A DNA stretch of 64,000 nt from an alpha proteobacterium AAP38. GTDB taxonomy: Bacteria > Pseudomonadota > Alphaproteobacteria > Azospirillales > Azospirillaceae. This document shows, piece by piece, positions 1 to 64,000 of this stretch. The position numbers and the translations under genes were made by a program. Location of the stretch: NCBI GenBank assembly GCA_001296005.1, contig LJHR01000047.1:1-64000 (forward strand). The letters run 5' to 3'. Position 1 is the stretch's first letter. The number at the start of each line of letters is the position of its first letter. The notes under the pieces are model-generated. The model had not been told where the DNA came from, searched no databases, and saw only the letters and a list, made by a program, of their open reading frames with translations.

Positions 1-48
1 CAAGACAACGGCACACTTGTCAGGGTGCACCTGAACCTCGAAGAAAAG

Positions 49-125
<77 letters not shown>

Positions 126-174
126 GCAGGGCGGAAGAAGTTAGCGTCCTCTCCGGGACGACCACCGCAAAGGG

Positions 175-251
<77 letters not shown>

Positions 252-298
252 AAACTTTTCAAACAGCGCCGCGACCGTTTCCAGCCCCGCCGCCGCTG

Positions 299-338
299 AG
301 GTGGGCGGGTGTATATTCGACCCCGCCCACCTTGTCAA
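299..338 (-). promoter_or_regulatory. Promoter of the tandem tRNA-Asp genes
   Basis: On the minus strand TTGACA (333-338) and TATACA (310-315) are separated by exactly 17 bp, a near-perfect sigma-70 promoter. The 11-bp spacer segment 322-332 and the 11-bp discriminator segment 299-309 are perfect inverted repeats of each other (AGGTGGGCGGG / CCCGCCCACCT), so the -10 box sits in the loop of a dyad. The GC-rich discriminator fits growth-rate control of stable RNA; the dyad itself is unexplained. Confidence 0.75.
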
Positions 339-364
339 ACATGAAATCGCCAGGAAAATGCGGA

Positions 365-589
365 TCAGCAGCCCTTGGCATGGCGCAGGGCGAACAACCG
401 GTCCAGCACATCGTCCAGATTGGCCGGCGGGTCCCGCTTCTCGAACGCGTCCGGGCCGCCATAGCGGCTCAGAGCCAGCTCCAGGGCCCGCCAGAGCTGT
501 TCGGCGATTTCCAGTTCCTGTTGGTCGATGGCCAGTTCCAGCGCAGCCAGGATACGGTCGCCCAAACGACGATCAGCGGAATCGATCAC
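365..589 (-). CDS. Small hypothetical protein, 74 aa
   Basis: A compact acidic-amphipathic protein of 74 residues that looks all-helical, with repeated Leu/Ala and Glu/Asp patterns such as EIAEQLWRALELAL. It ends in a short basic tail with a terminal Cys. It lies between tRNA-Val and the tRNA-Asp pair on the same strand. I do not recognise a named domain. Coding status is inferred from balanced composition, unlike the Arg/Pro-rich overlapping frames, and from my impression that similar small proteins occur in Rhodospirillales. Function unknown. Confidence 0.62.
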   Translation of the reverse strand: MIDSADRRLGDRILAALELAIDQQELEIAEQLWRALELALSRYGGPDAFEKRDPPANLDDVLDRLFALRHAKGC

Positions 590-708
590 GAAACGCCTTC
601 CTCTTTCCCGTGCGCAGCCGTGGAGAACGACCGATGGCGCATCATACCCGTTCCACCGGCGCTGCGACAGGTGGAATGGCAGATCAATACAAGGATAGGG
701 GGAGGGAA

Positions 709-783
709 TGGTGGGCGGTGAGGGGATCGAACCCCCGACCTGCGGTGTGTAAAACCGATGCTCTACCTCTGAGCTAACCGCCC
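709..783 (-). tRNA. tRNA-Val(TAC)
   Basis: On the minus strand a 75-nt cloverleaf begins GGGCGGT, pairs with ACCGCCC, and ends with discriminator A plus encoded CCA. The anticodon loop TTTACAC gives anticodon TAC for valine. The first base pair of the anticodon stem (U27-C43) is a mismatch; the rest of the fold is standard. A candidate promoter lies just upstream at 804-831. Confidence 0.95.
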
Positions 784-803
784 GTACCTTATCGTTGGCC
801 GGG

Positions 804-831
804 ACAATAGCGGCCGGAACGGGAGAATCAA
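804..831 (-). promoter_or_regulatory. Candidate promoter of tRNA-Val
   Basis: On the minus strand TTGATT (826-831) and TATTGT (804-809) are separated by 16 bp. This would start transcription roughly 14 nt ahead of the mature tRNA-Val 5' end. It lies between the hupB terminator and the tRNA, which is where a separate promoter is needed. Confidence 0.55.
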
Positions 832-874
832 CAAAGAAGTTGGTTTTCCCCCAACATGACAGGGGCCAAAAATG

Positions 875-905
875 AAAAACGGGCGCGCCCGGAGGGCCGC
901 CCGTT
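875..905 (-). terminator. Rho-independent terminator of hupB
   Basis: Perfect 8-bp arms AACGGGCG (878-885) and CGCCCGTT (898-905) are followed on the minus strand by a run of T residues. The hairpin lies about 54 nt beyond the hupB stop codon, so it should end the hupB transcript before the tRNA genes. Confidence 0.8.
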
Positions 906-958
906 ATCTCACCATCAGGCCGCCCAGCTATCGCCGGGCATCCCTAGATAGGCGTCGC

Positions 959-1231
959 TCAGTTCAGCGCGTCCTTCAGGCCCTTGCCGGGCTTGAACTT
1001 CGGCTGCTTGGAAGCGGCGATGGAGATCTTCTCACCGGTGCGGGGATTGCGGCCCTCGGAAGCGGCGCGTTCAGCGACCGCGAAAGTGCCGAAGCCAACC
1101 AGACGCACTTCGTCGCCCTTCTTCAGCGCGCCGGTGATCCCATCAAAAACCGCATCGACGGCCTTGTTCGCGTCCGCCTTGGACAGACCAGCCGCTTCGG
1201 CGACCGCGGCAACGAGATCGTTCTTGTTCAC
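959..1231 (-). CDS. hupB: DNA-binding protein HU (beta type)
   Basis: A 90-residue histone-like nucleoid protein, the usual length for HU. HU dimers bend and compact DNA without strong sequence preference. The start [12 protein letters not shown], the helical dimerisation core and the DNA-arm signature GRNPRTGE (about residues 61-68) are all present, followed by the basic C-terminal helix. It follows lon on the same strand, the same lon-hupB order seen in many proteobacteria. A 16-bp hairpin at 1301-1351 separates the two, so hupB probably has its own promoter or is modulated by that hairpin. Confidence 0.96.
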
Positions 1232-1300
1232 TTAAGGCCCCCCTCATCAAGAGAGTATCGGTTGCAACATGCCCGAGATGTCTTCCCAGGCATCAAGGGA

Positions 1301-1351
1301 TTGGGTTCCGCCGCCAACACAAGGGTTTGTGCGGGTGGCGGCGGAACCCAA
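1301..1351 (-). terminator. Long hairpin between lon and hupB
   Basis: Perfect 16-bp arms lie at 1301-1316 (TTGGGTTCCGCCGCCA) and 1336-1351 (TGGCGGCGGAACCCAA). Inside them a second 5-bp stem (CACAA/TTGTG, 1318-1322 and 1327-1331) stacks into one extended hairpin. It begins 24 nt after the lon stop codon. There is no U-tract on the minus strand, so it could be a lon terminator, a 3' stabilising hairpin, or a processing or attenuation site ahead of hupB. Confidence 0.6.
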
Positions 1352-1374
1352 TTCACACGATTTCCAATCGCACT

Positions 1375-3783
<2,409 letters not shown>

Positions 3784-3964
3784 CTTAAGTCAGCCTTCTA
3801 TATTCATGCCGCCAGCCCCGCTGGGCCTGGGCCGACCGCCCGCCCCAGATGGGCACGGGATGAAACGGTCGTGACGGCGTCAGGCGTTAACGTGGCACAC
3901 CAATACCCCCCCTTCAAGGGCTTGAACCACGCCAAAGGCGTACTAGCGGTTTGTCACGAGCGCA

Positions 3965-3999
3965 AAAAGGGCCGCGCGGCAGTGCCGCGCGGCCCTTTT
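3965..3999 (-). terminator. Terminator downstream of the oxidase subunit IV gene
   Basis: Perfect 16-bp arms (3965-3980 and 3984-3999) enclose a 3-nt loop. On the minus strand the stem is followed by TTTTTGCG. It lies 30 nt beyond the stop of the gene at 4029-4253 and upstream of lon, so it isolates lon from its upstream neighbour. The A/T ends on both arms would let it work in either direction. Confidence 0.85.
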
Positions 4000-4028
4000 C
4001 AGCACTTAAGAAACGTATGAAGGCGCTG

Positions 4029-4253
4029 TTAAACCTTGCCCAGCAGTGCGGCGAAGGTCAGCACGACATAGCCCAGCACCATGAACAGCACGGCATAGCC
4101 CCAGCCGATGAAGAAGTGCAGCATCAGCATCAGCAGGAACAGCACCACGGCGATGATGCCGATGGTGGTGAAACGGGTAAAGGCATGCCAGCCCTCGGCA
4201 TGTTCCTTCACGATCTTGTTGTCGACCACCACGGGCCCATGTGCGCCGGCCAT
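4029..4253 (-). CDS. aa3-type cytochrome c oxidase subunit IV-like protein
   Basis: A 74-residue inner-membrane protein matching the small bacterial aa3-type oxidase subunit IV family. It has a short soluble N-terminus with KEHAEGWHAFTRF, then two closely spaced hydrophobic segments (about residues 29-49 and 52-72). I chose the ATG at 4253 because a purine-rich GGGGAGAAGAAA sequence precedes it and family members are this size; a longer reading frame upstream has an Arg/Cys-rich, non-protein-like extension. It is far from any catalytic oxidase subunit gene in this window, so its membership of a particular oxidase complex is inferred only from the family. Confidence 0.82.
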   Translation of the reverse strand: MAGAHGPVVVDNKIVKEHAEGWHAFTRFTTIGIIAVVLFLLMLMLHFFIGWGYAVLFMVLGYVVLTFAALLGKV

Positions 4254-4345
4254 TTTCTTCTCCCCGGTACGAGACGATGGAATTCTGCGCGATTGTGTAA
4301 GGGTTGGTGGGGCTGTTGACAAGGCCTCTCGAACGGTTCTGGGTG

Positions 4346-4816
4346 CTACCGAATGTCCTTCACCAGTCGCAACGTCTCCTCGCCATAGCCCAGGCGCGCA
4401 TAGAAGGCACGACCACGCGCATTGCTGGCAAACACGTCCAGCGACAAGGACGAATAACCCTGACGCCTGGCCCATTCCTCCACCGCCGTCATTAAGGCCT
4501 TTGCCGTCCCCTGCCCCTGCGCGGCCTCTGTTACGGCCAGCAGGGGGATATAGGCAGCAATCTGGTCGGTGAAGATGTCCAGCATCGGCTCGGCATGCAC
4601 GAATCCCAGCCGCTCGCCGGCCTCATCCTCGGCGATGAAGGTCACGGCCCCCGGCTTGGGCGCCTCCAGCGTCTCATGCATGAAACTGCGCTGGAACCGC
4701 ATCACCTCCTCCGCACTGCGCCAGGACAGATCAGCCGCACCGGCCAGCCGCGGGGCGAGGCCGTGGATGAAGGGCAGGTCTTCTGCGGTGGCGGGGCGTA
4801 TCGACAGCATGGACAT
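4346..4816 (-). CDS. GNAT-family N-acetyltransferase
   Basis: A 156-residue acyltransferase of the GNAT fold, expected to move an acetyl group from acetyl-CoA to an amine on an unknown substrate. The acetyl-CoA pyrophosphate-binding region is seen as VTEAAQGQGTAKALMTAVEEW, and the C-terminal SNARGRAFYARLGYGEE is the typical last helix-strand segment. I set the start at the ATG at 4816 (MSMLSIRPATAEDLPF); upstream codons give an unlikely Cys-rich leader. It is divergent from the PadR gene at 4942 and may share its control region, but nothing in the sequence names the substrate. Confidence 0.85.
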   Translation of the reverse strand: MSMLSIRPATAEDLPFIHGLAPRLAGAADLSWRSAEEVMRFQRSFMHETLEAPKPGAVTFIAEDEAGERLGFVHAEPMLDIFTDQIAAYIPLLAVTEAAQGQGTAKALMTAVEEWARRQGYSSLSLDVFASNARGRAFYARLGYGEETLRLVKDIR

Positions 4817-4909
4817 GGGCGGTTCCGGCAGAGCGTTGATCACAGGGCAATGACACGGGTCACGACAGTCGCACAATCACCCTTGACGGCTGATCATTTG
4901 TCCTACACC

Positions 4910-4929
4910 GTATGCAACATAACTCATAC
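4910..4929. promoter_or_regulatory. Candidate PadR operator
   Basis: The inverted pair GTATG (4910-4914) and CATAC (4925-4929) surrounds a TGCAACATA core immediately upstream of the PadR start at 4942. PadR regulators typically bind AT-rich dyads containing ATG and CAT half-sites at their own promoters. A TTGACG hexamer at 4883-4888 may be a -35 box. Autoregulation is inferred from position only. Confidence 0.4.
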
Positions 4930-4941
4930 AGGGTATGGATT

Positions 4942-5307
4942 ATGACAACGGTCGCGAACGCCACGCTTGGACAGTTTGAGCAGGTTGTGCTGACGGCCAT
5001 CCTTGCCCTGGGTGACGGGGCCTACGGCGTCACCATCCACGCCAAGGTGGAGGAACTGTCGAGGCCGCGAAAGGTGGTGCTGGGCGCCGTCTACGCCACC
5101 TTGGACCGGATGGAGGATAAGGGGCTGGTCACGTCCTGGATGACCGATCCCACACCGGAAAGGGGCGGGCGGGCCAAACGCTGCTTCCGGCTTGAGCAGT
5201 CGGGGGAACTGGCCCTGCGGGACGCGGCGACGACCGCCAAACGCATCTGCGATGCAATCGAACAGCAATGGGGAGTGGGGATATGGAACGACAGCGCAAT
5301 CGCGTAG
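4942..5307 (+). CDS. PadR-family transcriptional regulator
   Basis: A 121-residue winged-helix repressor-type protein of the PadR family, normal in size. The N-terminal winged helix is recognisable from LGQFEQVVLTAILALGDGAYG, the recognition segment VLGAVYATLDRMEDKGLV and the wing motif ERGGRAKRCFRL. A short C-terminal helix would serve dimerisation. The start at 4942 (MTTVANATLG) is preferred over the ATG at 4912, which lies inside the candidate operator. The downstream membrane-protein gene starts inside its 3' end (5283), so the two are translationally coupled. This arrangement suggests the regulator controls, or responds together with, that membrane protein. Confidence 0.9.
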   Translation: MTTVANATLGQFEQVVLTAILALGDGAYGVTIHAKVEELSRPRKVVLGAVYATLDRMEDKGLVTSWMTDPTPERGGRAKRCFRLEQSGELALRDAATTAKRICDAIEQQWGVGIWNDSAIA

Positions 5308-6359
5308 ACCATCCAGCACCAGCAGCACCCGGATTGGTGGGGCGCCTTGTGCAGATGATATTGCCGCCCGCCTCGCGCGAGGCCGTGATGGGCGATCTGG
5401 CCGAGAGCTGCCGTTCGCCGGGCCAGTTGGCTGCCGAAGGACTGCGCAGCGTGCCGCCGCTGGTAGCCGAACAGGCACGCCGGGCGTCGCGGCTGCCGGT
5501 GATCGGGTTGCAGCTGTTCATCCTGTTCGCCTGCCTGGGCGGGTTCGAACTGGACCGCGCCGGCAAGGTGGTGACCAATGCCGCCTGCGCCGCCCTGCCC
5601 ATGGGGCTGGCCATGGTCGGGTTGCTGCTGCGCAATATCTATCGCAGTGAGGATAACCCGGTACGGCAGGGCTTTTTCGACGCTTTGACGGCGGCCCTGT
5701 GCGTGGTGGCGCAGCAGACCATGATGCATGTGCTGATCGCTGCCGGCCATGTCGATCCAGCCTGGGCCCTGTCGCGGTCGCTGATCGTGCTGGCCTGCCT
5801 GTCCTTCCCCATCCTCTGGACCTTGGGCGCCATGGAGAATCCCGACGCGGTGCGGCGCAAGCCCGCACAGCCGCTGTTCAGCGATTACAATCAGTTCGTC
5901 CAGCGCACCCGCGTGCGTAACCGGGCCGAAATGGCGGCGCTCGCCATGATCATCGGTGTGTCGGGCTATTTCCTGGCGCGGTTTCAGCCGCCGGTCGCTC
6001 CGCTGGGCTGGAGCTTTCTGACCGGTTACGCCTGCATCCTGGTCTATCTGGCGCTGCGCGGTGCCGCCCGCCCGGCCCCGCTGGACGCCGACAGCGCCAC
6101 CGTGCGGGCGCTTTATGAGACGGAATTGAACCGGCAGAGCCGGCAGCGCCGCCTGATGTGGTGGTTCTGGTTCGTGCCGCTGTTCGCCGGGCTGATGACC
6201 AATCTGGTGATGTATGGCGTGTCGAAGGAACAGCCCCTGCGCATCGTGGGCGGCATCGCTGCCATCTTCCTGCTGGGCTATCTGATCGAGCGGCTGCACC
6301 GCGACCGGCGCCTGGCCATCCATTTGAAGCTAAACAACCTGGCCGCCGTTCCGGCCTGA
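5283..6359 (+). CDS. PadR-coupled multi-pass membrane protein with permease-prefix-like N-terminus
   Basis: A 358-residue protein of unknown function. Residues of about 20-40 (LVQMILPPASREAVMGDLAE) resemble the short permease-prefix motif found in front of some FtsX-like permeases that are themselves linked to PadR regulators. The rest holds roughly seven or eight hydrophobic segments in two blocks, separated by a polar stretch around RKPAQPLFSDYNQFVQRTR. I see no FtsX or MacB periplasmic domain and no ATPase partner nearby. The ATG at 5283 overlaps the PadR gene by 25 bp. A strong terminator follows at 6382, making this a two-gene operon. Confidence 0.8.
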   Translation: MERQRNRVDHPAPAAPGLVGRLVQMILPPASREAVMGDLAESCRSPGQLAAEGLRSVPPLVAEQARRASRLPVIGLQLFILFACLGGFELDRAGKVVTNAACAALPMGLAMVGLLLRNIYRSEDNPVRQGFFDALTAALCVVAQQTMMHVLIAAGHVDPAWALSRSLIVLACLSFPILWTLGAMENPDAVRRKPAQPLFSDYNQFVQRTRVRNRAEMAALAMIIGVSGYFLARFQPPVAPLGWSFLTGYACILVYLALRGAARPAPLDADSATVRALYETELNRQSRQRRLMWWFWFVPLFAGLMTNLVMYGVSKEQPLRIVGGIAAIFLLGYLIERLHRDRRLAIHLKLNNLAAVPA

Positions 6360-6381
6360 TAAGCACCATCGGACTGCCTTG

Positions 6382-6420
6382 TCGCATGCGCCACCCCCCG
6401 GCGCATGCGATCTTGTTTTC
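6382..6420 (+). terminator. Terminator of the PadR operon
   Basis: Perfect 11-bp arms TCGCATGCGCC (6382-6392) and GGCGCATGCGA (6400-6410) with a 7-nt loop are followed on the plus strand by TCTTGTTTTC. It lies 22 nt after the membrane-protein stop and in front of the convergent purN end. Confidence 0.82.
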
Positions 6421-7051
6421 AGGCAATGGGAACGATCATTGCCACCCGCTTTACCACGGCCCGGTCCCCCTCCAGCCTCACCCGCCCCTCGGCGATAAGC
6501 CGCACGGCCAACGGATAGGCCTTGTGCTCCTGCTCCAGCACGCGGGCGGACAGACTGTCAGGCGTATCATCATCGGCAACGGCGACCGCAGCCTGTACGA
6601 TGATCGGACCGGTATCCATCTCCACCCGCACATAATGAACCGTGCAGCCATGGAACCACACGCCGGCCTCGATGGCACGGGCATGGGTGTCCAGGCCGGG
6701 GAAGGATGGCAGCAGGGAGGGGTGGATATTGATCAGGCGGTTATGCCACGCCTGCACAAACACCGGCGACAGCAGCCGCATATAGCCGGCAAGGCAGACC
6801 AGACCGACGCCCGCCGTCTCCAACGCCGCAATCATCGCCGTCTCATGCGCGGCCTTGTCGGCGAAATCCTTAGGCCGCAGCACCAGGGTGGCGATGCCGG
6901 CGGCGCGTGCCCGGTCCAGGCCGGCGGCGTCCGGCTTGTTGGAGATGACAAGCGCCACCTCCGCCGGATAGGTGGGATCGCTGGCGGCGTCGATCAGGGC
7001 CTGCAGGTTGCTGCCCCGGCCCGAGATCAGGACGCCCAGACGCAATCTCAC
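6419..7051 (-). CDS. purN: Phosphoribosylglycinamide formyltransferase
   Basis: A 210-residue folate-dependent GAR transformylase. It transfers a formyl group from 10-formyltetrahydrofolate to glycinamide ribonucleotide, an early step of purine biosynthesis in the cytoplasm. The N-terminal phosphate loop [12 protein letters not shown], the conserved [11 protein letters not shown] with the catalytic His, and a later Asp in RVEMDTGPI are all visible. Its start overlaps the stop of purM by 4 bp (7048-7051), so purM and purN form a coupled two-gene operon, the usual pairing for consecutive pathway genes. Confidence 0.97.
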
Positions 7052-8106
7052 GACCAGCGCTCCAGCCCCGAAATCACGACGCGGTGGCCGTCATTACTAC
7101 GCGGCACCACGGTGCCGATGCGCTTCACGGTCTCGCCACCCTCGGTCAGGATGCGGGCCGCCTCGTCCGCCTTCTCAGCGGGCACGACCACGACCATGCC
7201 GATGCCGCAATTGAAGGTGCGGGCCATTTCCGATGCTTCGACATTGCCCGTCTTCATCAGCCAGGTGAACACCGGCGGCAGGTCCCAGGATGCAGCATCC
7301 AGATCAACGCCCAGCCCGTCGGGCAGGACGCGCGGAATATTCTCGATCAGGCCGCCGCCCGTGATATGGGCAAGCGCGTTGACGGTGCCGGCGCGGACGG
7401 CGGCCAGGACCGACTTCACATAGATGCGAGTGGGCGTCAGCAGCGCGTCGCCCAGGCTGCGCGAACCATCCCACGGGCAGGCGCTGTCATAGGTCAGGCC
7501 CGACACGCCCACCAGCTTGCGCACCAGCGAATAACCGTTGGAATGGACACCGCTGGAGGCCAGGCCCAGCACCACATCGCCGGCGGCCACCTTGTCACCG
7601 ATCAGCACCTGGGAACGTTCGACGGCACCGACCGAGAAACCGGCCAGATCATAATCGCCATGGGCATACATACCCGGCATTTCAGCCGTCTCACCACCGA
7701 CCAGGGCGCAACCAGCCTGACGGCAACCTTCGGCGATGCCGGCAACGATGGCGCGACCGGCGGCCACGTCCAGCTTGCCCGTGGCGTAGTAATCCAGGAA
7801 TAGCAGCGGTTCGGCGCCCTGCACCACCAGATCATTCACGCACATGGCGACCAGATCGATACCGACCGTGTCATGCTTGTTGGCGTCGATGGCGACCTTC
7901 AGCTTGGTGCCCACGCCGTCGGTGGTGGAGACCAGCAGCGGATCATGGAAGCCGGCGGCACGCAGATCGAACAGCGCGCCAAAGCCGCCCAGGCCCGCAT
8001 CGGAGCCGGAACGGGCCGTGGACTTGGCCAGCGGCTTGATCGCATCGACCAGTGCGTTGCCCGCGTCGATATCGACACCCGCATCCCGGTAGGAATAGCT
8101 GCTCAT
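7048..8106 (-). CDS. purM: Phosphoribosylformylglycinamidine cyclo-ligase (AIR synthetase)
   Basis: A 352-residue enzyme that closes the imidazole ring of 5-aminoimidazole ribonucleotide using ATP. The start [17 protein letters not shown] at 8106 is typical of PurM; a longer frame runs upstream into the divergent gene and is rejected. The conserved [19 protein letters not shown] and [11 protein letters not shown] motifs of the PurM fold are present in order. It is the first gene of the purM-purN pair and is divergent from the DUF2066 gene, with about 110 bp of shared promoter space between. Confidence 0.97.
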
Positions 8107-8217
8107 GCCCTGGCCCTCACTGCTGGCGTAACGGTGCCGGGGTGGGGTAGAAAGCCCATGGTGGCCTGCCGCACCCCGGATTTGGCGCCGAACATAGCAA
8201 CATCGGAATTCAAGGCA

Positions 8218-9324
8218 ATGCCGGTCATCCGCACCCCCGCCCTGCGCAAAAGCCTGTCTGTCGCCCTGATGGCCCTGGGTCTGGCCCTGCCGGCCTCCGG
8301 TCAGGCGGTGGACGACCTGTTCACAGTGCGCGATGTGGGCGTCGATATTTCGTCCGGCAACGCCAATGTCGCCCGTGACCAGGGCGTGCGCGAGGCGCAG
8401 CGCAAGGCCTTCGACCTGATGTTCGACCGGCTGACCGTGGACGGCGCCCGCACCGCCCTGCCCCCCGTTCCGTCCGACGTGATCGAACGCATGGTGCAAA
8501 GCTTTGAGATCCAGGAGGAGCGGACATCGGCCACCCGCTATGTCGGCAAGCTGGCCATCCGCTTCAACCCCGCTGCCCTGCGCACCTATCTGCGCGCCAA
8601 TAATGTCGCCTATGCCGAGGTGCGGTCAAAGCCGACCCTGGTCCTGCCCATCGATCAGACGGGTGGTACGCCGGTCCTGTGGCAGGCTGGCACGACCTGG
8701 CGGCAGGCCTGGGCCGATCTGGCCCCGCGTCAGGGCGGTCTGGTGCCCGTGACTGTACCGTTCGGGGAGGCCGCCGATGTCAGCGATATCGGTGTGGAGC
8801 AGGCCCTGTCCGGTGACGCCGCCGCGCTGCGCCGCATTGCCGACCGCTATGGTGCCGGCGATGTGGCCGTAGTGGTGGTCAGCGGCACGCCGGAGGCGGG
8901 CCTGACGGTGACGGTCGCCCTGCATCCCGCCACGGGCAGCGGGGAAACGTTCAGCCTGACACAATCCCCCCTGCCCGCCGACAGTACGGAATCGGTCAAC
9001 CCCACCCTGCGCGCCGCCGTGGAAAGCGTGACCCACCGGTTCGAGGAACGCTGGACCGCCGCGACGCAAATCGCCGCCGGTGCCATGTCGGACCTGAAGT
9101 TGACTGCCCGCTTTGCCGATCAGGCCGCCTGGCTGTCCATCCGCAAACGTCTGGCCGGCATCAGCACGATCACCCAGACCAATATCACCAGCCTGTCGCG
9201 CAATGGCGCCGTCCTGGACCTGCGCCATGCCGGCGATATCGGCCAACTGCGCACCGCACTGGCCCAGCGCGATCTGGTGCTGGAAGACGGGGCCGACGGG
9301 CCGGTCCTGCGCAGCGCGCGGTGA
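8218..9324 (+). CDS. DUF2066 domain protein, exported
   Basis: A 368-residue protein with an N-terminal signal sequence (about residues 1-28: basic RTPALRK, hydrophobic core, then PASGQA). The DUF2066 region follows, seen in [24 protein letters not shown] and the later long alternating strands. The molecular role of DUF2066 is not known to me. It opens a run with the CDP-alcohol transferase, AI-2E permease and Hda, an order I associate with Rhodospirillales. The ATG at 8218 begins directly at the signal peptide; an in-frame upstream extension overlaps purM antisense and is rejected. Confidence 0.85.
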
Positions 9325-9460
9325 TCGGTTCCACCAGCCCCCACCAGACCATTGTTATCCTTTCGAAAACCCTCATACTGCCGGGCATGTGACCCTTTTG
9401 GCTTGCCACGTGTTCATGATGGTAACGTCTGAACATAACCAACGGCGGAGTTGAGGCCCG

Positions 9461-10078
9461 ATGAGCGATCTTGCGCCCGAAACCATGGCCACCGATCCCA
9501 CCCTGGAACGGTTGCGCCGCATCACGATGGGCATCACCGCCGGGCGGCTGCTGTCGGCCCTGCTGATCTGCTGGCTGATCTATAGCGGTCATTATGCCTG
9601 GGCCTTCTGGCTGTTCGTGCTGGCCGCCCTTGGCGCCCTGCTGGAAGGGTCGGCGGCTCTGCTGTTCAAGACGCGCACAAGGCTGGGCGGGGTTCTGGAC
9701 GGGTTTGCCGACCGGCTGCTGCCGCTTCTGGCATTGACCGCGCTGACCTATAATGGCCTGTTGCCGCTCTGGGTGCTGATCCCCGTGCTACTGCGGGAAC
9801 TGGTGCTGGCGCTGGGGCAGAAGCTGCCCGAGACGGCGGGGAACGAACCCTGGATTCGCGAGCCGCGCTGGCTGTTCCATATCAACATCGTGGCCATGGA
9901 TGCGCTGGCCATCCTGTTCCTGCTGATCCAGGGGCCTGGATTCGGCGTCGATCTGTTCATCCTGCCGGCGGAACTGCTGGTGGTCGGTCTTACGCTGGCC
10001 TCGCTGGTGCTGGCCTTTGTCAGCCGGCCCAAGCCGGAGGATGAATTCCTGAACGACGATCCGGGCAAGGGCGCATGA
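9461..10078 (+). CDS. CDP-alcohol phosphatidyltransferase-family protein with a degenerate catalytic motif
   Basis: A 205-residue integral membrane protein with about six hydrophobic segments, matching the CDP-alcohol phosphatidyltransferase fold that makes phospholipid head groups from CDP-diacylglycerol. The family motif D-x2-DG-x2-AR-x8-G-x3-D-x3-D is found with exact spacing near residues 47-73, but the first Asp is Ala, the second Asp is Glu and the Arg is Leu; only GGVLDGFAD keeps the last two aspartates. These positions bind metal and CDP in active members, so activity may be altered or lost. It overlaps the next gene by 4 bp. Confidence 0.82.
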   Translation: MSDLAPETMATDPTLERLRRITMGITAGRLLSALLICWLIYSGHYAWAFWLFVLAALGALLEGSAALLFKTRTRLGGVLDGFADRLLPLLALTALTYNGLLPLWVLIPVLLRELVLALGQKLPETAGNEPWIREPRWLFHINIVAMDALAILFLLIQGPGFGVDLFILPAELLVVGLTLASLVLAFVSRPKPEDEFLNDDPGKGA

Positions 10079-11244
10079 TGCGGGCCAATCGACAGTGGAA
10101 ATTCTGGCTGTGGGGCTTTGTCGGCTTCATTGCCGTGGTCTGGCTGCTGCGCTCCATGCTGGCCCCGTTCGTGGCGGGCATGGCCGTGGCCTATCTTCTG
10201 GACCCCGTCGCCGACAAGCTGGAGGCGCGTGGCATGCCGCGCTGGGCTGCGACGACGGTCGTGCTACTGGGCTTCCTGCTGGCCGCCATCCTGGCCCTGC
10301 TGCTGCTGGCGCCGCTATTGCAGGCGCAGGTGGTACAGTTGGTGGAGGTGGCGCCCGAATGGATCGCTTGGGCCAAGAAGGAACTGGTGCCCGAAATCCA
10401 GCGCTGGCTGCGCCGGCTGCCGGCGGCGGAGGTGAAACAGCTGCGTGAAGCCGCCGGCAATTATGCCGGAACCGCCGTGGGCTGGACCGCCGAAGTCCTG
10501 CGCAACATCCTGACCAGTGGTGTCGCCATTATCGACATCCTGTCCGTCATCTTCATCACGCCCATCGTCGCATTCTATCTGTTGCGCGACTGGGACCGGA
10601 TGGTAGCGACAGTGGATGGCTGGCTGCCCCGCCCCTATGCCACCACCATCCGAGAGCAGGCACGCGAGGTCGATACGACACTGGCCGGATTCGTACGCGG
10701 TCAGGCTACCGTCTGCCTGTGCCTGGGCGTGTTCTATGCCGTGGCGCTGACGGCGGCGGGGCTGGATTTCGGGCTGGTGATCGGGCTGATCACGGGCCTT
10801 CTGTCCTTCATCCCCTTTGTGGGATCGCTGGTCGGATTCGTGGCCAGTGTCGGCCTGGCCCTTTTCCAGTTTGATGAATTCTGGCGCGTCGGGCTGATCG
10901 CCGGCATCTTCTTCTTCGGTCAGGCCGTGGAAGGCAACATCCTGACGCCCAAGCTGGTGGGTGACAAGGTGGGGCTGCATCCTGTCTGGGTGATGTTCGC
11001 GCTGCTGGCCGGCGGGGCCTTGTTCGGCTTTGTCGGCGTGCTGCTGGCCGTACCCGTGGCCGCCGTCATCGGTGTGCTAACCCGGTTCGGTCTGCGGCAA
11101 TATATGCAGAGCAGCCTCTACCGCGGGTTCGACGCGGGCACGGCGACAGCCCTCGACTTGGCCCCCGACCCGCTGCTATCCCATCCGGCAGCCGAGGGGG
11201 CGGAACGGGGGAACGGCGTCGCCGACCTGCCGCCCAAGCCCTGA
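10075..11244 (+). CDS. AI-2E family transporter (PerM-like permease)
   Basis: A 389-residue inner-membrane protein with about eight hydrophobic segments and the family layout. There are N-terminal membrane spans, a soluble segment around residues 85-150 (ELVPEIQRWLRRLPAAEVK), and C-terminal spans with the conserved GLITGLLSFIPFVGSLVG and GNILTPKLVGDKVGLHP motifs. Members are putative exporters; some act in AI-2 export and others in ion transport, so the substrate is open. It overlaps the CDP-alcohol transferase gene by 4 bp and precedes hda by 46 bp. Confidence 0.9.
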   Translation: MMRANRQWKFWLWGFVGFIAVVWLLRSMLAPFVAGMAVAYLLDPVADKLEARGMPRWAATTVVLLGFLLAAILALLLLAPLLQAQVVQLVEVAPEWIAWAKKELVPEIQRWLRRLPAAEVKQLREAAGNYAGTAVGWTAEVLRNILTSGVAIIDILSVIFITPIVAFYLLRDWDRMVATVDGWLPRPYATTIREQAREVDTTLAGFVRGQATVCLCLGVFYAVALTAAGLDFGLVIGLITGLLSFIPFVGSLVGFVASVGLALFQFDEFWRVGLIAGIFFFGQAVEGNILTPKLVGDKVGLHPVWVMFALLAGGALFGFVGVLLAVPVAAVIGVLTRFGLRQYMQSSLYRGFDAGTATALDLAPDPLLSHPAAEGAERGNGVADLPPKP

Positions 11245-11290
11245 ACCCGACCCGATAGTTCCAGCCCGTGCAGAAGGAGGGGCTCTTGCC

Positions 11291-12016
11291 ATGACCACGC
11301 CCCCCCAACCGTCCTCCAATCCACCCTCCCTGTTGTCCACGCGGCAGATCCCGCTCGACCTCGGCCATCGGTCGGCCATGGGGGAAGATGATTTCCTGGT
11401 GGCACCGGGCAATCAGGATGCGGTGGCCTGGCTGGATGCCTGGCCGGAATGGCCGGCACCGGCCCTGGTCCTGTTCGGCCCGACAGGGTGCGGGAAAAGC
11501 CATCTGGCCCAGATTTGGCGTGCCCGCGCACGCGGCAATCTTCTGTCGGTTGATGATCTGCGGGACGAGGCGGAACTACCCGACCTGCTGCGCCCCATGC
11601 GAACCGCTGTCCTGGACGGGGCGCAGGGGGTGGCGGGCGACCCGGCGCTGGAACGGTCCCTGTTCCATCTCTACAATCTGGCCAAGGAAATGGGCGGCCA
11701 TCTGCTGCTGCTGGCCGAGAATGCGCCCGTGAACTGGGTCATCCGCCTGCCCGACCTGCGTTCCCGCCTGCTGGCAGCCCCCGCCGTGGGCATGGCGGCC
11801 CCCGACGATGCCCTGCTGATGGCCGTGCTGGTGAAGCTGTTCGCCGACCGGCAGATCCGGGTGGGGGAGGATGTCATCGACTGGCTGATGACCCGCACCG
11901 AACGTAGCTTCGCCAACGCCCGCCGCGTGGTCGCGACCCTGGACCATGCCGCCTTGGCCGCGAAGAAACCGATCACAGTGCGATTCTGCCGGCAGGTTTT
12001 GGGCGACCAGGTTTAA
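11291..12016 (+). CDS. hda: DnaA-related regulatory inactivator Hda
   Basis: A 241-residue AAA+ protein homologous to the ATPase domain of DnaA. Together with the DNA-loaded sliding clamp it stimulates ATP hydrolysis by DnaA and so limits re-initiation. Seen features are Walker A GPTGCGKSH near residue 60, sensor-region RLPDLRSRLLAAP, and the C-terminal lid helix ERSFANARRVVATLDHAAL. It lacks the DNA-binding domain IV of DnaA, as expected for Hda. The N-terminal TRQIPLDLGHRSA is a plausible clamp-binding motif (QIPLDL). A strong AAGGAGG ribosome site precedes the ATG at 11291. Confidence 0.9.
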   Translation: MTTPPQPSSNPPSLLSTRQIPLDLGHRSAMGEDDFLVAPGNQDAVAWLDAWPEWPAPALVLFGPTGCGKSHLAQIWRARARGNLLSVDDLRDEAELPDLLRPMRTAVLDGAQGVAGDPALERSLFHLYNLAKEMGGHLLLLAENAPVNWVIRLPDLRSRLLAAPAVGMAAPDDALLMAVLVKLFADRQIRVGEDVIDWLMTRTERSFANARRVVATLDHAALAAKKPITVRFCRQVLGDQV

Positions 12017-12078
12017 GACCACGGAACCCACCTTCGCCGGGAGGGCAATGTGGGTGGATTTTCAACACCCGTATTCTG

Positions 12079-12618
12079 TTAAACCGGCACCTTGCTCGCC
12101 TCCACACCTAGCGAGCCATCGAAAATACCCGGCAGGACCGGCAGGTCGGTGACGCCAGGATCGACGCCCAACTGCATCATCAAGGTGGTCGCTTGCCCAC
12201 GATGGTGGGTGCCATGGTTGAAGAAATGCGTCACCGGGACCCAGGCCGGCAGGGTCCAGCGGTGGGGATTGAACTTGGTGACATAGGTGAGCGGCGCCGA
12301 CAGCCATTCCGGCGTCACGCCCGCCGCCCATGCGGTGATACGGGCGTCAGCCGCCTCACGGTCGGCCACCAGTTCATCCCAATCGGGACGGAACAGGTCC
12401 GTCCCCTTGGCCAGGGGCGGTGCCGTGCCCTCAAACCGGCTGAGCCAGATCAGGTCGGCCCACAGGATATGGTCCAGCGTGCCGTGCAGCGATTTGAAGA
12501 AGGCGCCCATATCGCGGGACCGGTCATCCGCCGGAATGGCGGCGCAGGCCTCCATCATGCGGCTGTTCATCCAATGACCATAGGCGGTCATGGTACGCAC
12601 GTAATCGACGCTGATCAT
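12079..12618 (-). CDS. DinB-family protein
   Basis: A 179-residue protein of the DinB/YfiT four-helix family, which usually holds a divalent metal through three histidines. Candidate ligands are the His in SLHGTLDHILWAD and those in THFFNHGTHHRGQ. The GTHHRGQATTLMMQLG segment is the family hallmark. I placed the start at the ATG at 12618 (MISVDYVRTMTAYGHWMNSRMM), since a GAGGATG sequence lies just upstream. Substrate unknown; some relatives are thiol-dependent transferases. It is divergent from bcp. Confidence 0.88.
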   Translation of the reverse strand: MISVDYVRTMTAYGHWMNSRMMEACAAIPADDRSRDMGAFFKSLHGTLDHILWADLIWLSRFEGTAPPLAKGTDLFRPDWDELVADREAADARITAWAAGVTPEWLSAPLTYVTKFNPHRWTLPAWVPVTHFFNHGTHHRGQATTLMMQLGVDPGVTDLPVLPGIFDGSLGVEASKVPV

Positions 12619-12711
12619 GCCTACATCCTCTTTGTCATGCGGCGGGTTGACTCTGCCGTGCCGCACCTAAATCATTGTGTGCAGACCATTATTCCCCAAA
12701 GGAACCCTAAG

Positions 12712-13176
12712 ATGACCATCGCGATCGGCCAACCGGCCCCCGATTTCACCCTGCCCACCGACGGCAATGGCAGTGTCACGCTGTCGGCCCTGAAGGGCAA
12801 GAATGTGGTGGTCTATTTCTATCCCAAGGATGACACGTCTGGCTGCACCACCCAGGCCTGCGGTTTCGGTGAACAGCTGCCGCATTTCGAAAAGCTGGAA
12901 GCCACCATCATCGGCATCTCCAAGGACAGCGTGGCCAGCCATGACAAGTTCAAGGCCAAGTATAAGCTGCCCTTCATCCTGGCATCTGACGCCGAGAGTG
13001 ACGTGACCGAACGTTATGGCGCCTGGGCGGAAAAAAACATGTACGGCAAGAAGTATATGGGCATCGAACGCTCCACCTTCCTGATCGACAAGGACGGCAT
13101 CCTGCGCGCCGAATGGCGCAAGGTGAAGGTGCCGGGTCATGTCGATGCCGTGCTGAAGGCGGCCCAGGCGCTGTAA
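12712..13176 (+). CDS. bcp: Thioredoxin-dependent peroxiredoxin (Bcp/PrxQ)
   Basis: A 154-residue peroxiredoxin that reduces hydrogen peroxide and organic peroxides with electrons from thioredoxin. The motif DTSGCTTQACGF gives the peroxidatic Cys45 and the resolving Cys50 five residues later, the atypical 2-Cys arrangement of this subfamily; Ser replaces the more common Pro before Gly-Cys. FYPKD and STFLIDKDG are conserved surroundings. An AAAGGAA ribosome site precedes the ATG at 12712. A hairpin at 13187-13215 may end the transcript before the kinase gene. Confidence 0.95.
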   Translation: MTIAIGQPAPDFTLPTDGNGSVTLSALKGKNVVVYFYPKDDTSGCTTQACGFGEQLPHFEKLEATIIGISKDSVASHDKFKAKYKLPFILASDAESDVTERYGAWAEKNMYGKKYMGIERSTFLIDKDGILRAEWRKVKVPGHVDAVLKAAQAL

Positions 13177-13186
13177 GGTCCATCCG

Positions 13187-13215
13187 GATAGGGGTGATTG
13201 ACACCACCCCCTATC
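13187..13215 (+). terminator. Hairpin after bcp
   Basis: Arms GATAGGGG (13187-13194) and CCCCTATC (13208-13215) form an 8-bp stem 10 nt beyond the bcp stop. There is no T-run, so this is a weak or factor-dependent terminator at best. Confidence 0.45.
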
Positions 13216-13255
13216 GCGCACACCCTGACGATCCATTAAGGCGGAACCACGCATC

Positions 13256-14476
13256 ATGATCGTCAGCGACCTGCGCGAGCGATTGCGGCTCCAGGATTTT
13301 TCCGCCTATGTCGGGTCCAACCTGGGACCTGACCCGCGTTTTCTGCGTCTGACAGGCATGGCCCGGCGGCTGTTCGATCTGCCCATTGCCATGGTCAATC
13401 TGATCGATGCCGCCGACATGTGGCCCAAGGCCGAGGAAGGCATCTTCGTTGGACGGCAGCCGCGCGAAACCACCTTGTGCAATCTGGTCGTCGATGGCGG
13501 CACGCTGCTGGTGCCCGATCTGGCAGCCGATCCCCGCTTTGCCGGCCTGCCCGGCATCACCCAGGCGGGCCTGCGCTTTTACGCCGGCGTCCCGATTGTC
13601 ACGCCGGGCGGACAGGTGCTGGGCGTGTTCTGCGTTCTGGACCGGCGTCCGCGGCCCGATTTCCAGGCCGAACAAACCTCCATGCTGGAACAGTTTGCCG
13701 GCATCGCCATGGATCAGCTGTCCCTGGACAAGTTGCAGCGCGATGCGGCAACGGCGCAGAAGGCGGCCGAGCAGATGGCGCAGGCCCGCGCCAGCTTTCT
13801 GGCCATGATGAGCCACGAGATAAGGACGCCATTGAACGCGATCCTGGGTTTCGGGGAGATGCTGGCCCATGCCGGTCTGCCCGAACCCTATGGCGATTAT
13901 GCCCGCACCGTGCATGACACGGGCCGCAGCCTGATGCAGGTGCTCAATCACACGCTGGACTATGCGCGGCTGGAGTCGGGCAAGGTGGAACTGGAGGAAC
14001 GGCCCTTCTCCCTGTCCGATCTGGTCGCACGCGGACAGCGGATGGTGCAGAAGACCTGTCAGGATAAGGGACTGACCCTGTCGGTCGATCTGGACCCCGC
14101 CCTGCCCGACCGCTGGCGCGGGGATGGTATCCGGTTGCAGCAGGTGTTGAACAACCTGCTGTTCAATGCCGCCAAATTCACCGAAACAGGCGGCATCACC
14201 CTGTGCCTGCGCCAGGATAGGCAGGAGGGGAACCGGCTGTGGCTGCGTGCGGATGTGGTGGATACCGGTATCGGCGTGGCCCCGGAACATCGCGACAATC
14301 TTTTCACACCCTTCTTCCAGGCCGACAGTTCCCATGCCCGTCGGTTCGACGGGTCCGGCCTGGGGCTGGCGATTTGCCGCCAGCTGGTCCATGCCATGGG
14401 CGGACAGATCGGGTATGAGCCGGTGCCGGACGGCGGCAGCCGATTCTGGCTGCGCCTGCCCCTGGCCGCCGCCTGA
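13256..14476 (+). CDS. Cytoplasmic GAF-domain sensor histidine kinase
   Basis: A 406-residue sensor kinase without membrane segments. Residues of about 25-155 form a GAF domain (AMVNLIDAADMWPKAEEG, LRFYAGVPIVTPGGQVLG). A helix leads to HisKA with phosphoacceptor His187 in FLAMMSHEIRTPLNAILG. The HATPase domain has N box NNLLFNAAKF, G1 DTGIGV, F box LFTPFF and G2 GSGLGLAI. All catalytic motifs are intact. No response regulator or receiver domain is adjacent, so its partner is elsewhere. The ligand of the GAF domain cannot be told from sequence. Confidence 0.93.
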   Translation: MIVSDLRERLRLQDFSAYVGSNLGPDPRFLRLTGMARRLFDLPIAMVNLIDAADMWPKAEEGIFVGRQPRETTLCNLVVDGGTLLVPDLAADPRFAGLPGITQAGLRFYAGVPIVTPGGQVLGVFCVLDRRPRPDFQAEQTSMLEQFAGIAMDQLSLDKLQRDAATAQKAAEQMAQARASFLAMMSHEIRTPLNAILGFGEMLAHAGLPEPYGDYARTVHDTGRSLMQVLNHTLDYARLESGKVELEERPFSLSDLVARGQRMVQKTCQDKGLTLSVDLDPALPDRWRGDGIRLQQVLNNLLFNAAKFTETGGITLCLRQDRQEGNRLWLRADVVDTGIGVAPEHRDNLFTPFFQADSSHARRFDGSGLGLAICRQLVHAMGGQIGYEPVPDGGSRFWLRLPLAAA

Positions 14477-14518
14477 TCAGGGCAGCGGGAAACAGTGGTC
14501 CGCCTGCGACCCGTTATA

Positions 14519-15157
14519 TCAATCCAGTGCCGTCCAGATTTCGGCGGCCAACGCCTCCAATTCCTCCACACCCTTCGATTTCGGGTCCGTTTCCGCGAGG
14601 GTCAAGCCTTCCATCAGCGATCCCGCGAACCCGATACGGTTGCCCAGGCTTTCGGTGGCGACGGGTACACCCAGTTCGGCAGCTTTTTCCGCGACCGCAT
14701 CGACCAGCTTGCCGCGTGCGGGCACGCGGTTCATGACCAGCATCACGGGCCGCTTTTCCACCCGCGCCAGATCCAACGTGGGGCGCGTGGCCCAGAGGTC
14801 CATGGGGCTGGGCTGTACCGGCACCACCACCAAGGCGGCAGTGCGCACGGCGATACGGGCGTCGGTTTCGGCATGCGGCGGGCTGTCGATCACCACGACA
14901 TCATGGGTCTTGGCCAGCCGCTCCACCTCCCGCTGCGTCCGCCAGCCGGAGATTTGCAGATGCGTGATGCCGGTGGCACCGGCCCCAAGCGTCCCCTCAC
15001 GGGCGGCGTACCAGGCGGACAGGCTTCCCTGCGGGTCGATATCGACCAGGGCGGTGGATTTGCCGGCCCGCGCCCAGGTGACGGCCAGATGAATGGCCAG
15101 CGTCGTCTTGCCCGCCCCGCCCTTCTGCTGCGCGATGGTGATGACACGCCCCGCCAT
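14519..15157 (-). CDS. Orphan ParA-family ATPase
   Basis: A 212-residue ParA/MinD-type ATPase with the deviant Walker A KGGAGKTT at about residues 12-19, Walker A' LVDIDPQGSLS and Walker B VVIDSPPH. These proteins form ATP-dependent dimers on DNA or membrane and position cargo such as chromosomes, plasmids or receptor arrays. No parB gene or parS-like array is adjacent, so this is not a chromosome-segregation pair. I chose the ATG at 15157 (MAGRVITIAQQ), with AAGGGG upstream; longer frames carry a non-conserved leader. It is divergent from the VOC gene. Cargo unknown. Confidence 0.88.
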   Translation of the reverse strand: MAGRVITIAQQKGGAGKTTLAIHLAVTWARAGKSTALVDIDPQGSLSAWYAAREGTLGAGATGITHLQISGWRTQREVERLAKTHDVVVIDSPPHAETDARIAVRTAALVVVPVQPSPMDLWATRPTLDLARVEKRPVMLVMNRVPARGKLVDAVAEKAAELGVPVATESLGNRIGFAGSLMEGLTLAETDPKSKGVEELEALAAEIWTALD

Positions 15158-15248
15158 ATCCGGCCCCTTGCTGCCCTTTGTTACGGGTGACAGTGTGCCC
15201 ACATGAAGGACGGGCGGCAAGCGCCGCACCGCAGCATGAGGCAGATCG

Positions 15249-15677
15249 ATGACCAGCGCGCAATGGCCCAGCCATCTTCCCATCACCCGCGTGCGCATCG
15301 CGCGTCCCACGGACCGACTTTCGGAGGTTACGGCCTTCTACCGCGATGTGATCGGTCTGTCCGTGATTGGCGGCTGGGTCGATGATGGGAGCCATGCCGG
15401 ATATGACGGGGTGATGATCGGCTTGCCCGGCTGGGACACGCATCTGGAATTCACCCAGCACAAGGATGGCAGCCCCTGCCCCGCGCCCACGCGCGACAAT
15501 CTGCTGGTGCTCTATGTCGACAGCCGCGCGGAATTGCTGTCGGTGTCCGCCGCTATCCAGGCGCGGGGCGGCGTGCCGGTGGAACCGGAAAATCCCTACT
15601 GGCTGAACCGGGCCGTCTGTTTTGAAGACCCGGATGGCTGGGGTATTGTCTTCTCGCTGAAGCCGGGTGTGGCGTAG
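15249..15677 (+). CDS. VOC-family (glyoxalase-fold) protein
   Basis: A 142-residue vicinal-oxygen-chelate fold protein related to the glyoxalase/bleomycin-resistance superfamily. It shows two beta-alpha-beta-beta-beta halves: VRIARPTDRLSEVTAFYRDVIGL, then a second half ending in FEDPDGWGIVFS. Potential metal ligands include the His in DTHLEFTQH and the Glu in CFEDPDG. The family contains enzymes and binding proteins, and nothing here fixes the substrate. It is divergent from the ParA gene. Confidence 0.85.
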   Translation: MTSAQWPSHLPITRVRIARPTDRLSEVTAFYRDVIGLSVIGGWVDDGSHAGYDGVMIGLPGWDTHLEFTQHKDGSPCPAPTRDNLLVLYVDSRAELLSVSAAIQARGGVPVEPENPYWLNRAVCFEDPDGWGIVFSLKPGVA

Positions 15678-15771
15678 CGCGGATTAGGCGAAGCCGGAAT
15701 GCGCGGAAAGCCCGTGATCAGGCCGCCCAGCACCGTTATCGTAGCAGCAGAGAATTCCAGGACCTGTCCCC

Positions 15772-16815
15772 GTGCCCCACGACCCTTGCTGCGACGATCC
15801 CAATCACCATCACCATGACGCGCCGGCACCGCCGCCACATCCCGACCGGCCACGCGTGCTGCCGCCGGGTGCGGATGCCTATGCACAGGCGTCCGATGTG
15901 CTGGCGGCGGGCGGTTTGGTCGCCATGCCCACGGAAACCGTCTATGGGCTTGCCGGAGATGCCGGGAACGACGCGGCGGTCGCCGCCATCTTTGCCGCCA
16001 AGGGCCGGCCCAGCTTCAACCCGCTGATCGTGCATGTCGCCGATGAAACGGCGGCGGCGGCTTTAGTCCATATTGATGACCGCGCCGCCCGTGCCATGGA
16101 GATGTGGTGGCCCGGCCCCCTTACCCTGGTCCTGCCGCGCCGGGCCGATGCGCCCTTGTCACTGCTAGTTTCTGCCGGGCTGGACACGGTGGCGGTGCGC
16201 AGCCCCGCCCACCCGGTCGCCCGCGCCCTGATCCAGGCATCGGGCCGCCCCCTTGCGGCCCCGTCGGCCAATGTCTCGGGCCATGTCAGCCCGACAACCC
16301 CCATGCATGTGGTGGAAGAGTTTCCCGACGGCGGTGGTGCCCGGCTGAAGCTGATCCTGGCCGGCGGGCGCTGCGCCATCGGTGTCGAATCGACCGTCCT
16401 GGACCTGACGGGTGAACGCCCCCTGCTGCTGCGCCCCGGTTCGGTGACGCGTGAGGAGTTGGAAAGCGTGCTGGGTACCGTCGATCTGGCCACGGCGGCG
16501 GACGGGGTGAAAGCGCCGGGCATGATGACCAGCCATTATGCGCCGGGCCTGCCCGTGCGGCTGGACGCGACGGCTGTGCGCGATGACGAGGCGCTGCTGG
16601 CCTTCGGCCCGGATCAGTTCCTGCGCGGCGGGGCCGTGCGCATGAACCTGTCCAACAATGGCGACCTGACAGAGGCGGCTTCCAACCTGTTCGCCATGCT
16701 GCGCGCCCTGGATCGGCCCGGCCTGTCGGGCATCGCCGTCATGCCGGTCCCCGACAAGGGCCTTGGCATGGCCATCAATGACCGTCTGCGCCGTGCGGCC
16801 GCACCCAGGACCTGA
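15772..16815 (+). CDS. tsaC: L-threonylcarbamoyladenylate synthase (Sua5/YwlC type)
   Basis: A 347-residue enzyme that makes threonylcarbamoyl-AMP from threonine, bicarbonate and ATP for the universal t6A37 tRNA modification. The YrdC-like core (KGRPSFNPLIVH, PTETVYGLAG, APSANVSG, IGVESTVLDL) is followed by a C-terminal Sua5 domain (GMMTSHYAPGLPV). The start is a GTG at 15772, giving an unusual Cys/His-rich leader with CCDD and HHHHD. An in-frame GTG at 15856 would remove it and start VLPPGADAY. The FAD oxidase begins 1 bp after the stop, indicating cotranscription. Confidence 0.94.
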   Translation: MPHDPCCDDPNHHHHDAPAPPPHPDRPRVLPPGADAYAQASDVLAAGGLVAMPTETVYGLAGDAGNDAAVAAIFAAKGRPSFNPLIVHVADETAAAALVHIDDRAARAMEMWWPGPLTLVLPRRADAPLSLLVSAGLDTVAVRSPAHPVARALIQASGRPLAAPSANVSGHVSPTTPMHVVEEFPDGGGARLKLILAGGRCAIGVESTVLDLTGERPLLLRPGSVTREELESVLGTVDLATAADGVKAPGMMTSHYAPGLPVRLDATAVRDDEALLAFGPDQFLRGGAVRMNLSNNGDLTEAASNLFAMLRALDRPGLSGIAVMPVPDKGLGMAINDRLRRAAAPRT

Positions 16816-16816
16816 G

Positions 16817-18235
16817 ATGAGCACCGACCTGCTTTCCGCCCTGACCGATCTGATGGGCCCCGCCCACGTCCTGACCGGCACCGACATGGCGCCCTACGCC
16901 TTCGACTGGCGCCAGCGGGAGGAAAGCCACCCCGTGGCCGTCCTGCGCCCCGGTTCGACGGCGGAGGTGGCCGCCATCGTGCAGCTCTGCGCCGAGGCCC
17001 AAGTGCCCATCGTGCCGCAGGGGGGCAATACCGGGCTGGTCGGCGGAACCATCGCCGAGAAGGGAACAGGCGCCGTCCTGCTGAACCTGGGCCGCCTGAA
17101 CCGCATCCGCACCCTGGACGCTACCGATTACACGATGACGGCGGAAGCCGGCTGCGTCCTGGCCGATATCCAGGCGGCGGCACAGGCGGTGGACCGCTAT
17201 TTCCCCCTGTCGCTGGGGGCGGAGGGCACCTGCATGCTGGGCGGCAACCTGTCCAGCAATGCCGGCGGCATCCTGACGCTGCGCTACGGCAATGCCCGCG
17301 ATCTGGTGCTGGGGCTGGAGGTGGTGCTGCCCGACGGGCGGGTGTGGAACGGGTTGCGCACCCTGCGCAAGGATAATAGCGGCTACGATCTGAAACACCT
17401 GTTCCTGGGCGCGGAAGGGACCCTGGGCATTATCACCGCCGCCTCGGTAAAGCTCTTCCCCCGCCCCCGCCAGATCGAAACCGCGCTGATCGCGGTACCC
17501 AGCCCCGCCGCTGCCGTCACCCTGCTGGGTCTGGCGCGCACCGGCACGGGCGACAGCCTGTCGGCGTTCGAACTGATGCCGCGTTTTGCCTTTGACGGAT
17601 CGCGGGAGATATTGGGGCGTGACCAGGACCCGCTGTCGGCCCCCTCGCCCTGGTATGTGCTGATGGAGGCCAGCAGCGGCATGGCAGGCCCCTTGCTGCG
17701 GCAACAGGTGGAGGCGGTGCTGGAGACGGCGCTGGAACAGGGGCTGGTCACCGACGCCATCTTCGCCGACAGCATGGAACAGCAACGCAAGCTCTGGCTG
17801 ATCCGTGAAAGCCTGCCGGAGATCGGGCGCAAGATCGGCGGGGCGGTCCATACCGACGTGTCCGTGCCCGTCAGCCGCATCCCCGACTTCCTGTCCGCCA
17901 CCATTGCCGCCGTCACCGACTATATGCCCGGCATCCGGCCCTACCCGTTCGGCCATGCCGGTGACGGCAATATCCACTTCAATATCGGTCGCCCGACGGG
18001 CATGGACGGGGCTGCCTATCTGGCCCATGCCCATGCTATCAGCGACCTTGTCCATGAACAGGTCCTGGCCCATGGCGGCAGCATCAGCGCCGAACATGGC
18101 ATCGGCAACCACAAGGCCGAAGAACTGGCACGGATCAAGGACCCGGTGGAACTGGACCTGATGCGGAAGGTGAAGGCCATGCTGGACCCGGACGGGATCA
18201 TGAATCCGGGGAAGGTATTGAGGACTGTTCGATGA
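16817..18235 (+). CDS. FAD-binding oxidoreductase (GlcD/D-2-hydroxyacid dehydrogenase type)
   Basis: A 472-residue flavoprotein of the FAD_binding_4 / FAD-oxidase C family, which oxidises D-2-hydroxy acids such as D-lactate, glycolate or D-2-hydroxyglutarate. The FAD-binding segment PQGGNTGLVGG lies near residue 73. LGAEGTLGIITAASVKLFPRP follows, and the C-terminal domain has the metal-binding GHAGDGNIHFNI and the HGIGNHK motif. The exact substrate cannot be decided from these motifs. It starts 1 bp after tsaC and overlaps the lipoprotein gene by 4 bp, making a three-gene operon. Confidence 0.92.
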   Translation: MSTDLLSALTDLMGPAHVLTGTDMAPYAFDWRQREESHPVAVLRPGSTAEVAAIVQLCAEAQVPIVPQGGNTGLVGGTIAEKGTGAVLLNLGRLNRIRTLDATDYTMTAEAGCVLADIQAAAQAVDRYFPLSLGAEGTCMLGGNLSSNAGGILTLRYGNARDLVLGLEVVLPDGRVWNGLRTLRKDNSGYDLKHLFLGAEGTLGIITAASVKLFPRPRQIETALIAVPSPAAAVTLLGLARTGTGDSLSAFELMPRFAFDGSREILGRDQDPLSAPSPWYVLMEASSGMAGPLLRQQVEAVLETALEQGLVTDAIFADSMEQQRKLWLIRESLPEIGRKIGGAVHTDVSVPVSRIPDFLSATIAAVTDYMPGIRPYPFGHAGDGNIHFNIGRPTGMDGAAYLAHAHAISDLVHEQVLAHGGSISAEHGIGNHKAEELARIKDPVELDLMRKVKAMLDPDGIMNPGKVLRTVR

Positions 18236-18741
18236 CATCAACCAGACTGCGTTGGTTCTGTGCCCCATTACTTAGCCTGATACTCGTAGGCTGCGCGCCC
18301 AAGCTGGGCGAGTGGCGGCTGGAGTTGCGTAACGGCGACGTTGCCGCTTGCGGGTTCGACGGCAAAGGCAAGCGTCTCTGCTTTTCCTTTGGTGAGGATG
18401 AGCGGGTGGGAAACCATGGCGTGCTGAATATTCAGGTCGACGTCCTAGTGGGTTACCCGATGATAGTGACATTCAGCCACTTCGCTCTGATGGTGGATGG
18501 AGAGCTGATCTCCACAACCGACCCCGCCTGGCTGGAGATAACGGGTAGCGGGCACCCCACACCCTCACATCAATTGCGCTGGACCAAAGCCCTGTCACCG
18601 GAAGCCGGGGGGCCAGAATTGCTGAAGCGGTTGGAGGACAGCCGCACCATCACCTTTATGGTGGATGGCCTGCCAGTGATCACCGTCGCATCGGACAGAC
18701 TTGGGCCAGAGCTTAAGCGGTTGGACGCGCAGCGCCGTTGA
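18232..18741 (+). CDS. Predicted lipoprotein, unknown function
   Basis: A 169-residue protein with a type II signal peptide: basic TSTRLRW, a hydrophobic core, and lipobox LVGC at about residues 18-21. It should therefore be lipid-anchored outside the inner membrane. The mature part is beta-rich, with two further Cys residues near positions 40 and 50 (VAACGFDGKGKRLCFSF) that could form a disulfide. I do not recognise a domain. It overlaps the FAD oxidase stop by 4 bp and runs 29 bp into the convergent patatin gene. Base composition looks less GC-rich than its neighbours, which may hint at later acquisition. Confidence 0.75.
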   Translation: MTSTRLRWFCAPLLSLILVGCAPKLGEWRLELRNGDVAACGFDGKGKRLCFSFGEDERVGNHGVLNIQVDVLVGYPMIVTFSHFALMVDGELISTTDPAWLEITGSGHPTPSHQLRWTKALSPEAGGPELLKRLEDSRTITFMVDGLPVITVASDRLGPELKRLDAQRR

Positions 18742-19720
18742 TCCAATCCGCGGCCTGCGCCCGCCCATGGGCCTTCAGGGTCAGCAGGTACTCCATATCA
18801 ATACGCAGGCCGTTCAGGTCGCCCAAGGTCGGGTCCTGCGGGTCGATGGACAGAAGGTCGAGCTGTTCCGGCCCTTCCCCGCGCTTCAGGACCTCGCGCA
18901 CCAGTTCCATCTCCGCCTCCAGGGGGCGGGAGAAGGTGATCTGGTTCAGGCGTTCGCGAATCGCCGCTGCCGTGCGCGGTGTGTCGTGGGTGCAGTTGGC
19001 CATGGCCTGCACCACCAGCAACGTACCGACAGCCGACCCGTCCAGCAGGGCACGGATGGGCGGGTTAAGGGTGTAGCCGCCATCCCAATAGGCCTCCCCA
19101 TCAATCTCCACGGCCTGATGCAGGGTAGGCAGAGTGGTGGAGGCCAGCAGCGAATCGACGCTGATCGCCGCATTGCCGAACAGGTGCGGCTGCCCATCAC
19201 GCACGCGGGTGGCGGAGATCAGCAAGGCTGGGGCCGTGGGCAGGGTCAGGGCCGCAAAATCCACCTCTTCCACCAGGATCGACCGCAGGGGATTGAACCC
19301 CAACGGGTTCAGGGAATAGGGCGAAAACAGCCGGGTCGCCATAGCAAAGGCCGCACTGTTCACAGCCTGGGTAATACCGTTATTCGCCCAGGTGGGGCAG
19401 AAGCCCAGAGCACCGACGCCGCATTCCCCCACCCGCCGCCAGACACGGTCCAGCGCATCGCGCGCACCGGCGGGTCCACCCTTTGCCCATCCGCTGGCAA
19501 AGGCGACGGCATTGACCGCACCCGCAGAGGCACCGGACAGGCGCACAGGCGCAAATCCCGGCTCGTCCAGTAGGCGGTCCAGCACACCCCAGGTAAAGGC
19601 CCCCAGGGAGCCGCCGCCCTGCAACGCCAGCGCCATGCCCGGAGGCTGATTTGATGGCTTGGGGACCACCATCGGTGACTGGGCACGGCCCAGCCGGCGC
19701 ATGATCTGCTTCAGTACCAT
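18713..19720 (-). CDS. Patatin-like phospholipase
   Basis: A 335-residue lipid acyl hydrolase with the full patatin catalytic set. It has an oxyanion loop GGGSLGAF near residue 35, nucleophile Ser65 in GASAG, and the Asp of the dyad in YWDGGY near residue 212. No signal peptide is evident, so it should act in the cytoplasm or at the inner membrane face. A short basic leader (MRRLGRAQSP) precedes the domain. The natural lipid cannot be inferred; relatives include phospholipases and polyhydroxybutyrate-associated esterases. Confidence 0.93.
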   Translation of the reverse strand: MVLKQIMRRLGRAQSPMVVPKPSNQPPGMALALQGGGSLGAFTWGVLDRLLDEPGFAPVRLSGASAGAVNAVAFASGWAKGGPAGARDALDRVWRRVGECGVGALGFCPTWANNGITQAVNSAAFAMATRLFSPYSLNPLGFNPLRSILVEEVDFAALTLPTAPALLISATRVRDGQPHLFGNAAISVDSLLASTTLPTLHQAVEIDGEAYWDGGYTLNPPIRALLDGSAVGTLLVVQAMANCTHDTPRTAAAIRERLNQITFSRPLEAEMELVREVLKRGEGPEQLDLLSIDPQDPTLGDLNGLRIDMEYLLTLKAHGRAQAADWINGAARPTA

Positions 19721-19899
19721 GTCGGCCCCTCATGTTGCGGTGCCACAGGATACCCCGGAATGGTTCCGCCGCCGACCCTTGAAGCGATCCCCACGACACC
19801 CCACGTCACAAGACAGGCGACGCCACGGATGCCCATGCTGGGGTCCGCGAGGGTGCGCCGATGACCGAGGGGCATCGCTTCGTGAAGGAGGATCGCGCC

Positions 19900-20442
19900 A
19901 TGACGACCCAACAAACCCAGACCCAGACCCACCCCCAGCCGGCACCCAATCCCATCCCGGCCCTGGTGCGAGCCGCCTTCAACGCCGCCAGCCAGCGCGC
20001 CAGCGGTCAGGCCGACCGGACCGCCGCCGCCATCGCCGCCCTGCGCAAGCTGCGCCGCGTGCTTCTGGAACAGGCAGGCACCAATGCCGCCCTGACGGTG
20101 GTGGACGGCCCCGCCAGCGGTTTCATCATGGAGCGCAATATGCGCGCGCTTGGCCGCACCGGCGTGGCGCCGGAACCGATGCCCCTGCCCCCCATCCTGG
20201 CCATGGCCGGACCGGCGGCCAGCTTGATGCTGGATGCGGTCGAGAACGGCCTGATCCTGCATCGCTTCCTGCCGGGCAATACCGCCCTGATGCAGATGGT
20301 GCCCGAACTGATGGGGTGCTTGTGCGAGACCTTGGGCGGCACGCCGGATGCGGGCCGGCTGCTGGATATCCTGCGCGACGGCATGGACGAGGATGAACCG
20401 CGTCAGGCCATTGAGGGGCCGGTGTCGCAGCGGCTGCATTGA
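19900..20442 (+). CDS. Hypothetical protein, 180 aa
   Basis: An unrecognised soluble protein. It has a Gln/Thr/Pro-rich N-terminus (about residues 1-20), an Ala/Arg-rich helix with ALRKLRRVLLEQAG, and a mostly helical C-terminal half with several Met and Leu (LPGNTALMQMVPELMGCLCE). The ATG at 19900 is supported by a strong AAGGAGG at 19885-19891; an in-frame ATG at 19861 lacks one. It is divergent from the patatin gene and ends before a bidirectional terminator at 20449-20471. Confidence 0.68.
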   Translation: MTTQQTQTQTHPQPAPNPIPALVRAAFNAASQRASGQADRTAAAIAALRKLRRVLLEQAGTNAALTVVDGPASGFIMERNMRALGRTGVAPEPMPLPPILAMAGPAASLMLDAVENGLILHRFLPGNTALMQMVPELMGCLCETLGGTPDAGRLLDILRDGMDEDEPRQAIEGPVSQRLH

Positions 20443-20448
20443 CAGCAA

Positions 20449-20471
20449 AAGGGGGGCTTGTCGCCCCCCTT
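20449..20471. terminator. Bidirectional terminator
   Basis: Perfect 9-bp arms AAGGGGGGC (20449-20457) and GCCCCCCTT (20463-20471) with a 5-nt loop lie between two convergent genes whose stops are at 20442 and 20474. The A- and T-ended arms suit termination from both sides. Confidence 0.75.
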
Positions 20472-20473
20472 GA

Positions 20474-21292
20474 TCACGCCGCCAGTCGCGCCGTCTCTGC
20501 CTTCTGATGCATGCGCTTATAGGCAAACTTGGCCGCCCAATTGTGCAGCCAGGTGTGCGGCTTCAAGCCGGATGCCTTGAACACCATGCCGACCATGCGA
20601 TCAACATGGTGCGGGCGATAGAAGGAATAGGCGAGGCTGGTATATTCGGCATTATTCTCGACCCGCTCATAGGGGCGGGTCCAGTAATTCGCGGCATAGA
20701 AGGCGTAGGACAGTTCATCGTCCTCCGTCTCATTGATGCGCGACAGGCAGACCATCAGGCGCTGCACCCGGTTCAGCTTCTCTGATTCCAGATAGCGCTT
20801 CAGATGATCGTAGAACAGCTTGTAATGCCGTAGCTCGTCGGCGGCGATATGCTTGCAGATCTGCTTGAAGACCGGCTCTTCCGTCGCCTCTGCCAGGGCG
20901 GTGTAATAGCTGGACGTGCCCGTCTCCACGATGCAGCGCGCGACCAGTTCGCCGGCGCGGCTGCCGCGCTTGCTGTCCATTGCGGCCACGTCGATCTGAT
21001 AGCCGTCGCGGAAGCGCTTCACCGCTGCTTGGAAATCCCAGGAAGGGTCGATGCGCGACGCCCAGGTGCCCAGCGCCTCGCCATGCTGCACTTCCTCGAT
21101 GGCCCATTGGCGGACCACGTCGCAGAAGACGGGGTCCTCGCGGAAGACATTGCACAGATAGTCGGCGTAGATATGGCCGTTATACTCGACCAGGGCGGCC
21201 GCCTTGGCCAGCTTCAGCATATCGGGTGACGCCTTGGCTTGGTCCAGCTTGTCCCAGGGCAGGCCCTCGATGGTCCAATGCGCATTCGCCAT
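20474..21292 (-). CDS. Ferritin-like diiron protein
   Basis: A 272-residue helical protein that appears to carry a ferritin-like diiron site. Helix motifs supply Glu in ALVEYNGHIYADYLCNVF, E-x2-H in IEEVQHGEAL, Glu in VETGTSSYYTALAEAT and E-x2-H in AADELRHYKLF, the pattern of rubrerythrin, desaturase and monooxygenase families. The C-terminal region is longer and aromatic-rich. Iron storage, oxidation chemistry or hydroxylation are all possible. The ATG at 21292 (MANAHWTIEGLPW) is chosen because the upstream frame reads through the atp terminator region. It lies downstream of the atp operon on the same strand but behind a terminator. Confidence 0.85.
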   Translation of the reverse strand: MANAHWTIEGLPWDKLDQAKASPDMLKLAKAAALVEYNGHIYADYLCNVFREDPVFCDVVRQWAIEEVQHGEALGTWASRIDPSWDFQAAVKRFRDGYQIDVAAMDSKRGSRAGELVARCIVETGTSSYYTALAEATEEPVFKQICKHIAADELRHYKLFYDHLKRYLESEKLNRVQRLMVCLSRINETEDDELSYAFYAANYWTRPYERVENNAEYTSLAYSFYRPHHVDRMVGMVFKASGLKPHTWLHNWAAKFAYKRMHQKAETARLAA

Positions 21293-21380
21293 GACGATCA
21301 CTTCCACTTGCTGCGATGGCCGCGCGGATCGACTGATCAGTACGGCGGGTGAGAGATGGCCCCGATAGCCCGGAAAAGCA

Positions 21381-21403
21381 ACGGGGGCGCAAGGCGCCCC
21401 CGT
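21381..21403 (-). terminator. Terminator of the atp operon
   Basis: Perfect 10-bp arms ACGGGGGCGC (21381-21390) and GCGCCCCCGT (21394-21403) enclose a 3-nt loop. On the minus strand they are followed by TGCTTTTCC. The hairpin lies 70 nt beyond the atpC stop. Confidence 0.82.
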
Positions 21404-21472
21404 GACAATCGCTCGCATGACCCCGGAAACGTGACACATATGTGACGCGGCTCCCGGTGCCGATCAAGCAGC

Positions 21473-21901
21473 TTAGTGCATTGTACCGACCTGTGCGTCC
21501 AGCTTGGCCTGCACGATGGCGACCTTGCCTTCCAGCGTGTGGCGCTCGCCCTCGGACTTGGCATCAGCCAGGTCTTCGGACAGGTCGGCCAGCTGCTTCT
21601 CCAGGGCGGCGCGGTCCAGGCCACGGACGGCTTCCAGATCGGAGGCTTCCTCGGCCAGGATGGTGACGCGGGCACCAGTGATCTCGCAGAAACCACCTGC
21701 GACGAAAATGCGCTGGGTGATGGTGCCCATGTCATTGGCATAGATGTCGATGATGCCCGGCTTGACCGTGACGATCATCGGGGCATGGCCCGGCAGGACG
21801 CCCAGGAAGCCCTCGGCCCCCGGCACCACCACCATATGCACCGGCTGCGACACCAGCAGCTTCTCCGGCGACACCAGCTCGAATTCAACCTTGTCGGCCA
21901 T
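21473..21901 (-). CDS. atpC: ATP synthase F1 epsilon subunit
   Basis: A 142-residue epsilon subunit that couples rotation of gamma to the c-ring and can inhibit ATP hydrolysis. The N-terminal beta-sandwich is clear (VEFELVSPEKLLVSQPVHMVVVPGAEGFLGVLPGH split over residues 4-40), and the C-terminal helical hairpin carries EGKVAIVQAKLDAQ. The ATG at 21901 gives MADKVEFELVSPE; an upstream in-frame start would add a non-conserved leader. It is the last gene of atpHAGDC. Confidence 0.95.
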   Translation of the reverse strand: MADKVEFELVSPEKLLVSQPVHMVVVPGAEGFLGVLPGHAPMIVTVKPGIIDIYANDMGTITQRIFVAGGFCEITGARVTILAEEASDLEAVRGLDRAALEKQLADLSEDLADAKSEGERHTLEGKVAIVQAKLDAQVGTMH

Positions 21902-22000
21902 GGCTTGAACCCTAGTAAAACGCGTCAAGGAGGGGTCACCCCCTCCCGTGCACCTGCCCCCTGCCACCGGCAAACCGACGGCAGGGAGTGGGAGCGGAAC

Positions 22001-23476
<1,476 letters not shown>

Positions 23477-24364
23477 TTACAACGCTTCCGCGCCGGAGAT
23501 GATTTCGATCAGTTCCTTGGTGATCGAAGCCTGGCGGGTGCGGTTGTAAATCAGGGTATACTTCTTGATCATCTCGCCGGCGTTGCGCGTGGCATTGTCC
23601 ATCGCGGTCATCTGCGCACCGAAGAACGACGCGGCGCTCTCCAGCAATGCAGAATAGACCTGGATGGCCAGGTTGCGCGGCAGCAGGTCGGCCAGGATGG
23701 CCTCTTCGCTCGGCTCGAACTCATAGACGGCGCTGGCCTCGGTGGCCGTGTCGCTTGCAGCCTCGGGTGCCGCCGCAAAGGGCACCACCTGCTGCAGCGT
23801 CACGATCTGGGTCATCGCCGACTTGAACTTGTTATAGACGATCGTCGCCACGTCGAACTGGCCGGCATCGAACAGCTCCAGGATCTTCGCGGTGACGCGG
23901 TCGGCGTCGGCGAAGGAGAGCCGCTTCTTGCCCACTTCTTCGAAGCTGGCGACGATCAGCGAGGGGAACTCGCGACGCAGCAGGTCGCGGCCCTTGCGGC
24001 CCACGGTCAGCAGCTTAACGGTCTTGCCTTCGGCCTGCAGGCGCAGGATGGCGCGACGCGTCTCGCGAACAACGGAGCTGTTGAAACCACCGCACAGACC
24101 ACGGTCACCGGTCATCACCACCAGCAGGTGGGTCTGATCGCTGCCCGTCCCGGTCATCAGGCGGGGGCCACCCGGACCACCAGCCACGTTGGCCGCAAGC
24201 GAAGCCAGCATCCGGCCCATGCGTTCAGCATATGGCCGACCGGCTTCAGCCTGCTCCTGGGCGCGGCGCAGCTTGCTGGCCGCGACCATCTTCATGGCCG
24301 ACGTGATCTTCTGCGTCGACTTGACGCTGGCGATCCGGTTTCGGATGTCCTTCAAGCTCGGCAT
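23477..24364 (-). CDS. atpG: ATP synthase F1 gamma subunit
   Basis: A 295-residue central-stalk subunit. The N-terminal helix [24 protein letters not shown] and the C-terminal helix with [12 protein letters not shown] and [19 protein letters not shown] form the coiled coil that turns inside the alpha3-beta3 ring. An alanine-rich insertion ([15 protein letters not shown], about residues 195-210) is typical of alphaproteobacterial gamma subunits. Confidence 0.98.
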
Positions 24365-24401
24365 GACACGCTCTCAATGAGGCCCCTTGCGGGAGCTTGG
24401 A

Positions 24402-25931
24402 TCAGGCGAAAACCTTGGTGAAGCCTTCGAGGAAAGCCTTCAGCTTCTCTTCGGTTTCCTTGGAGATCGCCTTCTCGGTACGGATCGCGGCCAGGATGTC
24501 GGCGCCCTTGGCCCGGATTTCGTCCAGGAAGCGGGCTTCGAACCGGTTCACGTCGTTGGTTGCGACCTTGTCCAGGTAGCCCTTCACACCGGCGAAGATC
24601 GACACGACCTGCTCTTCCACGGGCATCGGCTTGAACTGGGGCTGCTTCAGCAGCTCCGTCAGGCGCGCACCGCGGCTCAGCAGACGCTGGGTCGTGGCGT
24701 CCAGATCGGAAGCGAACTGCGCGAAGGCGGCCATTTCACGATACTGGGCCAGTTCCAGCTTGATGGTGCCGGCAACCTGCTTCATCGCCTTGATCTGTGC
24801 AGCGGAACCCACGCGGGACACCGACAGACCGACGTTGATGGCAGGACGGATGCCGCGATAGAACAGGCCCGTTTCCAGGAAGATCTGTCCGTCGGTGATC
24901 GAGATCACGTTCGTGGGGATGTAGGCGGACACGTCACCGGCCTGGGTCTCGATGACCGGCAGGGCCGTCAGCGAACCATTGCCATTGGCGTCGTTCAGCT
25001 TGGCGGCGCGTTCCAGCAGGCGGCTGTGCAGATAGAACACGTCGCCGGGATAAGCTTCGCGGCCCGGCGGACGGCGCAGCAGCAGCGACATCTGACGGTA
25101 AGCAACGGCCTGCTTGGACAGATCGTCATAAACGATCAGGGCATGCATGCCATTGTCACGGAAGAACTCGCCCATGGCCGCACCCGTGTAGGGGGCCAGG
25201 AACTGCAGTGGCGCCGGCTCGGAAGCGGTGGCGGCCACGACGATGGAATATTCCATCGCGCCGTTCTCTTCGAGCGTCTTCACGATCTGGGCCACGGTGG
25301 AGCGCTTCTGGCCCACGGCGACGTAGATGCAATAAAGCTTCTTGGACTCGTCGTCGCCCTTGTTGATACCCTTCTGGTTGATGAAGGTATCCAGAGCAAT
25401 GGCGGTCTTGCCGGTCTGACGGTCACCGATGATCAGCTCGCGCTGGCCACGGCCGACGGGCACCAGGGCGTCAATCGCCTTCAGGCCGGTCTGCATCGGC
25501 TCGTGCACCGACTTACGCGGAATGATGCCCGGGGCCTTCACTTCCACGCGCTGACGGGTCACGTCGGTCAGCGGGCCCTTGCCGTCGATCGGGTTGCCCA
25601 GACCGTCGACAACGCGACCCAGCAGGCCACGGCCCACCGGCACCTCAACGATAGCGCCGGTACGCTTGACGACGTCGCCTTCCTTGATGGTACGGTCGGA
25701 ACCGAAAATCACCACGCCGACATTGTCGGTTTCGAGGTTCAGGGCCATGCCCTTAACCCCGCCGGGGAATTCAACCATCTCGCCGGCCTGGACCTTGTCC
25801 AGACCATGGATACGGGCCACGCCGTCACCGATGGACAGAACCTGGCCCACTTCGGCGACATCGGCTTCGTTGCCGAAGTTCGCGATCTGCTGCTTCAGGA
25901 TCGCGGAAATCTCAGCGGCGCGGATTTCCAT
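24402..25931 (-). CDS. atpA: ATP synthase F1 alpha subunit
   Basis: A 509-residue regulatory nucleotide-binding subunit of F1. The P-loop GDRQTGKTA is near residue 169, and the [17 protein letters not shown] signature near residue 365 is intact. Its ATG overlaps the atpH stop in a TAATG arrangement at 25931, so translation is coupled and subunit dosage linked. Confidence 0.99.
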
Positions 25932-26491
25932 TATCCAACCCCTTTCATGGCGAGTTTCAGCTTATTGAGCTTGGTGCGCACGGAGCTATCCACCATGCGG
26001 GAACCGATTTTAACGATCATGCCGCCGATCAGCGAGGGATCGACCTTCACATCCAACTTCACGTTGGAGCCTTCGCTCTTGTTCAGAGCGGCGGCGAGGT
26101 CGTTCCACTGCGCATCCGTCAGCGGACGAGCAACGGTGACGCGCGCCGTGCTTTCGCCACGGCGGCGGGCCAGTTCGGCCAGATACCCGTCGATCATGCC
26201 CGGAAGGGCGAAGAGGCGGCGATTGCGCGCCACCAGCCCCACGAACTTCCGCACGAGTTCCCCGATGCCAGCCGCAGCCAGGACGGCTTCCATAGCGCGT
26301 TCCTGTTCGTTGCGGGCGAGCAGCGGGCTGCCGATCAAGCGGCGGAGGTCCGCGCTTTCAGCGAGCAGAGCCTTGATGGACGTCAGATCCTGGGCCGTCT
26401 GGTCCAGGGCCTGCTGCCCATCCGCGAGATCGAACAGAGCGCTCGCATAGCGCGAGGCGAGTTCGGAGACGCCAGTCCCTTCGGTTGCCAC
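25931..26491 (-). CDS. atpH: ATP synthase F1 delta subunit
   Basis: A 186-residue delta subunit (OSCP) that joins F1 to the peripheral stalk. The helical N-terminal domain begins [21 protein letters not shown], and the C-terminal domain contains the conserved [21 protein letters not shown]. It is the first gene of the operon. The F0 genes (atpB, atpE, atpF) are not here, as is usual for alphaproteobacteria, which keep F0 in a separate operon. Confidence 0.97.
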
Positions 26492-26877
26492 TGGTAACCT
26501 CGGTTAAAGTCCGTGGACCTGAATAATTTCAGGACGTTAGCAATGATCGGCCATCCCGGAGGAGAACCCACCGGTGTCGAGCGAGCGAGCATGTAACACA
26601 GCCATAGCCCCTACGCAACAGCGCGCCTGTGGATTGGGGGTATGCGGTTTTGCACCGCTTCCCTTGGATTTGGCCAGCAACCGCGCCGCTTTACGACCTT
26701 CGTCGCATCATTACGCTGTGCAGTTGCGAAATGGCTTTTTCCCAGCAGGCAGCCAACCTGACCTTCCGCATGCCCTATGCTTTTGGACTGCCAGGGATTA
26801 AGGCCGCATTAAGGGTGCGGGAGCAGGCTGGCCCCAGGTGCGGAGATACCCGTGCCACCAAAGTCCGAGGCTATGCC
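26492..26877. other. Intergenic region with the atp promoter
   Basis: This 386-bp stretch separates the divergent atpH and hypothetical genes. I see a small palindrome CCTGAA-TAAT-TTCAGG at 26518-26533 in the atpH leader. On the minus strand a weak promoter-like pair TTGCGT and TTACAT lies 16 bp apart around 26582-26609. I find no convincing gene; the in-frame upstream extension of the next gene has a composition unlike a protein. Confidence 0.4.
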
Positions 26878-27207
26878 ATGTGCGTCATTCTGCCCTTTGC
26901 CCGCCAGCGTTTCACCCCCATGGACATGGTCGCCTGGAAATCCATCCTGGCCGACCGGCGCCGCCGTGGCCTGTGGCAGCGCATGGAAAGGTCCAGCACC
27001 CGTGAGCGCGACTGGATTCTCGTCTGGCTGCCGGGCCTGAAGGACCCCAGCCTGCGGCTGGAGCGCGATGTCCAGGGCACCTACCGCCTGTCCTTCCATG
27101 ATGGCCAGGGCTGGTTCCAGTTCCGTCAGGGGCCGGAAATTATCGACTGTCTGGCCCATGTGGAGCCGACGGACCGCCTGCACCCGGCTGCGCGCAGGGC
27201 GGATTAA
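26878..27207 (+). CDS. Hypothetical protein, 109 aa
   Basis: A small basic, aromatic-rich soluble protein (RQRFTPMDMVAWKSILADRR, then RDWILVWLPGLKDPSLRLE and WFQFRQGPEI). It probably has an alpha+beta fold with a helical N-terminus. I do not recognise a family. The ATG at 26878 starts a segment with good protein-like composition. It converges with the lipid kinase gene, overlapping it by 4 bp, and is divergent from the atp operon. Confidence 0.6.
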   Translation: MCVILPFARQRFTPMDMVAWKSILADRRRRGLWQRMERSSTRERDWILVWLPGLKDPSLRLERDVQGTYRLSFHDGQGWFQFRQGPEIIDCLAHVEPTDRLHPAARRAD

Positions 27208-28121
27208 ACACCCCCGCCCACCACGCGCAGACGACCACTCCATATAGTTATGTCGACGGGCAGGCGGGCGATGGTGTCGCCATCGCCCTGCACCGGTTCG
27301 GCCACCGGCCCCTCAATCCGGGCGGCGATGGCCGGCAGGATCAGGACGTCCGACCGTCCGGGCAGCAGACCCAGGGTCATCGCGCCGGCATAGATCAGCG
27401 CCGCAAGCCGCCCTGGCCGTGTGAACAGCACCGCGTGCAGCACCGGCTGCTCCAGCCGCACTTCCGGGGCCAGCACGAAGGTTCCGGCATAAAAATGACC
27501 CTTGCACAGGATACAGCTGACCGCCCTGTGCCGGCTGATCCCGCCATCAGGCGCCGTTAGCGTCACCTCATAATCCAGCGCCGGCCCCGCCAGGATTTCC
27601 CGCAGACCGCCCAGCGCATAGGCGCCCTTGCCGATCCGCCGCTTCAAGGCCGGGTCAATCCCCGCCACCACGCGGGCATCCATCCCCACCCCGGCCATCA
27701 TGGTGAACAGCCGGCCATTGGCCATGCCGGCATGAACCATCCGGGCAGGCCCCAGGGCCAGTTGCCGCCCGATTCGCACCGCCGATCCCGTCAGGCCCAG
27801 TTCGTGGGCCAGGACATTGGCCGTGCCCAACGGCACCACACCCAGCGGCGGCAGGTCGGACAGGCCAGAGGCGGCCATGCCGTTCACCACTTCATTAATG
27901 GTGCCGTCCCCACCGGCAGCCACAATGACATCAGCCGTATCTGACCGGGCCAGATCGCGGGCGATGGCGGTGGCGTGGCCCGCCGCATCGGTTGTGTGCA
28001 GCGACACCACCGCCCCGGCATCGGTGGCGGCGGCCATCACCTGCTCCACCAGCCCGGGCCGCCGGCGGCCCGCAACGGGATTGAAGATGATCGCCACCCG
28101 GCGATCCAGCCCATGTGACAT
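27204..28121 (-). CDS. Diacylglycerol kinase-family lipid kinase
   Basis: A 305-residue cytoplasmic lipid kinase of the DAGK catalytic family (YegS/DgkB-like), which phosphorylates diacylglycerol or a related lipid with ATP. Seen are the N-terminal IIFNPVAGRRRPG, the nucleotide-binding AAGGDGTINEVVNG near residue 65, and the downstream VPLGTANVLAHELG. The second beta-sandwich domain follows, ending in a short strand with ITIWSGRLRVVGG. The ATG at 28121 (MSHGLDRR) is preferred to longer frames. It is divergent from an LpxH-like phosphoesterase and a glycosyltransferase, together suggesting glycerolipid or lipid A metabolism. Confidence 0.92.
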   Translation of the reverse strand: MSHGLDRRVAIIFNPVAGRRRPGLVEQVMAAATDAGAVVSLHTTDAAGHATAIARDLARSDTADVIVAAGGDGTINEVVNGMAASGLSDLPPLGVVPLGTANVLAHELGLTGSAVRIGRQLALGPARMVHAGMANGRLFTMMAGVGMDARVVAGIDPALKRRIGKGAYALGGLREILAGPALDYEVTLTAPDGGISRHRAVSCILCKGHFYAGTFVLAPEVRLEQPVLHAVLFTRPGRLAALIYAGAMTLGLLPGRSDVLILPAIAARIEGPVAEPVQGDGDTIARLPVDITIWSGRLRVVGGGV

Positions 28122-28330
28122 TTCCAGTACATCTCCATGAAGGGACGATGAAGTGGCAATGTAATATTGATGACAGTCTGGAGAAGTTTTCGCGGATGCG
28201 GCACTAATACTCATTAGAGACACTGACAGTACACCAGATGAAGCGGTATAGAACGGCGCGATCCGCTATGGCTAGTCTTTAATTCATGGCGGACGATTGG
28301 TGGTTGGGTTGACCGGCGGTGGGGGAACAT

Positions 28331-29116
28331 ATGCTGGGCGACGGGGACGTGCTGCGCTATCGCGCCATCTGGCTGTCGGACATCCATTTGGGGACACGTG
28401 GATGTCAGGCCGACATGCTGTTGGATTTCCTGAAAAATACCGAATCCGATGTGCTGTATCTGGTCGGCGATATCGTCGATGGCTGGCGGCTGAAGAAAAG
28501 CTGGTACTGGCCACAGTCGCATAATGATGTGGTGCAGAAAATCCTGCGCCGCGCACGCAAGGGCGCCCAGGTCTTCATGATTCCCGGCAATCATGACGAG
28601 GCGTTCCGCGACTATATCGGCCTGCAATTCGGTGGCGTGACCATCCTGGAGGACACGATCCACACGGCGGCGGACGGCAAACGCTATCTGGTCATCCATG
28701 GCGACCAGTTCGATGCCGTGGTCCGCTACGCCAAGTGGTTGGCCTTCGTGGGCGACACGGCCTACACGTTCCTGCTCTGGCTCAACACCCTGTTGAACAA
28801 GGCGCGGCGCAGGCTGGGTTTTCCCTATTGGTCGCTATCCGCCTACTTGAAGCACAAGACCAAGAAGGCCGTTGAATTCATCGGCGATTATGAGACCGCC
28901 CTGACCGACGAGGCACGCCGGCGGCAGGTGGACGGGGTCATCTGTGGCCATATCCACCATGCCGAGATGCGGGACATGGATGGCGTGCTTTACGTGAACG
29001 ATGGGGATTGGGTCGAATCATGCACCGCACTGGTGGAACATCCCGATGGACGGCTGGAGATCCTGCGCTGGGCGGATATTGTCGCCGCCCGGCAGGCGGT
29101 GAAGGTAGCGGCGTGA
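28331..29116 (+). CDS. UDP-2,3-diacylglucosamine diphosphatase-like phosphoesterase (LpxH family)
   Basis: A 261-residue calcineurin-type metallophosphoesterase. The dinuclear metal motifs appear in order: SDIHLG, GDIVDGW, GNHDE, HGDQFD and GHIHHAE. LpxH cleaves UDP-2,3-diacylglucosamine to lipid X in lipid A synthesis. This longer variant, found beside a glycosyltransferase in alphaproteobacteria, may act on another lipid diphosphate. A GGGGGA box supports the ATG at 28331; a GTG at 28319 is also in frame. Its stop overlaps the GTG start of the next gene. Confidence 0.88.
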   Translation: MLGDGDVLRYRAIWLSDIHLGTRGCQADMLLDFLKNTESDVLYLVGDIVDGWRLKKSWYWPQSHNDVVQKILRRARKGAQVFMIPGNHDEAFRDYIGLQFGGVTILEDTIHTAADGKRYLVIHGDQFDAVVRYAKWLAFVGDTAYTFLLWLNTLLNKARRRLGFPYWSLSAYLKHKTKKAVEFIGDYETALTDEARRRQVDGVICGHIHHAEMRDMDGVLYVNDGDWVESCTALVEHPDGRLEILRWADIVAARQAVKVAA

Positions 29117-30141
29117 AGCTGCTGATCGTCACGGATGCCTGGCATCCGCAGGTCAATGGCGTCGTGCGCACCCTGACGACGACGCGGGCCGAACTGGAAC
29201 GGCTGGGACATAAGGTGGAGGTGATCGCCCCCGACCGGTTCCGTACCATCCCCATGCCGACATACCCGGAAATCCGCCTAGCCCTGGCGCCCGGCCGGCG
29301 CGTGCGGCAGATGATCGAGGAGGCGCAGCCCGACGCCATCCATATCGCCACCGAAGGCCCACTGGGATTCGCGGCCCGGCGGTACTGCCTGAAACACAAG
29401 CTGCCCTTCACCACGGCCTATCACACGCGGTTCCCGGAATATGTGCGCGACCGCGCGCCGGTACCGCTGTCCCTGTCCTACGCCTTCGTGCGGCGGTTCC
29501 ATGCGCCGGCCCATTCGGTGATGGTGGCGACAGCCAGTATCGAGGCCGATCTGGAAAGGCGCGGCTTCACCAATATCCGCCGCTGGTCGCGCGGGGTGGA
29601 CACCGACCTGTTCCACCCTGGCCCCAAGGACCTGTTCGCCCATCTGCCACGCCCCGTCTTCATCTCCGTGGGCCGGGTAGCGGTGGAGAAGAATATTGAG
29701 GCGTTCCTGAGCCTGGACCTGCCGGGATCGAAGGTCGTGGTGGGCGATGGGCCACAATTGGCCGAGTTGAAGGCCAGATATCCGGACGTCACCTTCGTGG
29801 GCGCCAAGCATGGCGAGGATCTGGCCCGGCATTACGCCGCCGCCGATGTCTTCGTCTTCCCATCCCGCACCGACACGTTCGGGCTGGTGTTGCTGGAGGC
29901 GCTGGCGTCGGGCCTGCCGGTTGCGGCCTTCCCCGTGCCGGGGCCGCTGGATGTCATCAGCGACAGCCCGGCGGGGGTGTTGAGCGAGGATTTGCGCGGG
30001 GCGTGTTTACAGGCGGTGGGCATCGACCCCACGGTCTGCCGCGACCATGCGCTGGGCTTTTCCTGGCAATCCTGCGCTCAGCAGTTTCTGGCGAACCTGC
30101 GGCCCTTCACGGCAGAGGGGCTGGCGGATCAGGCGGCTTGA
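29113..30141 (+). CDS. GT4-family glycosyltransferase
   Basis: A 342-residue GT-B fold retaining glycosyltransferase. The N-terminal domain opens KLLIVTDAWHPQVNGVVRTL. The C-terminal nucleotide-sugar domain has VGRVAVEKNIEAFL and the family E-x7-E signature in SRTDTFGLVLLEALASGLPV. The start is a GTG at 29113 that overlaps the phosphoesterase stop (GTGA), so the two are coupled. Such pairs probably glycosylate a membrane lipid, possibly diacylglycerol, but the donor and acceptor are not determined by sequence. Confidence 0.92.
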   Translation: MKLLIVTDAWHPQVNGVVRTLTTTRAELERLGHKVEVIAPDRFRTIPMPTYPEIRLALAPGRRVRQMIEEAQPDAIHIATEGPLGFAARRYCLKHKLPFTTAYHTRFPEYVRDRAPVPLSLSYAFVRRFHAPAHSVMVATASIEADLERRGFTNIRRWSRGVDTDLFHPGPKDLFAHLPRPVFISVGRVAVEKNIEAFLSLDLPGSKVVVGDGPQLAELKARYPDVTFVGAKHGEDLARHYAAADVFVFPSRTDTFGLVLLEALASGLPVAAFPVPGPLDVISDSPAGVLSEDLRGACLQAVGIDPTVCRDHALGFSWQSCAQQFLANLRPFTAEGLADQAA

Positions 30142-30157
30142 GGGGCGGGGCGTTGTG

Positions 30158-30199
30158 CCCTCACCCTCCCGTCGGTTGGCGCCGACGGGAGGGTGAGGG
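30158..30199. terminator. Palindromic terminator between GT4 gene and murA
   Basis: Perfect 18-bp arms lie at 30158-30175 and 30182-30199, with a 6-nt loop, between convergent stops at 30141 and 30222. There is no U-tract, but the stem is very stable. The element looks like the long CCCTCACCC-type palindromes scattered in some alphaproteobacterial genomes. Confidence 0.7.
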
Positions 30200-30221
30200 A
30201 GCAACAGCGCCAAACGCCCCC

Positions 30222-31511
<1,290 letters not shown>

Positions 31512-31592
31512 GGAATGTTCGTTTCGTCAGAAGAGGTATTGGAGCGCGGCCCTGACCATGGGCCGCGATGATGGCGGATCAGGGGCGGACGA

Positions 31593-32147
31593 TCACAGCC
31601 GCGCCAGGGTGACGCCGCGCTGCTTCATATATTTGCCGGCCCGGTCGGCATAGGACACCTCACACGGGGAAGCGCCCTGGAAGAACAGGAACTGGCACAG
31701 GCCCTCGTTCGCGTAGACCTTGGCCGGCAACGGCGTGGTGTTGGAAATTTCCAGCGTCACATGCCCTTCCCATTCCGGTTCCAGCGGCGTGACATTCACG
31801 ATCAGGCCGCAGCGGGCATAGGTGGACTTACCCAGACAGACGACCAGCACATCGCGCGGAATGCGAAAGTATTCCACGGTCCGTGCCAGCACGAAACTGT
31901 TGGGCGGGATGACGCAGACATCGGTCTCGCGGTCGACAAAGCTGGTGGCATCGAACTTCTTGGGATCGACCACGGCATTGTCGATATTGGTGAAGATCTT
32001 GAACTCCGGGGCGACGCGCGCGTCATAGCCATAGGAGGAGAGGCCGTAGGAGATCACGCCCTCGCGCTTCTGCGCCTCCACGAACGGCTCGATCATGCCG
32101 TGTTTGGTGGCCTGTTCGCGTATCCAGCTGTCGGGCATAATCGGCAT
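31593..32147 (-). CDS. dcd: dCTP deaminase
   Basis: A 184-residue homotrimeric enzyme that deaminates dCTP to dUTP, feeding dTMP synthesis. [13 protein letters not shown] at the N-terminus, SSYGYDARV, the substrate-binding [10 protein letters not shown] and the catalytic Glu in [16 protein letters not shown] are present. The ATG at 32147 was chosen because the conserved sequence begins there; upstream codons encode a non-conserved leader. A tiny charged-protein gene precedes it. Confidence 0.97.
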
Positions 32148-32231
32148 GTCGGTCCCCACGTCCCCAATGAGCCGCACCGCCCATCCATGGGGCCGGCGCG
32201 CAAGACCTTGTAGCCCAGCGCTATCGCTCAC

Positions 32232-32405
32232 TCAAGCCGTGGTGTCGGGCATCTGTCCTTCGGCTGGGTCGGGGCCAAGGGCGCGTTCCATGGCCTCCTG
32301 CGCCTCACGCGCCCGGTCCTGATCCTTGCGGCGGCGCAGATTATCGCGCAGCGCCTGGGCCAGACGGTCCTTGCGCTCATCCTTCTTGGGCGGTGTGCTG
32401 GTCAT
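32232..32405 (-). CDS. Small highly charged protein, 57 aa
   Basis: A 57-codon reading frame starts ATGACC at 32405 and stops at 32234-32232. It begins MTSTPPKKDERKDRLAQALR and continues as an Arg/Asp-rich helix (NLRRRKDQDRAREAQEAMERA) and a short acidic-Pro tail. I recall similar small uncharacterised proteins in alphaproteobacteria, usually beginning with a Pro-Lys-rich stretch followed by one charged helix. An AGGA lies close to the ATG. It sits ahead of dcd on the same strand and could be cotranscribed with it. Function unknown. Confidence 0.72.
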   Translation of the reverse strand: MTSTPPKKDERKDRLAQALRDNLRRRKDQDRAREAQEAMERALGPDPAEGQMPDTTA

Positions 32406-32580
32406 GGTCCTGTATCCCTGGGGCGGAAATGGCTGGATTGCTGGCCTTTTCGCACTTGCACGTCAAGTATGCGGAAAAAATCGATAGGTCCGGGATTTTT
32501 TTGCTTGCGGTCCGGGGGTTGGAGTGGCACATAGCCGCCCACCGCAGCGGCGACGACGCAGCGGTGATGCGGATGAAGGC

Positions 32581-32656
<76 letters not shown>

Positions 32657-32672
32657 TCCCCCGCTCAAAACA

Positions 32673-32714
32673 AAAACCCGCCCGCCTTCACTGGTACGGC
32701 GGGTTTTGTTTTTT
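32673..32714 (+). terminator. Terminator of tRNA-Thr
   Basis: Arms AAAACCCGCC (32673-32682) and GGCGGGTTTT (32698-32707) form a 10-bp stem, followed by G and six T residues. It lies 16 nt after the tRNA 3' end and is a textbook intrinsic terminator. Confidence 0.9.
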
Positions 32715-32829
32715 GGCTTTCGTTTATTCCCTCAGGCGCCGGGCGGGCGCACCCGCGCCCTTGGCTTGACAGCGCACGTGCCGCGCGGCGGCAGTCGCCG
32801 CCGTTACAGCCACCCGACCAACGATAGCG

Positions 32830-33174
32830 TCAGTGATCCGACCCCTGCAGGATCTGGCGGCGCATGCCCGTCTCATATTCCAGGCCTTCGCGCGTCAGGG
32901 TCACCGACATCGGGAAATTGCCGATGATAAGGCCCTTGCGTTCCAGCACCGTCCAGGGCGCGATGTTGCGCAGGCCGGTGGCGTCCTGGGCATAGACCAG
33001 CCAGGGACCCAGATGGAAATGGTTGCCATGGCTGGTGAAGGGCAGTTCCATCACCTCCACGGCCCCATCGCCAACAGGACGGGTGATGTCCTCAAACTCC
33101 GCCAGGGCCTGGAACAGGGTCAGGGTCTTCAACTGCAACGGGTTCAGGTTCAACGGGTTCTTCTTGGCGGCCAT
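32830..33174 (-). CDS. Conserved hypothetical protein, 114 aa
   Basis: A 114-residue soluble protein with a Lys/Asn/Leu-rich N-terminus (MAAKKNPLNLNPLQLKTLTLFQ), an aromatic and His-containing middle (FTSHGNHFHLGPWLVYAQD) and a mixed C-terminal helix. I have no named domain. The N-terminal pattern resembles uncharacterised alphaproteobacterial proteins of this length. The ATG at 33174 is used because the in-frame alternative at 33183 is a TTG. It is divergent from the Sel1/SPOR gene. Confidence 0.72.
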   Translation of the reverse strand: MAAKKNPLNLNPLQLKTLTLFQALAEFEDITRPVGDGAVEVMELPFTSHGNHFHLGPWLVYAQDATGLRNIAPWTVLERKGLIIGNFPMSVTLTREGLEYETGMRRQILQGSDH

Positions 33175-33293
33175 CAGGCGCAACTCCGGTCTAAGATCAG
33201 TTTGCGCAGGTTGAAGCCCGTTTGTGAGGCATCGTCAAGCGCGCCCGTGTCAGCTATGAAGAAGTGGCACCCCTTTCGACGGATGTCGCCTGT

Positions 33294-34511
33294 ATGCCGC
33301 ACCTTTCCCGCCGCACCACGCCCGCTGCCCTGGCCTTGTCGCTGACCCTGTTCACCACGCTGCCGGCCCTGGCCGATCTTCAGGCGGGCCGCATCGCCTT
33401 TTCCGCCGGCGACTTCGCCACGGCCTTCAAGGAATTCAACGCCGTCGCGGAAACCGGCGACAGTTCCGGCCAGTATCTGGCCGGCGAGATGCTGATCCAG
33501 GGGCGCGGGGTGACAAAGGATGTGCGGCGCGGCGTGACCTTGCTGGAGGCATCGGCCCGCAACGGCCATGTCGGGGCGCAGAGCATGGTGGGCGCACTCT
33601 ATGCCTTCGGGCAGGACATGCCCGCCGATTATGCCAAAGCGCTCAGCTTTTTGCGGCCCGCCGCACAGGCCGGCGATGTGCATGCCCAGAATAATCTGGC
33701 CGCCCTGACCTATTTCGGGCTGGGAACACCGCGCGACATCGTGGAGGCCCTGCATTGGGCTAAGCGCGCCTCATCCAAGCGGCTGGTCGCGGCCATCAAG
33801 CTGGAGCAGGAGATCGAATCGCAGGCGACGCCGGAGCAGATCAAGTCGGCGGTTGAGCGGATGACGCAGCCCCTGTCGCCACCGGCCCCCGTGCCTGGCC
33901 CCACGCCAACGGCACAGATTGCCGCCGCCGCCCCTAAGCCCGCAGCAGCGCCGCCCAGCAAGCCGGAAGCGAAGCCTGCGACGGCAGCGGCGACGCCGGC
34001 CCGTACGGCCCCGGCAAAGCCTGAACCGGCACCGGCGCCCGTCTCGCCACCACCGCCCCCTCCCCCGCTCGCCACGGCTGTCCCAGCAGCGGCACCAACA
34101 CCTGCCGCGCCGGCACCCGCCAACATTGCCGATGCCGCTCCCGTGGCCCCCAACACCGTCCCCATCTCCCGTCCGGCCCCGAAGCCGGCGGCACCCGCGC
34201 CCGCGCCCGCACCGACACCACCACCACCGGCCCCCGCACCTGTCGCCGCCCCGGTGGCGGGCGGCTGGGTCATACAGGTCGGGTCCCTGCCGTCGCGGGA
34301 GGAAGCAGAGAAACATTGGAAGGTCATCGCCGCCAAACAGTCAGGCCTGCTGGGTGGGCGTCAGCCCAGCATGGTCCAGGCCGATCTGGGGGCCAAGGGC
34401 ATCTATACCCGCGTCTTCCTGACCGGCTTTGCCGATCAGACCTCGGCGGCGGAGCTGTGCGCGAAGCTTAAGGCCGCCGGCACGGATTGTCTGGTCAAGA
34501 AGGGTCCCTGA
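33294..34511 (+). CDS. Exported Sel1-repeat and SPOR-domain protein
   Basis: A 405-residue periplasmic protein. Residues 1-23 are a signal peptide (RRTTPAALALSLTLFTTLPALA). Residues of about 40-165 contain tandem Sel1/TPR-like repeats (GQYLAGEMLIQGRGV, GAQSMVGALYAFG, HAQNNLAALTYFG). Residues 200-320 form a long Pro/Ala-rich linker. The final 75 residues are a SPOR domain (GGWVIQVGSLPSREEAEKHW to KAAGTDCLVKKG). SPOR domains bind glycan strands stripped of peptides and so bring proteins to division sites. The gene's 3' end overlaps the convergent O-antigen-ligase-like gene by 17 bp. Confidence 0.9.
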   Translation: MPHLSRRTTPAALALSLTLFTTLPALADLQAGRIAFSAGDFATAFKEFNAVAETGDSSGQYLAGEMLIQGRGVTKDVRRGVTLLEASARNGHVGAQSMVGALYAFGQDMPADYAKALSFLRPAAQAGDVHAQNNLAALTYFGLGTPRDIVEALHWAKRASSKRLVAAIKLEQEIESQATPEQIKSAVERMTQPLSPPAPVPGPTPTAQIAAAAPKPAAAPPSKPEAKPATAAATPARTAPAKPEPAPAPVSPPPPPPPLATAVPAAAPTPAAPAPANIADAAPVAPNTVPISRPAPKPAAPAPAPAPTPPPPAPAPVAAPVAGGWVIQVGSLPSREEAEKHWKVIAAKQSGLLGGRQPSMVQADLGAKGIYTRVFLTGFADQTSAAELCAKLKAAGTDCLVKKGP

Positions 34512-35703
34512 TCCGGCCCGCCAACGCTACCAGGGCGCCCGCGAACAGCATGCCGCAGATCAACCAGGCCTGCCACGCGCCATAGGCGAAACATTGGGTG
34601 AAGATGGCAGCCCCCAAAAGGGCCAGCGCCATGGGCCGGATCGTGGGGTCCAGCCGCGTCAGCCGGCGCAGGATGGCCAGCAGCAGCAGACCCACCAGGG
34701 CCGCCCCAATCCAGCCCAGTTCAAGGCGCGCCTGCTGAAACAGGTTATGGGGATGCACGGGCAGGATGGGCACCGGCCCCACGCCCGGTAGGATAAAGGC
34801 CCCGCCCGTGCCCGGCACGGCGCGCGACCCTTCCAGCCCATACCCGATCCAGGGATGGTCACCCAGACGCCCGGCCACGAAATCCCAGGTCAGGATGCGG
34901 TGGCGGAAACTCAATGGCATCCAGTCCGCGTCGGCCAGTCCTGCCTGCTTCATCCAGATGGCAATGGGACCGCACAGGGTCAGGCCGGCCACGATCCCCA
35001 CCGCCAGCAGGCCCGCCGTCGCCCGCCAGGACAGGCACGCCATGCCCAGCAGGATCAACAGCCCCAAAAGGGCCGCTACCGAGGATTGGCTGGTGCTGTC
35101 AGTCACCAGCAGCAGCGGGAGAGCCAACGCCGCCGCCGCCAGCCGGCGACGCCCCAGCCGCCAGAGCAGCAGGGCCACCGGCCCCGCCATCAATGCCAGC
35201 AGCAATGATGCACGGTTGAGATCGCGTTCGAAATCCAGCGCTTCCTTGCCGGACCCGGCGAATAGGTGCTGGATCGGCTGATCGAACAGCAGTTCGATGG
35301 CAAGCAGCACCGCCCCCACCGCCACCGCCGGCAGCAGCCAGCGTGCAATCCGCCGCGCCGCCGCATCGGACAGGGAGGGCAGCAGCGACAGAAGGCAAAG
35401 GCCGGGCACCCAGATGTAAAGGAACCCGGCCCAGGCCGTGACCCCCTTGCTGCCCCCCCCGGTCCAGAACAGGCTGGCCCCGGACCAGACCAGGAACAGA
35501 GCCAGGGCCGCCGCGACAAACCGATCGGGTCCCGGATAATGGCGCCGCCAGACCGACAAGCCGGTGAACAGGATGGCCAGCGCCGTCACCGCCGGCGCCA
35601 GCGCCAGCGGGATCAGCGGCACGAAGACCGCCATGATCAGAACGCCGAAAAAGATGAAAATCGAAGTGAAGGCCGGGTCCTGCCCGTCCTGTGCCATCGC
35701 CAT
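34495..35703 (-). CDS. O-antigen ligase/polymerase-family membrane protein (Wzy_C)
   Basis: A 402-residue polytopic protein with about ten hydrophobic segments. The large loop and the VHPHNLFQQARLELGWIG motif (near residue 325) are typical of the Wzy/WaaL ligase family, which joins polysaccharide to a lipid or other acceptor. I placed the start at the ATG at 35703 (MAMAQDGQ); upstream in-frame codons are Arg/Cys-rich. No polysaccharide cluster surrounds it, so its glycan is unknown. It is divergent from the ygfZ-like gene. Confidence 0.85.
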   Translation of the reverse strand: MAMAQDGQDPAFTSIFIFFGVLIMAVFVPLIPLALAPAVTALAILFTGLSVWRRHYPGPDRFVAAALALFLVWSGASLFWTGGGSKGVTAWAGFLYIWVPGLCLLSLLPSLSDAAARRIARWLLPAVAVGAVLLAIELLFDQPIQHLFAGSGKEALDFERDLNRASLLLALMAGPVALLLWRLGRRRLAAAALALPLLLVTDSTSQSSVAALLGLLILLGMACLSWRATAGLLAVGIVAGLTLCGPIAIWMKQAGLADADWMPLSFRHRILTWDFVAGRLGDHPWIGYGLEGSRAVPGTGGAFILPGVGPVPILPVHPHNLFQQARLELGWIGAALVGLLLLAILRRLTRLDPTIRPMALALLGAAIFTQCFAYGAWQAWLICGMLFAGALVALAGRIRDPS

Positions 35704-35858
35704 GATGCGCCGTCCCTGCCCAAAGTCCGCAGCGCCCCTTACACAACTGCATAAACCGGCGTCCGGCAGAAGCGAAGCGCAATCCGCTCTACGAATTGCC
35801 GCACCCATGCCTATATGGTGGGCCTGACCGTTAACCGTTCCCGGAACGAACCACCATC

Positions 35859-36728
35859 ATGGCCGATCTGCCGCTGATCCCGCTGTCCAACCGCACCCTC
35901 ATCGCCGTCGGTGGCGATGACCGTATCAGCTTCCTGCAGGGGCTGGTGACCAACGACGTCACCAATCTTGAGGGCAAGGCTGTCTGGTCCGCGCTGCTGA
36001 CGGCGCAGGGCAAATATCTGCATGATTTCATCATCCTGGCCGACGGGGACCGCCTGCTGCTGGATGTGGAGGCGGGGCGGCGGGACGATCTGATCCGCCG
36101 CCTGCGCATGTTCCGCCTGCGGGCCAAGGTGGACCTCACCGACCTGACGGGACAGTTCGCCATCTTCGCCCGGCTGGATGCGGCACAGGCGGAGCGTGGA
36201 ACGGTGACAAGGGTCGAGGGCGGCTGGCAGATTGTCGATCCGCGTCAGGCCGGCCTGGGCCACCGCCTCATCCTGCCAGTCAACACGGTGGCCACCGGCG
36301 ATTTCGCCGACTGGGATCGCACGCGGATGACCCTGGGCATCCCGGACGGCAGCCGTGACCTGATACCGGAGAAGTCCATCCTGCTGGATAATGGCTTTGA
36401 CGAGCTGTCGGGCGTGGCCTGGAACAAGGGCTGCTATGTGGGCCAGGAACTGACGGCACGCACGAAATATCGCGGGCTGGTAAAAAAGCGGCTGCTGCCG
36501 GTGCAGGTGACCGGCCCCCTGCCTGTTGCGGGAACCATCGTCACCCGCGATGGCGCGGATGTCGGTGAAATCCGGTCGGGACATGATGATCTGGCCCTGG
36601 CCCTGATCCGCCTGGACGCCTTGTCGGGGGAGGTTCCGCTGTTGTGCGGTGGGGCAACATTGGCGCCGATGCCGCCTTCCTGGATCAATCTGCCCCGAAC
36701 GGAAGGCGATATGCCAACGAATGGATGA
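35859..36728 (+). CDS. ygfZ: Folate-binding YgfZ/GcvT-family protein
   Basis: A 289-residue GcvT-like protein linked to iron-sulfur cluster assembly or repair with folate. The diagnostic KGCYVGQELTARTKYRG, with its conserved Cys near residue 192, is intact. The N-terminal ISFLQGLVTNDV also matches the family. The C-terminal barrel is short. The stop is followed by 65 bp and then the large HAMP protein gene on the same strand. Confidence 0.93.
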   Translation: MADLPLIPLSNRTLIAVGGDDRISFLQGLVTNDVTNLEGKAVWSALLTAQGKYLHDFIILADGDRLLLDVEAGRRDDLIRRLRMFRLRAKVDLTDLTGQFAIFARLDAAQAERGTVTRVEGGWQIVDPRQAGLGHRLILPVNTVATGDFADWDRTRMTLGIPDGSRDLIPEKSILLDNGFDELSGVAWNKGCYVGQELTARTKYRGLVKKRLLPVQVTGPLPVAGTIVTRDGADVGEIRSGHDDLALALIRLDALSGEVPLLCGGATLAPMPPSWINLPRTEGDMPTNG

Positions 36729-36793
36729 AGTTGGCACAAGAATTGGTTAGTCTCTGCCGCGATTGACCCAATATGAAGCGGCGGGGAGGCAAT

Positions 36794-39478
36794 ATGGAGC
36801 GGGGCACGGGATCGCGGCTGTCGTCGCTGCGCAATCTCAGCACCGCCGTTGCCCTTGGCGCGACGCTGATTGTCGGCGGGCTGGCGGCCGGCGCCACCTT
36901 TCAGATGGCGCAGTTCCAGGTGCAGTCCGGCAGCATGGAAGTGCCGGGCGACCAGCTGGCCAAGACCAGATTGCTGATCGATTTTCAGGACCGCATGGGC
37001 CATGGCGGCTTCCTGTCGGCGCTGGCGCAGTTCGCGGAAACCGGCAATGCCGAGGCGCGGGCTGAAATGCGCACCAGCCTGGAGGCCGCCGATCAGGCCC
37101 TACGCGGATTGCAGGGCAAGCGCCTGACGCCGCAGGAGCTGGAACTGGCCGCCGATCTGAAGCGGTTGCTGGATGGCGCGCGCCGCGCCCTGGAATCGGC
37201 GAATAGCGGCCCTGCCGCCCTGGGCCAGACCACGCCCATCATCCTGCTGACCCGCTATGCCGCCCTGGCCGACCGCATTGATCAGCGCTCACGCGGGCTG
37301 CACGCGGTGGAACTGGCCCGGCTGGAGGAGGTTGCGACTCGCGGCCTGTGGCTGGGCGGGGCCGCCGTTCTGGTGCTGGTGGGCACGCTGTTCGCCTTCC
37401 TCTCGCTGATGGGCGCGCGCGTGCTACGGCCCTTGCGCGAACTGACAGGGGCTGTGAATGGTGTGGCGCGCGGCGACTGGCGCGCCCCCGTCTGGGGGGC
37501 AGAGCGGGAGGATGAGTTCGGGGATCTGGCCCGCGCCATCGACGGCTTCCGCAAACAGGCCGCCGAAATTCCCGACATCTCCGTCGCGACCGAGGATGGC
37601 CGCCTGCGCCTGAAGTTCGAAGGTGATTACGCCGACCTGTTCGAAGCGCTGACCGCCCGGCTGCGCGGGGCCGGCGGGTCGCTGGCCATGCTGGGCAATG
37701 ATGTCAGCCGTATCGTGGGCGACACCAAGCAGCAGTTGAATGACACGCTGGGGCAGGTGAACCAGCTCTGTTCAGCCGCCGTGCGCACCGTGACGGAAAG
37801 CAACCGCGAAATCCGGCAGGCCACGGAGATGCTGGGCCATGCCGTGGCGCAGGTCCGCGCGTTTGACAGCGGTGATGGTCAGGTCGGCCTGGACGATATT
37901 ATCGACGCCCTGCGCGCCAATGCCGACCATCTGGCCGATACCGCCGCCAAGACCGAAACCAAGGTCATCGAAACCCTGGGCAGCCTGTCGGAAAGCGACA
38001 GCGACATCCGTCTGGCCACCGTGGAGGCGCGCGACGCCGCCAAGGCCCTGTCGCACTCCATGGAAGAAGCGCAGCAGGGCCTGCTGTCGGCGGTCAAGCT
38101 GCTGCGCGCCTCGGGCGACCTGCTGGCCAGCACCGTGGATCAGACCGGGTCGCGCATCACGCGGGCCGCCGACAGCATGGAAGAGGGCGAAAAGGCGCTC
38201 TACGCCACCCTGGGCGGCGTCACCAGCCGCTTTGACGAGGCGACGGAAAAGGCCGCCGCCCGTCTGGAGGATGCCGGCATGCAGGTGTCGCGCGCCGCCG
38301 ACCTTCTGGACGATCGCTCATCAGAGATCAGCTACAAGCTGGAAACGGCGCTGGACAGCATGAACCATGCCCGCACCACCCTGCAGCAATCGGCAGAGAT
38401 CGCCGAGGACATGACGCGCGGCAAGCTGGAACCGCTGGCCGACCAGTTCCAGGATATCCAGTTCCGATTCTCCAGCCTGATGGCCGATGTCTCCGACCGG
38501 GCGGACAGCATGGCCGACGCCGTCGATGCCCTGCGCCTGACCAGCGACGGGCTGCGGCAGGAGTTTGAGCGCCGCCGGGTGGAGCCGGGCCAGCATGAAG
38601 CCATTGCCGACCTTCTGACCCGCATGCGCGGCAGCGCCACGCAGATCGGCGACCGGGTGAAGGAGATTGGGGAGACGGCGGGACGTCTGGCGCAGAGCCT
38701 GACGGGCGGCGTTGATGACGCCACCGCCCGCCTGCGCGATCTCACCTCCGACCTGCGGCAGGAAACCAAGGCCCTGTCGTCGGAGGCCCATATCGCCACC
38801 ACCACCCTGTCGCGCACCGTGGGGCAGCAGGAACGGCTGCTGGCCGACATGAAGGATGTCGCCGCCGAACTGGACGCCCAGCGAGACCGGGACAATACCC
38901 CGCAGGCTCTGATCGACCTGACGGGCGGCCTGCGCGCCGCCATCGAGGCGGTGCATGCCCTGGTGGCCAGTGCCGACAACCGCGAGAAGGTGGCCGTGGA
39001 TCAGGCCATGGGGCTGGTCGACAAGTTGCAGCAGCGCATCCTGAATATCGAGGGCATGGCCGGTGGCCTTGCCGCCGCGACCGAGGCGCTGCACGCCCTG
39101 GCCGCCTCCGACAATGCCGGGCGGGAGCGGGAGAATGCCGACCTTCTGGCCATCGCCAACGCGCTGAAGGCCCGTCTGGACGGGATCGACCGGCTGGGCG
39201 ACCGGCTGGACAGCACGACGGATAGCGTGCGCGCCGTTCTGGAAGAAACCCGTGGGCGCGAGCGCACCGATCTGTCCATCGTGTCGGAACTGACGCAGAA
39301 CCTGCGCGAGCGGGTGCTGCGTCTGGATGGTCTGTCGGTGGACCTGTCGCGGGCCATCGATATACTGCGTTCGTCGTCCCGCCAGAGCGAGAATGCCAGC
39401 GCCAACGCCGCCCGCGACCTGGGCACCCGCTTGGCCCAGATCGCCGATCAGCTGCGCGGGGCCGCCGGGGGCGTGTAA
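36794..39478 (+). CDS. Large HAMP-domain coiled-coil membrane protein, chemoreceptor-like without a signalling tip
   Basis: An 894-residue protein with the topology of a methyl-accepting protein. TM1 is at about residues 16-37, a helical periplasmic domain spans about 38-180, TM2 is at about 185-207 (LWLGGAAVLVLVGTLFAFL) and HAMP is at about 208-257 (RPLRELTGAVNG to DEFGDLARAIDGF). The remaining 630 residues are almost pure coiled coil. I cannot find the conserved MCP hairpin-tip sequence or obvious methylation consensus, so it may be a scaffold or a diverged receptor rather than a CheA-coupled one. A GGGGAGG site supports the ATG at 36794; an ATG at 36773 is also possible. Confidence 0.82.
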   Translation: MERGTGSRLSSLRNLSTAVALGATLIVGGLAAGATFQMAQFQVQSGSMEVPGDQLAKTRLLIDFQDRMGHGGFLSALAQFAETGNAEARAEMRTSLEAADQALRGLQGKRLTPQELELAADLKRLLDGARRALESANSGPAALGQTTPIILLTRYAALADRIDQRSRGLHAVELARLEEVATRGLWLGGAAVLVLVGTLFAFLSLMGARVLRPLRELTGAVNGVARGDWRAPVWGAEREDEFGDLARAIDGFRKQAAEIPDISVATEDGRLRLKFEGDYADLFEALTARLRGAGGSLAMLGNDVSRIVGDTKQQLNDTLGQVNQLCSAAVRTVTESNREIRQATEMLGHAVAQVRAFDSGDGQVGLDDIIDALRANADHLADTAAKTETKVIETLGSLSESDSDIRLATVEARDAAKALSHSMEEAQQGLLSAVKLLRASGDLLASTVDQTGSRITRAADSMEEGEKALYATLGGVTSRFDEATEKAAARLEDAGMQVSRAADLLDDRSSEISYKLETALDSMNHARTTLQQSAEIAEDMTRGKLEPLADQFQDIQFRFSSLMADVSDRADSMADAVDALRLTSDGLRQEFERRRVEPGQHEAIADLLTRMRGSATQIGDRVKEIGETAGRLAQSLTGGVDDATARLRDLTSDLRQETKALSSEAHIATTTLSRTVGQQERLLADMKDVAAELDAQRDRDNTPQALIDLTGGLRAAIEAVHALVASADNREKVAVDQAMGLVDKLQQRILNIEGMAGGLAAATEALHALAASDNAGRERENADLLAIANALKARLDGIDRLGDRLDSTTDSVRAVLEETRGRERTDLSIVSELTQNLRERVLRLDGLSVDLSRAIDILRSSSRQSENASANAARDLGTRLAQIADQLRGAAGGV

Positions 39479-39561
39479 CCCGGCATGAGTGAGTAATCTT
39501 CGCTTTCCTCGACTTCCGACACTATTTGCAGTCAAGGAGAAACAACTATCAATACCGGGGG

Positions 39562-40638
39562 TCATTCAGGCGCCATATTCGTCCACGCGGGGTCCGGAAG
39601 GGCTTCGGTGAAATCCAGCGCGTCCACGATCGATTCGCAGCCGGCGGCTGTCAGCGCGCGGACAGCCGGTGCATAAGCCTGAGCTGCGATGAGCCCAACC
39701 GTCTCGGGAAAGCGGCCACGCGCTTCGTCAATGGCGAGTACGGGAACCTCTGAAACCCGACCGCCACCAGACGTCGTCAACACGGCCACCACGGCGACCC
39801 CCTTCAGCCGCAGCCACGCGATCAAGCGGGGCGTGGTCATACCTGCCCCGAAAAGGATGACGGACTGCCCCGCCGGCACCAGGGTGGCGAGATCGTCCTG
39901 CACCCTCAAGGTGGGAATGGGATCGCCGACCGCGCGACCAGCCATCTGGGTACGGGCAAGGATGGCATCGGACAGTTTGGCATCCTCTCCCAACCGTTGC
40001 GCCAACATTTCCTCAATTTCCGGGGTCAAGGCGTCGCGTGTGAGAACCGGATCAGTGCGATTGCGATGGATGGGGGCAAGCGGCTGAAGCCCACGGCCTG
40101 CATAAACACCATCCATCAACATGGTTACATGATCCGATGGCGCGGCGACGACGCCATGCGCATCCATCGCCGCTAATGCGGCTTCCGCCGTGCCGGCAGG
40201 GTGAAAGTAACGGCATTGCGGATTTTCGCTAAGCACCGAGCTTACAAAAGTTCGCAATGAGTTATCTCCGCGCAGCGGACCATCGGCGGGGGGCCAATAC
40301 CCCCGCGCGACAACATAGCGGTACCAGGACAGCACCCGTTGAACAGGGGGACGTATGGTCGTCACCCACATGAACGGACCTGCCCTCGCCCCCGGCAGGC
40401 GGGCCCAGATATCGGACGCCGGCAGATGCGTGGAATAATGGCTATCGAAAGCCCCAGGTGCCGAGAAGGCGGCGTCCAGATGCGCGAGGGTCTGTCGTTT
40501 CTCGTAAAAAGTGGTCAATCGGCCCGGTCCGTCCAGGCGTTGCAAGTACCATAGAAGGGAAGTACCCGCATTCTTGGGCACGTGCAGGTGAAAGACAGGC
40601 GGCTGATGGCTTGGGCGAGAGCGTTTTTCAGTCGTCAT
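39562..40638 (-). CDS. Sulfotransferase with C-terminal Rossmann-like domain
   Basis: A 358-residue protein. The N-terminal part has the 5'-phosphosulfate-binding loop LHVPKNAGTSLLWYL (near residues 18-32) and a later TTIRPPVQRVLSWYRYV, which fits the 3'-phosphate motif of carbohydrate-type sulfotransferases using PAPS. After about residue 255 a different domain begins with SVILFGAGMTTPRLIAWLRL and alternating strands and helices, like a nucleotide-binding or sugar-binding Rossmann fold. Substrate unknown. I prefer the ATG at 40638 (MTTEKRSRP), although one at 40653 is in frame. Flanking DNA is AT-richer than average. Confidence 0.82.
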   Translation of the reverse strand: MTTEKRSRPSHQPPVFHLHVPKNAGTSLLWYLQRLDGPGRLTTFYEKRQTLAHLDAAFSAPGAFDSHYSTHLPASDIWARLPGARAGPFMWVTTIRPPVQRVLSWYRYVVARGYWPPADGPLRGDNSLRTFVSSVLSENPQCRYFHPAGTAEAALAAMDAHGVVAAPSDHVTMLMDGVYAGRGLQPLAPIHRNRTDPVLTRDALTPEIEEMLAQRLGEDAKLSDAILARTQMAGRAVGDPIPTLRVQDDLATLVPAGQSVILFGAGMTTPRLIAWLRLKGVAVVAVLTTSGGGRVSEVPVLAIDEARGRFPETVGLIAAQAYAPAVRALTAAGCESIVDALDFTEALPDPAWTNMAPE

Positions 40639-40804
40639 TAACCCTGCGCCCATGTGATAGAATCAATGCTGATGACAGTAAAACCCAAAAGTACCACATG
40701 CCCGTTCGAGGACGCAGGAACAATTCCGACATCCAGCTGTTGATTTCACACGGGTCCAGAAGTCCACCGGACCCGTGTGCAAGGAAAGCAGAAGGAGACG
40801 CACC

Positions 40805-41317
40805 ATGCGCTCGCAACTGATCGGTGCCGCCACCCTGACGGCCCTGCTGCTGGGGACCGCTGCCATGGCCCAGACGGTACCGCCCGGCACCACTGAGCCC
40901 GTGCCCCCGGTTCCAGGGACCACAGAACCAGGTCAGGTGGGCGAACCGCCCGCCGCCATAATGCCCGAACGCGATACGCCGCCCAGCATTCTGGCCGAAC
41001 CGCGCCACGGCATCGACCGCACCTCTGCCGAGCGCCTGCTTGGCCGAACCGTGATCGGTGCCGATGGCAAGGAACTGGGTGAGGTCGAGGATGTGATCCT
41101 GAATGCCAGCAGCGGCGACGCCGAGAAGCTGGTCATCGCGTCCGGCGGTTTCATGGGTCTGGGCGAGAAGAACGTCGCCGTCGATATCAGCGACGCCGAC
41201 ATGCTGGCCGGGAACAACCATATCCAGGTCCGAAACCTGACCACAGCGCAGTTGGATCAGATGGCAGCGTTCGAATATGGCAAGAACACCCGTTCCCTGA
41301 TCCGACCCAATAAATAA
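40805..41317 (+). CDS. Exported PRC-barrel domain protein
   Basis: A 170-residue protein with a signal peptide (residues 1-22, ending AAMAQ) and a Pro/Thr/Glu-rich linker (about 23-62). A PRC-barrel follows at about residues 73-140 (AERLLGRTVIGADGKELGEVEDVIL to NVAVDISDADM). PRC barrels are small beta structures found in photosynthetic H subunits and RimM; exported versions are common in alphaproteobacteria and may respond to envelope stress. The ATG at 40805 has a clear AGAAGGAGA site. A strong terminator follows. Confidence 0.88.
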   Translation: MRSQLIGAATLTALLLGTAAMAQTVPPGTTEPVPPVPGTTEPGQVGEPPAAIMPERDTPPSILAEPRHGIDRTSAERLLGRTVIGADGKELGEVEDVILNASSGDAEKLVIASGGFMGLGEKNVAVDISDADMLAGNNHIQVRNLTTAQLDQMAAFEYGKNTRSLIRPNK

Positions 41318-41355
41318 GCGGCTGCCAGGGCCACGAAACGCCAGCGTCCCAGCCT

Positions 41356-41393
41356 GCCCCCGGCCCACCCCCTCCTGGGCCGGGGGCTTTTTT
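41356..41393 (+). terminator. Terminator of the PRC-barrel gene
   Basis: Perfect 12-bp arms GCCCCCGGCCCA (41356-41367) and TGGGCCGGGGGC (41376-41387) are followed by six T residues. It lies 39 nt after the stop and separates this gene from the DUF4198/HupE operon. Confidence 0.92.
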
Positions 41394-41525
41394 GTGCGGT
41401 CTATTATGCTGTGCGTGCCAGGAATACGGGGGATGCTTTCGTGAAGGGGCCGTCCAACAATGACGGAATCCGAGCACCTGCTGGCACGCTGTTCCCATAA
41501 ACCCATAGAACAGGGATACGGGAAC

Positions 41526-42269
41526 ATGAAACGGATGAAGCATCTTCTCGCCGCGATCCTGGCCATCGCGGCGCTGGGTGGTGGCATGGCGGCGCAGGCC
41601 CATGGCATCTGGTTCGCGCAGCGGGCCAAGCAGACGGCCCTGATCTATGGCGTCGGCGCCGACGATCTGGACATGGTGAAGCGCCTGGGCCTGATCACCG
41701 GCACCTATGGCTATGACGCGGACTGGGCCCCGGTGGGCGCTACCTTGCGCGCCGCCGGCCCCATTGTCGTGGTGGATAGCGAGGCGCCGACGGTTGCCGT
41801 CGCCGCTGCCATGGATAACGGCCTTTGGTCGCGCCTGGCTGATGGGAAGTGGGTGAAGGGCGGACGTGATACAGTCCCGGATGCCGTACGGGCGGAACGC
41901 ACCATGAAGTTCGCGGTCCACCTGACCGGCACACCCAACGCCCCCATTCCCGTTCTGCCCGAGCAGCTTTTGCAGATCGTTCCTGTCGATAAGACAATCC
42001 CGGCAGAGATGGGCAAGCCGCTGACGATCCGTGTTCTGTACAAGGGAAAGCCGGTCAAAGACGCTGAGGTCAAGCATGACTATGTCAATGATCCCGACCA
42101 AGCGCCGGTAAAGACCGACAAGGATGGCGTCGCCACCATCAAGGTTCGCAATCAGGGCCTGAACGTGCTGGCTGCCACCTATGTCGGCCCCGCCGACAAT
42201 CCCAAACAGGTGGACCATGTCGAATATCTGGCCACCCTGTCCTTCGTGCTGGCCCACGCGCCGGAATAA
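41526..42269 (+). CDS. DUF4198 periplasmic protein, putative metal-uptake component
   Basis: A 247-residue exported protein of the DUF4198 group, whose relatives accompany nickel and cobalt uptake systems (NikM-like). The signal peptide is about residues 1-24, ending MAAQA, and the mature chain begins HGIWFAQR, leaving an N-terminal histidine as a possible metal ligand. Beta-rich domains include LTIRVLYKGKPVKDAEVKHD and DKDGVATIKV. The ATG at 41526 (MKRMKHLLAA) has a GGGA site; an earlier ATG adds a polar leader. It opens a tight four-gene operon with gaps of about 10 bp. Confidence 0.85.
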   Translation: MKRMKHLLAAILAIAALGGGMAAQAHGIWFAQRAKQTALIYGVGADDLDMVKRLGLITGTYGYDADWAPVGATLRAAGPIVVVDSEAPTVAVAAAMDNGLWSRLADGKWVKGGRDTVPDAVRAERTMKFAVHLTGTPNAPIPVLPEQLLQIVPVDKTIPAEMGKPLTIRVLYKGKPVKDAEVKHDYVNDPDQAPVKTDKDGVATIKVRNQGLNVLAATYVGPADNPKQVDHVEYLATLSFVLAHAPE

Positions 42270-42279
42270 GGAGATCAGG

Positions 42280-42660
42280 ATGAAGCACCCGATGATCCGG
42301 CTGGCGCTGGCCGCCACCCTGACCCTGTCGCCGCTAGCCGCCCTGGCCCATGGCGACACCACGCCCAAGCATGGCGGCATCGTCCAGATGACGGGCGAAA
42401 CATTGATCGAACTAGTGGCCGGCGCCGACGCGGCCAGTATCTATGTCAGCGAGGAGGACGAGCCCGTCCCCAGCGCCGACCTGACCGCTACCATGACCAT
42501 CATGGATGCGGGCGGGAAGCGTCAGGTGAACCTGACGCCCGCCGCCGGCAACCGCTTCGACGCGCCGGGCGTAAAGCTGACCAGTGGGGCCAAGGTAGCG
42601 GTGATGGTGGTCAACAAGGCCAGCCAAGCCCGCTCCATTCTGTCCTTCACCGTCAAGTGA
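42280..42660 (+). CDS. Small periplasmic protein with predicted N-terminal histidine
   Basis: A 126-residue exported protein without a recognised domain. The signal peptide runs to about residue 23 (LSPLAALA), after which the mature chain starts HGDTTPKHGGIVQMTGET, with two His near the front. The rest alternates short strands, as in a small beta-sandwich, ending RSILSFTVK. An AAGGAG site precedes the ATG at 42280. Its place between the DUF4198 and HupE genes makes it a likely metal-binding or chaperone partner; this is inferred from context. Confidence 0.78.
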   Translation: MKHPMIRLALAATLTLSPLAALAHGDTTPKHGGIVQMTGETLIELVAGADAASIYVSEEDEPVPSADLTATMTIMDAGGKRQVNLTPAAGNRFDAPGVKLTSGAKVAVMVVNKASQARSILSFTVK

Positions 42661-42671
42661 CGGGGCGGGCG

Positions 42672-43415
42672 ATGCGGCTGCTCCCCTTGTCATTGACCAA
42701 CGGGGGCGGCCGCGCCGTCCCCCTACTTGTCGCGGCCCTGCCCTGGCTGGTGATCCTGGCCCAGCTGATCTGGGCACCCCATGCCATGGCGCATGGCGTG
42801 TCAGAGGAAGACCGATCCTTCATCGAGGATGCGCAGGGTGTGCATGTCATCCCTTATATCTATCTGGGGGCCAAGCACATGGTCACCGGCTACGACCATC
42901 TGCTGTTCCTGGTGGGCGTGATCTTCTTCCTTTACCGGCTGCGTGACGTCGCTGCTTACGTCACCCTGTTCGCGGTCGGTCATTCCACCACCCTGCTGCT
43001 GGGCGTTCTGGCCGACATCCGGGCCGATGCCTATATCATCGACGCCATCATCGGCCTGTCGGTGGTCTACAAGGCGCTGGACAATCTGGGGGCCTTCAAG
43101 ACCTGGATGGGTTTTCAGCCCAATACCAAGGCTGCCGTCCTGATCTTCGGCTTCTTCCACGGTTTCGGTCTGGCGACCAAGCTGCAGGAACTGTCGCTGT
43201 CGCCTGACGGGCTGCTGGCCAATCTGGTCAGCTTCAATGTCGGGGTGGAGATTGGGCAGTTCATGGCCCTGTGCCTGATCCTGATCGCCATGAATGCCTG
43301 GCGCACAACGCGCAGCTTCAACCGTTCCGTCCTGCTGGCCAATGGCGCGCTGATGGCCGCCGGCCTGACGCTGGTGGGATATCAATTGGCCGGCTATGCC
43401 ACCCAATCCGCCTGA
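42672..43415 (+). CDS. HupE/UreJ-family membrane transporter
   Basis: A 247-residue polytopic protein of the HupE/UreJ group, whose members carry nickel or related metals. An N-terminal signal-like segment ends PHAMA, so the mature protein would begin HGVSEEDRSF. The H-x5-DH motif is present as KHMVTGYDHLLFL near residue 75. The second motif region reads FGFFHGFGLATKLQE and lacks the second His of classical HupE. The ATG at 42672 is used; a GTG at 42657 overlapping the previous stop is also possible. Six or seven membrane segments are visible. Confidence 0.88.
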   Translation: MRLLPLSLTNGGGRAVPLLVAALPWLVILAQLIWAPHAMAHGVSEEDRSFIEDAQGVHVIPYIYLGAKHMVTGYDHLLFLVGVIFFLYRLRDVAAYVTLFAVGHSTTLLLGVLADIRADAYIIDAIIGLSVVYKALDNLGAFKTWMGFQPNTKAAVLIFGFFHGFGLATKLQELSLSPDGLLANLVSFNVGVEIGQFMALCLILIAMNAWRTTRSFNRSVLLANGALMAAGLTLVGYQLAGYATQSA

Positions 43416-43427
43416 GGGGGATCAACG

Positions 43428-44033
43428 ATGACCGATATAAGCGTGACACCTTATCAGGCCTCGCCCCGCGCCCTGATTCGGGCCGGGCTGGGGGCCGTGG
43501 CGGCCTCTGCCCTGGTGCTGACCCTGTTCGTGCTGCCGGCTGAATATGGGATCGACCCGACGGGGGCCGGTAACGCCCTGGGCCTGACCAGGCTGGCCGG
43601 CGGCGGGGGTGAGGCAGCGGAACCGGCACCCACCGCGCCCGTTGCCACACCGGTGGCCCCCGGCACCCCGACACCGGCGGATATCGCCAAATCCACCGCC
43701 ATGCGCAGCGACCGCCAGGAACTGATCCTGCCGCCCCATTCAGGGGCGGAAGTGAAGGCCCATATGGCGCAGGGCGATCATTTCATCTTCCGCTGGCAAG
43801 CGACGGGCGGGCAGGTGCGGTTCGACATGCATGGCGAACCACCCAATGCGAAGGAGGGCGAATTCTCCAGCTACTGGAAGGCCAAGGACCTGGACAGCGC
43901 CCAGGGTGCCTTCACGGCCCCCTTCACCGGTACCCATGGCTGGTATTTCCGCAATCGCGGCGACACGCCGGTAACTGTGGTGGTGGAGACAGCTGGCTTC
44001 TACCAGGACCTGTATCTGCCACCGGCGGAGTGA
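43428..44033 (+). CDS. Membrane-anchored periplasmic protein of the HupE operon
   Basis: A 201-residue protein with one N-terminal membrane segment (about residues 20-37, GLGAVAASALVLTLFVLP) and a Gly/Pro/Ala-rich linker to about residue 88. The C-terminal periplasmic domain holds His residues in LPPHSGAEVKAHMAQGDHFIF, WQATGGQVRFDMHGE and TGTHGWYFRN, which suggests metal or ligand binding. Similar proteins are labelled transmembrane anchor proteins. It is the last gene of the operon, 12 bp after the HupE gene, and ends at a hairpin shared with metF. Confidence 0.82.
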   Translation: MTDISVTPYQASPRALIRAGLGAVAASALVLTLFVLPAEYGIDPTGAGNALGLTRLAGGGGEAAEPAPTAPVATPVAPGTPTPADIAKSTAMRSDRQELILPPHSGAEVKAHMAQGDHFIFRWQATGGQVRFDMHGEPPNAKEGEFSSYWKAKDLDSAQGAFTAPFTGTHGWYFRNRGDTPVTVVVETAGFYQDLYLPPAE

Positions 44034-44049
44034 GCGCGACTGCGCTCAC
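44030..44049. terminator. Compact hairpin shared by two convergent genes
   Basis: Arms GTGAGCGC (44030-44037) and GCGCTCAC (44042-44049) with a 4-nt loop overlap the stop codons of both the anchor-protein gene and metF. On the plus strand CCTTTCG follows. It probably serves both directions. Confidence 0.55.
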
Positions 44050-44981
44050 CCTTTCGCCGCACGAACGCCCAGCATGTGGCAGATGGCAACCGTCAGGTCG
44101 GCGCGGTTCATGGTGTAGAAGTGGAACTGCTTCACACCATGCTTTTCCAGATAGCGGCACTGTTCAATGGCGACCGTGGCGGCAACCAGATGCCGGGTCT
44201 CCGGTGCCTCGTCCAGCCCGTCGAACAGGTCGCGCATCCAGGCGGGGATGGCGGTATTGCACTTCTCCCCCATTTCCGCCGCCTTGGTGAAGTTCAGAAT
44301 CGGCAGGATGCCGGGGACCATCGGTACATCAATGCCGGATGCTGCGGCCTTGTCGCGGAAGCGCAGGAAGGCGTCCACATCAAAGAAGAACTGGCTGATG
44401 GCGCGGTTGGCCCCTGCATCGACCTTGCGCTTCAGATTGTCCAGATCGACCTGGGCGCTGGGCGCTTCGGGATGCACTTCCGGGAAACAGGCGACGGAGA
44501 TGTCGAAATCGCCGATGCGCTTCAGACCCGCCACCAGATCGGCGGCATAGGCATAACCGCCAGGATGCGGTTCATACCCACGCCCGCCCAGGCCGCCGGT
44601 ACCATCGGCACGCGGCGGCGGATCACCGCGCAGGGCCACGATATGGCGGATGCCGGCGTCCCAGTAATTGCGCGCAATCTCGTCGATCTCTTCCTTGGTC
44701 GCCGCCACACAGGTCAGGTGGGCGGCGGCGGGAATGCCGGTTTCGGCCTGGATGCCCGTCACGGTGGCGTGGGTGCGTTCGCGCGTCGATCCACCGGCGC
44801 CATAGGTGACCGACATGAAGGCCGGGTTCAGCGGCGCCAACCGGCGGATGGCCGTCCACAGATTCTCATGCATCTTCTCCGTCTTGGGCGGGAAGAACTC
44901 GAAACTGACGGTGAGGTCGCCGGGGGCGGTGATCAGCGGGGCCGGGTTGGCGGCGGCATCCATCAGGGCGCTCAGGCTCAT
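44046..44981 (-). CDS. metF: 5,10-Methylenetetrahydrofolate reductase
   Basis: A 311-residue flavoenzyme that reduces methylene-THF to methyl-THF, supplying methyl groups for methionine synthesis. The TIM-barrel start VSFEFFPPKTEKMHENLW, the YGAGGSTRERTHATV loop and the C-terminal VPGILPILNFTKAAEM are conserved. It begins 11 bp after the ArsR-methyltransferase gene and so shares its promoter and the dyad at 45988-46011. Confidence 0.97.
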   Translation of the reverse strand: MSLSALMDAAANPAPLITAPGDLTVSFEFFPPKTEKMHENLWTAIRRLAPLNPAFMSVTYGAGGSTRERTHATVTGIQAETGIPAAAHLTCVAATKEEIDEIARNYWDAGIRHIVALRGDPPPRADGTGGLGGRGYEPHPGGYAYAADLVAGLKRIGDFDISVACFPEVHPEAPSAQVDLDNLKRKVDAGANRAISQFFFDVDAFLRFRDKAAASGIDVPMVPGILPILNFTKAAEMGEKCNTAIPAWMRDLFDGLDEAPETRHLVAATVAIEQCRYLEKHGVKQFHFYTMNRADLTVAICHMLGVRAAKG

Positions 44982-44992
44982 GGGACTATCCT

Positions 44993-45958
44993 TCAGGCGA
45001 CAGCCAGCGGACGGGACCGCGTGGCAGGGGCATCGGTGCGGGTAGCCCGCCAGATGCAGACAGTAAGGGGATCACCCGGCAGGGTGACGACGGGATCGGG
45101 GCGCATGCCGGCCCGGCGCAGCCAGCCGGAGACTTCATCATCGGTGAAGCCCAGGCGGCGATGCGCGTGCTGTTCACGCAGATATTCAAGATCATGGCGG
45201 GCGAAATCGACCACCAGCATGGTGCCGCCGGGGCGCAGGACCCGTGCCGCCTCGGCCAGCGCATCGGCCGGTTCCTCGGCATAATGCAGCACCTGATGGA
45301 AGATCACGGCATCCTGGCTCTGCCCGGCCAGGGACAGCTGATACATATCGCCCAACCGCACCTGACAATGACGCAGGCCCGCCTGTTCCAGGTTGACGCG
45401 GGCAACCGCCAGCATCTCGCGCGAGGCGTCAACGCCCAGACCGCGCGAAATCCGCTCCCCGAACAGTTCCAGGATGCGGCCCGTACCGGTGCCGACATCC
45501 AGCAAATCCTCCACACCCGTGGCCGGCAGCAGCGACAGCAAGGCCGCCTCCACATCACGCTCCGGCACATGCAGGCCGCGCATCTCGTGCCAGCGGGCGG
45601 CGTTCTCGCTGAAATACTTGTCCGCCGCCTGTCGCCGCCCCTGCTTGATCAGGTCCAGACGTTCCAGGTCCAGGCCCAGCCCCTCATCATCGCCGGGAAT
45701 GGCATCGACCAGGGTACGGGCCAGTTCGGCAACCGGGCCACGTTCGGCCAGCCGGTAATAGGCCCAGATACCCTCACGGAACCGCTCCAGCAGCCCCGCC
45801 TCGCACAGAAGCTTCAGGTGACGGGAGACGCGCGGCTGGCTTTGCCCCAGGATCTGGGTAAGCTCCGTCACCGTCAGTTCGCCATGGGCGCAGAGCGACA
45901 GCAGCCGCAACCGCGTCGGCTCCGCCGCTGCCTTTAGCGCATTCAACAGGAATTCCAT
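44993..45958 (-). CDS. ArsR-family regulator fused to a SAM-dependent methyltransferase
   Basis: A 321-residue fusion. Residues 1-85 are an ArsR winged helix (AAAEPTRLRLLSLCAHGELTVTELTQ, QSQPRVSRHLKLL). Residues of about 140-280 are a class I methyltransferase fold with the SAM loop LDVGTGTGRILE and RVLRPGGTMLVVDF. No thiolate metal-binding CxC motif of ArsR/SmtB is seen in the recognition helix. Context with metF and a perfect dyad upstream suggests a methionine-cycle regulator of the SahR kind that senses SAH or SAM; whether the methyltransferase is active is unknown. The ATG at 45958 gives MEFLLNALKAAAE. Confidence 0.9.
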   Translation of the reverse strand: MEFLLNALKAAAEPTRLRLLSLCAHGELTVTELTQILGQSQPRVSRHLKLLCEAGLLERFREGIWAYYRLAERGPVAELARTLVDAIPGDDEGLGLDLERLDLIKQGRRQAADKYFSENAARWHEMRGLHVPERDVEAALLSLLPATGVEDLLDVGTGTGRILELFGERISRGLGVDASREMLAVARVNLEQAGLRHCQVRLGDMYQLSLAGQSQDAVIFHQVLHYAEEPADALAEAARVLRPGGTMLVVDFARHDLEYLREQHAHRRLGFTDDEVSGWLRRAGMRPDPVVTLPGDPLTVCIWRATRTDAPATRSRPLAVA

Positions 45959-45987
45959 GCGACCCGACCCGTTCCTTGTTCGGATCA

Positions 45988-46011
45988 AGATATAAAGATA
46001 TCTTTATGTCT
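45988..46011. promoter_or_regulatory. Operator of the metF operon (SahR-like dyad)
   Basis: The perfect 16-bp palindrome ATAAAGATATCTTTAT at 45992-46007 is extended by AGA and TCT to a 24-bp dyad with a single mismatched pair. It lies 30 bp upstream of the ArsR-methyltransferase start. It is very AT-rich in a GC-rich genome and resembles motifs assigned to S-adenosylhomocysteine-responsive ArsR-type regulators. Autorepression of the regulator and metF is the simplest reading. Confidence 0.78.
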
Positions 46012-46245
46012 GCGCAAGACCCGATCCGGCGCAGCGAACGTATCGGCCCCGCGCCGAACGCGGTTCACAACGACAATGCCATCGCGATATGGCTTTTGCG
46101 CCGCAGATCGGACGCAATTGCCGGCTATCCATGAGCATGACAAATGGTTAATGCCATGGATAACCGGACGTGATGCGCGTCACTGCCGATGGCCCGGCCA
46201 CCGGAAATGATGACGCCAAGTGCAAAAAGGATTGATGACGTGACC

Positions 46246-46905
46246 ATGCAGACCCAAAACCGCCGTTCGCCGCTGGCCGCTGCCGCATTCTGGATGCTGG
46301 CCGGTGTGGCCGCCGTCGCGGTGCCGGTTCTGGCCCCCACTGCCGTGCAGGCCCAGGCCGCCAAGGGCCAGGCCTCCGCCGACTTCGTGCAGGGGCTGGG
46401 CGACAAGGCCATTGCCACCCTGGCCGACCCGAAGGTCAGCAAGGATCAGGCGAAGGCCGTGTTCCGCGACCTGCTGAACCAGAATTTCGACATCAACACG
46501 ATCAGCCGCTTCGTGCTGGGCCGTTACTGGAATCTCGCCAACGACGCCCAGAAGAAGGAATACCAGACCCTTTTCGAGCAGATGATCGTTGAGGTCTATG
46601 CCGAACGTTTCAGCCAGTATGCGGGCGAGAAGTTCAAGGTGGGCGGCGCCCAGGCCTCGGGCGAGAATGACGCTATCGTCACCTCGCAGGTGCTGCGCCC
46701 CAACGGCCAGCCGCCCGTGAACGTGTCCTGGCGCGTGCGCTCCAAGGATGGCAGCTTCAAGATCATCGACGTGATCGTGGAAAACGTGTCGATGAGCGTG
46801 ACGCAGCGGTCGGAATTCGCCAGCCTGATCGAAAGCAATGGCGGCAAGTTCGAAGCCCTGCTGGATGCGCTGCGCCAGCGTATTCAGACGGCGGCCGTGA
46901 AGTAA
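46246..46905 (+). CDS. MlaC/Ttg2D-family periplasmic lipid-binding protein
   Basis: A 219-residue exported protein of the MlaC (toluene-tolerance Ttg2D) family. MlaC carries phospholipids across the periplasm; related HpnM handles hopanoids. The signal peptide is about residues 1-36, ending VQAQA. The domain shows VFRDLLNQNFDINTISRFVLGRYW, EYQTLFEQMIVEVYA and the late SMSVTQRSEFASLIESNGG. No other mla or hpn gene is near. The ATG at 46246 is used, but a GTG at 46240 has a better spaced AAAAAGG site. Confidence 0.9.
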   Translation: MQTQNRRSPLAAAAFWMLAGVAAVAVPVLAPTAVQAQAAKGQASADFVQGLGDKAIATLADPKVSKDQAKAVFRDLLNQNFDINTISRFVLGRYWNLANDAQKKEYQTLFEQMIVEVYAERFSQYAGEKFKVGGAQASGENDAIVTSQVLRPNGQPPVNVSWRVRSKDGSFKIIDVIVENVSMSVTQRSEFASLIESNGGKFEALLDALRQRIQTAAVK

Positions 46906-46942
46906 CGGTACAGCCTGGACGTTTGTTTGTGCTATGTGACGG

Positions 46943-46974
46943 GTCCGTTCCGGTTGTCCGGGACGGATCTTTTT
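46943..46974 (+). terminator. Terminator of the MlaC-like gene
   Basis: An 11-bp stem, with arms at 46943-46953 and 46958-46968 and a TTGT loop, is followed by CTTTTT. It lies 38 nt after the stop. It also argues that the next gene starts at 46993 rather than at an upstream in-frame codon. Confidence 0.85.
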
Positions 46975-46992
46975 CATTGGCGCCGGGTGGCG

Positions 46993-47790
46993 ATGCTTCG
47001 CGAGTTCCTGATCAGCCTGCGCACGCGCTGCGCACCCGCGTTCGTGCGGCTGGGATACCGCTATGCCGCCGTTGCTTGTGTCGGGCGTGCGGCCCGTTGC
47101 GCCGCCGCCTGGGCCCCGCATCAGGAAAGCACGCGACGCCGCATCCTGACCGCCATGGCAGAGGCCCCGGCGGGTTGCAACACGGCGGTGATCCTGGGCG
47201 CTGGCCCTTGTCTGGACCTGCCCATGGCGGAACTGCTGTCACGGTTCCGGCGGGTGCTGCTGGTCGATATCGCCCACCCCCCCGCCGCACGCGAACTGGC
47301 CCGCCGTCATGCGGCCATCGAACTGCTGGATTACGACCTGACGGGGGTAGCAATCGCCCTTGCTAATGGCAGCACGCAGGCCCCGCCCACCCCATCCTGT
47401 ACCGTCTGTCAGGATGATGGCGATGTCGGGCTGGTCGTATCGGCCAATCTGATCTCGCAATTGCCGCTGGTGCCGCTTCGCCAGGTGGACAAGCGCTGGC
47501 CCAGCACCGACCTGCCTTCCTATGCCCGCTCCATTATCAGGGCCCATATCGACCATCTGCGCGGATTTGACTGCCCGACCCTGCTGATCGGCGACGTTCA
47601 GCGGCGGGTCATTGATCCCGATGGGCGGGTGACGGAGATGGAGGACCCGCTGTTCGGGGCCGACCTGCCGGCAGGCGAAATGGAGTGGGACTGGACGGTG
47701 GCGCCGGTCGGTGAACTGTCCAACGGCTGGTCCATTATCAACCGCGTCCGCGCCGTACGGATCGACCGCGCCTATTGCGTGGCGTCGTAA
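46993..47790 (+). CDS. Hypothetical protein with a methyltransferase-like glycine loop
   Basis: A 265-residue soluble protein I cannot assign. An Arg/Ala-rich N-terminal helix is followed near residue 65 by AVILGAGPCLDLPMAELL, then RRVLLVDIAHPPAAREL. This spacing resembles motifs I and II of class I methyltransferases or a dinucleotide-binding fold. A later segment LVVSANLISQLPLVPL could be the strand-4 region. It also has Cys pairs (CTVCQDDGD). The ATG at 46993 follows a GGGTGG site and a terminator. Its end overlaps the convergent solute-binding gene by 19 bp. Confidence 0.72.
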   Translation: MLREFLISLRTRCAPAFVRLGYRYAAVACVGRAARCAAAWAPHQESTRRRILTAMAEAPAGCNTAVILGAGPCLDLPMAELLSRFRRVLLVDIAHPPAARELARRHAAIELLDYDLTGVAIALANGSTQAPPTPSCTVCQDDGDVGLVVSANLISQLPLVPLRQVDKRWPSTDLPSYARSIIRAHIDHLRGFDCPTLLIGDVQRRVIDPDGRVTEMEDPLFGADLPAGEMEWDWTVAPVGELSNGWSIINRVRAVRIDRAYCVAS

Positions 47791-48527
47791 CGCGCCATGA
47801 TGGCGTCGTAGGTTCCGTCGGCCTTTACCCGGCGCAGCGCGTCGTTGAACCGGGCCACCAGGGCCGGATCGCGGAAGGCCGCACAGTAGAGGTTGGGCGG
47901 AAACAGCCGGTGTTCCACGATCGGCAGGCTGCGGACAGGATCACCGCCCGCCGCCAGTACCTGTCCGATATGATATTGCAGCACCCGCGACTCGCCGATC
48001 AGCACATCATAGCGACCGAAAAGCAGCCCCTTGGCCTGCAGGGCCTGCACAGGCTCCTCCCGGTAATCCTCCGAGTTTGCCACGGCTGCGGCAAATTCAG
48101 CGCCCAGCACCTTGGACGCCCGCTGAAAGGCCAGCACCCGCAGCCCCGTCAGGTCACCGGGGGTTTCAAGCTGGATATTGCGCGATATCAGAGTGATCGC
48201 CACGTTGCGATAGGTGATGTAGCTGTCGGTCAGGATCAGACCGTCCGGCGGCGGACCCACCACGGGTGCGAAACCATCGATGGTCCCCTCCCCCGCCGCC
48301 AGGGCCAGACGGGCATTGGAACCGATATAGGGCTCCATCTCCATCCCGGCAGCGGCGAAGATGGCGGCCAGCAACTCATACTCCACCCCCCGCAGTTTCC
48401 CGTCCGGCGTCGTTTCCACCAGGGGTGCTGCCTCCCGCAGGCCGAACCGCACCTTTTCCGCCCGCGCCGTGAGGGCACAGGACAGAAACAGCATGCAGAG
48501 TAGGGGCAGCATAAAATGCCGGCGCAT
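47772..48527 (-). CDS. Family 3 extracellular solute-binding protein
   Basis: A 251-residue periplasmic protein with a signal peptide (residues 1-23, LPLLCMLFLSCALTARA). The SBP_bac_3 fold binds polar amino acids or similar ligands: VRFGLREAAPLVETTPDGKLRGVEYELLAAIF near the N-terminus and DGTYDAIMARYD at the C-terminus are typical. Family lobes are complete. No ABC permease or ATPase gene is adjacent, so it may be an orphan binding protein serving a sensor or a distant transporter. Confidence 0.88.
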   Translation of the reverse strand: MRRHFMLPLLCMLFLSCALTARAEKVRFGLREAAPLVETTPDGKLRGVEYELLAAIFAAAGMEMEPYIGSNARLALAAGEGTIDGFAPVVGPPPDGLILTDSYITYRNVAITLISRNIQLETPGDLTGLRVLAFQRASKVLGAEFAAAVANSEDYREEPVQALQAKGLLFGRYDVLIGESRVLQYHIGQVLAAGGDPVRSLPIVEHRLFPPNLYCAAFRDPALVARFNDALRRVKADGTYDAIMARYDATQ

Positions 48528-48623
48528 GGGATGAACCGTTGCGGAAGGCTTGAAAGGATTAACCTTTAACAGCCTAACAAATTGCGGCGGCGAAGGAATG
48601 CGCGCAGGGGGATAGGATCGGCC

Positions 48624-48974
48624 TTACGGGGATGGGCGGCCATTCAACTTGGCGGCCAGATCGGGCGCAATCGGCTGTGGTAGGAACGCCGAGATATTGG
48701 AGCGACCGCTGTTGCCAAGCGGTGCCCTTCCCGTGACGGAGCCAGGCACGGCAAGGACAAGCCGGAACAGTTGCCCCCTGATTTCCCGCCAGTCACCCGT
48801 GGCCAGCCCCAGGTTCAGCATCCGCAGATGCACGCGGGCATGCTGCCACCAATCCATCTGGCCCAGGATATGGGCGCGTTCCAGTGCCGCCCAGGCGGCG
48901 GCCACATCCCCACCGGCCCGCGCCTGGCGGTAGGAGACAAGTTCATCTTCCACCAGGGCGCGGAGGTCCGACAT
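48624..48974 (-). CDS. DUF3703 domain protein at the end of the che operon
   Basis: A 116-residue soluble helical protein matching DUF3703. Hallmarks are AWAALERAHILGQ, WWQHARVHLRMLNLG and the later WREIRGQLFRLVLAVPGS. The His/Trp-rich helices suggest a compact bundle, possibly metal- or ligand-binding. Its ATG at 48974 is 1 bp from the cheR stop, so it is the last gene of the chemotaxis operon. No function in chemotaxis is known to me. Confidence 0.87.
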   Translation of the reverse strand: MSDLRALVEDELVSYRQARAGGDVAAAWAALERAHILGQMDWWQHARVHLRMLNLGLATGDWREIRGQLFRLVLAVPGSVTGRAPLGNSGRSNISAFLPQPIAPDLAAKLNGRPSP

Positions 48975-48975
48975 G

Positions 48976-49788
48976 TTACTTGGCCAGGATGTAAAGACCG
49001 CGCTGGCCTTCCATCGGCTTGAACTTTTCCGTGATACCCAGAACTGTTTCGGCGCCACCAAGGTAAAGCACGCCATCCGGCGGCAGCAGCTTGGCCATGG
49101 CTTCCAGCACCTTGCCCTTGGTCGGCTGATCAAAATAGATCAGGACGTTGCGGCAGAAGATGACATCGAACTGGCCCAGCGGGGTCAGGTCGGTCAGCAG
49201 GTTGTATTCGCGGAACTGGACCTTGTTACGGATCTCGTCATTCAGCTGCCACTTGTCGCCCACCTGCTTGAAATACTTCACCAGATGGGTGATGGGCAGG
49301 CCGCGCTGCACCTCAAACTGGGTGTAGAGGCCGGCCTTGGCCTTGTTCACCATTTCGCCCGACAGGTCGGTGCCGATGATCTCGATCCGCCAACCGGCCA
49401 GCTTAGCCCCTTCCTCGTTCAGCAGCATGGAAAGCGAATAGGCTTCCTGGCCGGACGAGCAGGCGGCGGACCAGATGCGGATGGTCCGCTTGGCGGCACG
49501 GCTGGCCAGCAACGCCGGCAGCACCACCGCCTTGAACTGGTCAAATGGCTTCTGGTCGCGGAAGAACGAACTTTCGTTCGTGGTCATTGCTTCCGTGATG
49601 TCGCGGAGCAACGCCTCATCCCGCTTGCTGCGCACAGCGGCGGCCAGTTCATCCAGCCCTTTCAGACTCCATTTGCGGGCAACCGGCATCAACCGGCTTT
49701 CCAGCAGATAGGCCTTGTCGGGGGTCAGGACCAGACCCGACCGCTGCCTCAGCAGGGTGCAGAACATATCGAAATCTTCGACCTTCAT
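48976..49788 (-). CDS. cheR: Chemotaxis protein methyltransferase CheR
   Basis: A 270-residue SAM-dependent enzyme that methylates glutamates of chemoreceptors during adaptation. The N-terminal helical domain is followed by the SAM-binding SAACSSGQEAYSLSMLL near residue 110 and NVLIYFDQPTKG near residue 220. GGAETVLGITEKF closes the domain. It overlaps cheB by 4 bp. Confidence 0.97.
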   Translation of the reverse strand: MKVEDFDMFCTLLRQRSGLVLTPDKAYLLESRLMPVARKWSLKGLDELAAAVRSKRDEALLRDITEAMTTNESSFFRDQKPFDQFKAVVLPALLASRAAKRTIRIWSAACSSGQEAYSLSMLLNEEGAKLAGWRIEIIGTDLSGEMVNKAKAGLYTQFEVQRGLPITHLVKYFKQVGDKWQLNDEIRNKVQFREYNLLTDLTPLGQFDVIFCRNVLIYFDQPTKGKVLEAMAKLLPPDGVLYLGGAETVLGITEKFKPMEGQRGLYILAK

Positions 49789-50999
49789 GCTGCCTGCCTC
49801 AATGCGATCTTACGAATGTAAGGCCCGATTTCCTTCAATGGCAAGACGGCACTGCACAGCCCCGCGTTCGCCACCGCCCCCGGCATGCCCCACACCACCG
49901 AGGAAGGTTCATCCTGGCCCAGAACGGCACCGCCGGCCTGGACAACCACTTCAGAACCACGCTGCCCGTCATGCCCCATGCCGGTCAGAATGGTCACCAA
50001 CACCCGCTTGCCATAGGCCCGGACGATGCTGCGCAGCATCGGGTCCACGGCCGGACGGCAGAAATTCTCCGGCGGATCCTTGGTCAGGGTCAGACAATTC
50101 TGCCCGTTCTTCTGAACCACCAGCATATGGAAATCACCCGGTGCCACATAGGCGCGGCCACCCACGATCACTTCGCCTTCCTTGGCCTCTGCGCACTGCA
50201 CGCCGCATTGGCGGGTGATGTGCTCGGCCAGGATGGTGGTGAAGGTGGCGGGCATGTGCTGGGTAATCAGGATCGGCTGCTTCACATCCTTCAGATGGCT
50301 CAGCACCTCGAACAGGGCTTGCGGCCCTCCCGTCGAACTGCCGATGGCCAGGATGTCGGGCCGGAAATCCGGTAGCGGACGCAGCGTGACCGGGCCCGGC
50401 TCCGGCTTGGGCCGGATGGGCGTGGCCAGCGTGAAGCTGGTGGTCGGCGCGACATTGCCAACGGGCGTGGGGCGCGGCATGGGCGACGCGCCCGGCGTGG
50501 CCGGGGCCGCAGCAGCCTGACCCTTGCGCGGGTCGGCCTTACGCGCCGCCATGCCCAGGGCCTTCACCTTTTCCGTCAGTTCCCGTTTGAAATCATCGGC
50601 GCTGGTCAGTTCGCGCGTGGATGACGGCTTGGGTATGTAATCCGCCGCACCGGCCTTCAGCGCGCGCAGGCTGATATCCGCATTCTTGGCCGTCAGGGTC
50701 GATGCCATGACGATCTTGACGTGCGGATCAACGTTCAGCAGGTGCGGCAGGGCGGACAGCCCATCCAGCACCGGCATCTCGATATCCAGCACGATGACGT
50801 CGATGGTCTGCCGCTGAAGCGTGTTAATCGCCATCTGCCCATTGGCGACGGAGGCGACCACCTTCACCTCGGGGTCACCCTCCAGCGAACGGGTCAGCAG
50901 GCCGCGGATGACGGCACTGTCATCCACCACCATAACCCGGTAGGGCTCTGTTCCGGTCGGTGCCGTGGCCGGCGCCGTCTTTCCGGGAAGCTCGTTCAT
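49785..50999 (-). CDS. cheB: Chemotaxis-specific methylesterase CheB
   Basis: A 404-residue two-domain protein that removes methyl groups from receptors when phosphorylated by CheA. The receiver domain spans about residues 20-135, with acceptor Asp72 in VLDIEMPVLDG. A Pro/Ala-rich linker of about 60 residues follows. The esterase domain has the catalytic triad in GSSTGG (Ser221 or 222), TQHMP (His248) and GMGHDG (Asp344). The ATG at 50999 is used; the TTG at 51008 is in frame. Confidence 0.97.
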   Translation of the reverse strand: MNELPGKTAPATAPTGTEPYRVMVVDDSAVIRGLLTRSLEGDPEVKVVASVANGQMAINTLQRQTIDVIVLDIEMPVLDGLSALPHLLNVDPHVKIVMASTLTAKNADISLRALKAGAADYIPKPSSTRELTSADDFKRELTEKVKALGMAARKADPRKGQAAAAPATPGASPMPRPTPVGNVAPTTSFTLATPIRPKPEPGPVTLRPLPDFRPDILAIGSSTGGPQALFEVLSHLKDVKQPILITQHMPATFTTILAEHITRQCGVQCAEAKEGEVIVGGRAYVAPGDFHMLVVQKNGQNCLTLTKDPPENFCRPAVDPMLRSIVRAYGKRVLVTILTGMGHDGQRGSEVVVQAGGAVLGQDEPSSVVWGMPGAVANAGLCSAVLPLKEIGPYIRKIALRQAA

Positions 51000-51020
51000 T
51001 GCCTGCAATCCCGGACAGCC

Positions 51021-51386
51021 TCAGAGGAGGCCGACCTGCTGGAACTTGGTTTGGATGATGTCGCTGTCGAACGGCTTCATGATGTACTCATTCGCACCGG
51101 CCGACAGGGCTTCCTGGATATGGGCGAGATCGTTTTCCGTGGTGCAGAAAACGACCCTGGGGGTATCCCCGCCCGTCATCTTGCGCAGCCGGCGCAGGAA
51201 CTCGATACCGGTCATCACCGGCATGTTCCAGTCCAGCAGGATCGCGTCAGGCATCCGCTTGGCGCAATATTCCATGGCCTGCTTGCCATCCTCAGCCTCA
51301 TCGCAGGAGAAGCTGAGTTCTTCCAGAATCTTGCGCGCCACCTTGCGGACAACGCGGCTGTCATCGACGACCAGACAGGACTTCAT
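51021..51386 (-). CDS. cheY: Single-domain response regulator CheY
   Basis: A 121-residue receiver domain with acidic pair Asp8-Asp9, phospho-acceptor Asp52 in LLDWNMP and Lys105 in YIMKPF. It is expected to be phosphorylated by CheA and act on the motor or compete for phosphate. A GAGG site precedes the ATG at 51386. It sits between cheW and cheB. Confidence 0.95.
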   Translation of the reverse strand: MKSCLVVDDSRVVRKVARKILEELSFSCDEAEDGKQAMEYCAKRMPDAILLDWNMPVMTGIEFLRRLRKMTGGDTPRVVFCTTENDLAHIQEALSAGANEYIMKPFDSDIIQTKFQQVGLL

Positions 51387-51413
51387 CAACGGACCTCGAT
51401 TGCCGGGAGCGGG

Positions 51414-51911
51414 TTAGGCCGCTTCGATGTTAGCAAAGTTCAGCAGCTTTGAGACATCGAGAACGACAAGCAGGGTCTCTTTCAGGCGATAAATACCCGT
51501 GGAGATCTCCCGCCAGCGCGGATCAAGGGTCGCCGGATGACGTTCGAAGTCATCCGAGGACAACGACAGCACCTCGCCGACATTGTCGACCATCAGGGAG
51601 TACAGCTCGCCTTTGTGGTCCACGACAATGCTCATCACCGGCTTGCCATCCGCCGGCCGGGGCGGCAGGCCCAGGCGCAGACGAACATCAATGGCGGTGA
51701 CAATACGGCCGCGCAGGTTCAGCGAACCGGCAACCTCTGGCGGCGCCAGCGGGATACGGGTGATCTTCTGCGGACCCAGGACGTCCTGGACCTGCAGCAC
51801 CGGGATGCCGAACAGCTGGTTCGCGATGGTCGCCGTGACGAAATCCTCGTTCTTCACGGTGGCGATTTCCTGGGAACCGGCCTTTTTTACGGCGGGGAGA
51901 CGGGCACTCAT
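51414..51911 (-). CDS. cheW: Chemotaxis coupling protein CheW
   Basis: A 165-residue SH3-like scaffold that links CheA to receptors. NQLFGIPVLQVQDVLGPQKITRIPLAPPEVAGSLNLRG contains the typical family sequence, which I read as residues 30-68, and later INPLV-like strands are replaced by YSLMVDNVGEVLSLS. Its start overlaps the cheA stop by 4 bp. Confidence 0.95.
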   Translation of the reverse strand: MSARLPAVKKAGSQEIATVKNEDFVTATIANQLFGIPVLQVQDVLGPQKITRIPLAPPEVAGSLNLRGRIVTAIDVRLRLGLPPRPADGKPVMSIVVDHKGELYSLMVDNVGEVLSLSSDDFERHPATLDPRWREISTGIYRLKETLLVVLDVSKLLNFANIEAA

Positions 51912-54613
51912 GCGGCACCTTTCTCGGCAATGGTCTGCTGCAGGGTGAGGAGGAGAGCCTCACGGTCGAACTTGGCAACGTAATCATTGAAGCCGGCCTG
52001 ACGGCCACGCTCCAGATCGCGCGGGGCGGCATGGCTGGACAGGGCCACCATCGGCGTCCCGGACCAGCGGGCCGACGCACGGACCGCCTGGGCAAAATCC
52101 AGACCGCTCATGCCCGGCATTTCAATGTCGGAGACGATGACATCGAATTCCTCACCCGACTCGCTGAGCGCCAGCGCCTCATCGGCACTTTCGACAGCCG
52201 TGACGTCGTAACCGGAAACGGTCAACAGCGGCGTCAGCAGGTTGCGGAAGAACGGGCTGTCATCGACCAGCAGCACGCGATGCTGGCGCTCGTCCTCGAA
52301 GCTTTCATGGGCGTTGCCGAACCAATCCTTGAAGGCCCGGGTCAGGTAGAAGCCGGCATCGATGACGTCGGTCGCCTTGTTGGCGATGATGGCGGAGCCC
52401 AGGAAGCCCTGACGTTCCGTCCCCAGCTCAACCTGGAGCCGATCCTCGACGATGTCGACGATCTCGTCCACGACCAGACCCATGGACCGGTCGCCATCGG
52501 CGAACACCACCACGGGCTGGCGCTTGTCGCGGGTGATCTTCCAGTTCGGGTCGATGGGCACCAGCGGCATGAGCTTGCCACGGTACTGCACCACCGGCTC
52601 GCCATTGGACAGTTCGACCAGATTGAGATCGACATCCTCCAGACGGGCAACAAGCGACAGCGGCACGGCCTTCGGACCGCCCTCCCCAGCGCTGAACAGC
52701 AGCAGGGCCATCTTGTCGTCCTCGCGGCGGGCGGACTTCGCCACTTCCTGCGCGGCGGTCTGGGCATTGTCGGCAGTGCCGCCCATGGAACCGGACGCGG
52801 TGGCGATGCCGTTGGGGTCCAGGATCATGATCACCGAGCCATCGCCCAGGATCGTGTTGCCGGAGAACAGCTCGATATGGCGCAGGATCGGCGCCACCGG
52901 TTTCACCACGATTTCTTCGGTGTCGAAGACGCGGTCGACGATGATGCCGAACGTGTAATTGCCGACCTGGCTGACGACGATGAACGTCTCGCGCTTGTCG
53001 TCATCATCGGCCACGCCCAGCTTCAACAGGTTCTGCAGGCTGACCAGCGGCAGCAGGCGATTGCGCAGGCGCAGGACCGGGGCGCCATTGATGCGCTCGA
53101 TCTTGTGCTCGCTGTCGCTGGCGGCACGCACCAGCTCGATCACGCTGATCTGCGGGACGGCGAAGCGTTCGGACGCGCACTCGACAATCAGGGCCGAGAC
53201 GATGGCGAGCGTCAGCGGGATCTTGATGGTGAAGGTCGTGCCACGGCCTTCGACCGACCGCATCTCGATGGTGCCGCCGATCTTCTCGATATTGGTCTTA
53301 ACCACGTCCATGCCCACGCCACGGCCCGACACGGACGTGACCTTGGCGGCGGTGGAGAAGCCGGGCTTGAAGATGTACTGCTGGATCTGCTGATCCGACA
53401 TCTGGGCCAGTTCCGACTCGGTCGCCAGACCGTTCTGGATAATCTTGGCCTTGATCTTGGACAGCGCGAGGCCGCGGCCATCGTCCGCGATCTCGATAAT
53501 GATGTGACCGCCCTCGTGATAGGCGTTCAGGGTGATGCGGCCCGTTTCCGACTTGCCGGCGGCAACGCGGTCGGCGGGGATTTCCAGGCCATGGTCGCCG
53601 GAATTGCGGACCATGTGGGTCAGCGGGTCCTTAATCAGTTCCAGGACCTGACGGTCCAGTTCCGTCTCGGCCCCCAGCATCTGCAGCTCGATTTTCTTGT
53701 GCAGTTCGTGGCTGAGATCGCGGACCAGACGCGGCAGCTTGGCCCAGGCGTTGCCGATGGGCTGCATGCGCGTCTTCATGACGCCTTCCTGCAGCTCCGA
53801 CGTCACATGGTTCAGGCGCTGCAAGGGGGCCGCAAACTCGCTGTCCTTCTGCGAGCGCAGGATCTGCAACAGCTGGTTACGGGTCAGCACCAGCTCGGAA
53901 ACCATGGTCATCAGGTTTTCCAGCAGGTCCACATGCACGCGGATGGTCTGCTGGGCCAGGGCGCTTTCCTTGGACTCGCCACGCACATCGTCCTGCGGCT
54001 CGGCACGGGGCGGGGGGGGAGGCGGCGGTGCCGGCGGCGGGGCAGCAGCCTCGACCACGGGGGCCGGCGCTTCCACCTTGGCCACAGGGGCCGGGGTCGG
54101 CGGCGGCGGCGGTGCAGCGGGAGCCAGCGTATGCGTCAGATGCGCCGGGACAGGCGTAAACAGCTCTTCGGGGTCGTTTTCCGGCGCGGCAGCAACCGGG
54201 GCCGGCGCAGCGGCGGCACCGGCCTTCGGCACTTCCTTGCCCTCGGCCATGGCGTTCAGCCGGTCGATCAGGTCCTGATCGCCACCCGGCGGTTCCGCCT
54301 CGGTCGCTTCCAGAACGGAAAGGATACCCTTGATCGTGTCCAGCGATTCGAGGATCAGCGACACGGCATAAGGGGAGACATGCAGCTCGCCATCGCGGAA
54401 CTTGCCCAGCACGTTCTCGCCGGCATGCGCCACCGATTCCAGCCGGGGCAGCCCCAGGAAGCCGCAGGTGCCCTTGATCGTGTGAACCAGACGGAAGATG
54501 TTCGACAACAGCCCCGGATCGTTGGGGTTCTGCTCCAGCTTCACCAGCTCGACGTCGAGGACGGCGAGGTTCTCATTGGTCTCAGTGAGGAATTCACTCA
54601 GCAGATCATCCAT
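51908..54613 (-). CDS. cheA: Hybrid chemotaxis histidine kinase CheA with receiver domain
   Basis: A 901-residue kinase, longer than classical CheA. The Hpt (P1) domain has phospho-acceptor His44 in RLVHTIKGTCGFL. Residues 130-208 are a Pro/Ala-rich linker in place of a clear P2. The P3 dimer domain spans about 220-300. The ATPase has an N box at HMVRNSGDHGLE (333-344) and GRGVGMDVV (430-438). Two CheW-like P5 modules lie at about 470-605 and 633-765. A C-terminal receiver has Asp829 in VSDIEMPG. The receiver could act as a phosphate sink. It is the first gene of cheAWYBR. Confidence 0.97.
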   Translation of the reverse strand: MDDLLSEFLTETNENLAVLDVELVKLEQNPNDPGLLSNIFRLVHTIKGTCGFLGLPRLESVAHAGENVLGKFRDGELHVSPYAVSLILESLDTIKGILSVLEATEAEPPGGDQDLIDRLNAMAEGKEVPKAGAAAAPAPVAAAPENDPEELFTPVPAHLTHTLAPAAPPPPPTPAPVAKVEAPAPVVEAAAPPPAPPPPPPPRAEPQDDVRGESKESALAQQTIRVHVDLLENLMTMVSELVLTRNQLLQILRSQKDSEFAAPLQRLNHVTSELQEGVMKTRMQPIGNAWAKLPRLVRDLSHELHKKIELQMLGAETELDRQVLELIKDPLTHMVRNSGDHGLEIPADRVAAGKSETGRITLNAYHEGGHIIIEIADDGRGLALSKIKAKIIQNGLATESELAQMSDQQIQQYIFKPGFSTAAKVTSVSGRGVGMDVVKTNIEKIGGTIEMRSVEGRGTTFTIKIPLTLAIVSALIVECASERFAVPQISVIELVRAASDSEHKIERINGAPVLRLRNRLLPLVSLQNLLKLGVADDDDKRETFIVVSQVGNYTFGIIVDRVFDTEEIVVKPVAPILRHIELFSGNTILGDGSVIMILDPNGIATASGSMGGTADNAQTAAQEVAKSARREDDKMALLLFSAGEGGPKAVPLSLVARLEDVDLNLVELSNGEPVVQYRGKLMPLVPIDPNWKITRDKRQPVVVFADGDRSMGLVVDEIVDIVEDRLQVELGTERQGFLGSAIIANKATDVIDAGFYLTRAFKDWFGNAHESFEDERQHRVLLVDDSPFFRNLLTPLLTVSGYDVTAVESADEALALSESGEEFDVIVSDIEMPGMSGLDFAQAVRASARWSGTPMVALSSHAAPRDLERGRQAGFNDYVAKFDREALLLTLQQTIAEKGAA

Positions 54614-54922
54614 GGTCCACGCCCCGTTTCGGGAAATCCCAGTTTCCGCGTCATACGCCGGTCTTCAGTCCGATGAAGAACCCTTGTACGCGCCCGGCCG
54701 ACCGTCGGCCAATGAAGAGTGTCGGAATTCGGTTAAAATTGGTGTCTCGTGTGGGAATTGATGGCCTGTCGGACATGGCTTTGGCAAGGGGAACATTACC
54801 TCTTTTCGGTTAGGTTCGGCCATTAGGATATGACACGCCCTGGAACAAGCCACCCCGACCCCGCTCCCGGTGTGGTTGAACAGTTGGCAAAGCGCATCAT
54901 CGCCCCTGATCCGAAGGGAAAA
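54614..54922. other. Intergenic region upstream of cheA
   Basis: This 309-bp region separates cheA from the upstream chpT gene on the same strand. It presumably holds the che promoter, but I see no clear sigma-28 or sigma-54 consensus and no convincing small gene. A 62-codon frame at 54665-54853 has non-protein-like composition. Confidence 0.4.
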
Positions 54923-55552
54923 TCACTCCTGGCCAGCCCGGATTCGGAACTGCACCTCTCCTCCCCCTGGCCCTCCTCCGGCGGGATTTTCCACGCCGAA
55001 TGACAATCCATAAGCCCTGGCCAAAAGGGGAGTAGCGTGAGAGAGGACGGAGCGGGGTCCAAGCTCCGTCTCCGCGACCTGTCCGGCAAGGGCCGGCACC
55101 ATTTCCGGACGCAGTGCGCAGCCGGTGCCGGCCGCCACAACCCGGATGCCGCCATCGTCGCCCGTCACACGCACGGAACCGCCACGCGGCAACGCCTCTT
55201 CCGCCAGCAGAGCGGCCAGCAGCGCGGTTTTCAACAGGCCGGGCGCCGGATCGAACGGCGTGGCGGTCCATTCCAGCCGGACCTTGCCGCCCCGGAACCA
55301 GCCTTCCAAGGCTGCACGGGCATCACCAGCCGACAGCGACTGCCCGCCCGCCGCACCCAGCGCCACGCGATACAGCCGCAGCCGGGCGGCAGCAGTCTCA
55401 GCACTGTCGGCGATCAGATCCAGCGCTTCGCCGCCGCTGTCACCGCCTTCGTCCAGCAGTTCGACGCCATTATTGATGGCCCCGACCGGTCCCACCAGAT
55501 CATGGCACAGGCGGGAGCAGAGCAGCTCCACGGCCCGAATTCCCAAGCTCAT
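54923..55552 (-). CDS. chpT: Histidine phosphotransferase ChpT
   Basis: A 209-residue protein that relays phosphate from the hybrid kinase CckA to CtrA and CpdR in alphaproteobacterial cell-cycle control. The dimerisation helix carries the phosphorylated His17 in LCSRLCHDLVGPVGAINNGV, and the C-terminal half is a degenerate ATPase-like fold (PLLARAYGLSFGV). The ATG at 55552 has a GAGG six bases upstream, better than the ATG at 55558. Divergent DUF3553 gene and downstream cheA are neighbours. Confidence 0.92.
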   Translation of the reverse strand: MSLGIRAVELLCSRLCHDLVGPVGAINNGVELLDEGGDSGGEALDLIADSAETAAARLRLYRVALGAAGGQSLSAGDARAALEGWFRGGKVRLEWTATPFDPAPGLLKTALLAALLAEEALPRGGSVRVTGDDGGIRVVAAGTGCALRPEMVPALAGQVAETELGPRSVLSHATPLLARAYGLSFGVENPAGGGPGGGEVQFRIRAGQE

Positions 55553-55656
55553 CCGCATCCTCAGCGCTGGGGCACAGCCCCTCCCCCGCCGGGGATGGCG
55601 TGCCATGTCACCGGCGGGTAGGATAGGCTGGTGCCACCCAACTGGAAACCATTCAA

Positions 55657-55839
55657 ATGTCCGACATCCTGGCCCCCGGCATTTTTGTCCGCCACCCGTC
55701 GCAGCCTGACTGGGGACTGGGTCAGGTGCAGTCCGTGGTGGGCCAGCGGGTGACGGTGAATTTCGAACATGCCGGCAAGCTGCTGATCAATGCCGCCGCC
55801 ATATCGCTGGACATTGTGGACCCGGACGAGGAGGGGTGA
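55657..55839 (+). CDS. DUF3553 domain protein
   Basis: A 60-residue protein that consists of a single DUF3553 domain: LAPGIFVRHPSQPDWGLGQVQSV then VTVNFEHAGKLLIN. The fold resembles a small beta barrel similar to CarD/helicase-end domains, which interact with proteins or nucleic acids. It is divergent from chpT, an arrangement I associate with alphaproteobacteria. Function unknown. Confidence 0.88.
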   Translation: MSDILAPGIFVRHPSQPDWGLGQVQSVVGQRVTVNFEHAGKLLINAAAISLDIVDPDEEG

Positions 55840-55842
55840 CCC

Positions 55843-56349
55843 TCACTCATCCTCCCAATAATTCACGGCGGCACCGGGCCGCGTGATCATGCGCATGCCG
55901 CTGCCGACATGGGAGATGCCGATCTTGCCGCTGTCGGGATAATCCACGATGTCGGGCGACATCATGGTGCTGATGCCCAGATAGCGCAGATCCACATCCC
56001 CATCATTGATGATCTGATGCGCGGTCGAGGCATCGCCCGGCGGGCAGGAGACGATGTCGCCCGCCCGCAGCGGATGCTGGCCATCGCCCAGGCGCAAGGT
56101 CCCCGTCCCTTCCAGAATGATGAACAGTTCCTCGTTCACCCGATGGTTATGAAAGGGAAAGGCGCGTTTGCCAGGGGGCAGCACCGTCAGCATGCAGCCC
56201 AGATGGCGCGCGCCGATCAAGGGACCGATCCGGGCGATCAATGGCGCGAACCGTTCCGCCGTCTCCCCCTTGGGCCCATGCTCAGCCGGGAAGCCATCGG
56301 GATTGAGGCTGTCCAGATTAATGATGGGCACAATACCGGCATCAGCCAT
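55843..56349 (-). CDS. Cupin-domain protein
   Basis: A 168-residue protein with a conserved double-stranded beta-helix. The first cupin motif is PFHNHRVNEELFIILEGTG with the likely metal ligands His-His-Glu. The second is PPGDASTAHQIIN with a fourth His. Its substrate is unknown; similar proteins are sugar isomerases or dioxygenases. The ATG at 56349 follows GGGGG. It converges with the DUF3553 gene 4 bp away. Confidence 0.88.
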   Translation of the reverse strand: MADAGIVPIINLDSLNPDGFPAEHGPKGETAERFAPLIARIGPLIGARHLGCMLTVLPPGKRAFPFHNHRVNEELFIILEGTGTLRLGDGQHPLRAGDIVSCPPGDASTAHQIINDGDVDLRYLGISTMMSPDIVDYPDSGKIGISHVGSGMRMITRPGAAVNYWEDE

Positions 56350-56403
56350 GGCGAACCCCCGTCTTTTTTGATTTTGTACTTGATTTGTTCGCAATCAAAA
56401 CAC

Positions 56404-56428
56404 AAAAAAAGCGCCCGGTCCAGGGCGC
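56404..56428 (-). terminator. Terminator of the 119-aa gene
   Basis: Arms GCGCCC (56411-56416) and GGGCGC (56423-56428), with a 6-nt loop, are followed on the minus strand by seven T residues. It lies 38 nt after the stop at 56466 and before the cupin gene. Confidence 0.85.
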
Positions 56429-56465
56429 CTTCATCATAGCCAGATAAGCGGGGCAAAGCCGCCGC

Positions 56466-56825
56466 TTACCACTTCCGCTCGGTCTTCAACTGGCCGCCAT
56501 TCAGGGCGTCCAGGAAGCTGCCGCTGGCCTTCGGGCGCTGCGCACGCACCATGCGGGGGTTGGGCTTCTTCTTGGCCTGCTCGACCACCTTGATGGCGTG
56601 GGTCGTGGCTTCATTCTCCACCCGGCGACGCACATCCTCATCCAGCGACTCAAAGGCCTGCTGCGCGAAAACCAGTGCATTTTCCGACCGGGTTTCCACA
56701 ACCTGACGCAACGCGTTGGCAGCCATCAGGCATTCCAGACGCTCCGGCCCTGTGACATCGTCAAGAGCACCAGCGAGAATCCCAATCGCTTCCAAGGTTT
56801 TGGGGTCGGTCAATTCCACGGACAT
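56466..56825 (-). CDS. Hypothetical protein, 119 aa
   Basis: An unrecognised soluble protein that looks all helical in its first 85 residues (TLEAIGILAGALDDVTGPERL, NALVFAQQAFESLDEDVRRRVEN). A basic Lys/Pro/Arg-rich stretch (QAKKKPNPRMVRAQRPKAS) and a polar C-terminus follow. It is monocistronic, with its own terminator at 56404. Coding confidence rests on composition and that terminator. Confidence 0.7.
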   Translation of the reverse strand: MSVELTDPKTLEAIGILAGALDDVTGPERLECLMAANALRQVVETRSENALVFAQQAFESLDEDVRRRVENEATTHAIKVVEQAKKKPNPRMVRAQRPKASGSFLDALNGGQLKTERKW

Positions 56826-57176
56826 CTAAACACGCACCCTTCAGGTACAATCACTCTCGGCTATATAGTCCCACCGTCCGCAGAAAACCGCAACAAATAG
56901 TCTGGAAACAGTGTGCCATGCGGCTGACGCAAGGACCCCGCGCGCCGGCAGCGGGTTTACACAAGGCTGCCCGAACGGCATCGTCAAGCCCATGTCGAAG
57001 CGCACCCAGACCACTACTACCATGACTAAAAAGACCACCCTGCGGGGCGGGCTTTTTGTCATGCGCGCGGTCTGACGCGAACGACAGAAGCCAGATGCCC
57101 CGCCGGGAACGGACGGGGCGGCCAATGGTGGACCAGACCCCGTCTCCGGCACAGACGATGCCAAGGAACAGGGTCC
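56826..57176. other. Intergenic region upstream of asd, with long hairpin
   Basis: This 351-bp stretch is divergent promoter space. It has no gene that I trust. Its main feature is the hairpin at 57021-57063. A run TATATAG at 56860-56866 may belong to the promoter of the 119-aa gene. Confidence 0.45.
57021..57063 (+). other. Extended hairpin in the asd leader
   Basis: CATGAC (57021-57026) pairs with GTCATG (57058-57063). After one bulged T, AAAAAG pairs with CTTTTT, and the C-rich part pairs with GGGCGG with two mismatches around a TGCG loop. Altogether about 17 base pairs form 114 bp before asd. It could be an intrinsic terminator (attenuator) of a leader transcript or of an unannotated small RNA. 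Confidence 0.6.
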
Positions 57177-58229
57177 ATGAACATCCGCGTTGCTCCCGAA
57201 GGCCTGAACGAAGCCACCAACCAGGCCATTTCCGTCGCTGTTGTTGGTGCCACCGGTGCCGTGGGCGTCGAAATCCGTGAATGCCTGGAAAAGTCAGGCC
57301 TTAACCTGTCGACCGTGCGGCTGCTGGCATCCAAGCGCTCCGCCGGTCAGCGCGTGCCCTTCGCCGGTGGCGAACTGGTGATCGAGGAACTGACCGATGA
57401 CAGCTTCCAGGGCATCGACTACGCCCTGTTCTCCGCCGGCAGCGGCATTTCGAAGACGTTCGGGCCCAAGGCCGTGGCTGCCGGCGCCGTCGTCATCGAC
57501 AATTCATCCGCATTCCGCATGGATGAGGCCATTCCGCTAGTCGTGCCGGAGGTGAACCTGGACGTGATCCCGACGCAGCCCGGCATCATCGCCAATCCCA
57601 ACTGCGTGGCCATCATCGCCACCGTCCCGCTGGCCCCACTGAACGCCCGCCACACCATCCGCCGCGTGAATATCGCCACCTATCAGGCGGCCAGCGGTGC
57701 GGGTGCGGCGGCTATGGAGGAGCTGCGCCTCTCCACCGTCGCCTATCTGGCCGGCGAACATTACGAACCGAAGGTCCTGAAGCATCCCTACGCCTTCAAC
57801 GTCTTCTCCCACAATGCCGACGTCAATCCGCAGACGGGCTACAATGGCGAGGAGGAGAAGGTGATCGAGGAGACGCGCAAGATCATGCGCCGTCCCGACC
57901 TGCATATCTCCATCACCTGCGTCCGCGTGCCCGTTCTGCGCGCCCATTCCATGGCGGTAACGGTGGAGTTTGATGAGGTGGTGAGCCCGGACGAGGTGCG
58001 CGCCATCCTGCGCGATGCACCCGGCGTCCGGATTGTCGATGATATCGGGGCCAACCACTTCCCCATGCCCAATGAAGCCTCGGGCCAGGGCGATGTGCTG
58101 GTCGGCCGCATCCGCCGCGACCTGGGCGACCCGTCGGGCCGCTCCATCGCCCTGTTCCTGGCGGGCGATCAGTTGCTGAAGGGTGCGGCCCTGAACGCCG
58201 TGCAGATCCTGCAGCGGCTGGTCGGGTAA
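57177..58229 (+). CDS. asd: Aspartate-semialdehyde dehydrogenase
   Basis: A 350-residue NADPH-dependent enzyme that reduces aspartyl phosphate to aspartate semialdehyde, the branch to lysine, diaminopimelate, threonine and methionine. The Rossmann loop VVGATGAVG begins near residue 22, after an N-terminal leader of about 15 residues that is longer than usual. Active-site Cys143 is in ANPNCVAII; RRVNIATYQAASGAG and a later His in HSMAVTVEF are conserved. AAGGA precedes the ATG at 57177. A terminator follows at 58232. Confidence 0.97.
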   Translation: MNIRVAPEGLNEATNQAISVAVVGATGAVGVEIRECLEKSGLNLSTVRLLASKRSAGQRVPFAGGELVIEELTDDSFQGIDYALFSAGSGISKTFGPKAVAAGAVVIDNSSAFRMDEAIPLVVPEVNLDVIPTQPGIIANPNCVAIIATVPLAPLNARHTIRRVNIATYQAASGAGAAAMEELRLSTVAYLAGEHYEPKVLKHPYAFNVFSHNADVNPQTGYNGEEEKVIEETRKIMRRPDLHISITCVRVPVLRAHSMAVTVEFDEVVSPDEVRAILRDAPGVRIVDDIGANHFPMPNEASGQGDVLVGRIRRDLGDPSGRSIALFLAGDQLLKGAALNAVQILQRLVG

Positions 58230-58231
58230 GG

Positions 58232-58271
58232 GATCGGGTGTGGTGGGGGATGCCCCTCACCACACCCGATC
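58232..58271. terminator. Bidirectional terminator after asd
   Basis: Perfect 14-bp arms (58232-58245 and 58258-58271) plus four more G-C pairs with a bulged T form a long stem between convergent stops at 58229 and 58277. No T-run is present, so efficiency may rely on the stem. Confidence 0.72.
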
Positions 58272-58276
58272 AACCC

Positions 58277-60193
58277 CTACTGCTTCTTACCCAACAACCC
58301 CTTCAGCAGACCCTTTGCCCCGTCCTTGGTCTTCAGCTTTTCCAGCGCATCCTGCGCCTTCTTGGGGTCCTTCAGGGCGGCCTTGACGGAGGAGGACAGG
58401 TCGGGGGTCCAGGAGAGATTGTCGAAGGGCCCGCGCACGCGCACCGGTACCGTGATGCCATCGACATCGATGCGCGTGGTCCCCTGCCCTTCCAGGCTGC
58501 CCACCAGCTTGGGCGACAGGCGCATGTCCACGCGCTTGGAAGCCAGGTTGATATTGCCCTTGCCAGCGACACGCAGCAGCGGGGCCAGAAGGTGGAAATC
58601 CTCGGTCGCGGCGACCCCATCGGTCAGGGTGAAGGTGCCGCCCATTTCGGCAAAGTCGGTCTGCGGCGGCTCCGCACTGGCGTGGCCGATGGCGCTGCGC
58701 ACGATCTGCGCCAGATTGACGCCCTTCACAGCCCCATTCAGGAACAGGACATTGCCGCCGCCATTCAGGCTGCCCACCAGTTCCTGCTGATTGGTGCCGC
58801 TGGCCCGGATATCGATATTGGCGTCGGTGGCGCCCGACAGCTTGTCAAACCCGGCGAAACGGGTCAGCAACGGCTCGGCCTGCACGCCCTTGGCATGCGC
58901 CGCCACGGTCAGGGCGTTCGTCTGCCGCCCGGCATCCAGCGTCAGCTTGCCACCAATGGTGCCGCCGAACAGGGCGGTGTCGGCCAGCCCCGCATTCAGC
59001 CGCCCGTCGGTCAGCTTCAAGGTCAGGGTCGTGGCCCCAACCTCCACCCCCTTCACCAGCAGTCCGGCCAGTTGCAGGGTCATGTCCAGATCGGCACTTT
59101 TCAGGGCCGACAGGTCGATGCGTTCCTTGCTCCACCCTGCCGGCCCCACCTCTGGTGCCGGTGCCGCCGGATCGGGCGCAGCGGGGGCGGGAAGGTAGCG
59201 GTCCAGTTCCAGCTTCGGTAGCGACAGGCTGCCGCCCAGCGCCGGGCGCGCTCCGTCCAGCTTCAACGACAGATTGCCATTGGCCGTTAGGTCGCCCGCT
59301 TTGGCCGACAGGCCGGCCAGCGCCAGACGCGACGGCGTGCCCGACAATTTGCCGGTCATGGTCAGGTCATCAACCGGCAGGTCAGACGGCACGCCCCCCG
59401 TCGCCACCTTCATCAGGTCGGCCAGGGACGTGACGGTCAGCGACAGATCACCGGACAGCGACAAGGGCGCCTCCCCCTGCCGTTCCAACTGCCCCTTCAC
59501 ATCCAGCCCGGTACCAGCTCCCGCCACGCGCAGTGCCATCCCGGCCTTGCCGCCCGACAGAAGCGGACGCACCGGCTCGATCCCCAAGTCCAAGGTAACG
59601 GGCGTGCCGTTCAGCAGCAGTGCCGCCTCCAGGGTCAGCGGACCGTCCAGGTCCGGCAGGGACAAGGTGACATCCACATCCGTCGCCTCCCGCACCATGC
59701 CGGTGCGGGCGTCGGTATAGCGAAGGCGGCCATCGACGATCTCCACCTCCGCCAGCGACAGGTCGGACATGAAGCCAGGGCTGGTATGATCGGCAGAGGC
59801 CGGCGCGGCGGCGAGGGAGACATCCCAGTTGGGCTTGCCCTGCTTGTCCACCGTCAGATCGATGACGGGGGCCGTCAGCACGAATTTCTCCACCTCCGCC
59901 TTGCCGCGCAGCAGCGGCATCAGGCGCAGACGCACCGCCAACTGCTGCACCGCCAGCAGGTCTTCACCCTGGCGGATGCCGGCGAAATGCACCTGATCGG
60001 CGGTCACGGCGATGGACGGGAAATAGGAGAGATCGACCCGGCCCTTGATGGTCAGCGCCCGGCCTGTCGCCGCCTCCACCTGCCTTTCCACCTCCGCCAC
60101 GATGGCGCCCACGGGCACCAGAAACGGCAGCGCCACCGCCGCCCCGATGGGCACCAGCAGCAAAAGGGACAGGATGAAAGCAAACTTACGCAT
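58277..60193 (-). CDS. AsmA-family envelope protein
   Basis: A 638-residue protein with one N-terminal membrane segment (residues 4-31: FAFILSLLLLVPIGAAVALPF) and a long beta-rich periplasmic region. The AsmA N-terminal domain follows (TGRALTIKGRVDLSYFPSI) and the AsmA C-terminal domain near residues 470-600 (GTNQQELVGSLNGGGNVLFLNGAVKGVNL). AsmA-like proteins are thought to be bridge-like lipid transporters or envelope biogenesis factors. The ATG at 60193 opens directly on the membrane segment. It is divergent from moaA. Confidence 0.9.
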   Translation of the reverse strand: MRKFAFILSLLLLVPIGAAVALPFLVPVGAIVAEVERQVEAATGRALTIKGRVDLSYFPSIAVTADQVHFAGIRQGEDLLAVQQLAVRLRLMPLLRGKAEVEKFVLTAPVIDLTVDKQGKPNWDVSLAAAPASADHTSPGFMSDLSLAEVEIVDGRLRYTDARTGMVREATDVDVTLSLPDLDGPLTLEAALLLNGTPVTLDLGIEPVRPLLSGGKAGMALRVAGAGTGLDVKGQLERQGEAPLSLSGDLSLTVTSLADLMKVATGGVPSDLPVDDLTMTGKLSGTPSRLALAGLSAKAGDLTANGNLSLKLDGARPALGGSLSLPKLELDRYLPAPAAPDPAAPAPEVGPAGWSKERIDLSALKSADLDMTLQLAGLLVKGVEVGATTLTLKLTDGRLNAGLADTALFGGTIGGKLTLDAGRQTNALTVAAHAKGVQAEPLLTRFAGFDKLSGATDANIDIRASGTNQQELVGSLNGGGNVLFLNGAVKGVNLAQIVRSAIGHASAEPPQTDFAEMGGTFTLTDGVAATEDFHLLAPLLRVAGKGNINLASKRVDMRLSPKLVGSLEGQGTTRIDVDGITVPVRVRGPFDNLSWTPDLSSSVKAALKDPKKAQDALEKLKTKDGAKGLLKGLLGKKQ

Positions 60194-60337
60194 GTCTGGT
60201 CCGTCTCTTCCGGAGCGGGTTGGTCTTGTTGATTGCCAGTCAAGCAGCCCAACTTGCCCAAAACAAGGCCGAATACAGCATCTTTCGTGCGGGTCGGTCT
60301 TGGAGCGGCGCGCCATAGGCGCTATATCCAGCGGACG

Positions 60338-61360
60338 ATGACCATATCCCCCGCCCCTTTGATCGATCCGTTTGGCCGCGCCATCACCTATGTGCGCGTA
60401 TCGGTGACGGACCGCTGCGACTTCCGCTGCGTCTATTGCATGTCGGAGGATATGGCCTTCCTGCCTAAGGCCGACATCCTGTCGTTGGAGGAACTGGACC
60501 GGCTCTGTTCGTCCTTCGTGGCGCTGGGCACGCGTAAGCTACGCCTGACGGGCGGGGAACCGCTGGTCCGCCGCAACATCATGGAACTGATCCGCAGCCT
60601 GGGCCGTCATGTGGCGTCGGGGGCGCTGGAAGAGCTGACACTGACCACCAATGGCAGCCAGCTGGCCAAATATGCCGACGACCTGCGCGCCGCCGGGGTG
60701 CGCCGCATCAATGTGTCGGTCGACACGCTGGACCCCGACCGTTTCGCCGCCATCACCCGCTGGGGCCGGCTGGCCCAGGTGCTGGACGGGCTGGAGGCGG
60801 CGCGGGCCGCCGGGCTGGAGGTCAAGATCAATGCCGTGGCGTTGAAGGGCATCAACGATCAGGAACTGGACCCTATGCTGGCCTGGTGCGGGGAAAAGGG
60901 CTTTGACCTGACCCTGATCGAGGTCATGCCGCTGGGCGACATGGATGGCAATGGCGGCGGGGCCGTGCGCGAGGAACAATTCCTGTCGCTGCGCGATGTG
61001 CGCGCCGATCTGGAAAAGCGCTGGACCCTGGTGGACAGCACCCACCGCACCGGCGGTCCCGCCCGCTATGTGACGGTGCGGGAAACGGGCCGCCGCCTGG
61101 GCTTCATCACGCCCATGACCCATAATTTCTGCGAATCCTGCAACCGGGTCCGCGTGACCTGCACCGGCACGATGTATATGTGCCTGGGACAGGAGGATGC
61201 GGCCGACCTGCGGGCACCGTTGCGCGCCAGCACCGACGACACCCTGCTGCACGCGTCCATCCGCGACGCCATCACCCGTAAGCCCAAGGGCCATGATTTC
61301 ATCATTGGCCGCGACCGTGGCCCCGCCGTGGGCCGGCATATGAGCGTCACCGGCGGTTGA
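60338..61360 (+). CDS. moaA: GTP 3',8-cyclase MoaA
   Basis: A 340-residue radical-SAM enzyme that turns GTP into the precursor of molybdopterin with MoaC. The N-terminal cluster motif [11 protein letters not shown] contains Cys27, Cys31 and Cys34. TGGEPLVRR follows, and the C-terminal second cluster lies in [19 protein letters not shown]. The final GG (VTGG) that enters the active site is present. The ATG at 60338 is used; upstream in-frame codons run into the divergent promoter. No other molybdopterin gene is near. Confidence 0.97.
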
Positions 61361-61417
61361 GAAGCAGCCCACGCATAGGGTACTGTCCCTCTCTGCCGTG
61401 ATACCGGGAACAACGCC

Positions 61418-62191
61418 TTGTCACAGACCCCCGTGCCGCTTGCCTTCGTCGCCGCCGATACGCCGGATGCGCGCGCCGCCAGGGACAGGCTCGCCGTCCG
61501 CTACGCCGGTGTGCCGCCGGAAGAGGCGGGGATCATCGTGGCGCTGGGGGGTGACGGCTTCCTGCTGGAAACCCTGCACCGCTATCTGCTCCGGGGCGTG
61601 CCTGTCTATGGCATGAACCGCGGCTCCGTCGGTTTCCTGCTGAATGATTATAGCGAGGATGGGCTGACCCGCCGCCTGATGCGGGCGCAGCGCGTGGTGC
61701 TGCATCCGCTGCGCATGAAGGCGATGACGCGGGAGGGCGTGGAGATCGAGGGCCTGGCCTTCAACGAGGTCTCCCTGCTGCGTGAGACGCGGCAGGCGGC
61801 CAAGCTGCGCGTCACGGTGGACGGGCGGGAACGGATGCCGGAACTGACCTGCGACGGGGCGCTGGTCTCCACCCCTGCCGGCAGTACCGCCTACAACCTG
61901 TCGGCCCATGGTCCAATTCTGCCGCTGGGTGCCGATATCCTCGCCCTGACGCCGATCAGCGCCTTTCGCCCCCGCCGCTGGCGCGGGGCCCTGCTGCCGC
62001 ATACGGCCCGCATTCAGTTCGACGTGCTGGAACCGTCCAAGCGACCGGTCAGCGCAGTGGCCGACTTTACCGAAGTGCGTGATGTGGCGCGGGTCGAGAT
62101 CAGCGAAGACCGCAAGGTCGCCTGTACCCTGTTGTTCGACCCGGAAATGGCGCTGGAGGAACGCATCCTGAAGGAGCAGTTCACGCCGTAG
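61418..62191 (+). CDS. nadK: NAD kinase
   Basis: A 257-residue enzyme that phosphorylates NAD to NADP with ATP. The nucleotide loop [16 protein letters not shown] contains the invariant GGDG near residue 44, and [12 protein letters not shown] plus [16 protein letters not shown] are conserved. The start appears to be a TTG at 61418 (SQTPVPLAF), with GGGA upstream; no suitable ATG is seen until the domain. Length fits short bacterial NAD kinases. It converges with the amidohydrolase gene. Confidence 0.93.
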
Positions 62192-62196
62192 TACCC

Positions 62197-63057
62197 CTAT
62201 TCCGCCGCCATGCGCCCCGTGCGGTCCAGCGCGTAATCGCGCATGACACGGACCAGCGTCGCCAGATTGGCGCGCAGTTCCTGGAAGCCGGCATGGGGTT
62301 CCAGCGTCTCTTCATCCATGTAAAGCCGGCGGTCGATTTCCAGCTGCAACGAGTTGCGGCCACGCGGCGGGCAGGAATAGCGGCGGACCAGTTCCACGCC
62401 CTTGTAGGGATCGTTCAGGCGGACATTGTAGCCCATGCCCCGCAATGTGCCCACGATCAGCCGGGTGAAACCCGACTCCGACGTGGTGCCATCGCGGTCG
62501 CCGATCACGAAATCGGGCGATTGCCGGTCCGGGCCGATCACGAAGGATGGCATGGAATGGCAATTGATGTGATAGACGGCCCCGAACCGCCCATGCATCG
62601 CATCCAGGCTTTCCGACAGAAGCTCGTGATAGGGGCGCCAGTAGTTCTCGATCCGGTCCTGAACGGCACCGACCGGCAGTCGCCCATCATACATGGGCAC
62701 GCCGGGCCGGCAGAGATGACGGACCAGCCCCATGCCCGCCACGCTTTTGGGTGACGGGTTCACCGGCTCCGGCCATTCGCCATCCAGCATAGACGGATCG
62801 ATATCGTCCGGCGCCCGGTTCACATCGATGTAGGAACGGGGGAACAGGGCGCAGATGAAGGTCGCCCCCATGTCGGGAACCATGGAGAACAGCTCATCCA
62901 CATGCGTATCCTCCGCCTGACGCAGCAGGGGAAACGGGCAGGTGAAATCGAAATCCGCCGGATAGCGCGTACCGCTATGCGGGCTGTCGAACAGCAGCGG
63001 GACCGCGGGCCCGACCGGATCATGCCGGACGACCACATCATCGATCACCAAACTCAT
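62197..63057 (-). CDS. N-formylglutamate amidohydrolase-family protein
   Basis: A 286-residue zinc-dependent hydrolase family that splits N-formylglutamate in histidine breakdown and related N-acyl substrates. LLFDSPHSGTRYPADF near residue 22 with the metal His, DTHVDELFS, and VYHINCHSMPSF with another His are the family motifs. No hut genes are adjacent, so the substrate may differ. It is divergent from an aspartoacylase-family gene with which it shares promoter space (63058-63252). Confidence 0.9.
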   Translation of the reverse strand: MSLVIDDVVVRHDPVGPAVPLLFDSPHSGTRYPADFDFTCPFPLLRQAEDTHVDELFSMVPDMGATFICALFPRSYIDVNRAPDDIDPSMLDGEWPEPVNPSPKSVAGMGLVRHLCRPGVPMYDGRLPVGAVQDRIENYWRPYHELLSESLDAMHGRFGAVYHINCHSMPSFVIGPDRQSPDFVIGDRDGTTSESGFTRLIVGTLRGMGYNVRLNDPYKGVELVRRYSCPPRGRNSLQLEIDRRLYMDEETLEPHAGFQELRANLATLVRVMRDYALDRTGRMAAE

Positions 63058-63252
63058 TCAACCCCGTCTCCGGCTGCGGAAAATCAGCGATGAAGGGCCT
63101 GCGGAAATGAAACCGCCCTTTCATCGAATTGACTTGGAACCTATACCTTGGGGTCGGGGCCGGCGTCGATAGCACAGAAGACATGCCTGCCTTTGGGGGC
63201 GAAACGCCAACTACAGGAGATGGCGTAACAGGCTACCCGCTGGGGAGGGACC

Positions 63253-64000
63253 ATGGCGCGTATCGATCCCTTGTCACCCGATGATCTTCAGCCGCCCGAC
63301 ATCACACCCTGGCAGGCAGGCAATACAGACATTCCCTTTGCCCATCATTTCGACAGCGGACGGCCAGGGCCGCATGTCCTGATCAATGCATTAATGCATG
63401 GCAATGAATATTCAGGCGCCATTGCCGCCATAAGGCTGCTGGAAGCCGGCATACGCCCGACACACGGATCGCTTTGCATCACCTTTGCCAATGTGGAAGC
63501 GTTTGCGCAGTTTGATCCGCAATTCCCGATCATGTCGCGTTACGTGGATGAGGATATGAACCGCGTCTGGTCCCCCACGTCCCTGGCCGAGGGGCGGCCC
63601 AGCCTGGAGCGGCGGCGGGCGCGGGAACTGTGGCCGCTATTCACCAGGGCAGACCTGCTGCTGGACCTGCATTCGATGCAGGCCGACCGCATTCCCCTGA
63701 TGCTGTGCGGCCCATCGGCGCGCGGGCGGGAACTGGCCATACGGCTGGGCATGCCCGGCATCGTGGTGGCCGACCGGGGCCATGCCGGTGGCAGCCGCCT
63801 GATTGATCATCCGCGCTTTACGGCGGGCGATCAGGGGCCCATCGCCCTGCTGGCCGAATGCGGGCAGCATTGGGACCCCGACAGTGCCGAGGTGGCAACA
63901 CAGATTGCGGCGCGTTTCCTGCACCTTTCCGGGATCGTGCCGGCATCTGCGCTGTCCCCATGGCTGCCATCCGCCGAACCGGCGCCCGCCCGGCTTGTGG
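63253..64000 (+). CDS. Succinylglutamate desuccinylase/aspartoacylase-family protein, partial
   Basis: An open reading frame of 249 codons that runs off the window end, so the C-terminus is missing. It is an M14-like zinc carboxypeptidase fold. INALMHGNEYSG gives the metal His and Glu (near residue 53), and LLLDLHSMQADR gives the second His and partner Asp near residue 135. The start ATG at 63253 follows GGGAGGGACC. It may act on N-acyl amino acids, in keeping with the divergent amidohydrolase gene. Specific substrate unknown. Confidence 0.85.
   Translation, partial: MARIDPLSPDDLQPPDITPWQAGNTDIPFAHHFDSGRPGPHVLINALMHGNEYSGAIAAIRLLEAGIRPTHGSLCITFANVEAFAQFDPQFPIMSRYVDEDMNRVWSPTSLAEGRPSLERRRARELWPLFTRADLLLDLHSMQADRIPLMLCGPSARGRELAIRLGMPGIVVADRGHAGGSRLIDHPRFTAGDQGPIALLAECGQHWDPDSAEVATQIAARFLHLSGIVPASALSPWLPSAEPAPARLV

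Follow-up and report, generated by a model that had tools for sequence, protein, structure and literature searches.

Do four adjacent genes, three of whose predicted products expose an N-terminal histidine, make up a metal-handling system of the cell envelope, and is that histidine a new trait? The question is posed by a locus in a window of 64 000 nucleotides (the whole stretch of DNA analysed) from the alphaproteobacterium AAP38 (contig LJHR01000047.1). A sequence-only reading had placed the mature starts of the three proteins at HGIW, HGDT and HGVS, had interpreted the operon as a metal system and had regarded the shared N-terminus as the strongest candidate for an undescribed system.

Operon layout and the N-terminal histidines

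The four genes occupy positions 41526–44033 of the + strand, as judged from the open reading frames (ORFs) of the window, and are separated by gaps of 10, 11 and 12 bases. Owing to these short gaps and to a terminator-like hairpin just upstream (a consensus match, which alone is no proof of function), they are likely to form one transcription unit (Table 1). An alternative GTG start of the HupE gene at 42657 would overlap the stop codon of the small-protein gene. A pattern search for a conserved operator upstream caught four congeners in addition to the window; three of them are so similar, and the fourth so divergent, that they give no indication of one.

Table 1. Predicted features of the operon and its upstream flank.
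Feature	Position	Strand	Remarks
Terminator-like hairpin	41356–41387	+	Gap between upstream PRC-barrel gene and operon; 12 pairs, then T run (pattern scan)
DUF4198 (NikK-like) exported protein	41526–42269	+	Mature from 41601 (HGIW), predicted
Small exported Ig-like protein	42280–42660	+	Mature from 42349 (HGDT), predicted
HupE/UreJ_2 permease	42672–43415	+	Mature from 42792 (HGVS), predicted; H29-x5-D35-H36
Anchored protein	43428–44033	+	N-terminal helix, residues 13–40; GOLD-like domain, about residues 91–192 (predicted)

The AxA rule and conservation agree on the three predicted cleavage sites, AQA/HGIW in the DUF4198 protein, ALA/HGDT in the small protein and AMA/HGVS in HupE. With the window sequence included, position −1 is Ala in 27/27 DUF4198 rows, 27/29 small-protein rows and 79/81 HupE rows, and Ser in the rest. 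Among the relatives alone, His1 is found in 80/80 HupE proteins, in 28/28 small proteins encoded in the operon and in 26 of 27 DUF4198 proteins, the 27th (locus L009) being split between frames and unreadable. The following residue varies: the first two positions are HG in 71, HN in five and HA in four HupE proteins, and HG in 15, HA in nine and HS in two DUF4198 proteins; all 28 small proteins have HG. Conservation across relatives, expected earlier for His-Gly as a unit, therefore extends to His1 and not to Gly2, and the unit as such is ruled out. A crude signal-peptide rule, applied to conserved ORFs of these loci that belong to other families, gave a rough background of 2/73 for His at +1; the same rule gave 55/98 for the three operon families, the shortfall arising because it misplaces cleavage sites. 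At the predicted mature N-termini, conservation of His1 is thus far above chance. These loci are the 80 best-scoring of 585 confirmed HupE matches and no random sample; the candidate search used six peptides, one of which spans the AH of the cleavage site.

The trait itself is already described. A 2025 Nature Communications article reports an N-terminal His in nickel-binding DUF4198 proteins and in HupE/UreJ-2 permeases, the `anglerases' Ang-1 and Ang-2 (PMC12537917). As two of the three families are covered there, we have dropped the claim of an undescribed N-terminal histidine.

The four proteins and their relatives

The DUF4198 protein matches PF10670 with 72.4 bits (cut-off 34) and has a homologue of solved structure, the nickel protein 9GCB (profile match, E 2.1e-10), which gives it a metal setting. 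It resembles the IsDUF4198 (NikK-like) protein in being homologous and exported, with His1 following the signal peptide; the excerpted account of the latter names His1 and His18 as the nickel ligands and states a preference for nickel over copper (PMC12537917). It differs in being co-encoded with HupE, small and anchored proteins and in lacking His18: residue 18 is Val in 23 and Ile in four of the 27 rows, with His in none, which rules out the published His1/His18 nickel site. Furthermore, the window protein has no His at residues 2–106, and a single additional His before residue 60 is present in 3/27 rows. Informal reading of the window ORFs disclosed no nickel ECF/ABC transporter, the companion used to recognize nickel-brace DUF4198 proteins.

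The permease matches PF13795 (HupE_UreJ_2) with 190.8 bits (cut-off 24.5). Residues His1, H29, D35, H36, H64 and H123 are present in 81/81 rows (window included), as is G124; the H-x5-DH motif (mature H29...D35-H36) noted earlier is thus fully retained, together with F-H-G (H123, G124), and we take these two motifs to mark the family. Anglerases belong to the same permease family and likewise carry an N-terminal His after cleavage (PMC12537917). Their N-terminal domains bound copper best and their linker lies at residues 175–184 (PMC12537917). In contrast, the window permease lacks the β-sandwich domain of about 175 residues, has 27 residues between His1 and H29, and has its soluble partners and its GOLD-like subunit as separate proteins.

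The small protein matches no Pfam or NCBIfam family above cut-off and has no convincing sequence relative in the PDB (no E below 0.03). The mature protein contains two His, H1 and H8 (HGG), both invariant in 29 rows, and four scattered Met (14, 49, 52 and 86). Its AlphaFold2 model (pLDDT 94.2) is matched best by CrdA (9LL4; VIA Z 11.2, r.m.s.d. 2.5, 91 aligned residues), followed by FetP, HftA and FtrA/P19 (Z 8.6–10.3, the highest value being that for FetP, 5I0X/3NRQ), with other VIA rows at 8.4 and less; the best Foldseek rows have E values of 1.4e-3 and 1.5e-3, none being at 0.001 or better. The predicted model suggests that CrdA and FetP/P19 are the nearest folds. FetP and P19 are longer than the window protein and have an FTR1-type permease as partner. 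CrdA of H. pylori may share the predicted fold and is encoded with a Czc-type pump, but differs in that the passages describing it give it no His and a Met-rich motif (PMC9182242). Outside the operon, all 29 relatives fetched adjoin a heavy-metal RND gene (CzcA/CusA-type), as do both paralogues in the host genome, which gives this protein too a metal setting; no RND gene was seen beside the copy in the window on reading its ORFs. The first residue of the RND-linked relatives is His in 12/29, Asp in 13/29 and another residue in 4/29, so that constancy of His1 among small-protein relatives applies within the operon and not beyond it.

Neither Pfam nor NCBIfam contains a family that matches the anchored protein at E values up to 1, and the PDB yielded no sequence relative with E below 0.03. 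It is predicted to have no cleavage site and a single N-terminal helix. The AlphaFold2 model (pLDDT 88.2) superimposes on the GOLD domain of TMED1 (7RRM) with a VIA Z of 12.7 and an r.m.s.d. of 2.0 over 95 aligned residues, and the top three Foldseek rows are all GOLD domains (E 9.1e-06). The soluble part would therefore share the fold of the GOLD domains of p24/TMED and SEC14-like proteins, from which the window protein differs in being bacterial, in its N-terminal helix, in its tie to a permease and in matching no sequence family; as modelled, it is a membrane-anchored GOLD-like domain that is apparently new. It had been described as rich in His; it has five (104, 112, 118, 135 and 170), and across 49 rows invariance is confined to His135 and His170.

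Gene neighbourhoods and distribution

HupE and the anchor gene occur together, in the same orientation, in 80/80 loci, and in a separate sample (the best 30 places) the two are fused in 9 of 30 fetched loci. Two such samples of 30 loci were taken, namely the best 30 of 35 places and the best 30 of 48. Flanks measured about 4 kb for the 80 loci and 1.5 kb for the genome samples; as these are limited stretches, some of them truncated where a contig stops, the neighbour counts are lower bounds. Neighbours were named from Pfam scans of ten representatives, from annotated plasmid genes of the same cluster or otherwise by reading (e.g. the CsoR-like cluster). The DUF4198 or small protein occurs in 28 of the loci, 27 of which carry both; the remaining one, L006, has the small protein at the contig start and was assigned to this group by hand for the neighbour counts. 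Gene order is altered in L035, L041 and L078. In a quick tree, the DUF4198/small-protein pair is joined to HupE–anchor pairs of different clades, with at least three label changes on starred branches, which may include losses as well as gains.

The two groups of loci differ in their surroundings. A TonB-dependent receptor is present in 11/28 DUF4198/small-protein loci and in 0/52 HupE–anchor-only loci, whereas a metal-resistance neighbour (RND, NreB-like MFS, RcnR/CsoR-like, CDF, ChrA/B or P-type ATPase gene) is present in 3/28 and 36/52, respectively. The pairs beside resistance genes consist of the same two genes, with His1 and the GOLD-like partner, and lack the DUF4198 and small proteins; many pairs adjoin such genes, which gives HupE and the anchor their metal setting. 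Annotated neighbours include nickel/cobalt and chromate genes, and five annotated plasmids, from Klebsiella, Acinetobacter, Pseudomonas, Roseomonas and Shewanella, combine the pair with resistance genes. The anchored protein has matches in 389 of 72,556 plasmid records, two of them over at least 80% of its length, and its plasmid relatives are annotated `transmembrane anchor protein' or `hypothetical protein', for which a fold and a partner are now proposed.

Proposed function and rival explanations

Relatives of every component thus occur in metal settings, which upholds the metal-system reading in part; the second nickel ligand of the published site is absent from DUF4198, which does not support the reading as first worded. 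Our preferred reading, held tentatively and with rather less than even confidence, is that the four genes encode an envelope system which captures a divalent metal, cobalt or nickel being the likeliest, and transfers it, with import favoured. It draws on the constancy of His1 against the low background, the linkage and occasional fusion of HupE and anchor, the union of the DUF4198/small-protein pair with several HupE–anchor clades and in altered gene orders, the homology to 9GCB and the nearest folds of the small protein. Here we infer topology, metal, direction, order of hand-over and the role of each His. Signal peptidase would expose a free N-terminal His on the DUF4198 protein, the small CrdA/P19-like protein and HupE. 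In the periplasm, the two soluble proteins would bind the metal, as such or as a chelate, and deliver it to HupE at its outer mouth; the entry path there may run from His1 to H29-x5-DH. The anchored GOLD-like protein would be a dedicated second permease subunit, its invariant His135 and His170 lying in the periplasm as a dock or gate. Import over export is favoured for the four-gene version by the distribution of TonB receptors, and cobalt is the likelier need because a CobN-family match is present in the genome of the host, whereas urease alpha and NiFe hydrogenase gave no match there. Weighing against this explanation are the requirement of the published nickel brace for His18 (PMC12537917), the absence of any Rfam element at gathering score within 36000–50000 and that of RcnR/CsoR family matches from the host genome.

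A wider proposal, possible but doubtful as a whole, is that HupE, together with the membrane-anchored GOLD-like protein, constitutes a metal permease of two subunits that is widespread, occurs also on enterobacterial plasmids and is distinct from single-component HupE/UreJ. In the present branch this permease would be fed by two separate N-terminal-His carriers, with metal passing from His to His between proteins. The roles suggested for the anchored permease partner and the small third protein are new as proposals; among the matches listed in the open-licence literature, we noticed none that treats the four-gene set or the anchored protein, nor any that connects a GOLD domain with metals in bacteria. 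A likely role is thereby offered for a small unclassified protein adjoining CzcA/CusA-type pumps, and metal hand-over between free N-terminal histidines becomes testable, with three such proteins in one natural operon. One of the two proposed carriers is related to a small protein encoded in operons for heavy-metal RND pumps.

The strongest rival, which we consider unlikely, is a tolerance module in which HupE and its GOLD-like subunit move nickel/cobalt (or zinc) across the inner membrane while the small protein feeds RND pumps whose genes lie elsewhere in the genome. The resistance genes near most HupE–anchor-only loci and the efflux pumps beside small-protein relatives and host paralogues point to this and weigh against the preferred reading; the five plasmids also favour it, as does locus L197, where a window-type operon of a congener abuts an RcnR–TolC–RND–MFS–HupE–anchor island. 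Moreover, Sphingobium sp. ba1 grown in 10 mM nickel is reported to up-regulate a HupE/UreJ gene more than any other (PMC5557971). Against it, the loci with DUF4198 and small proteins seldom have a resistance neighbour and more often a TonB receptor, and some HupE/UreJ proteins are reported as nickel importers (cited in excerpts of PMC5557971 and PMC11247825).

It is improbable that the operon serves uptake of iron delivered via a TonB-dependent siderophore receptor. Several four-gene operons adjoin siderophore-annotated TonB receptors and PepSY proteins, and the titles of FetP, HftA and FtrA/P19, possible fold relatives of the small protein, describe binding of copper and iron. In addition, two DUF4198 proteins of Caulobacter respond to iron, with strong induction both when it is scarce and when Fur is lost (PMC3751524, PMC11870441), which counts against a cobalt or nickel cargo. 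However, the HupE–anchor pairs elsewhere accompany nickel, cobalt and chromium resistance genes and not iron genes, no siderophore-type TonB receptor was seen adjoining the operon on reading the window ORFs, and the host has, elsewhere in its genome, a separate DUF4198–DUF2271-like–PepSY-like gene set of the kind that is iron-regulated in Caulobacter (PMC3751524, in part).

There is likewise little probability that the cargo is copper instead of cobalt or nickel, with a CopC/CopD-like or P19-like system whose N-terminal His sites hold Cu(II). The copper preference of the anglerase domains counts against cobalt or nickel, CrdA, the best fold match, is a copper resistance determinant, and in Massilia litorea a CopC–CopD–copper oxidase cluster adjoins the operon; but the published DUF4198 protein favoured nickel, the annotated neighbours of HupE–anchor pairs are as listed above, and the Met-rich character of CrdA is not seen in the window protein. 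An accessory role in handling metal freed when the organic part of an imported chelate is catabolized is very improbable: beyond the TonB receptors and PepSY proteins, neighbours of four-gene operons include FAD oxidoreductases, aldehyde and tartrate dehydrogenases, haloacid dehalogenase II and an acyltransferase, but no such genes were seen beside the window operon on reading its ORFs. Retention of His1 for protein structure or processing, to which the frequent Asp at position 1 of RND-linked relatives might point, is the least credible, as structures of DUF4198 and HupE/UreJ-2 members show the N-terminal His coordinating metal (PMC12537917).

The host also encodes, on contig C43, a second HupE/UreJ_2 protein with a long N-terminus that apparently starts with HEIG, as judged by reading. 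DUF6488 and His-rich small proteins occur close to HupE elsewhere.

Operon layout and N-terminal histidines

The four closely spaced genes are preceded by a terminator-like hairpin and form an operon that is real, conserved and probably metal-handling. The signal peptides of the DUF4198 protein, the small protein and the permease (HupE) all close with an AxA motif, and the mature chains are predicted to start HGIW, HGDT and HGVS, respectively, as in the sequence-only reading, while the fourth (anchored) protein has a single N-terminal helix and no AxA-type cleavage site. We compared the 80 best-scoring of 585 confirmed HupE matches in named genomes, fetched with flanks of about 4 kb, so that neighbour counts are lower bounds. 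At these loci (L-numbers), the first residue after predicted cleavage, His1, is present in 80/80 HupE proteins, 28/28 small proteins within the operon and 26/27 DUF4198 proteins, the 27th being split between frames. Of the shared HG start, His1 held and Gly2, which varies, did not. AH is found at the N-terminus in 55 more HupE rows from other searches (54 plus L091), which take in the window itself and repeated records, and the only HupE paralogue with a long N-terminus (L082) starts HEIG by reading. A crude signal-peptide rule, which misplaces sites, gave His at +1 in 55/98 proteins of the three operon families and in 2/73 conserved ORFs from elsewhere in these loci; judged from predicted N-termini, the trait is not chance.

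Coordinates and assignments of the operon and associated features
Feature	Position	Strand	Assignment
Operon	41526-44033	+	four genes
Gene 1		+	DUF4198, PF10670
Gene 2			small protein, no family above its cut-off
Gene 3		+	HupE/UreJ_2, PF13795
Gene 4			anchored protein, no Pfam or NCBIfam match
Downstream genes	44046-45988	-	metF-like; ArsR-type regulator fused to methyltransferase (read from sequence); no hint of operon link
His-rich protein directly 5' of HupE	L190:10276-10671		small, no Pfam family
His-rich protein directly 5' of HupE	L191:9127-9510		small, no Pfam family
His-rich protein directly 5' of HupE	L023:3377-3808		small, no Pfam family
His-rich protein directly 5' of HupE	L059:3546-3914		small, no Pfam family

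A closely matching HupE (94-98% identity) occurs in 4/10 other genomes of the host genus searched, adjoined in all four by the other three genes. In the congener G467 (L197) the window-type operon adjoins an RcnR-TolC-adaptor-RND-MFS-HupE-anchor island with its own anchor gene split between frames, and in Indioceanicola the operon is divergent to a CzcA operon. Frame-split copies (DUF4198 in L009, HupE in L138, anchor in L144 and L197) reflect decay or sequencing errors. Two of the four His-rich proteins are placed between the small protein and HupE.

The HupE-anchor pair

The anchor gene lies 3' of HupE on the same strand at 80/80 best-scoring loci. The protein was found in 35/398 genomes sampled across the phylum; at the 30 best places fetched, window included, HupE is next to or fused with it in 28 (19 adjacent, one of them broken, and nine one-frame fusions), of the remaining two, L144 is a broken copy and L145 lies at a contig end. 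That the genes are fused or strictly linked argues, on gene arrangement, for the anchored protein being a subunit of the permease. Across 49 rows, the invariant features include H135, H170-G-W and a P-x-E-x3-DP stretch following the helix. The AlphaFold2 model (pLDDT 88.2) runs from the helix through a poorly ordered linker to a β-sandwich, and the best structural matches of this predicted model are GOLD domains. Foldseek returned three GOLD rows (first E 9.1e-06); in VIA, a second-look structural alignment of AlphaFold2 models, rows 1-5 are GOLD domains by title (TMED1: Z 12.7, r.m.s.d. 2.0, 95 aligned) and rows 6-8 are SEC14-like proteins, which also carry a GOLD domain.

DUF4198 and/or the small protein accompany the pair at 28 of the 80 loci (27 with both), with an RND gene at 3/28 and a TonB receptor at 11/28; HupE-anchor stands alone at 52. 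Fetched flanks of 36/52 contain RND, NreB-like MFS, RcnR/CsoR-like, CDF, ChrA/ChrB or P-type ATPase genes; those of 16/52 contain none of these resistance-type genes, and a clustered TonB receptor is found in 0/52. Plasmids carry the pair with ncrA, ncrB and rcnA (Klebsiella), CzcA (Acinetobacter, Shewanella), chrA and a metal-sensing repressor (Pseudomonas) or nickel/cobalt efflux (Roseomonas). The gene most up-regulated by Sphingobium sp. ba1 in nickel was a HupE/UreJ gene within an NreB-RND cluster (excerpts of PMC5557971). The anchored protein matches 389 plasmid records (147 Klebsiella; 221 predicted conjugative).

A quick tree built from 133 HupE rows places 39/44 rows with DUF4198/small protein in one 40-row clade (SH-aLRT 99). 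This label needs six changes, at least three of them forced by starred branches; the changes could be either losses or gains. Gene order is altered in L035, L041 and L078. Most simply read, the DUF4198/small pair became associated with HupE-anchor pairs on more than one occasion, an argument for a functional connection.

The small protein

The model of the small protein (pLDDT 94.2) is an eight-stranded Ig-like sandwich. Foldseek, in which no match reached E 0.001 and CrdA ranked second at 1.5e-3, is not decisive alone. VIA placed Helicobacter pylori CrdA at the top (Z 11.2), followed by FetP, HftA, Tp34 and FtrA/P19 (8.6 to 10.3), interspersed with an uncharacterised DUF4426 protein (9.8) and a designed cage protein (8.8); remaining rows score 8.4 and less. 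A profile search found relatives in 33/398 genomes of the phylum. A CzcA/CusA-type RND gene adjoins the relative at 29/29 loci fetched outside the host genome (of 32 places), and adjoins both paralogues within it; an RND gene likewise lies beside the relative on two annotated plasmids. CrdA, alike in predicted fold, is also encoded with a Czc-type pump (excerpts of PMC9182242). Position 1 of these RND-linked relatives, by reading, is His in 12/29, Asp in 13/29 and other in 4/29; His1 is not fixed among them. A DUF6488 protein, possibly a stand-in for the small protein, follows the HupE-anchor pair in L018, L020, L023, L024, L026, L028, L029, L072 and L094 (assigned by Pfam for L018 and L094, by cluster for the remainder).

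DUF4198, published families and possible cargo metals

The shared N-terminus had been put forward as a candidate undescribed system; two of the three N-terminal-His families are already published (excerpts of PMC12537917), and the new parts are the putative anchored subunit, GOLD-like in predicted fold, and the partner that resembles CrdA. The main text of that paper mentions none of GOLD, an anchor protein, RND, CzcA, a relay or DUF6488. Its excerpts report the N-terminal His as 79% conserved in DUF4198 and a solved member with Ni bound via His1 and His18. The window protein is homologous; however, residue 18 is V (23/27 rows) or I (4/27), and the window protein has no further His before residue 107.

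Our guess for the cargo is cobalt first and nickel second. The host may make cobalamin and need cobalt, because a CobN-family match is present; urease alpha, RcnR/CsoR and NiFe hydrogenase families had no match in its genome, where controls did. Against cobalt or nickel stands iron: excerpts of PMC3751524 place two Caulobacter DUF4198 proteins in the Fur regulon and describe induction of a PepSY/DUF2271/ApbE-type DUF4198 set by iron limitation. One of the two, CC3061, is also down in a zur mutant (excerpts of PMC4176598). Copper stands against them as well, since the N-terminal-His domains Ang-1 and Ang-2 of HupE/UreJ-2 proteins both bind Cu; Ang-1 also binds Ni and has DUF4198 among its prevalent neighbours (PMC12537917, excerpts). 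The window HupE has no Ang domain.

DUF4198 proteins of the operon subfamily also occur without a nearby HupE, adjoining PepSY or a TonB receptor (L192, L193). Host contig C13 carries two DUF4198 paralogues (L083, L084), the former grouped by reading with PepSY-, DUF2271- and ApbE-like genes. Chains of PDB entries 9MHI-9MHO match the DUF4198 profile (E 2.5e-07) under the name phosphoribosylglycinamide formyltransferase, which looks wrong. At L191, L194, L195, L200 and L201, four-gene operons lie beside genes that may form a chelator-use pathway, in differing combinations: TonB receptors, PepSY, FAD oxidoreductases, haloacid dehalogenase II, aldehyde and tartrate dehydrogenases and an acyltransferase.
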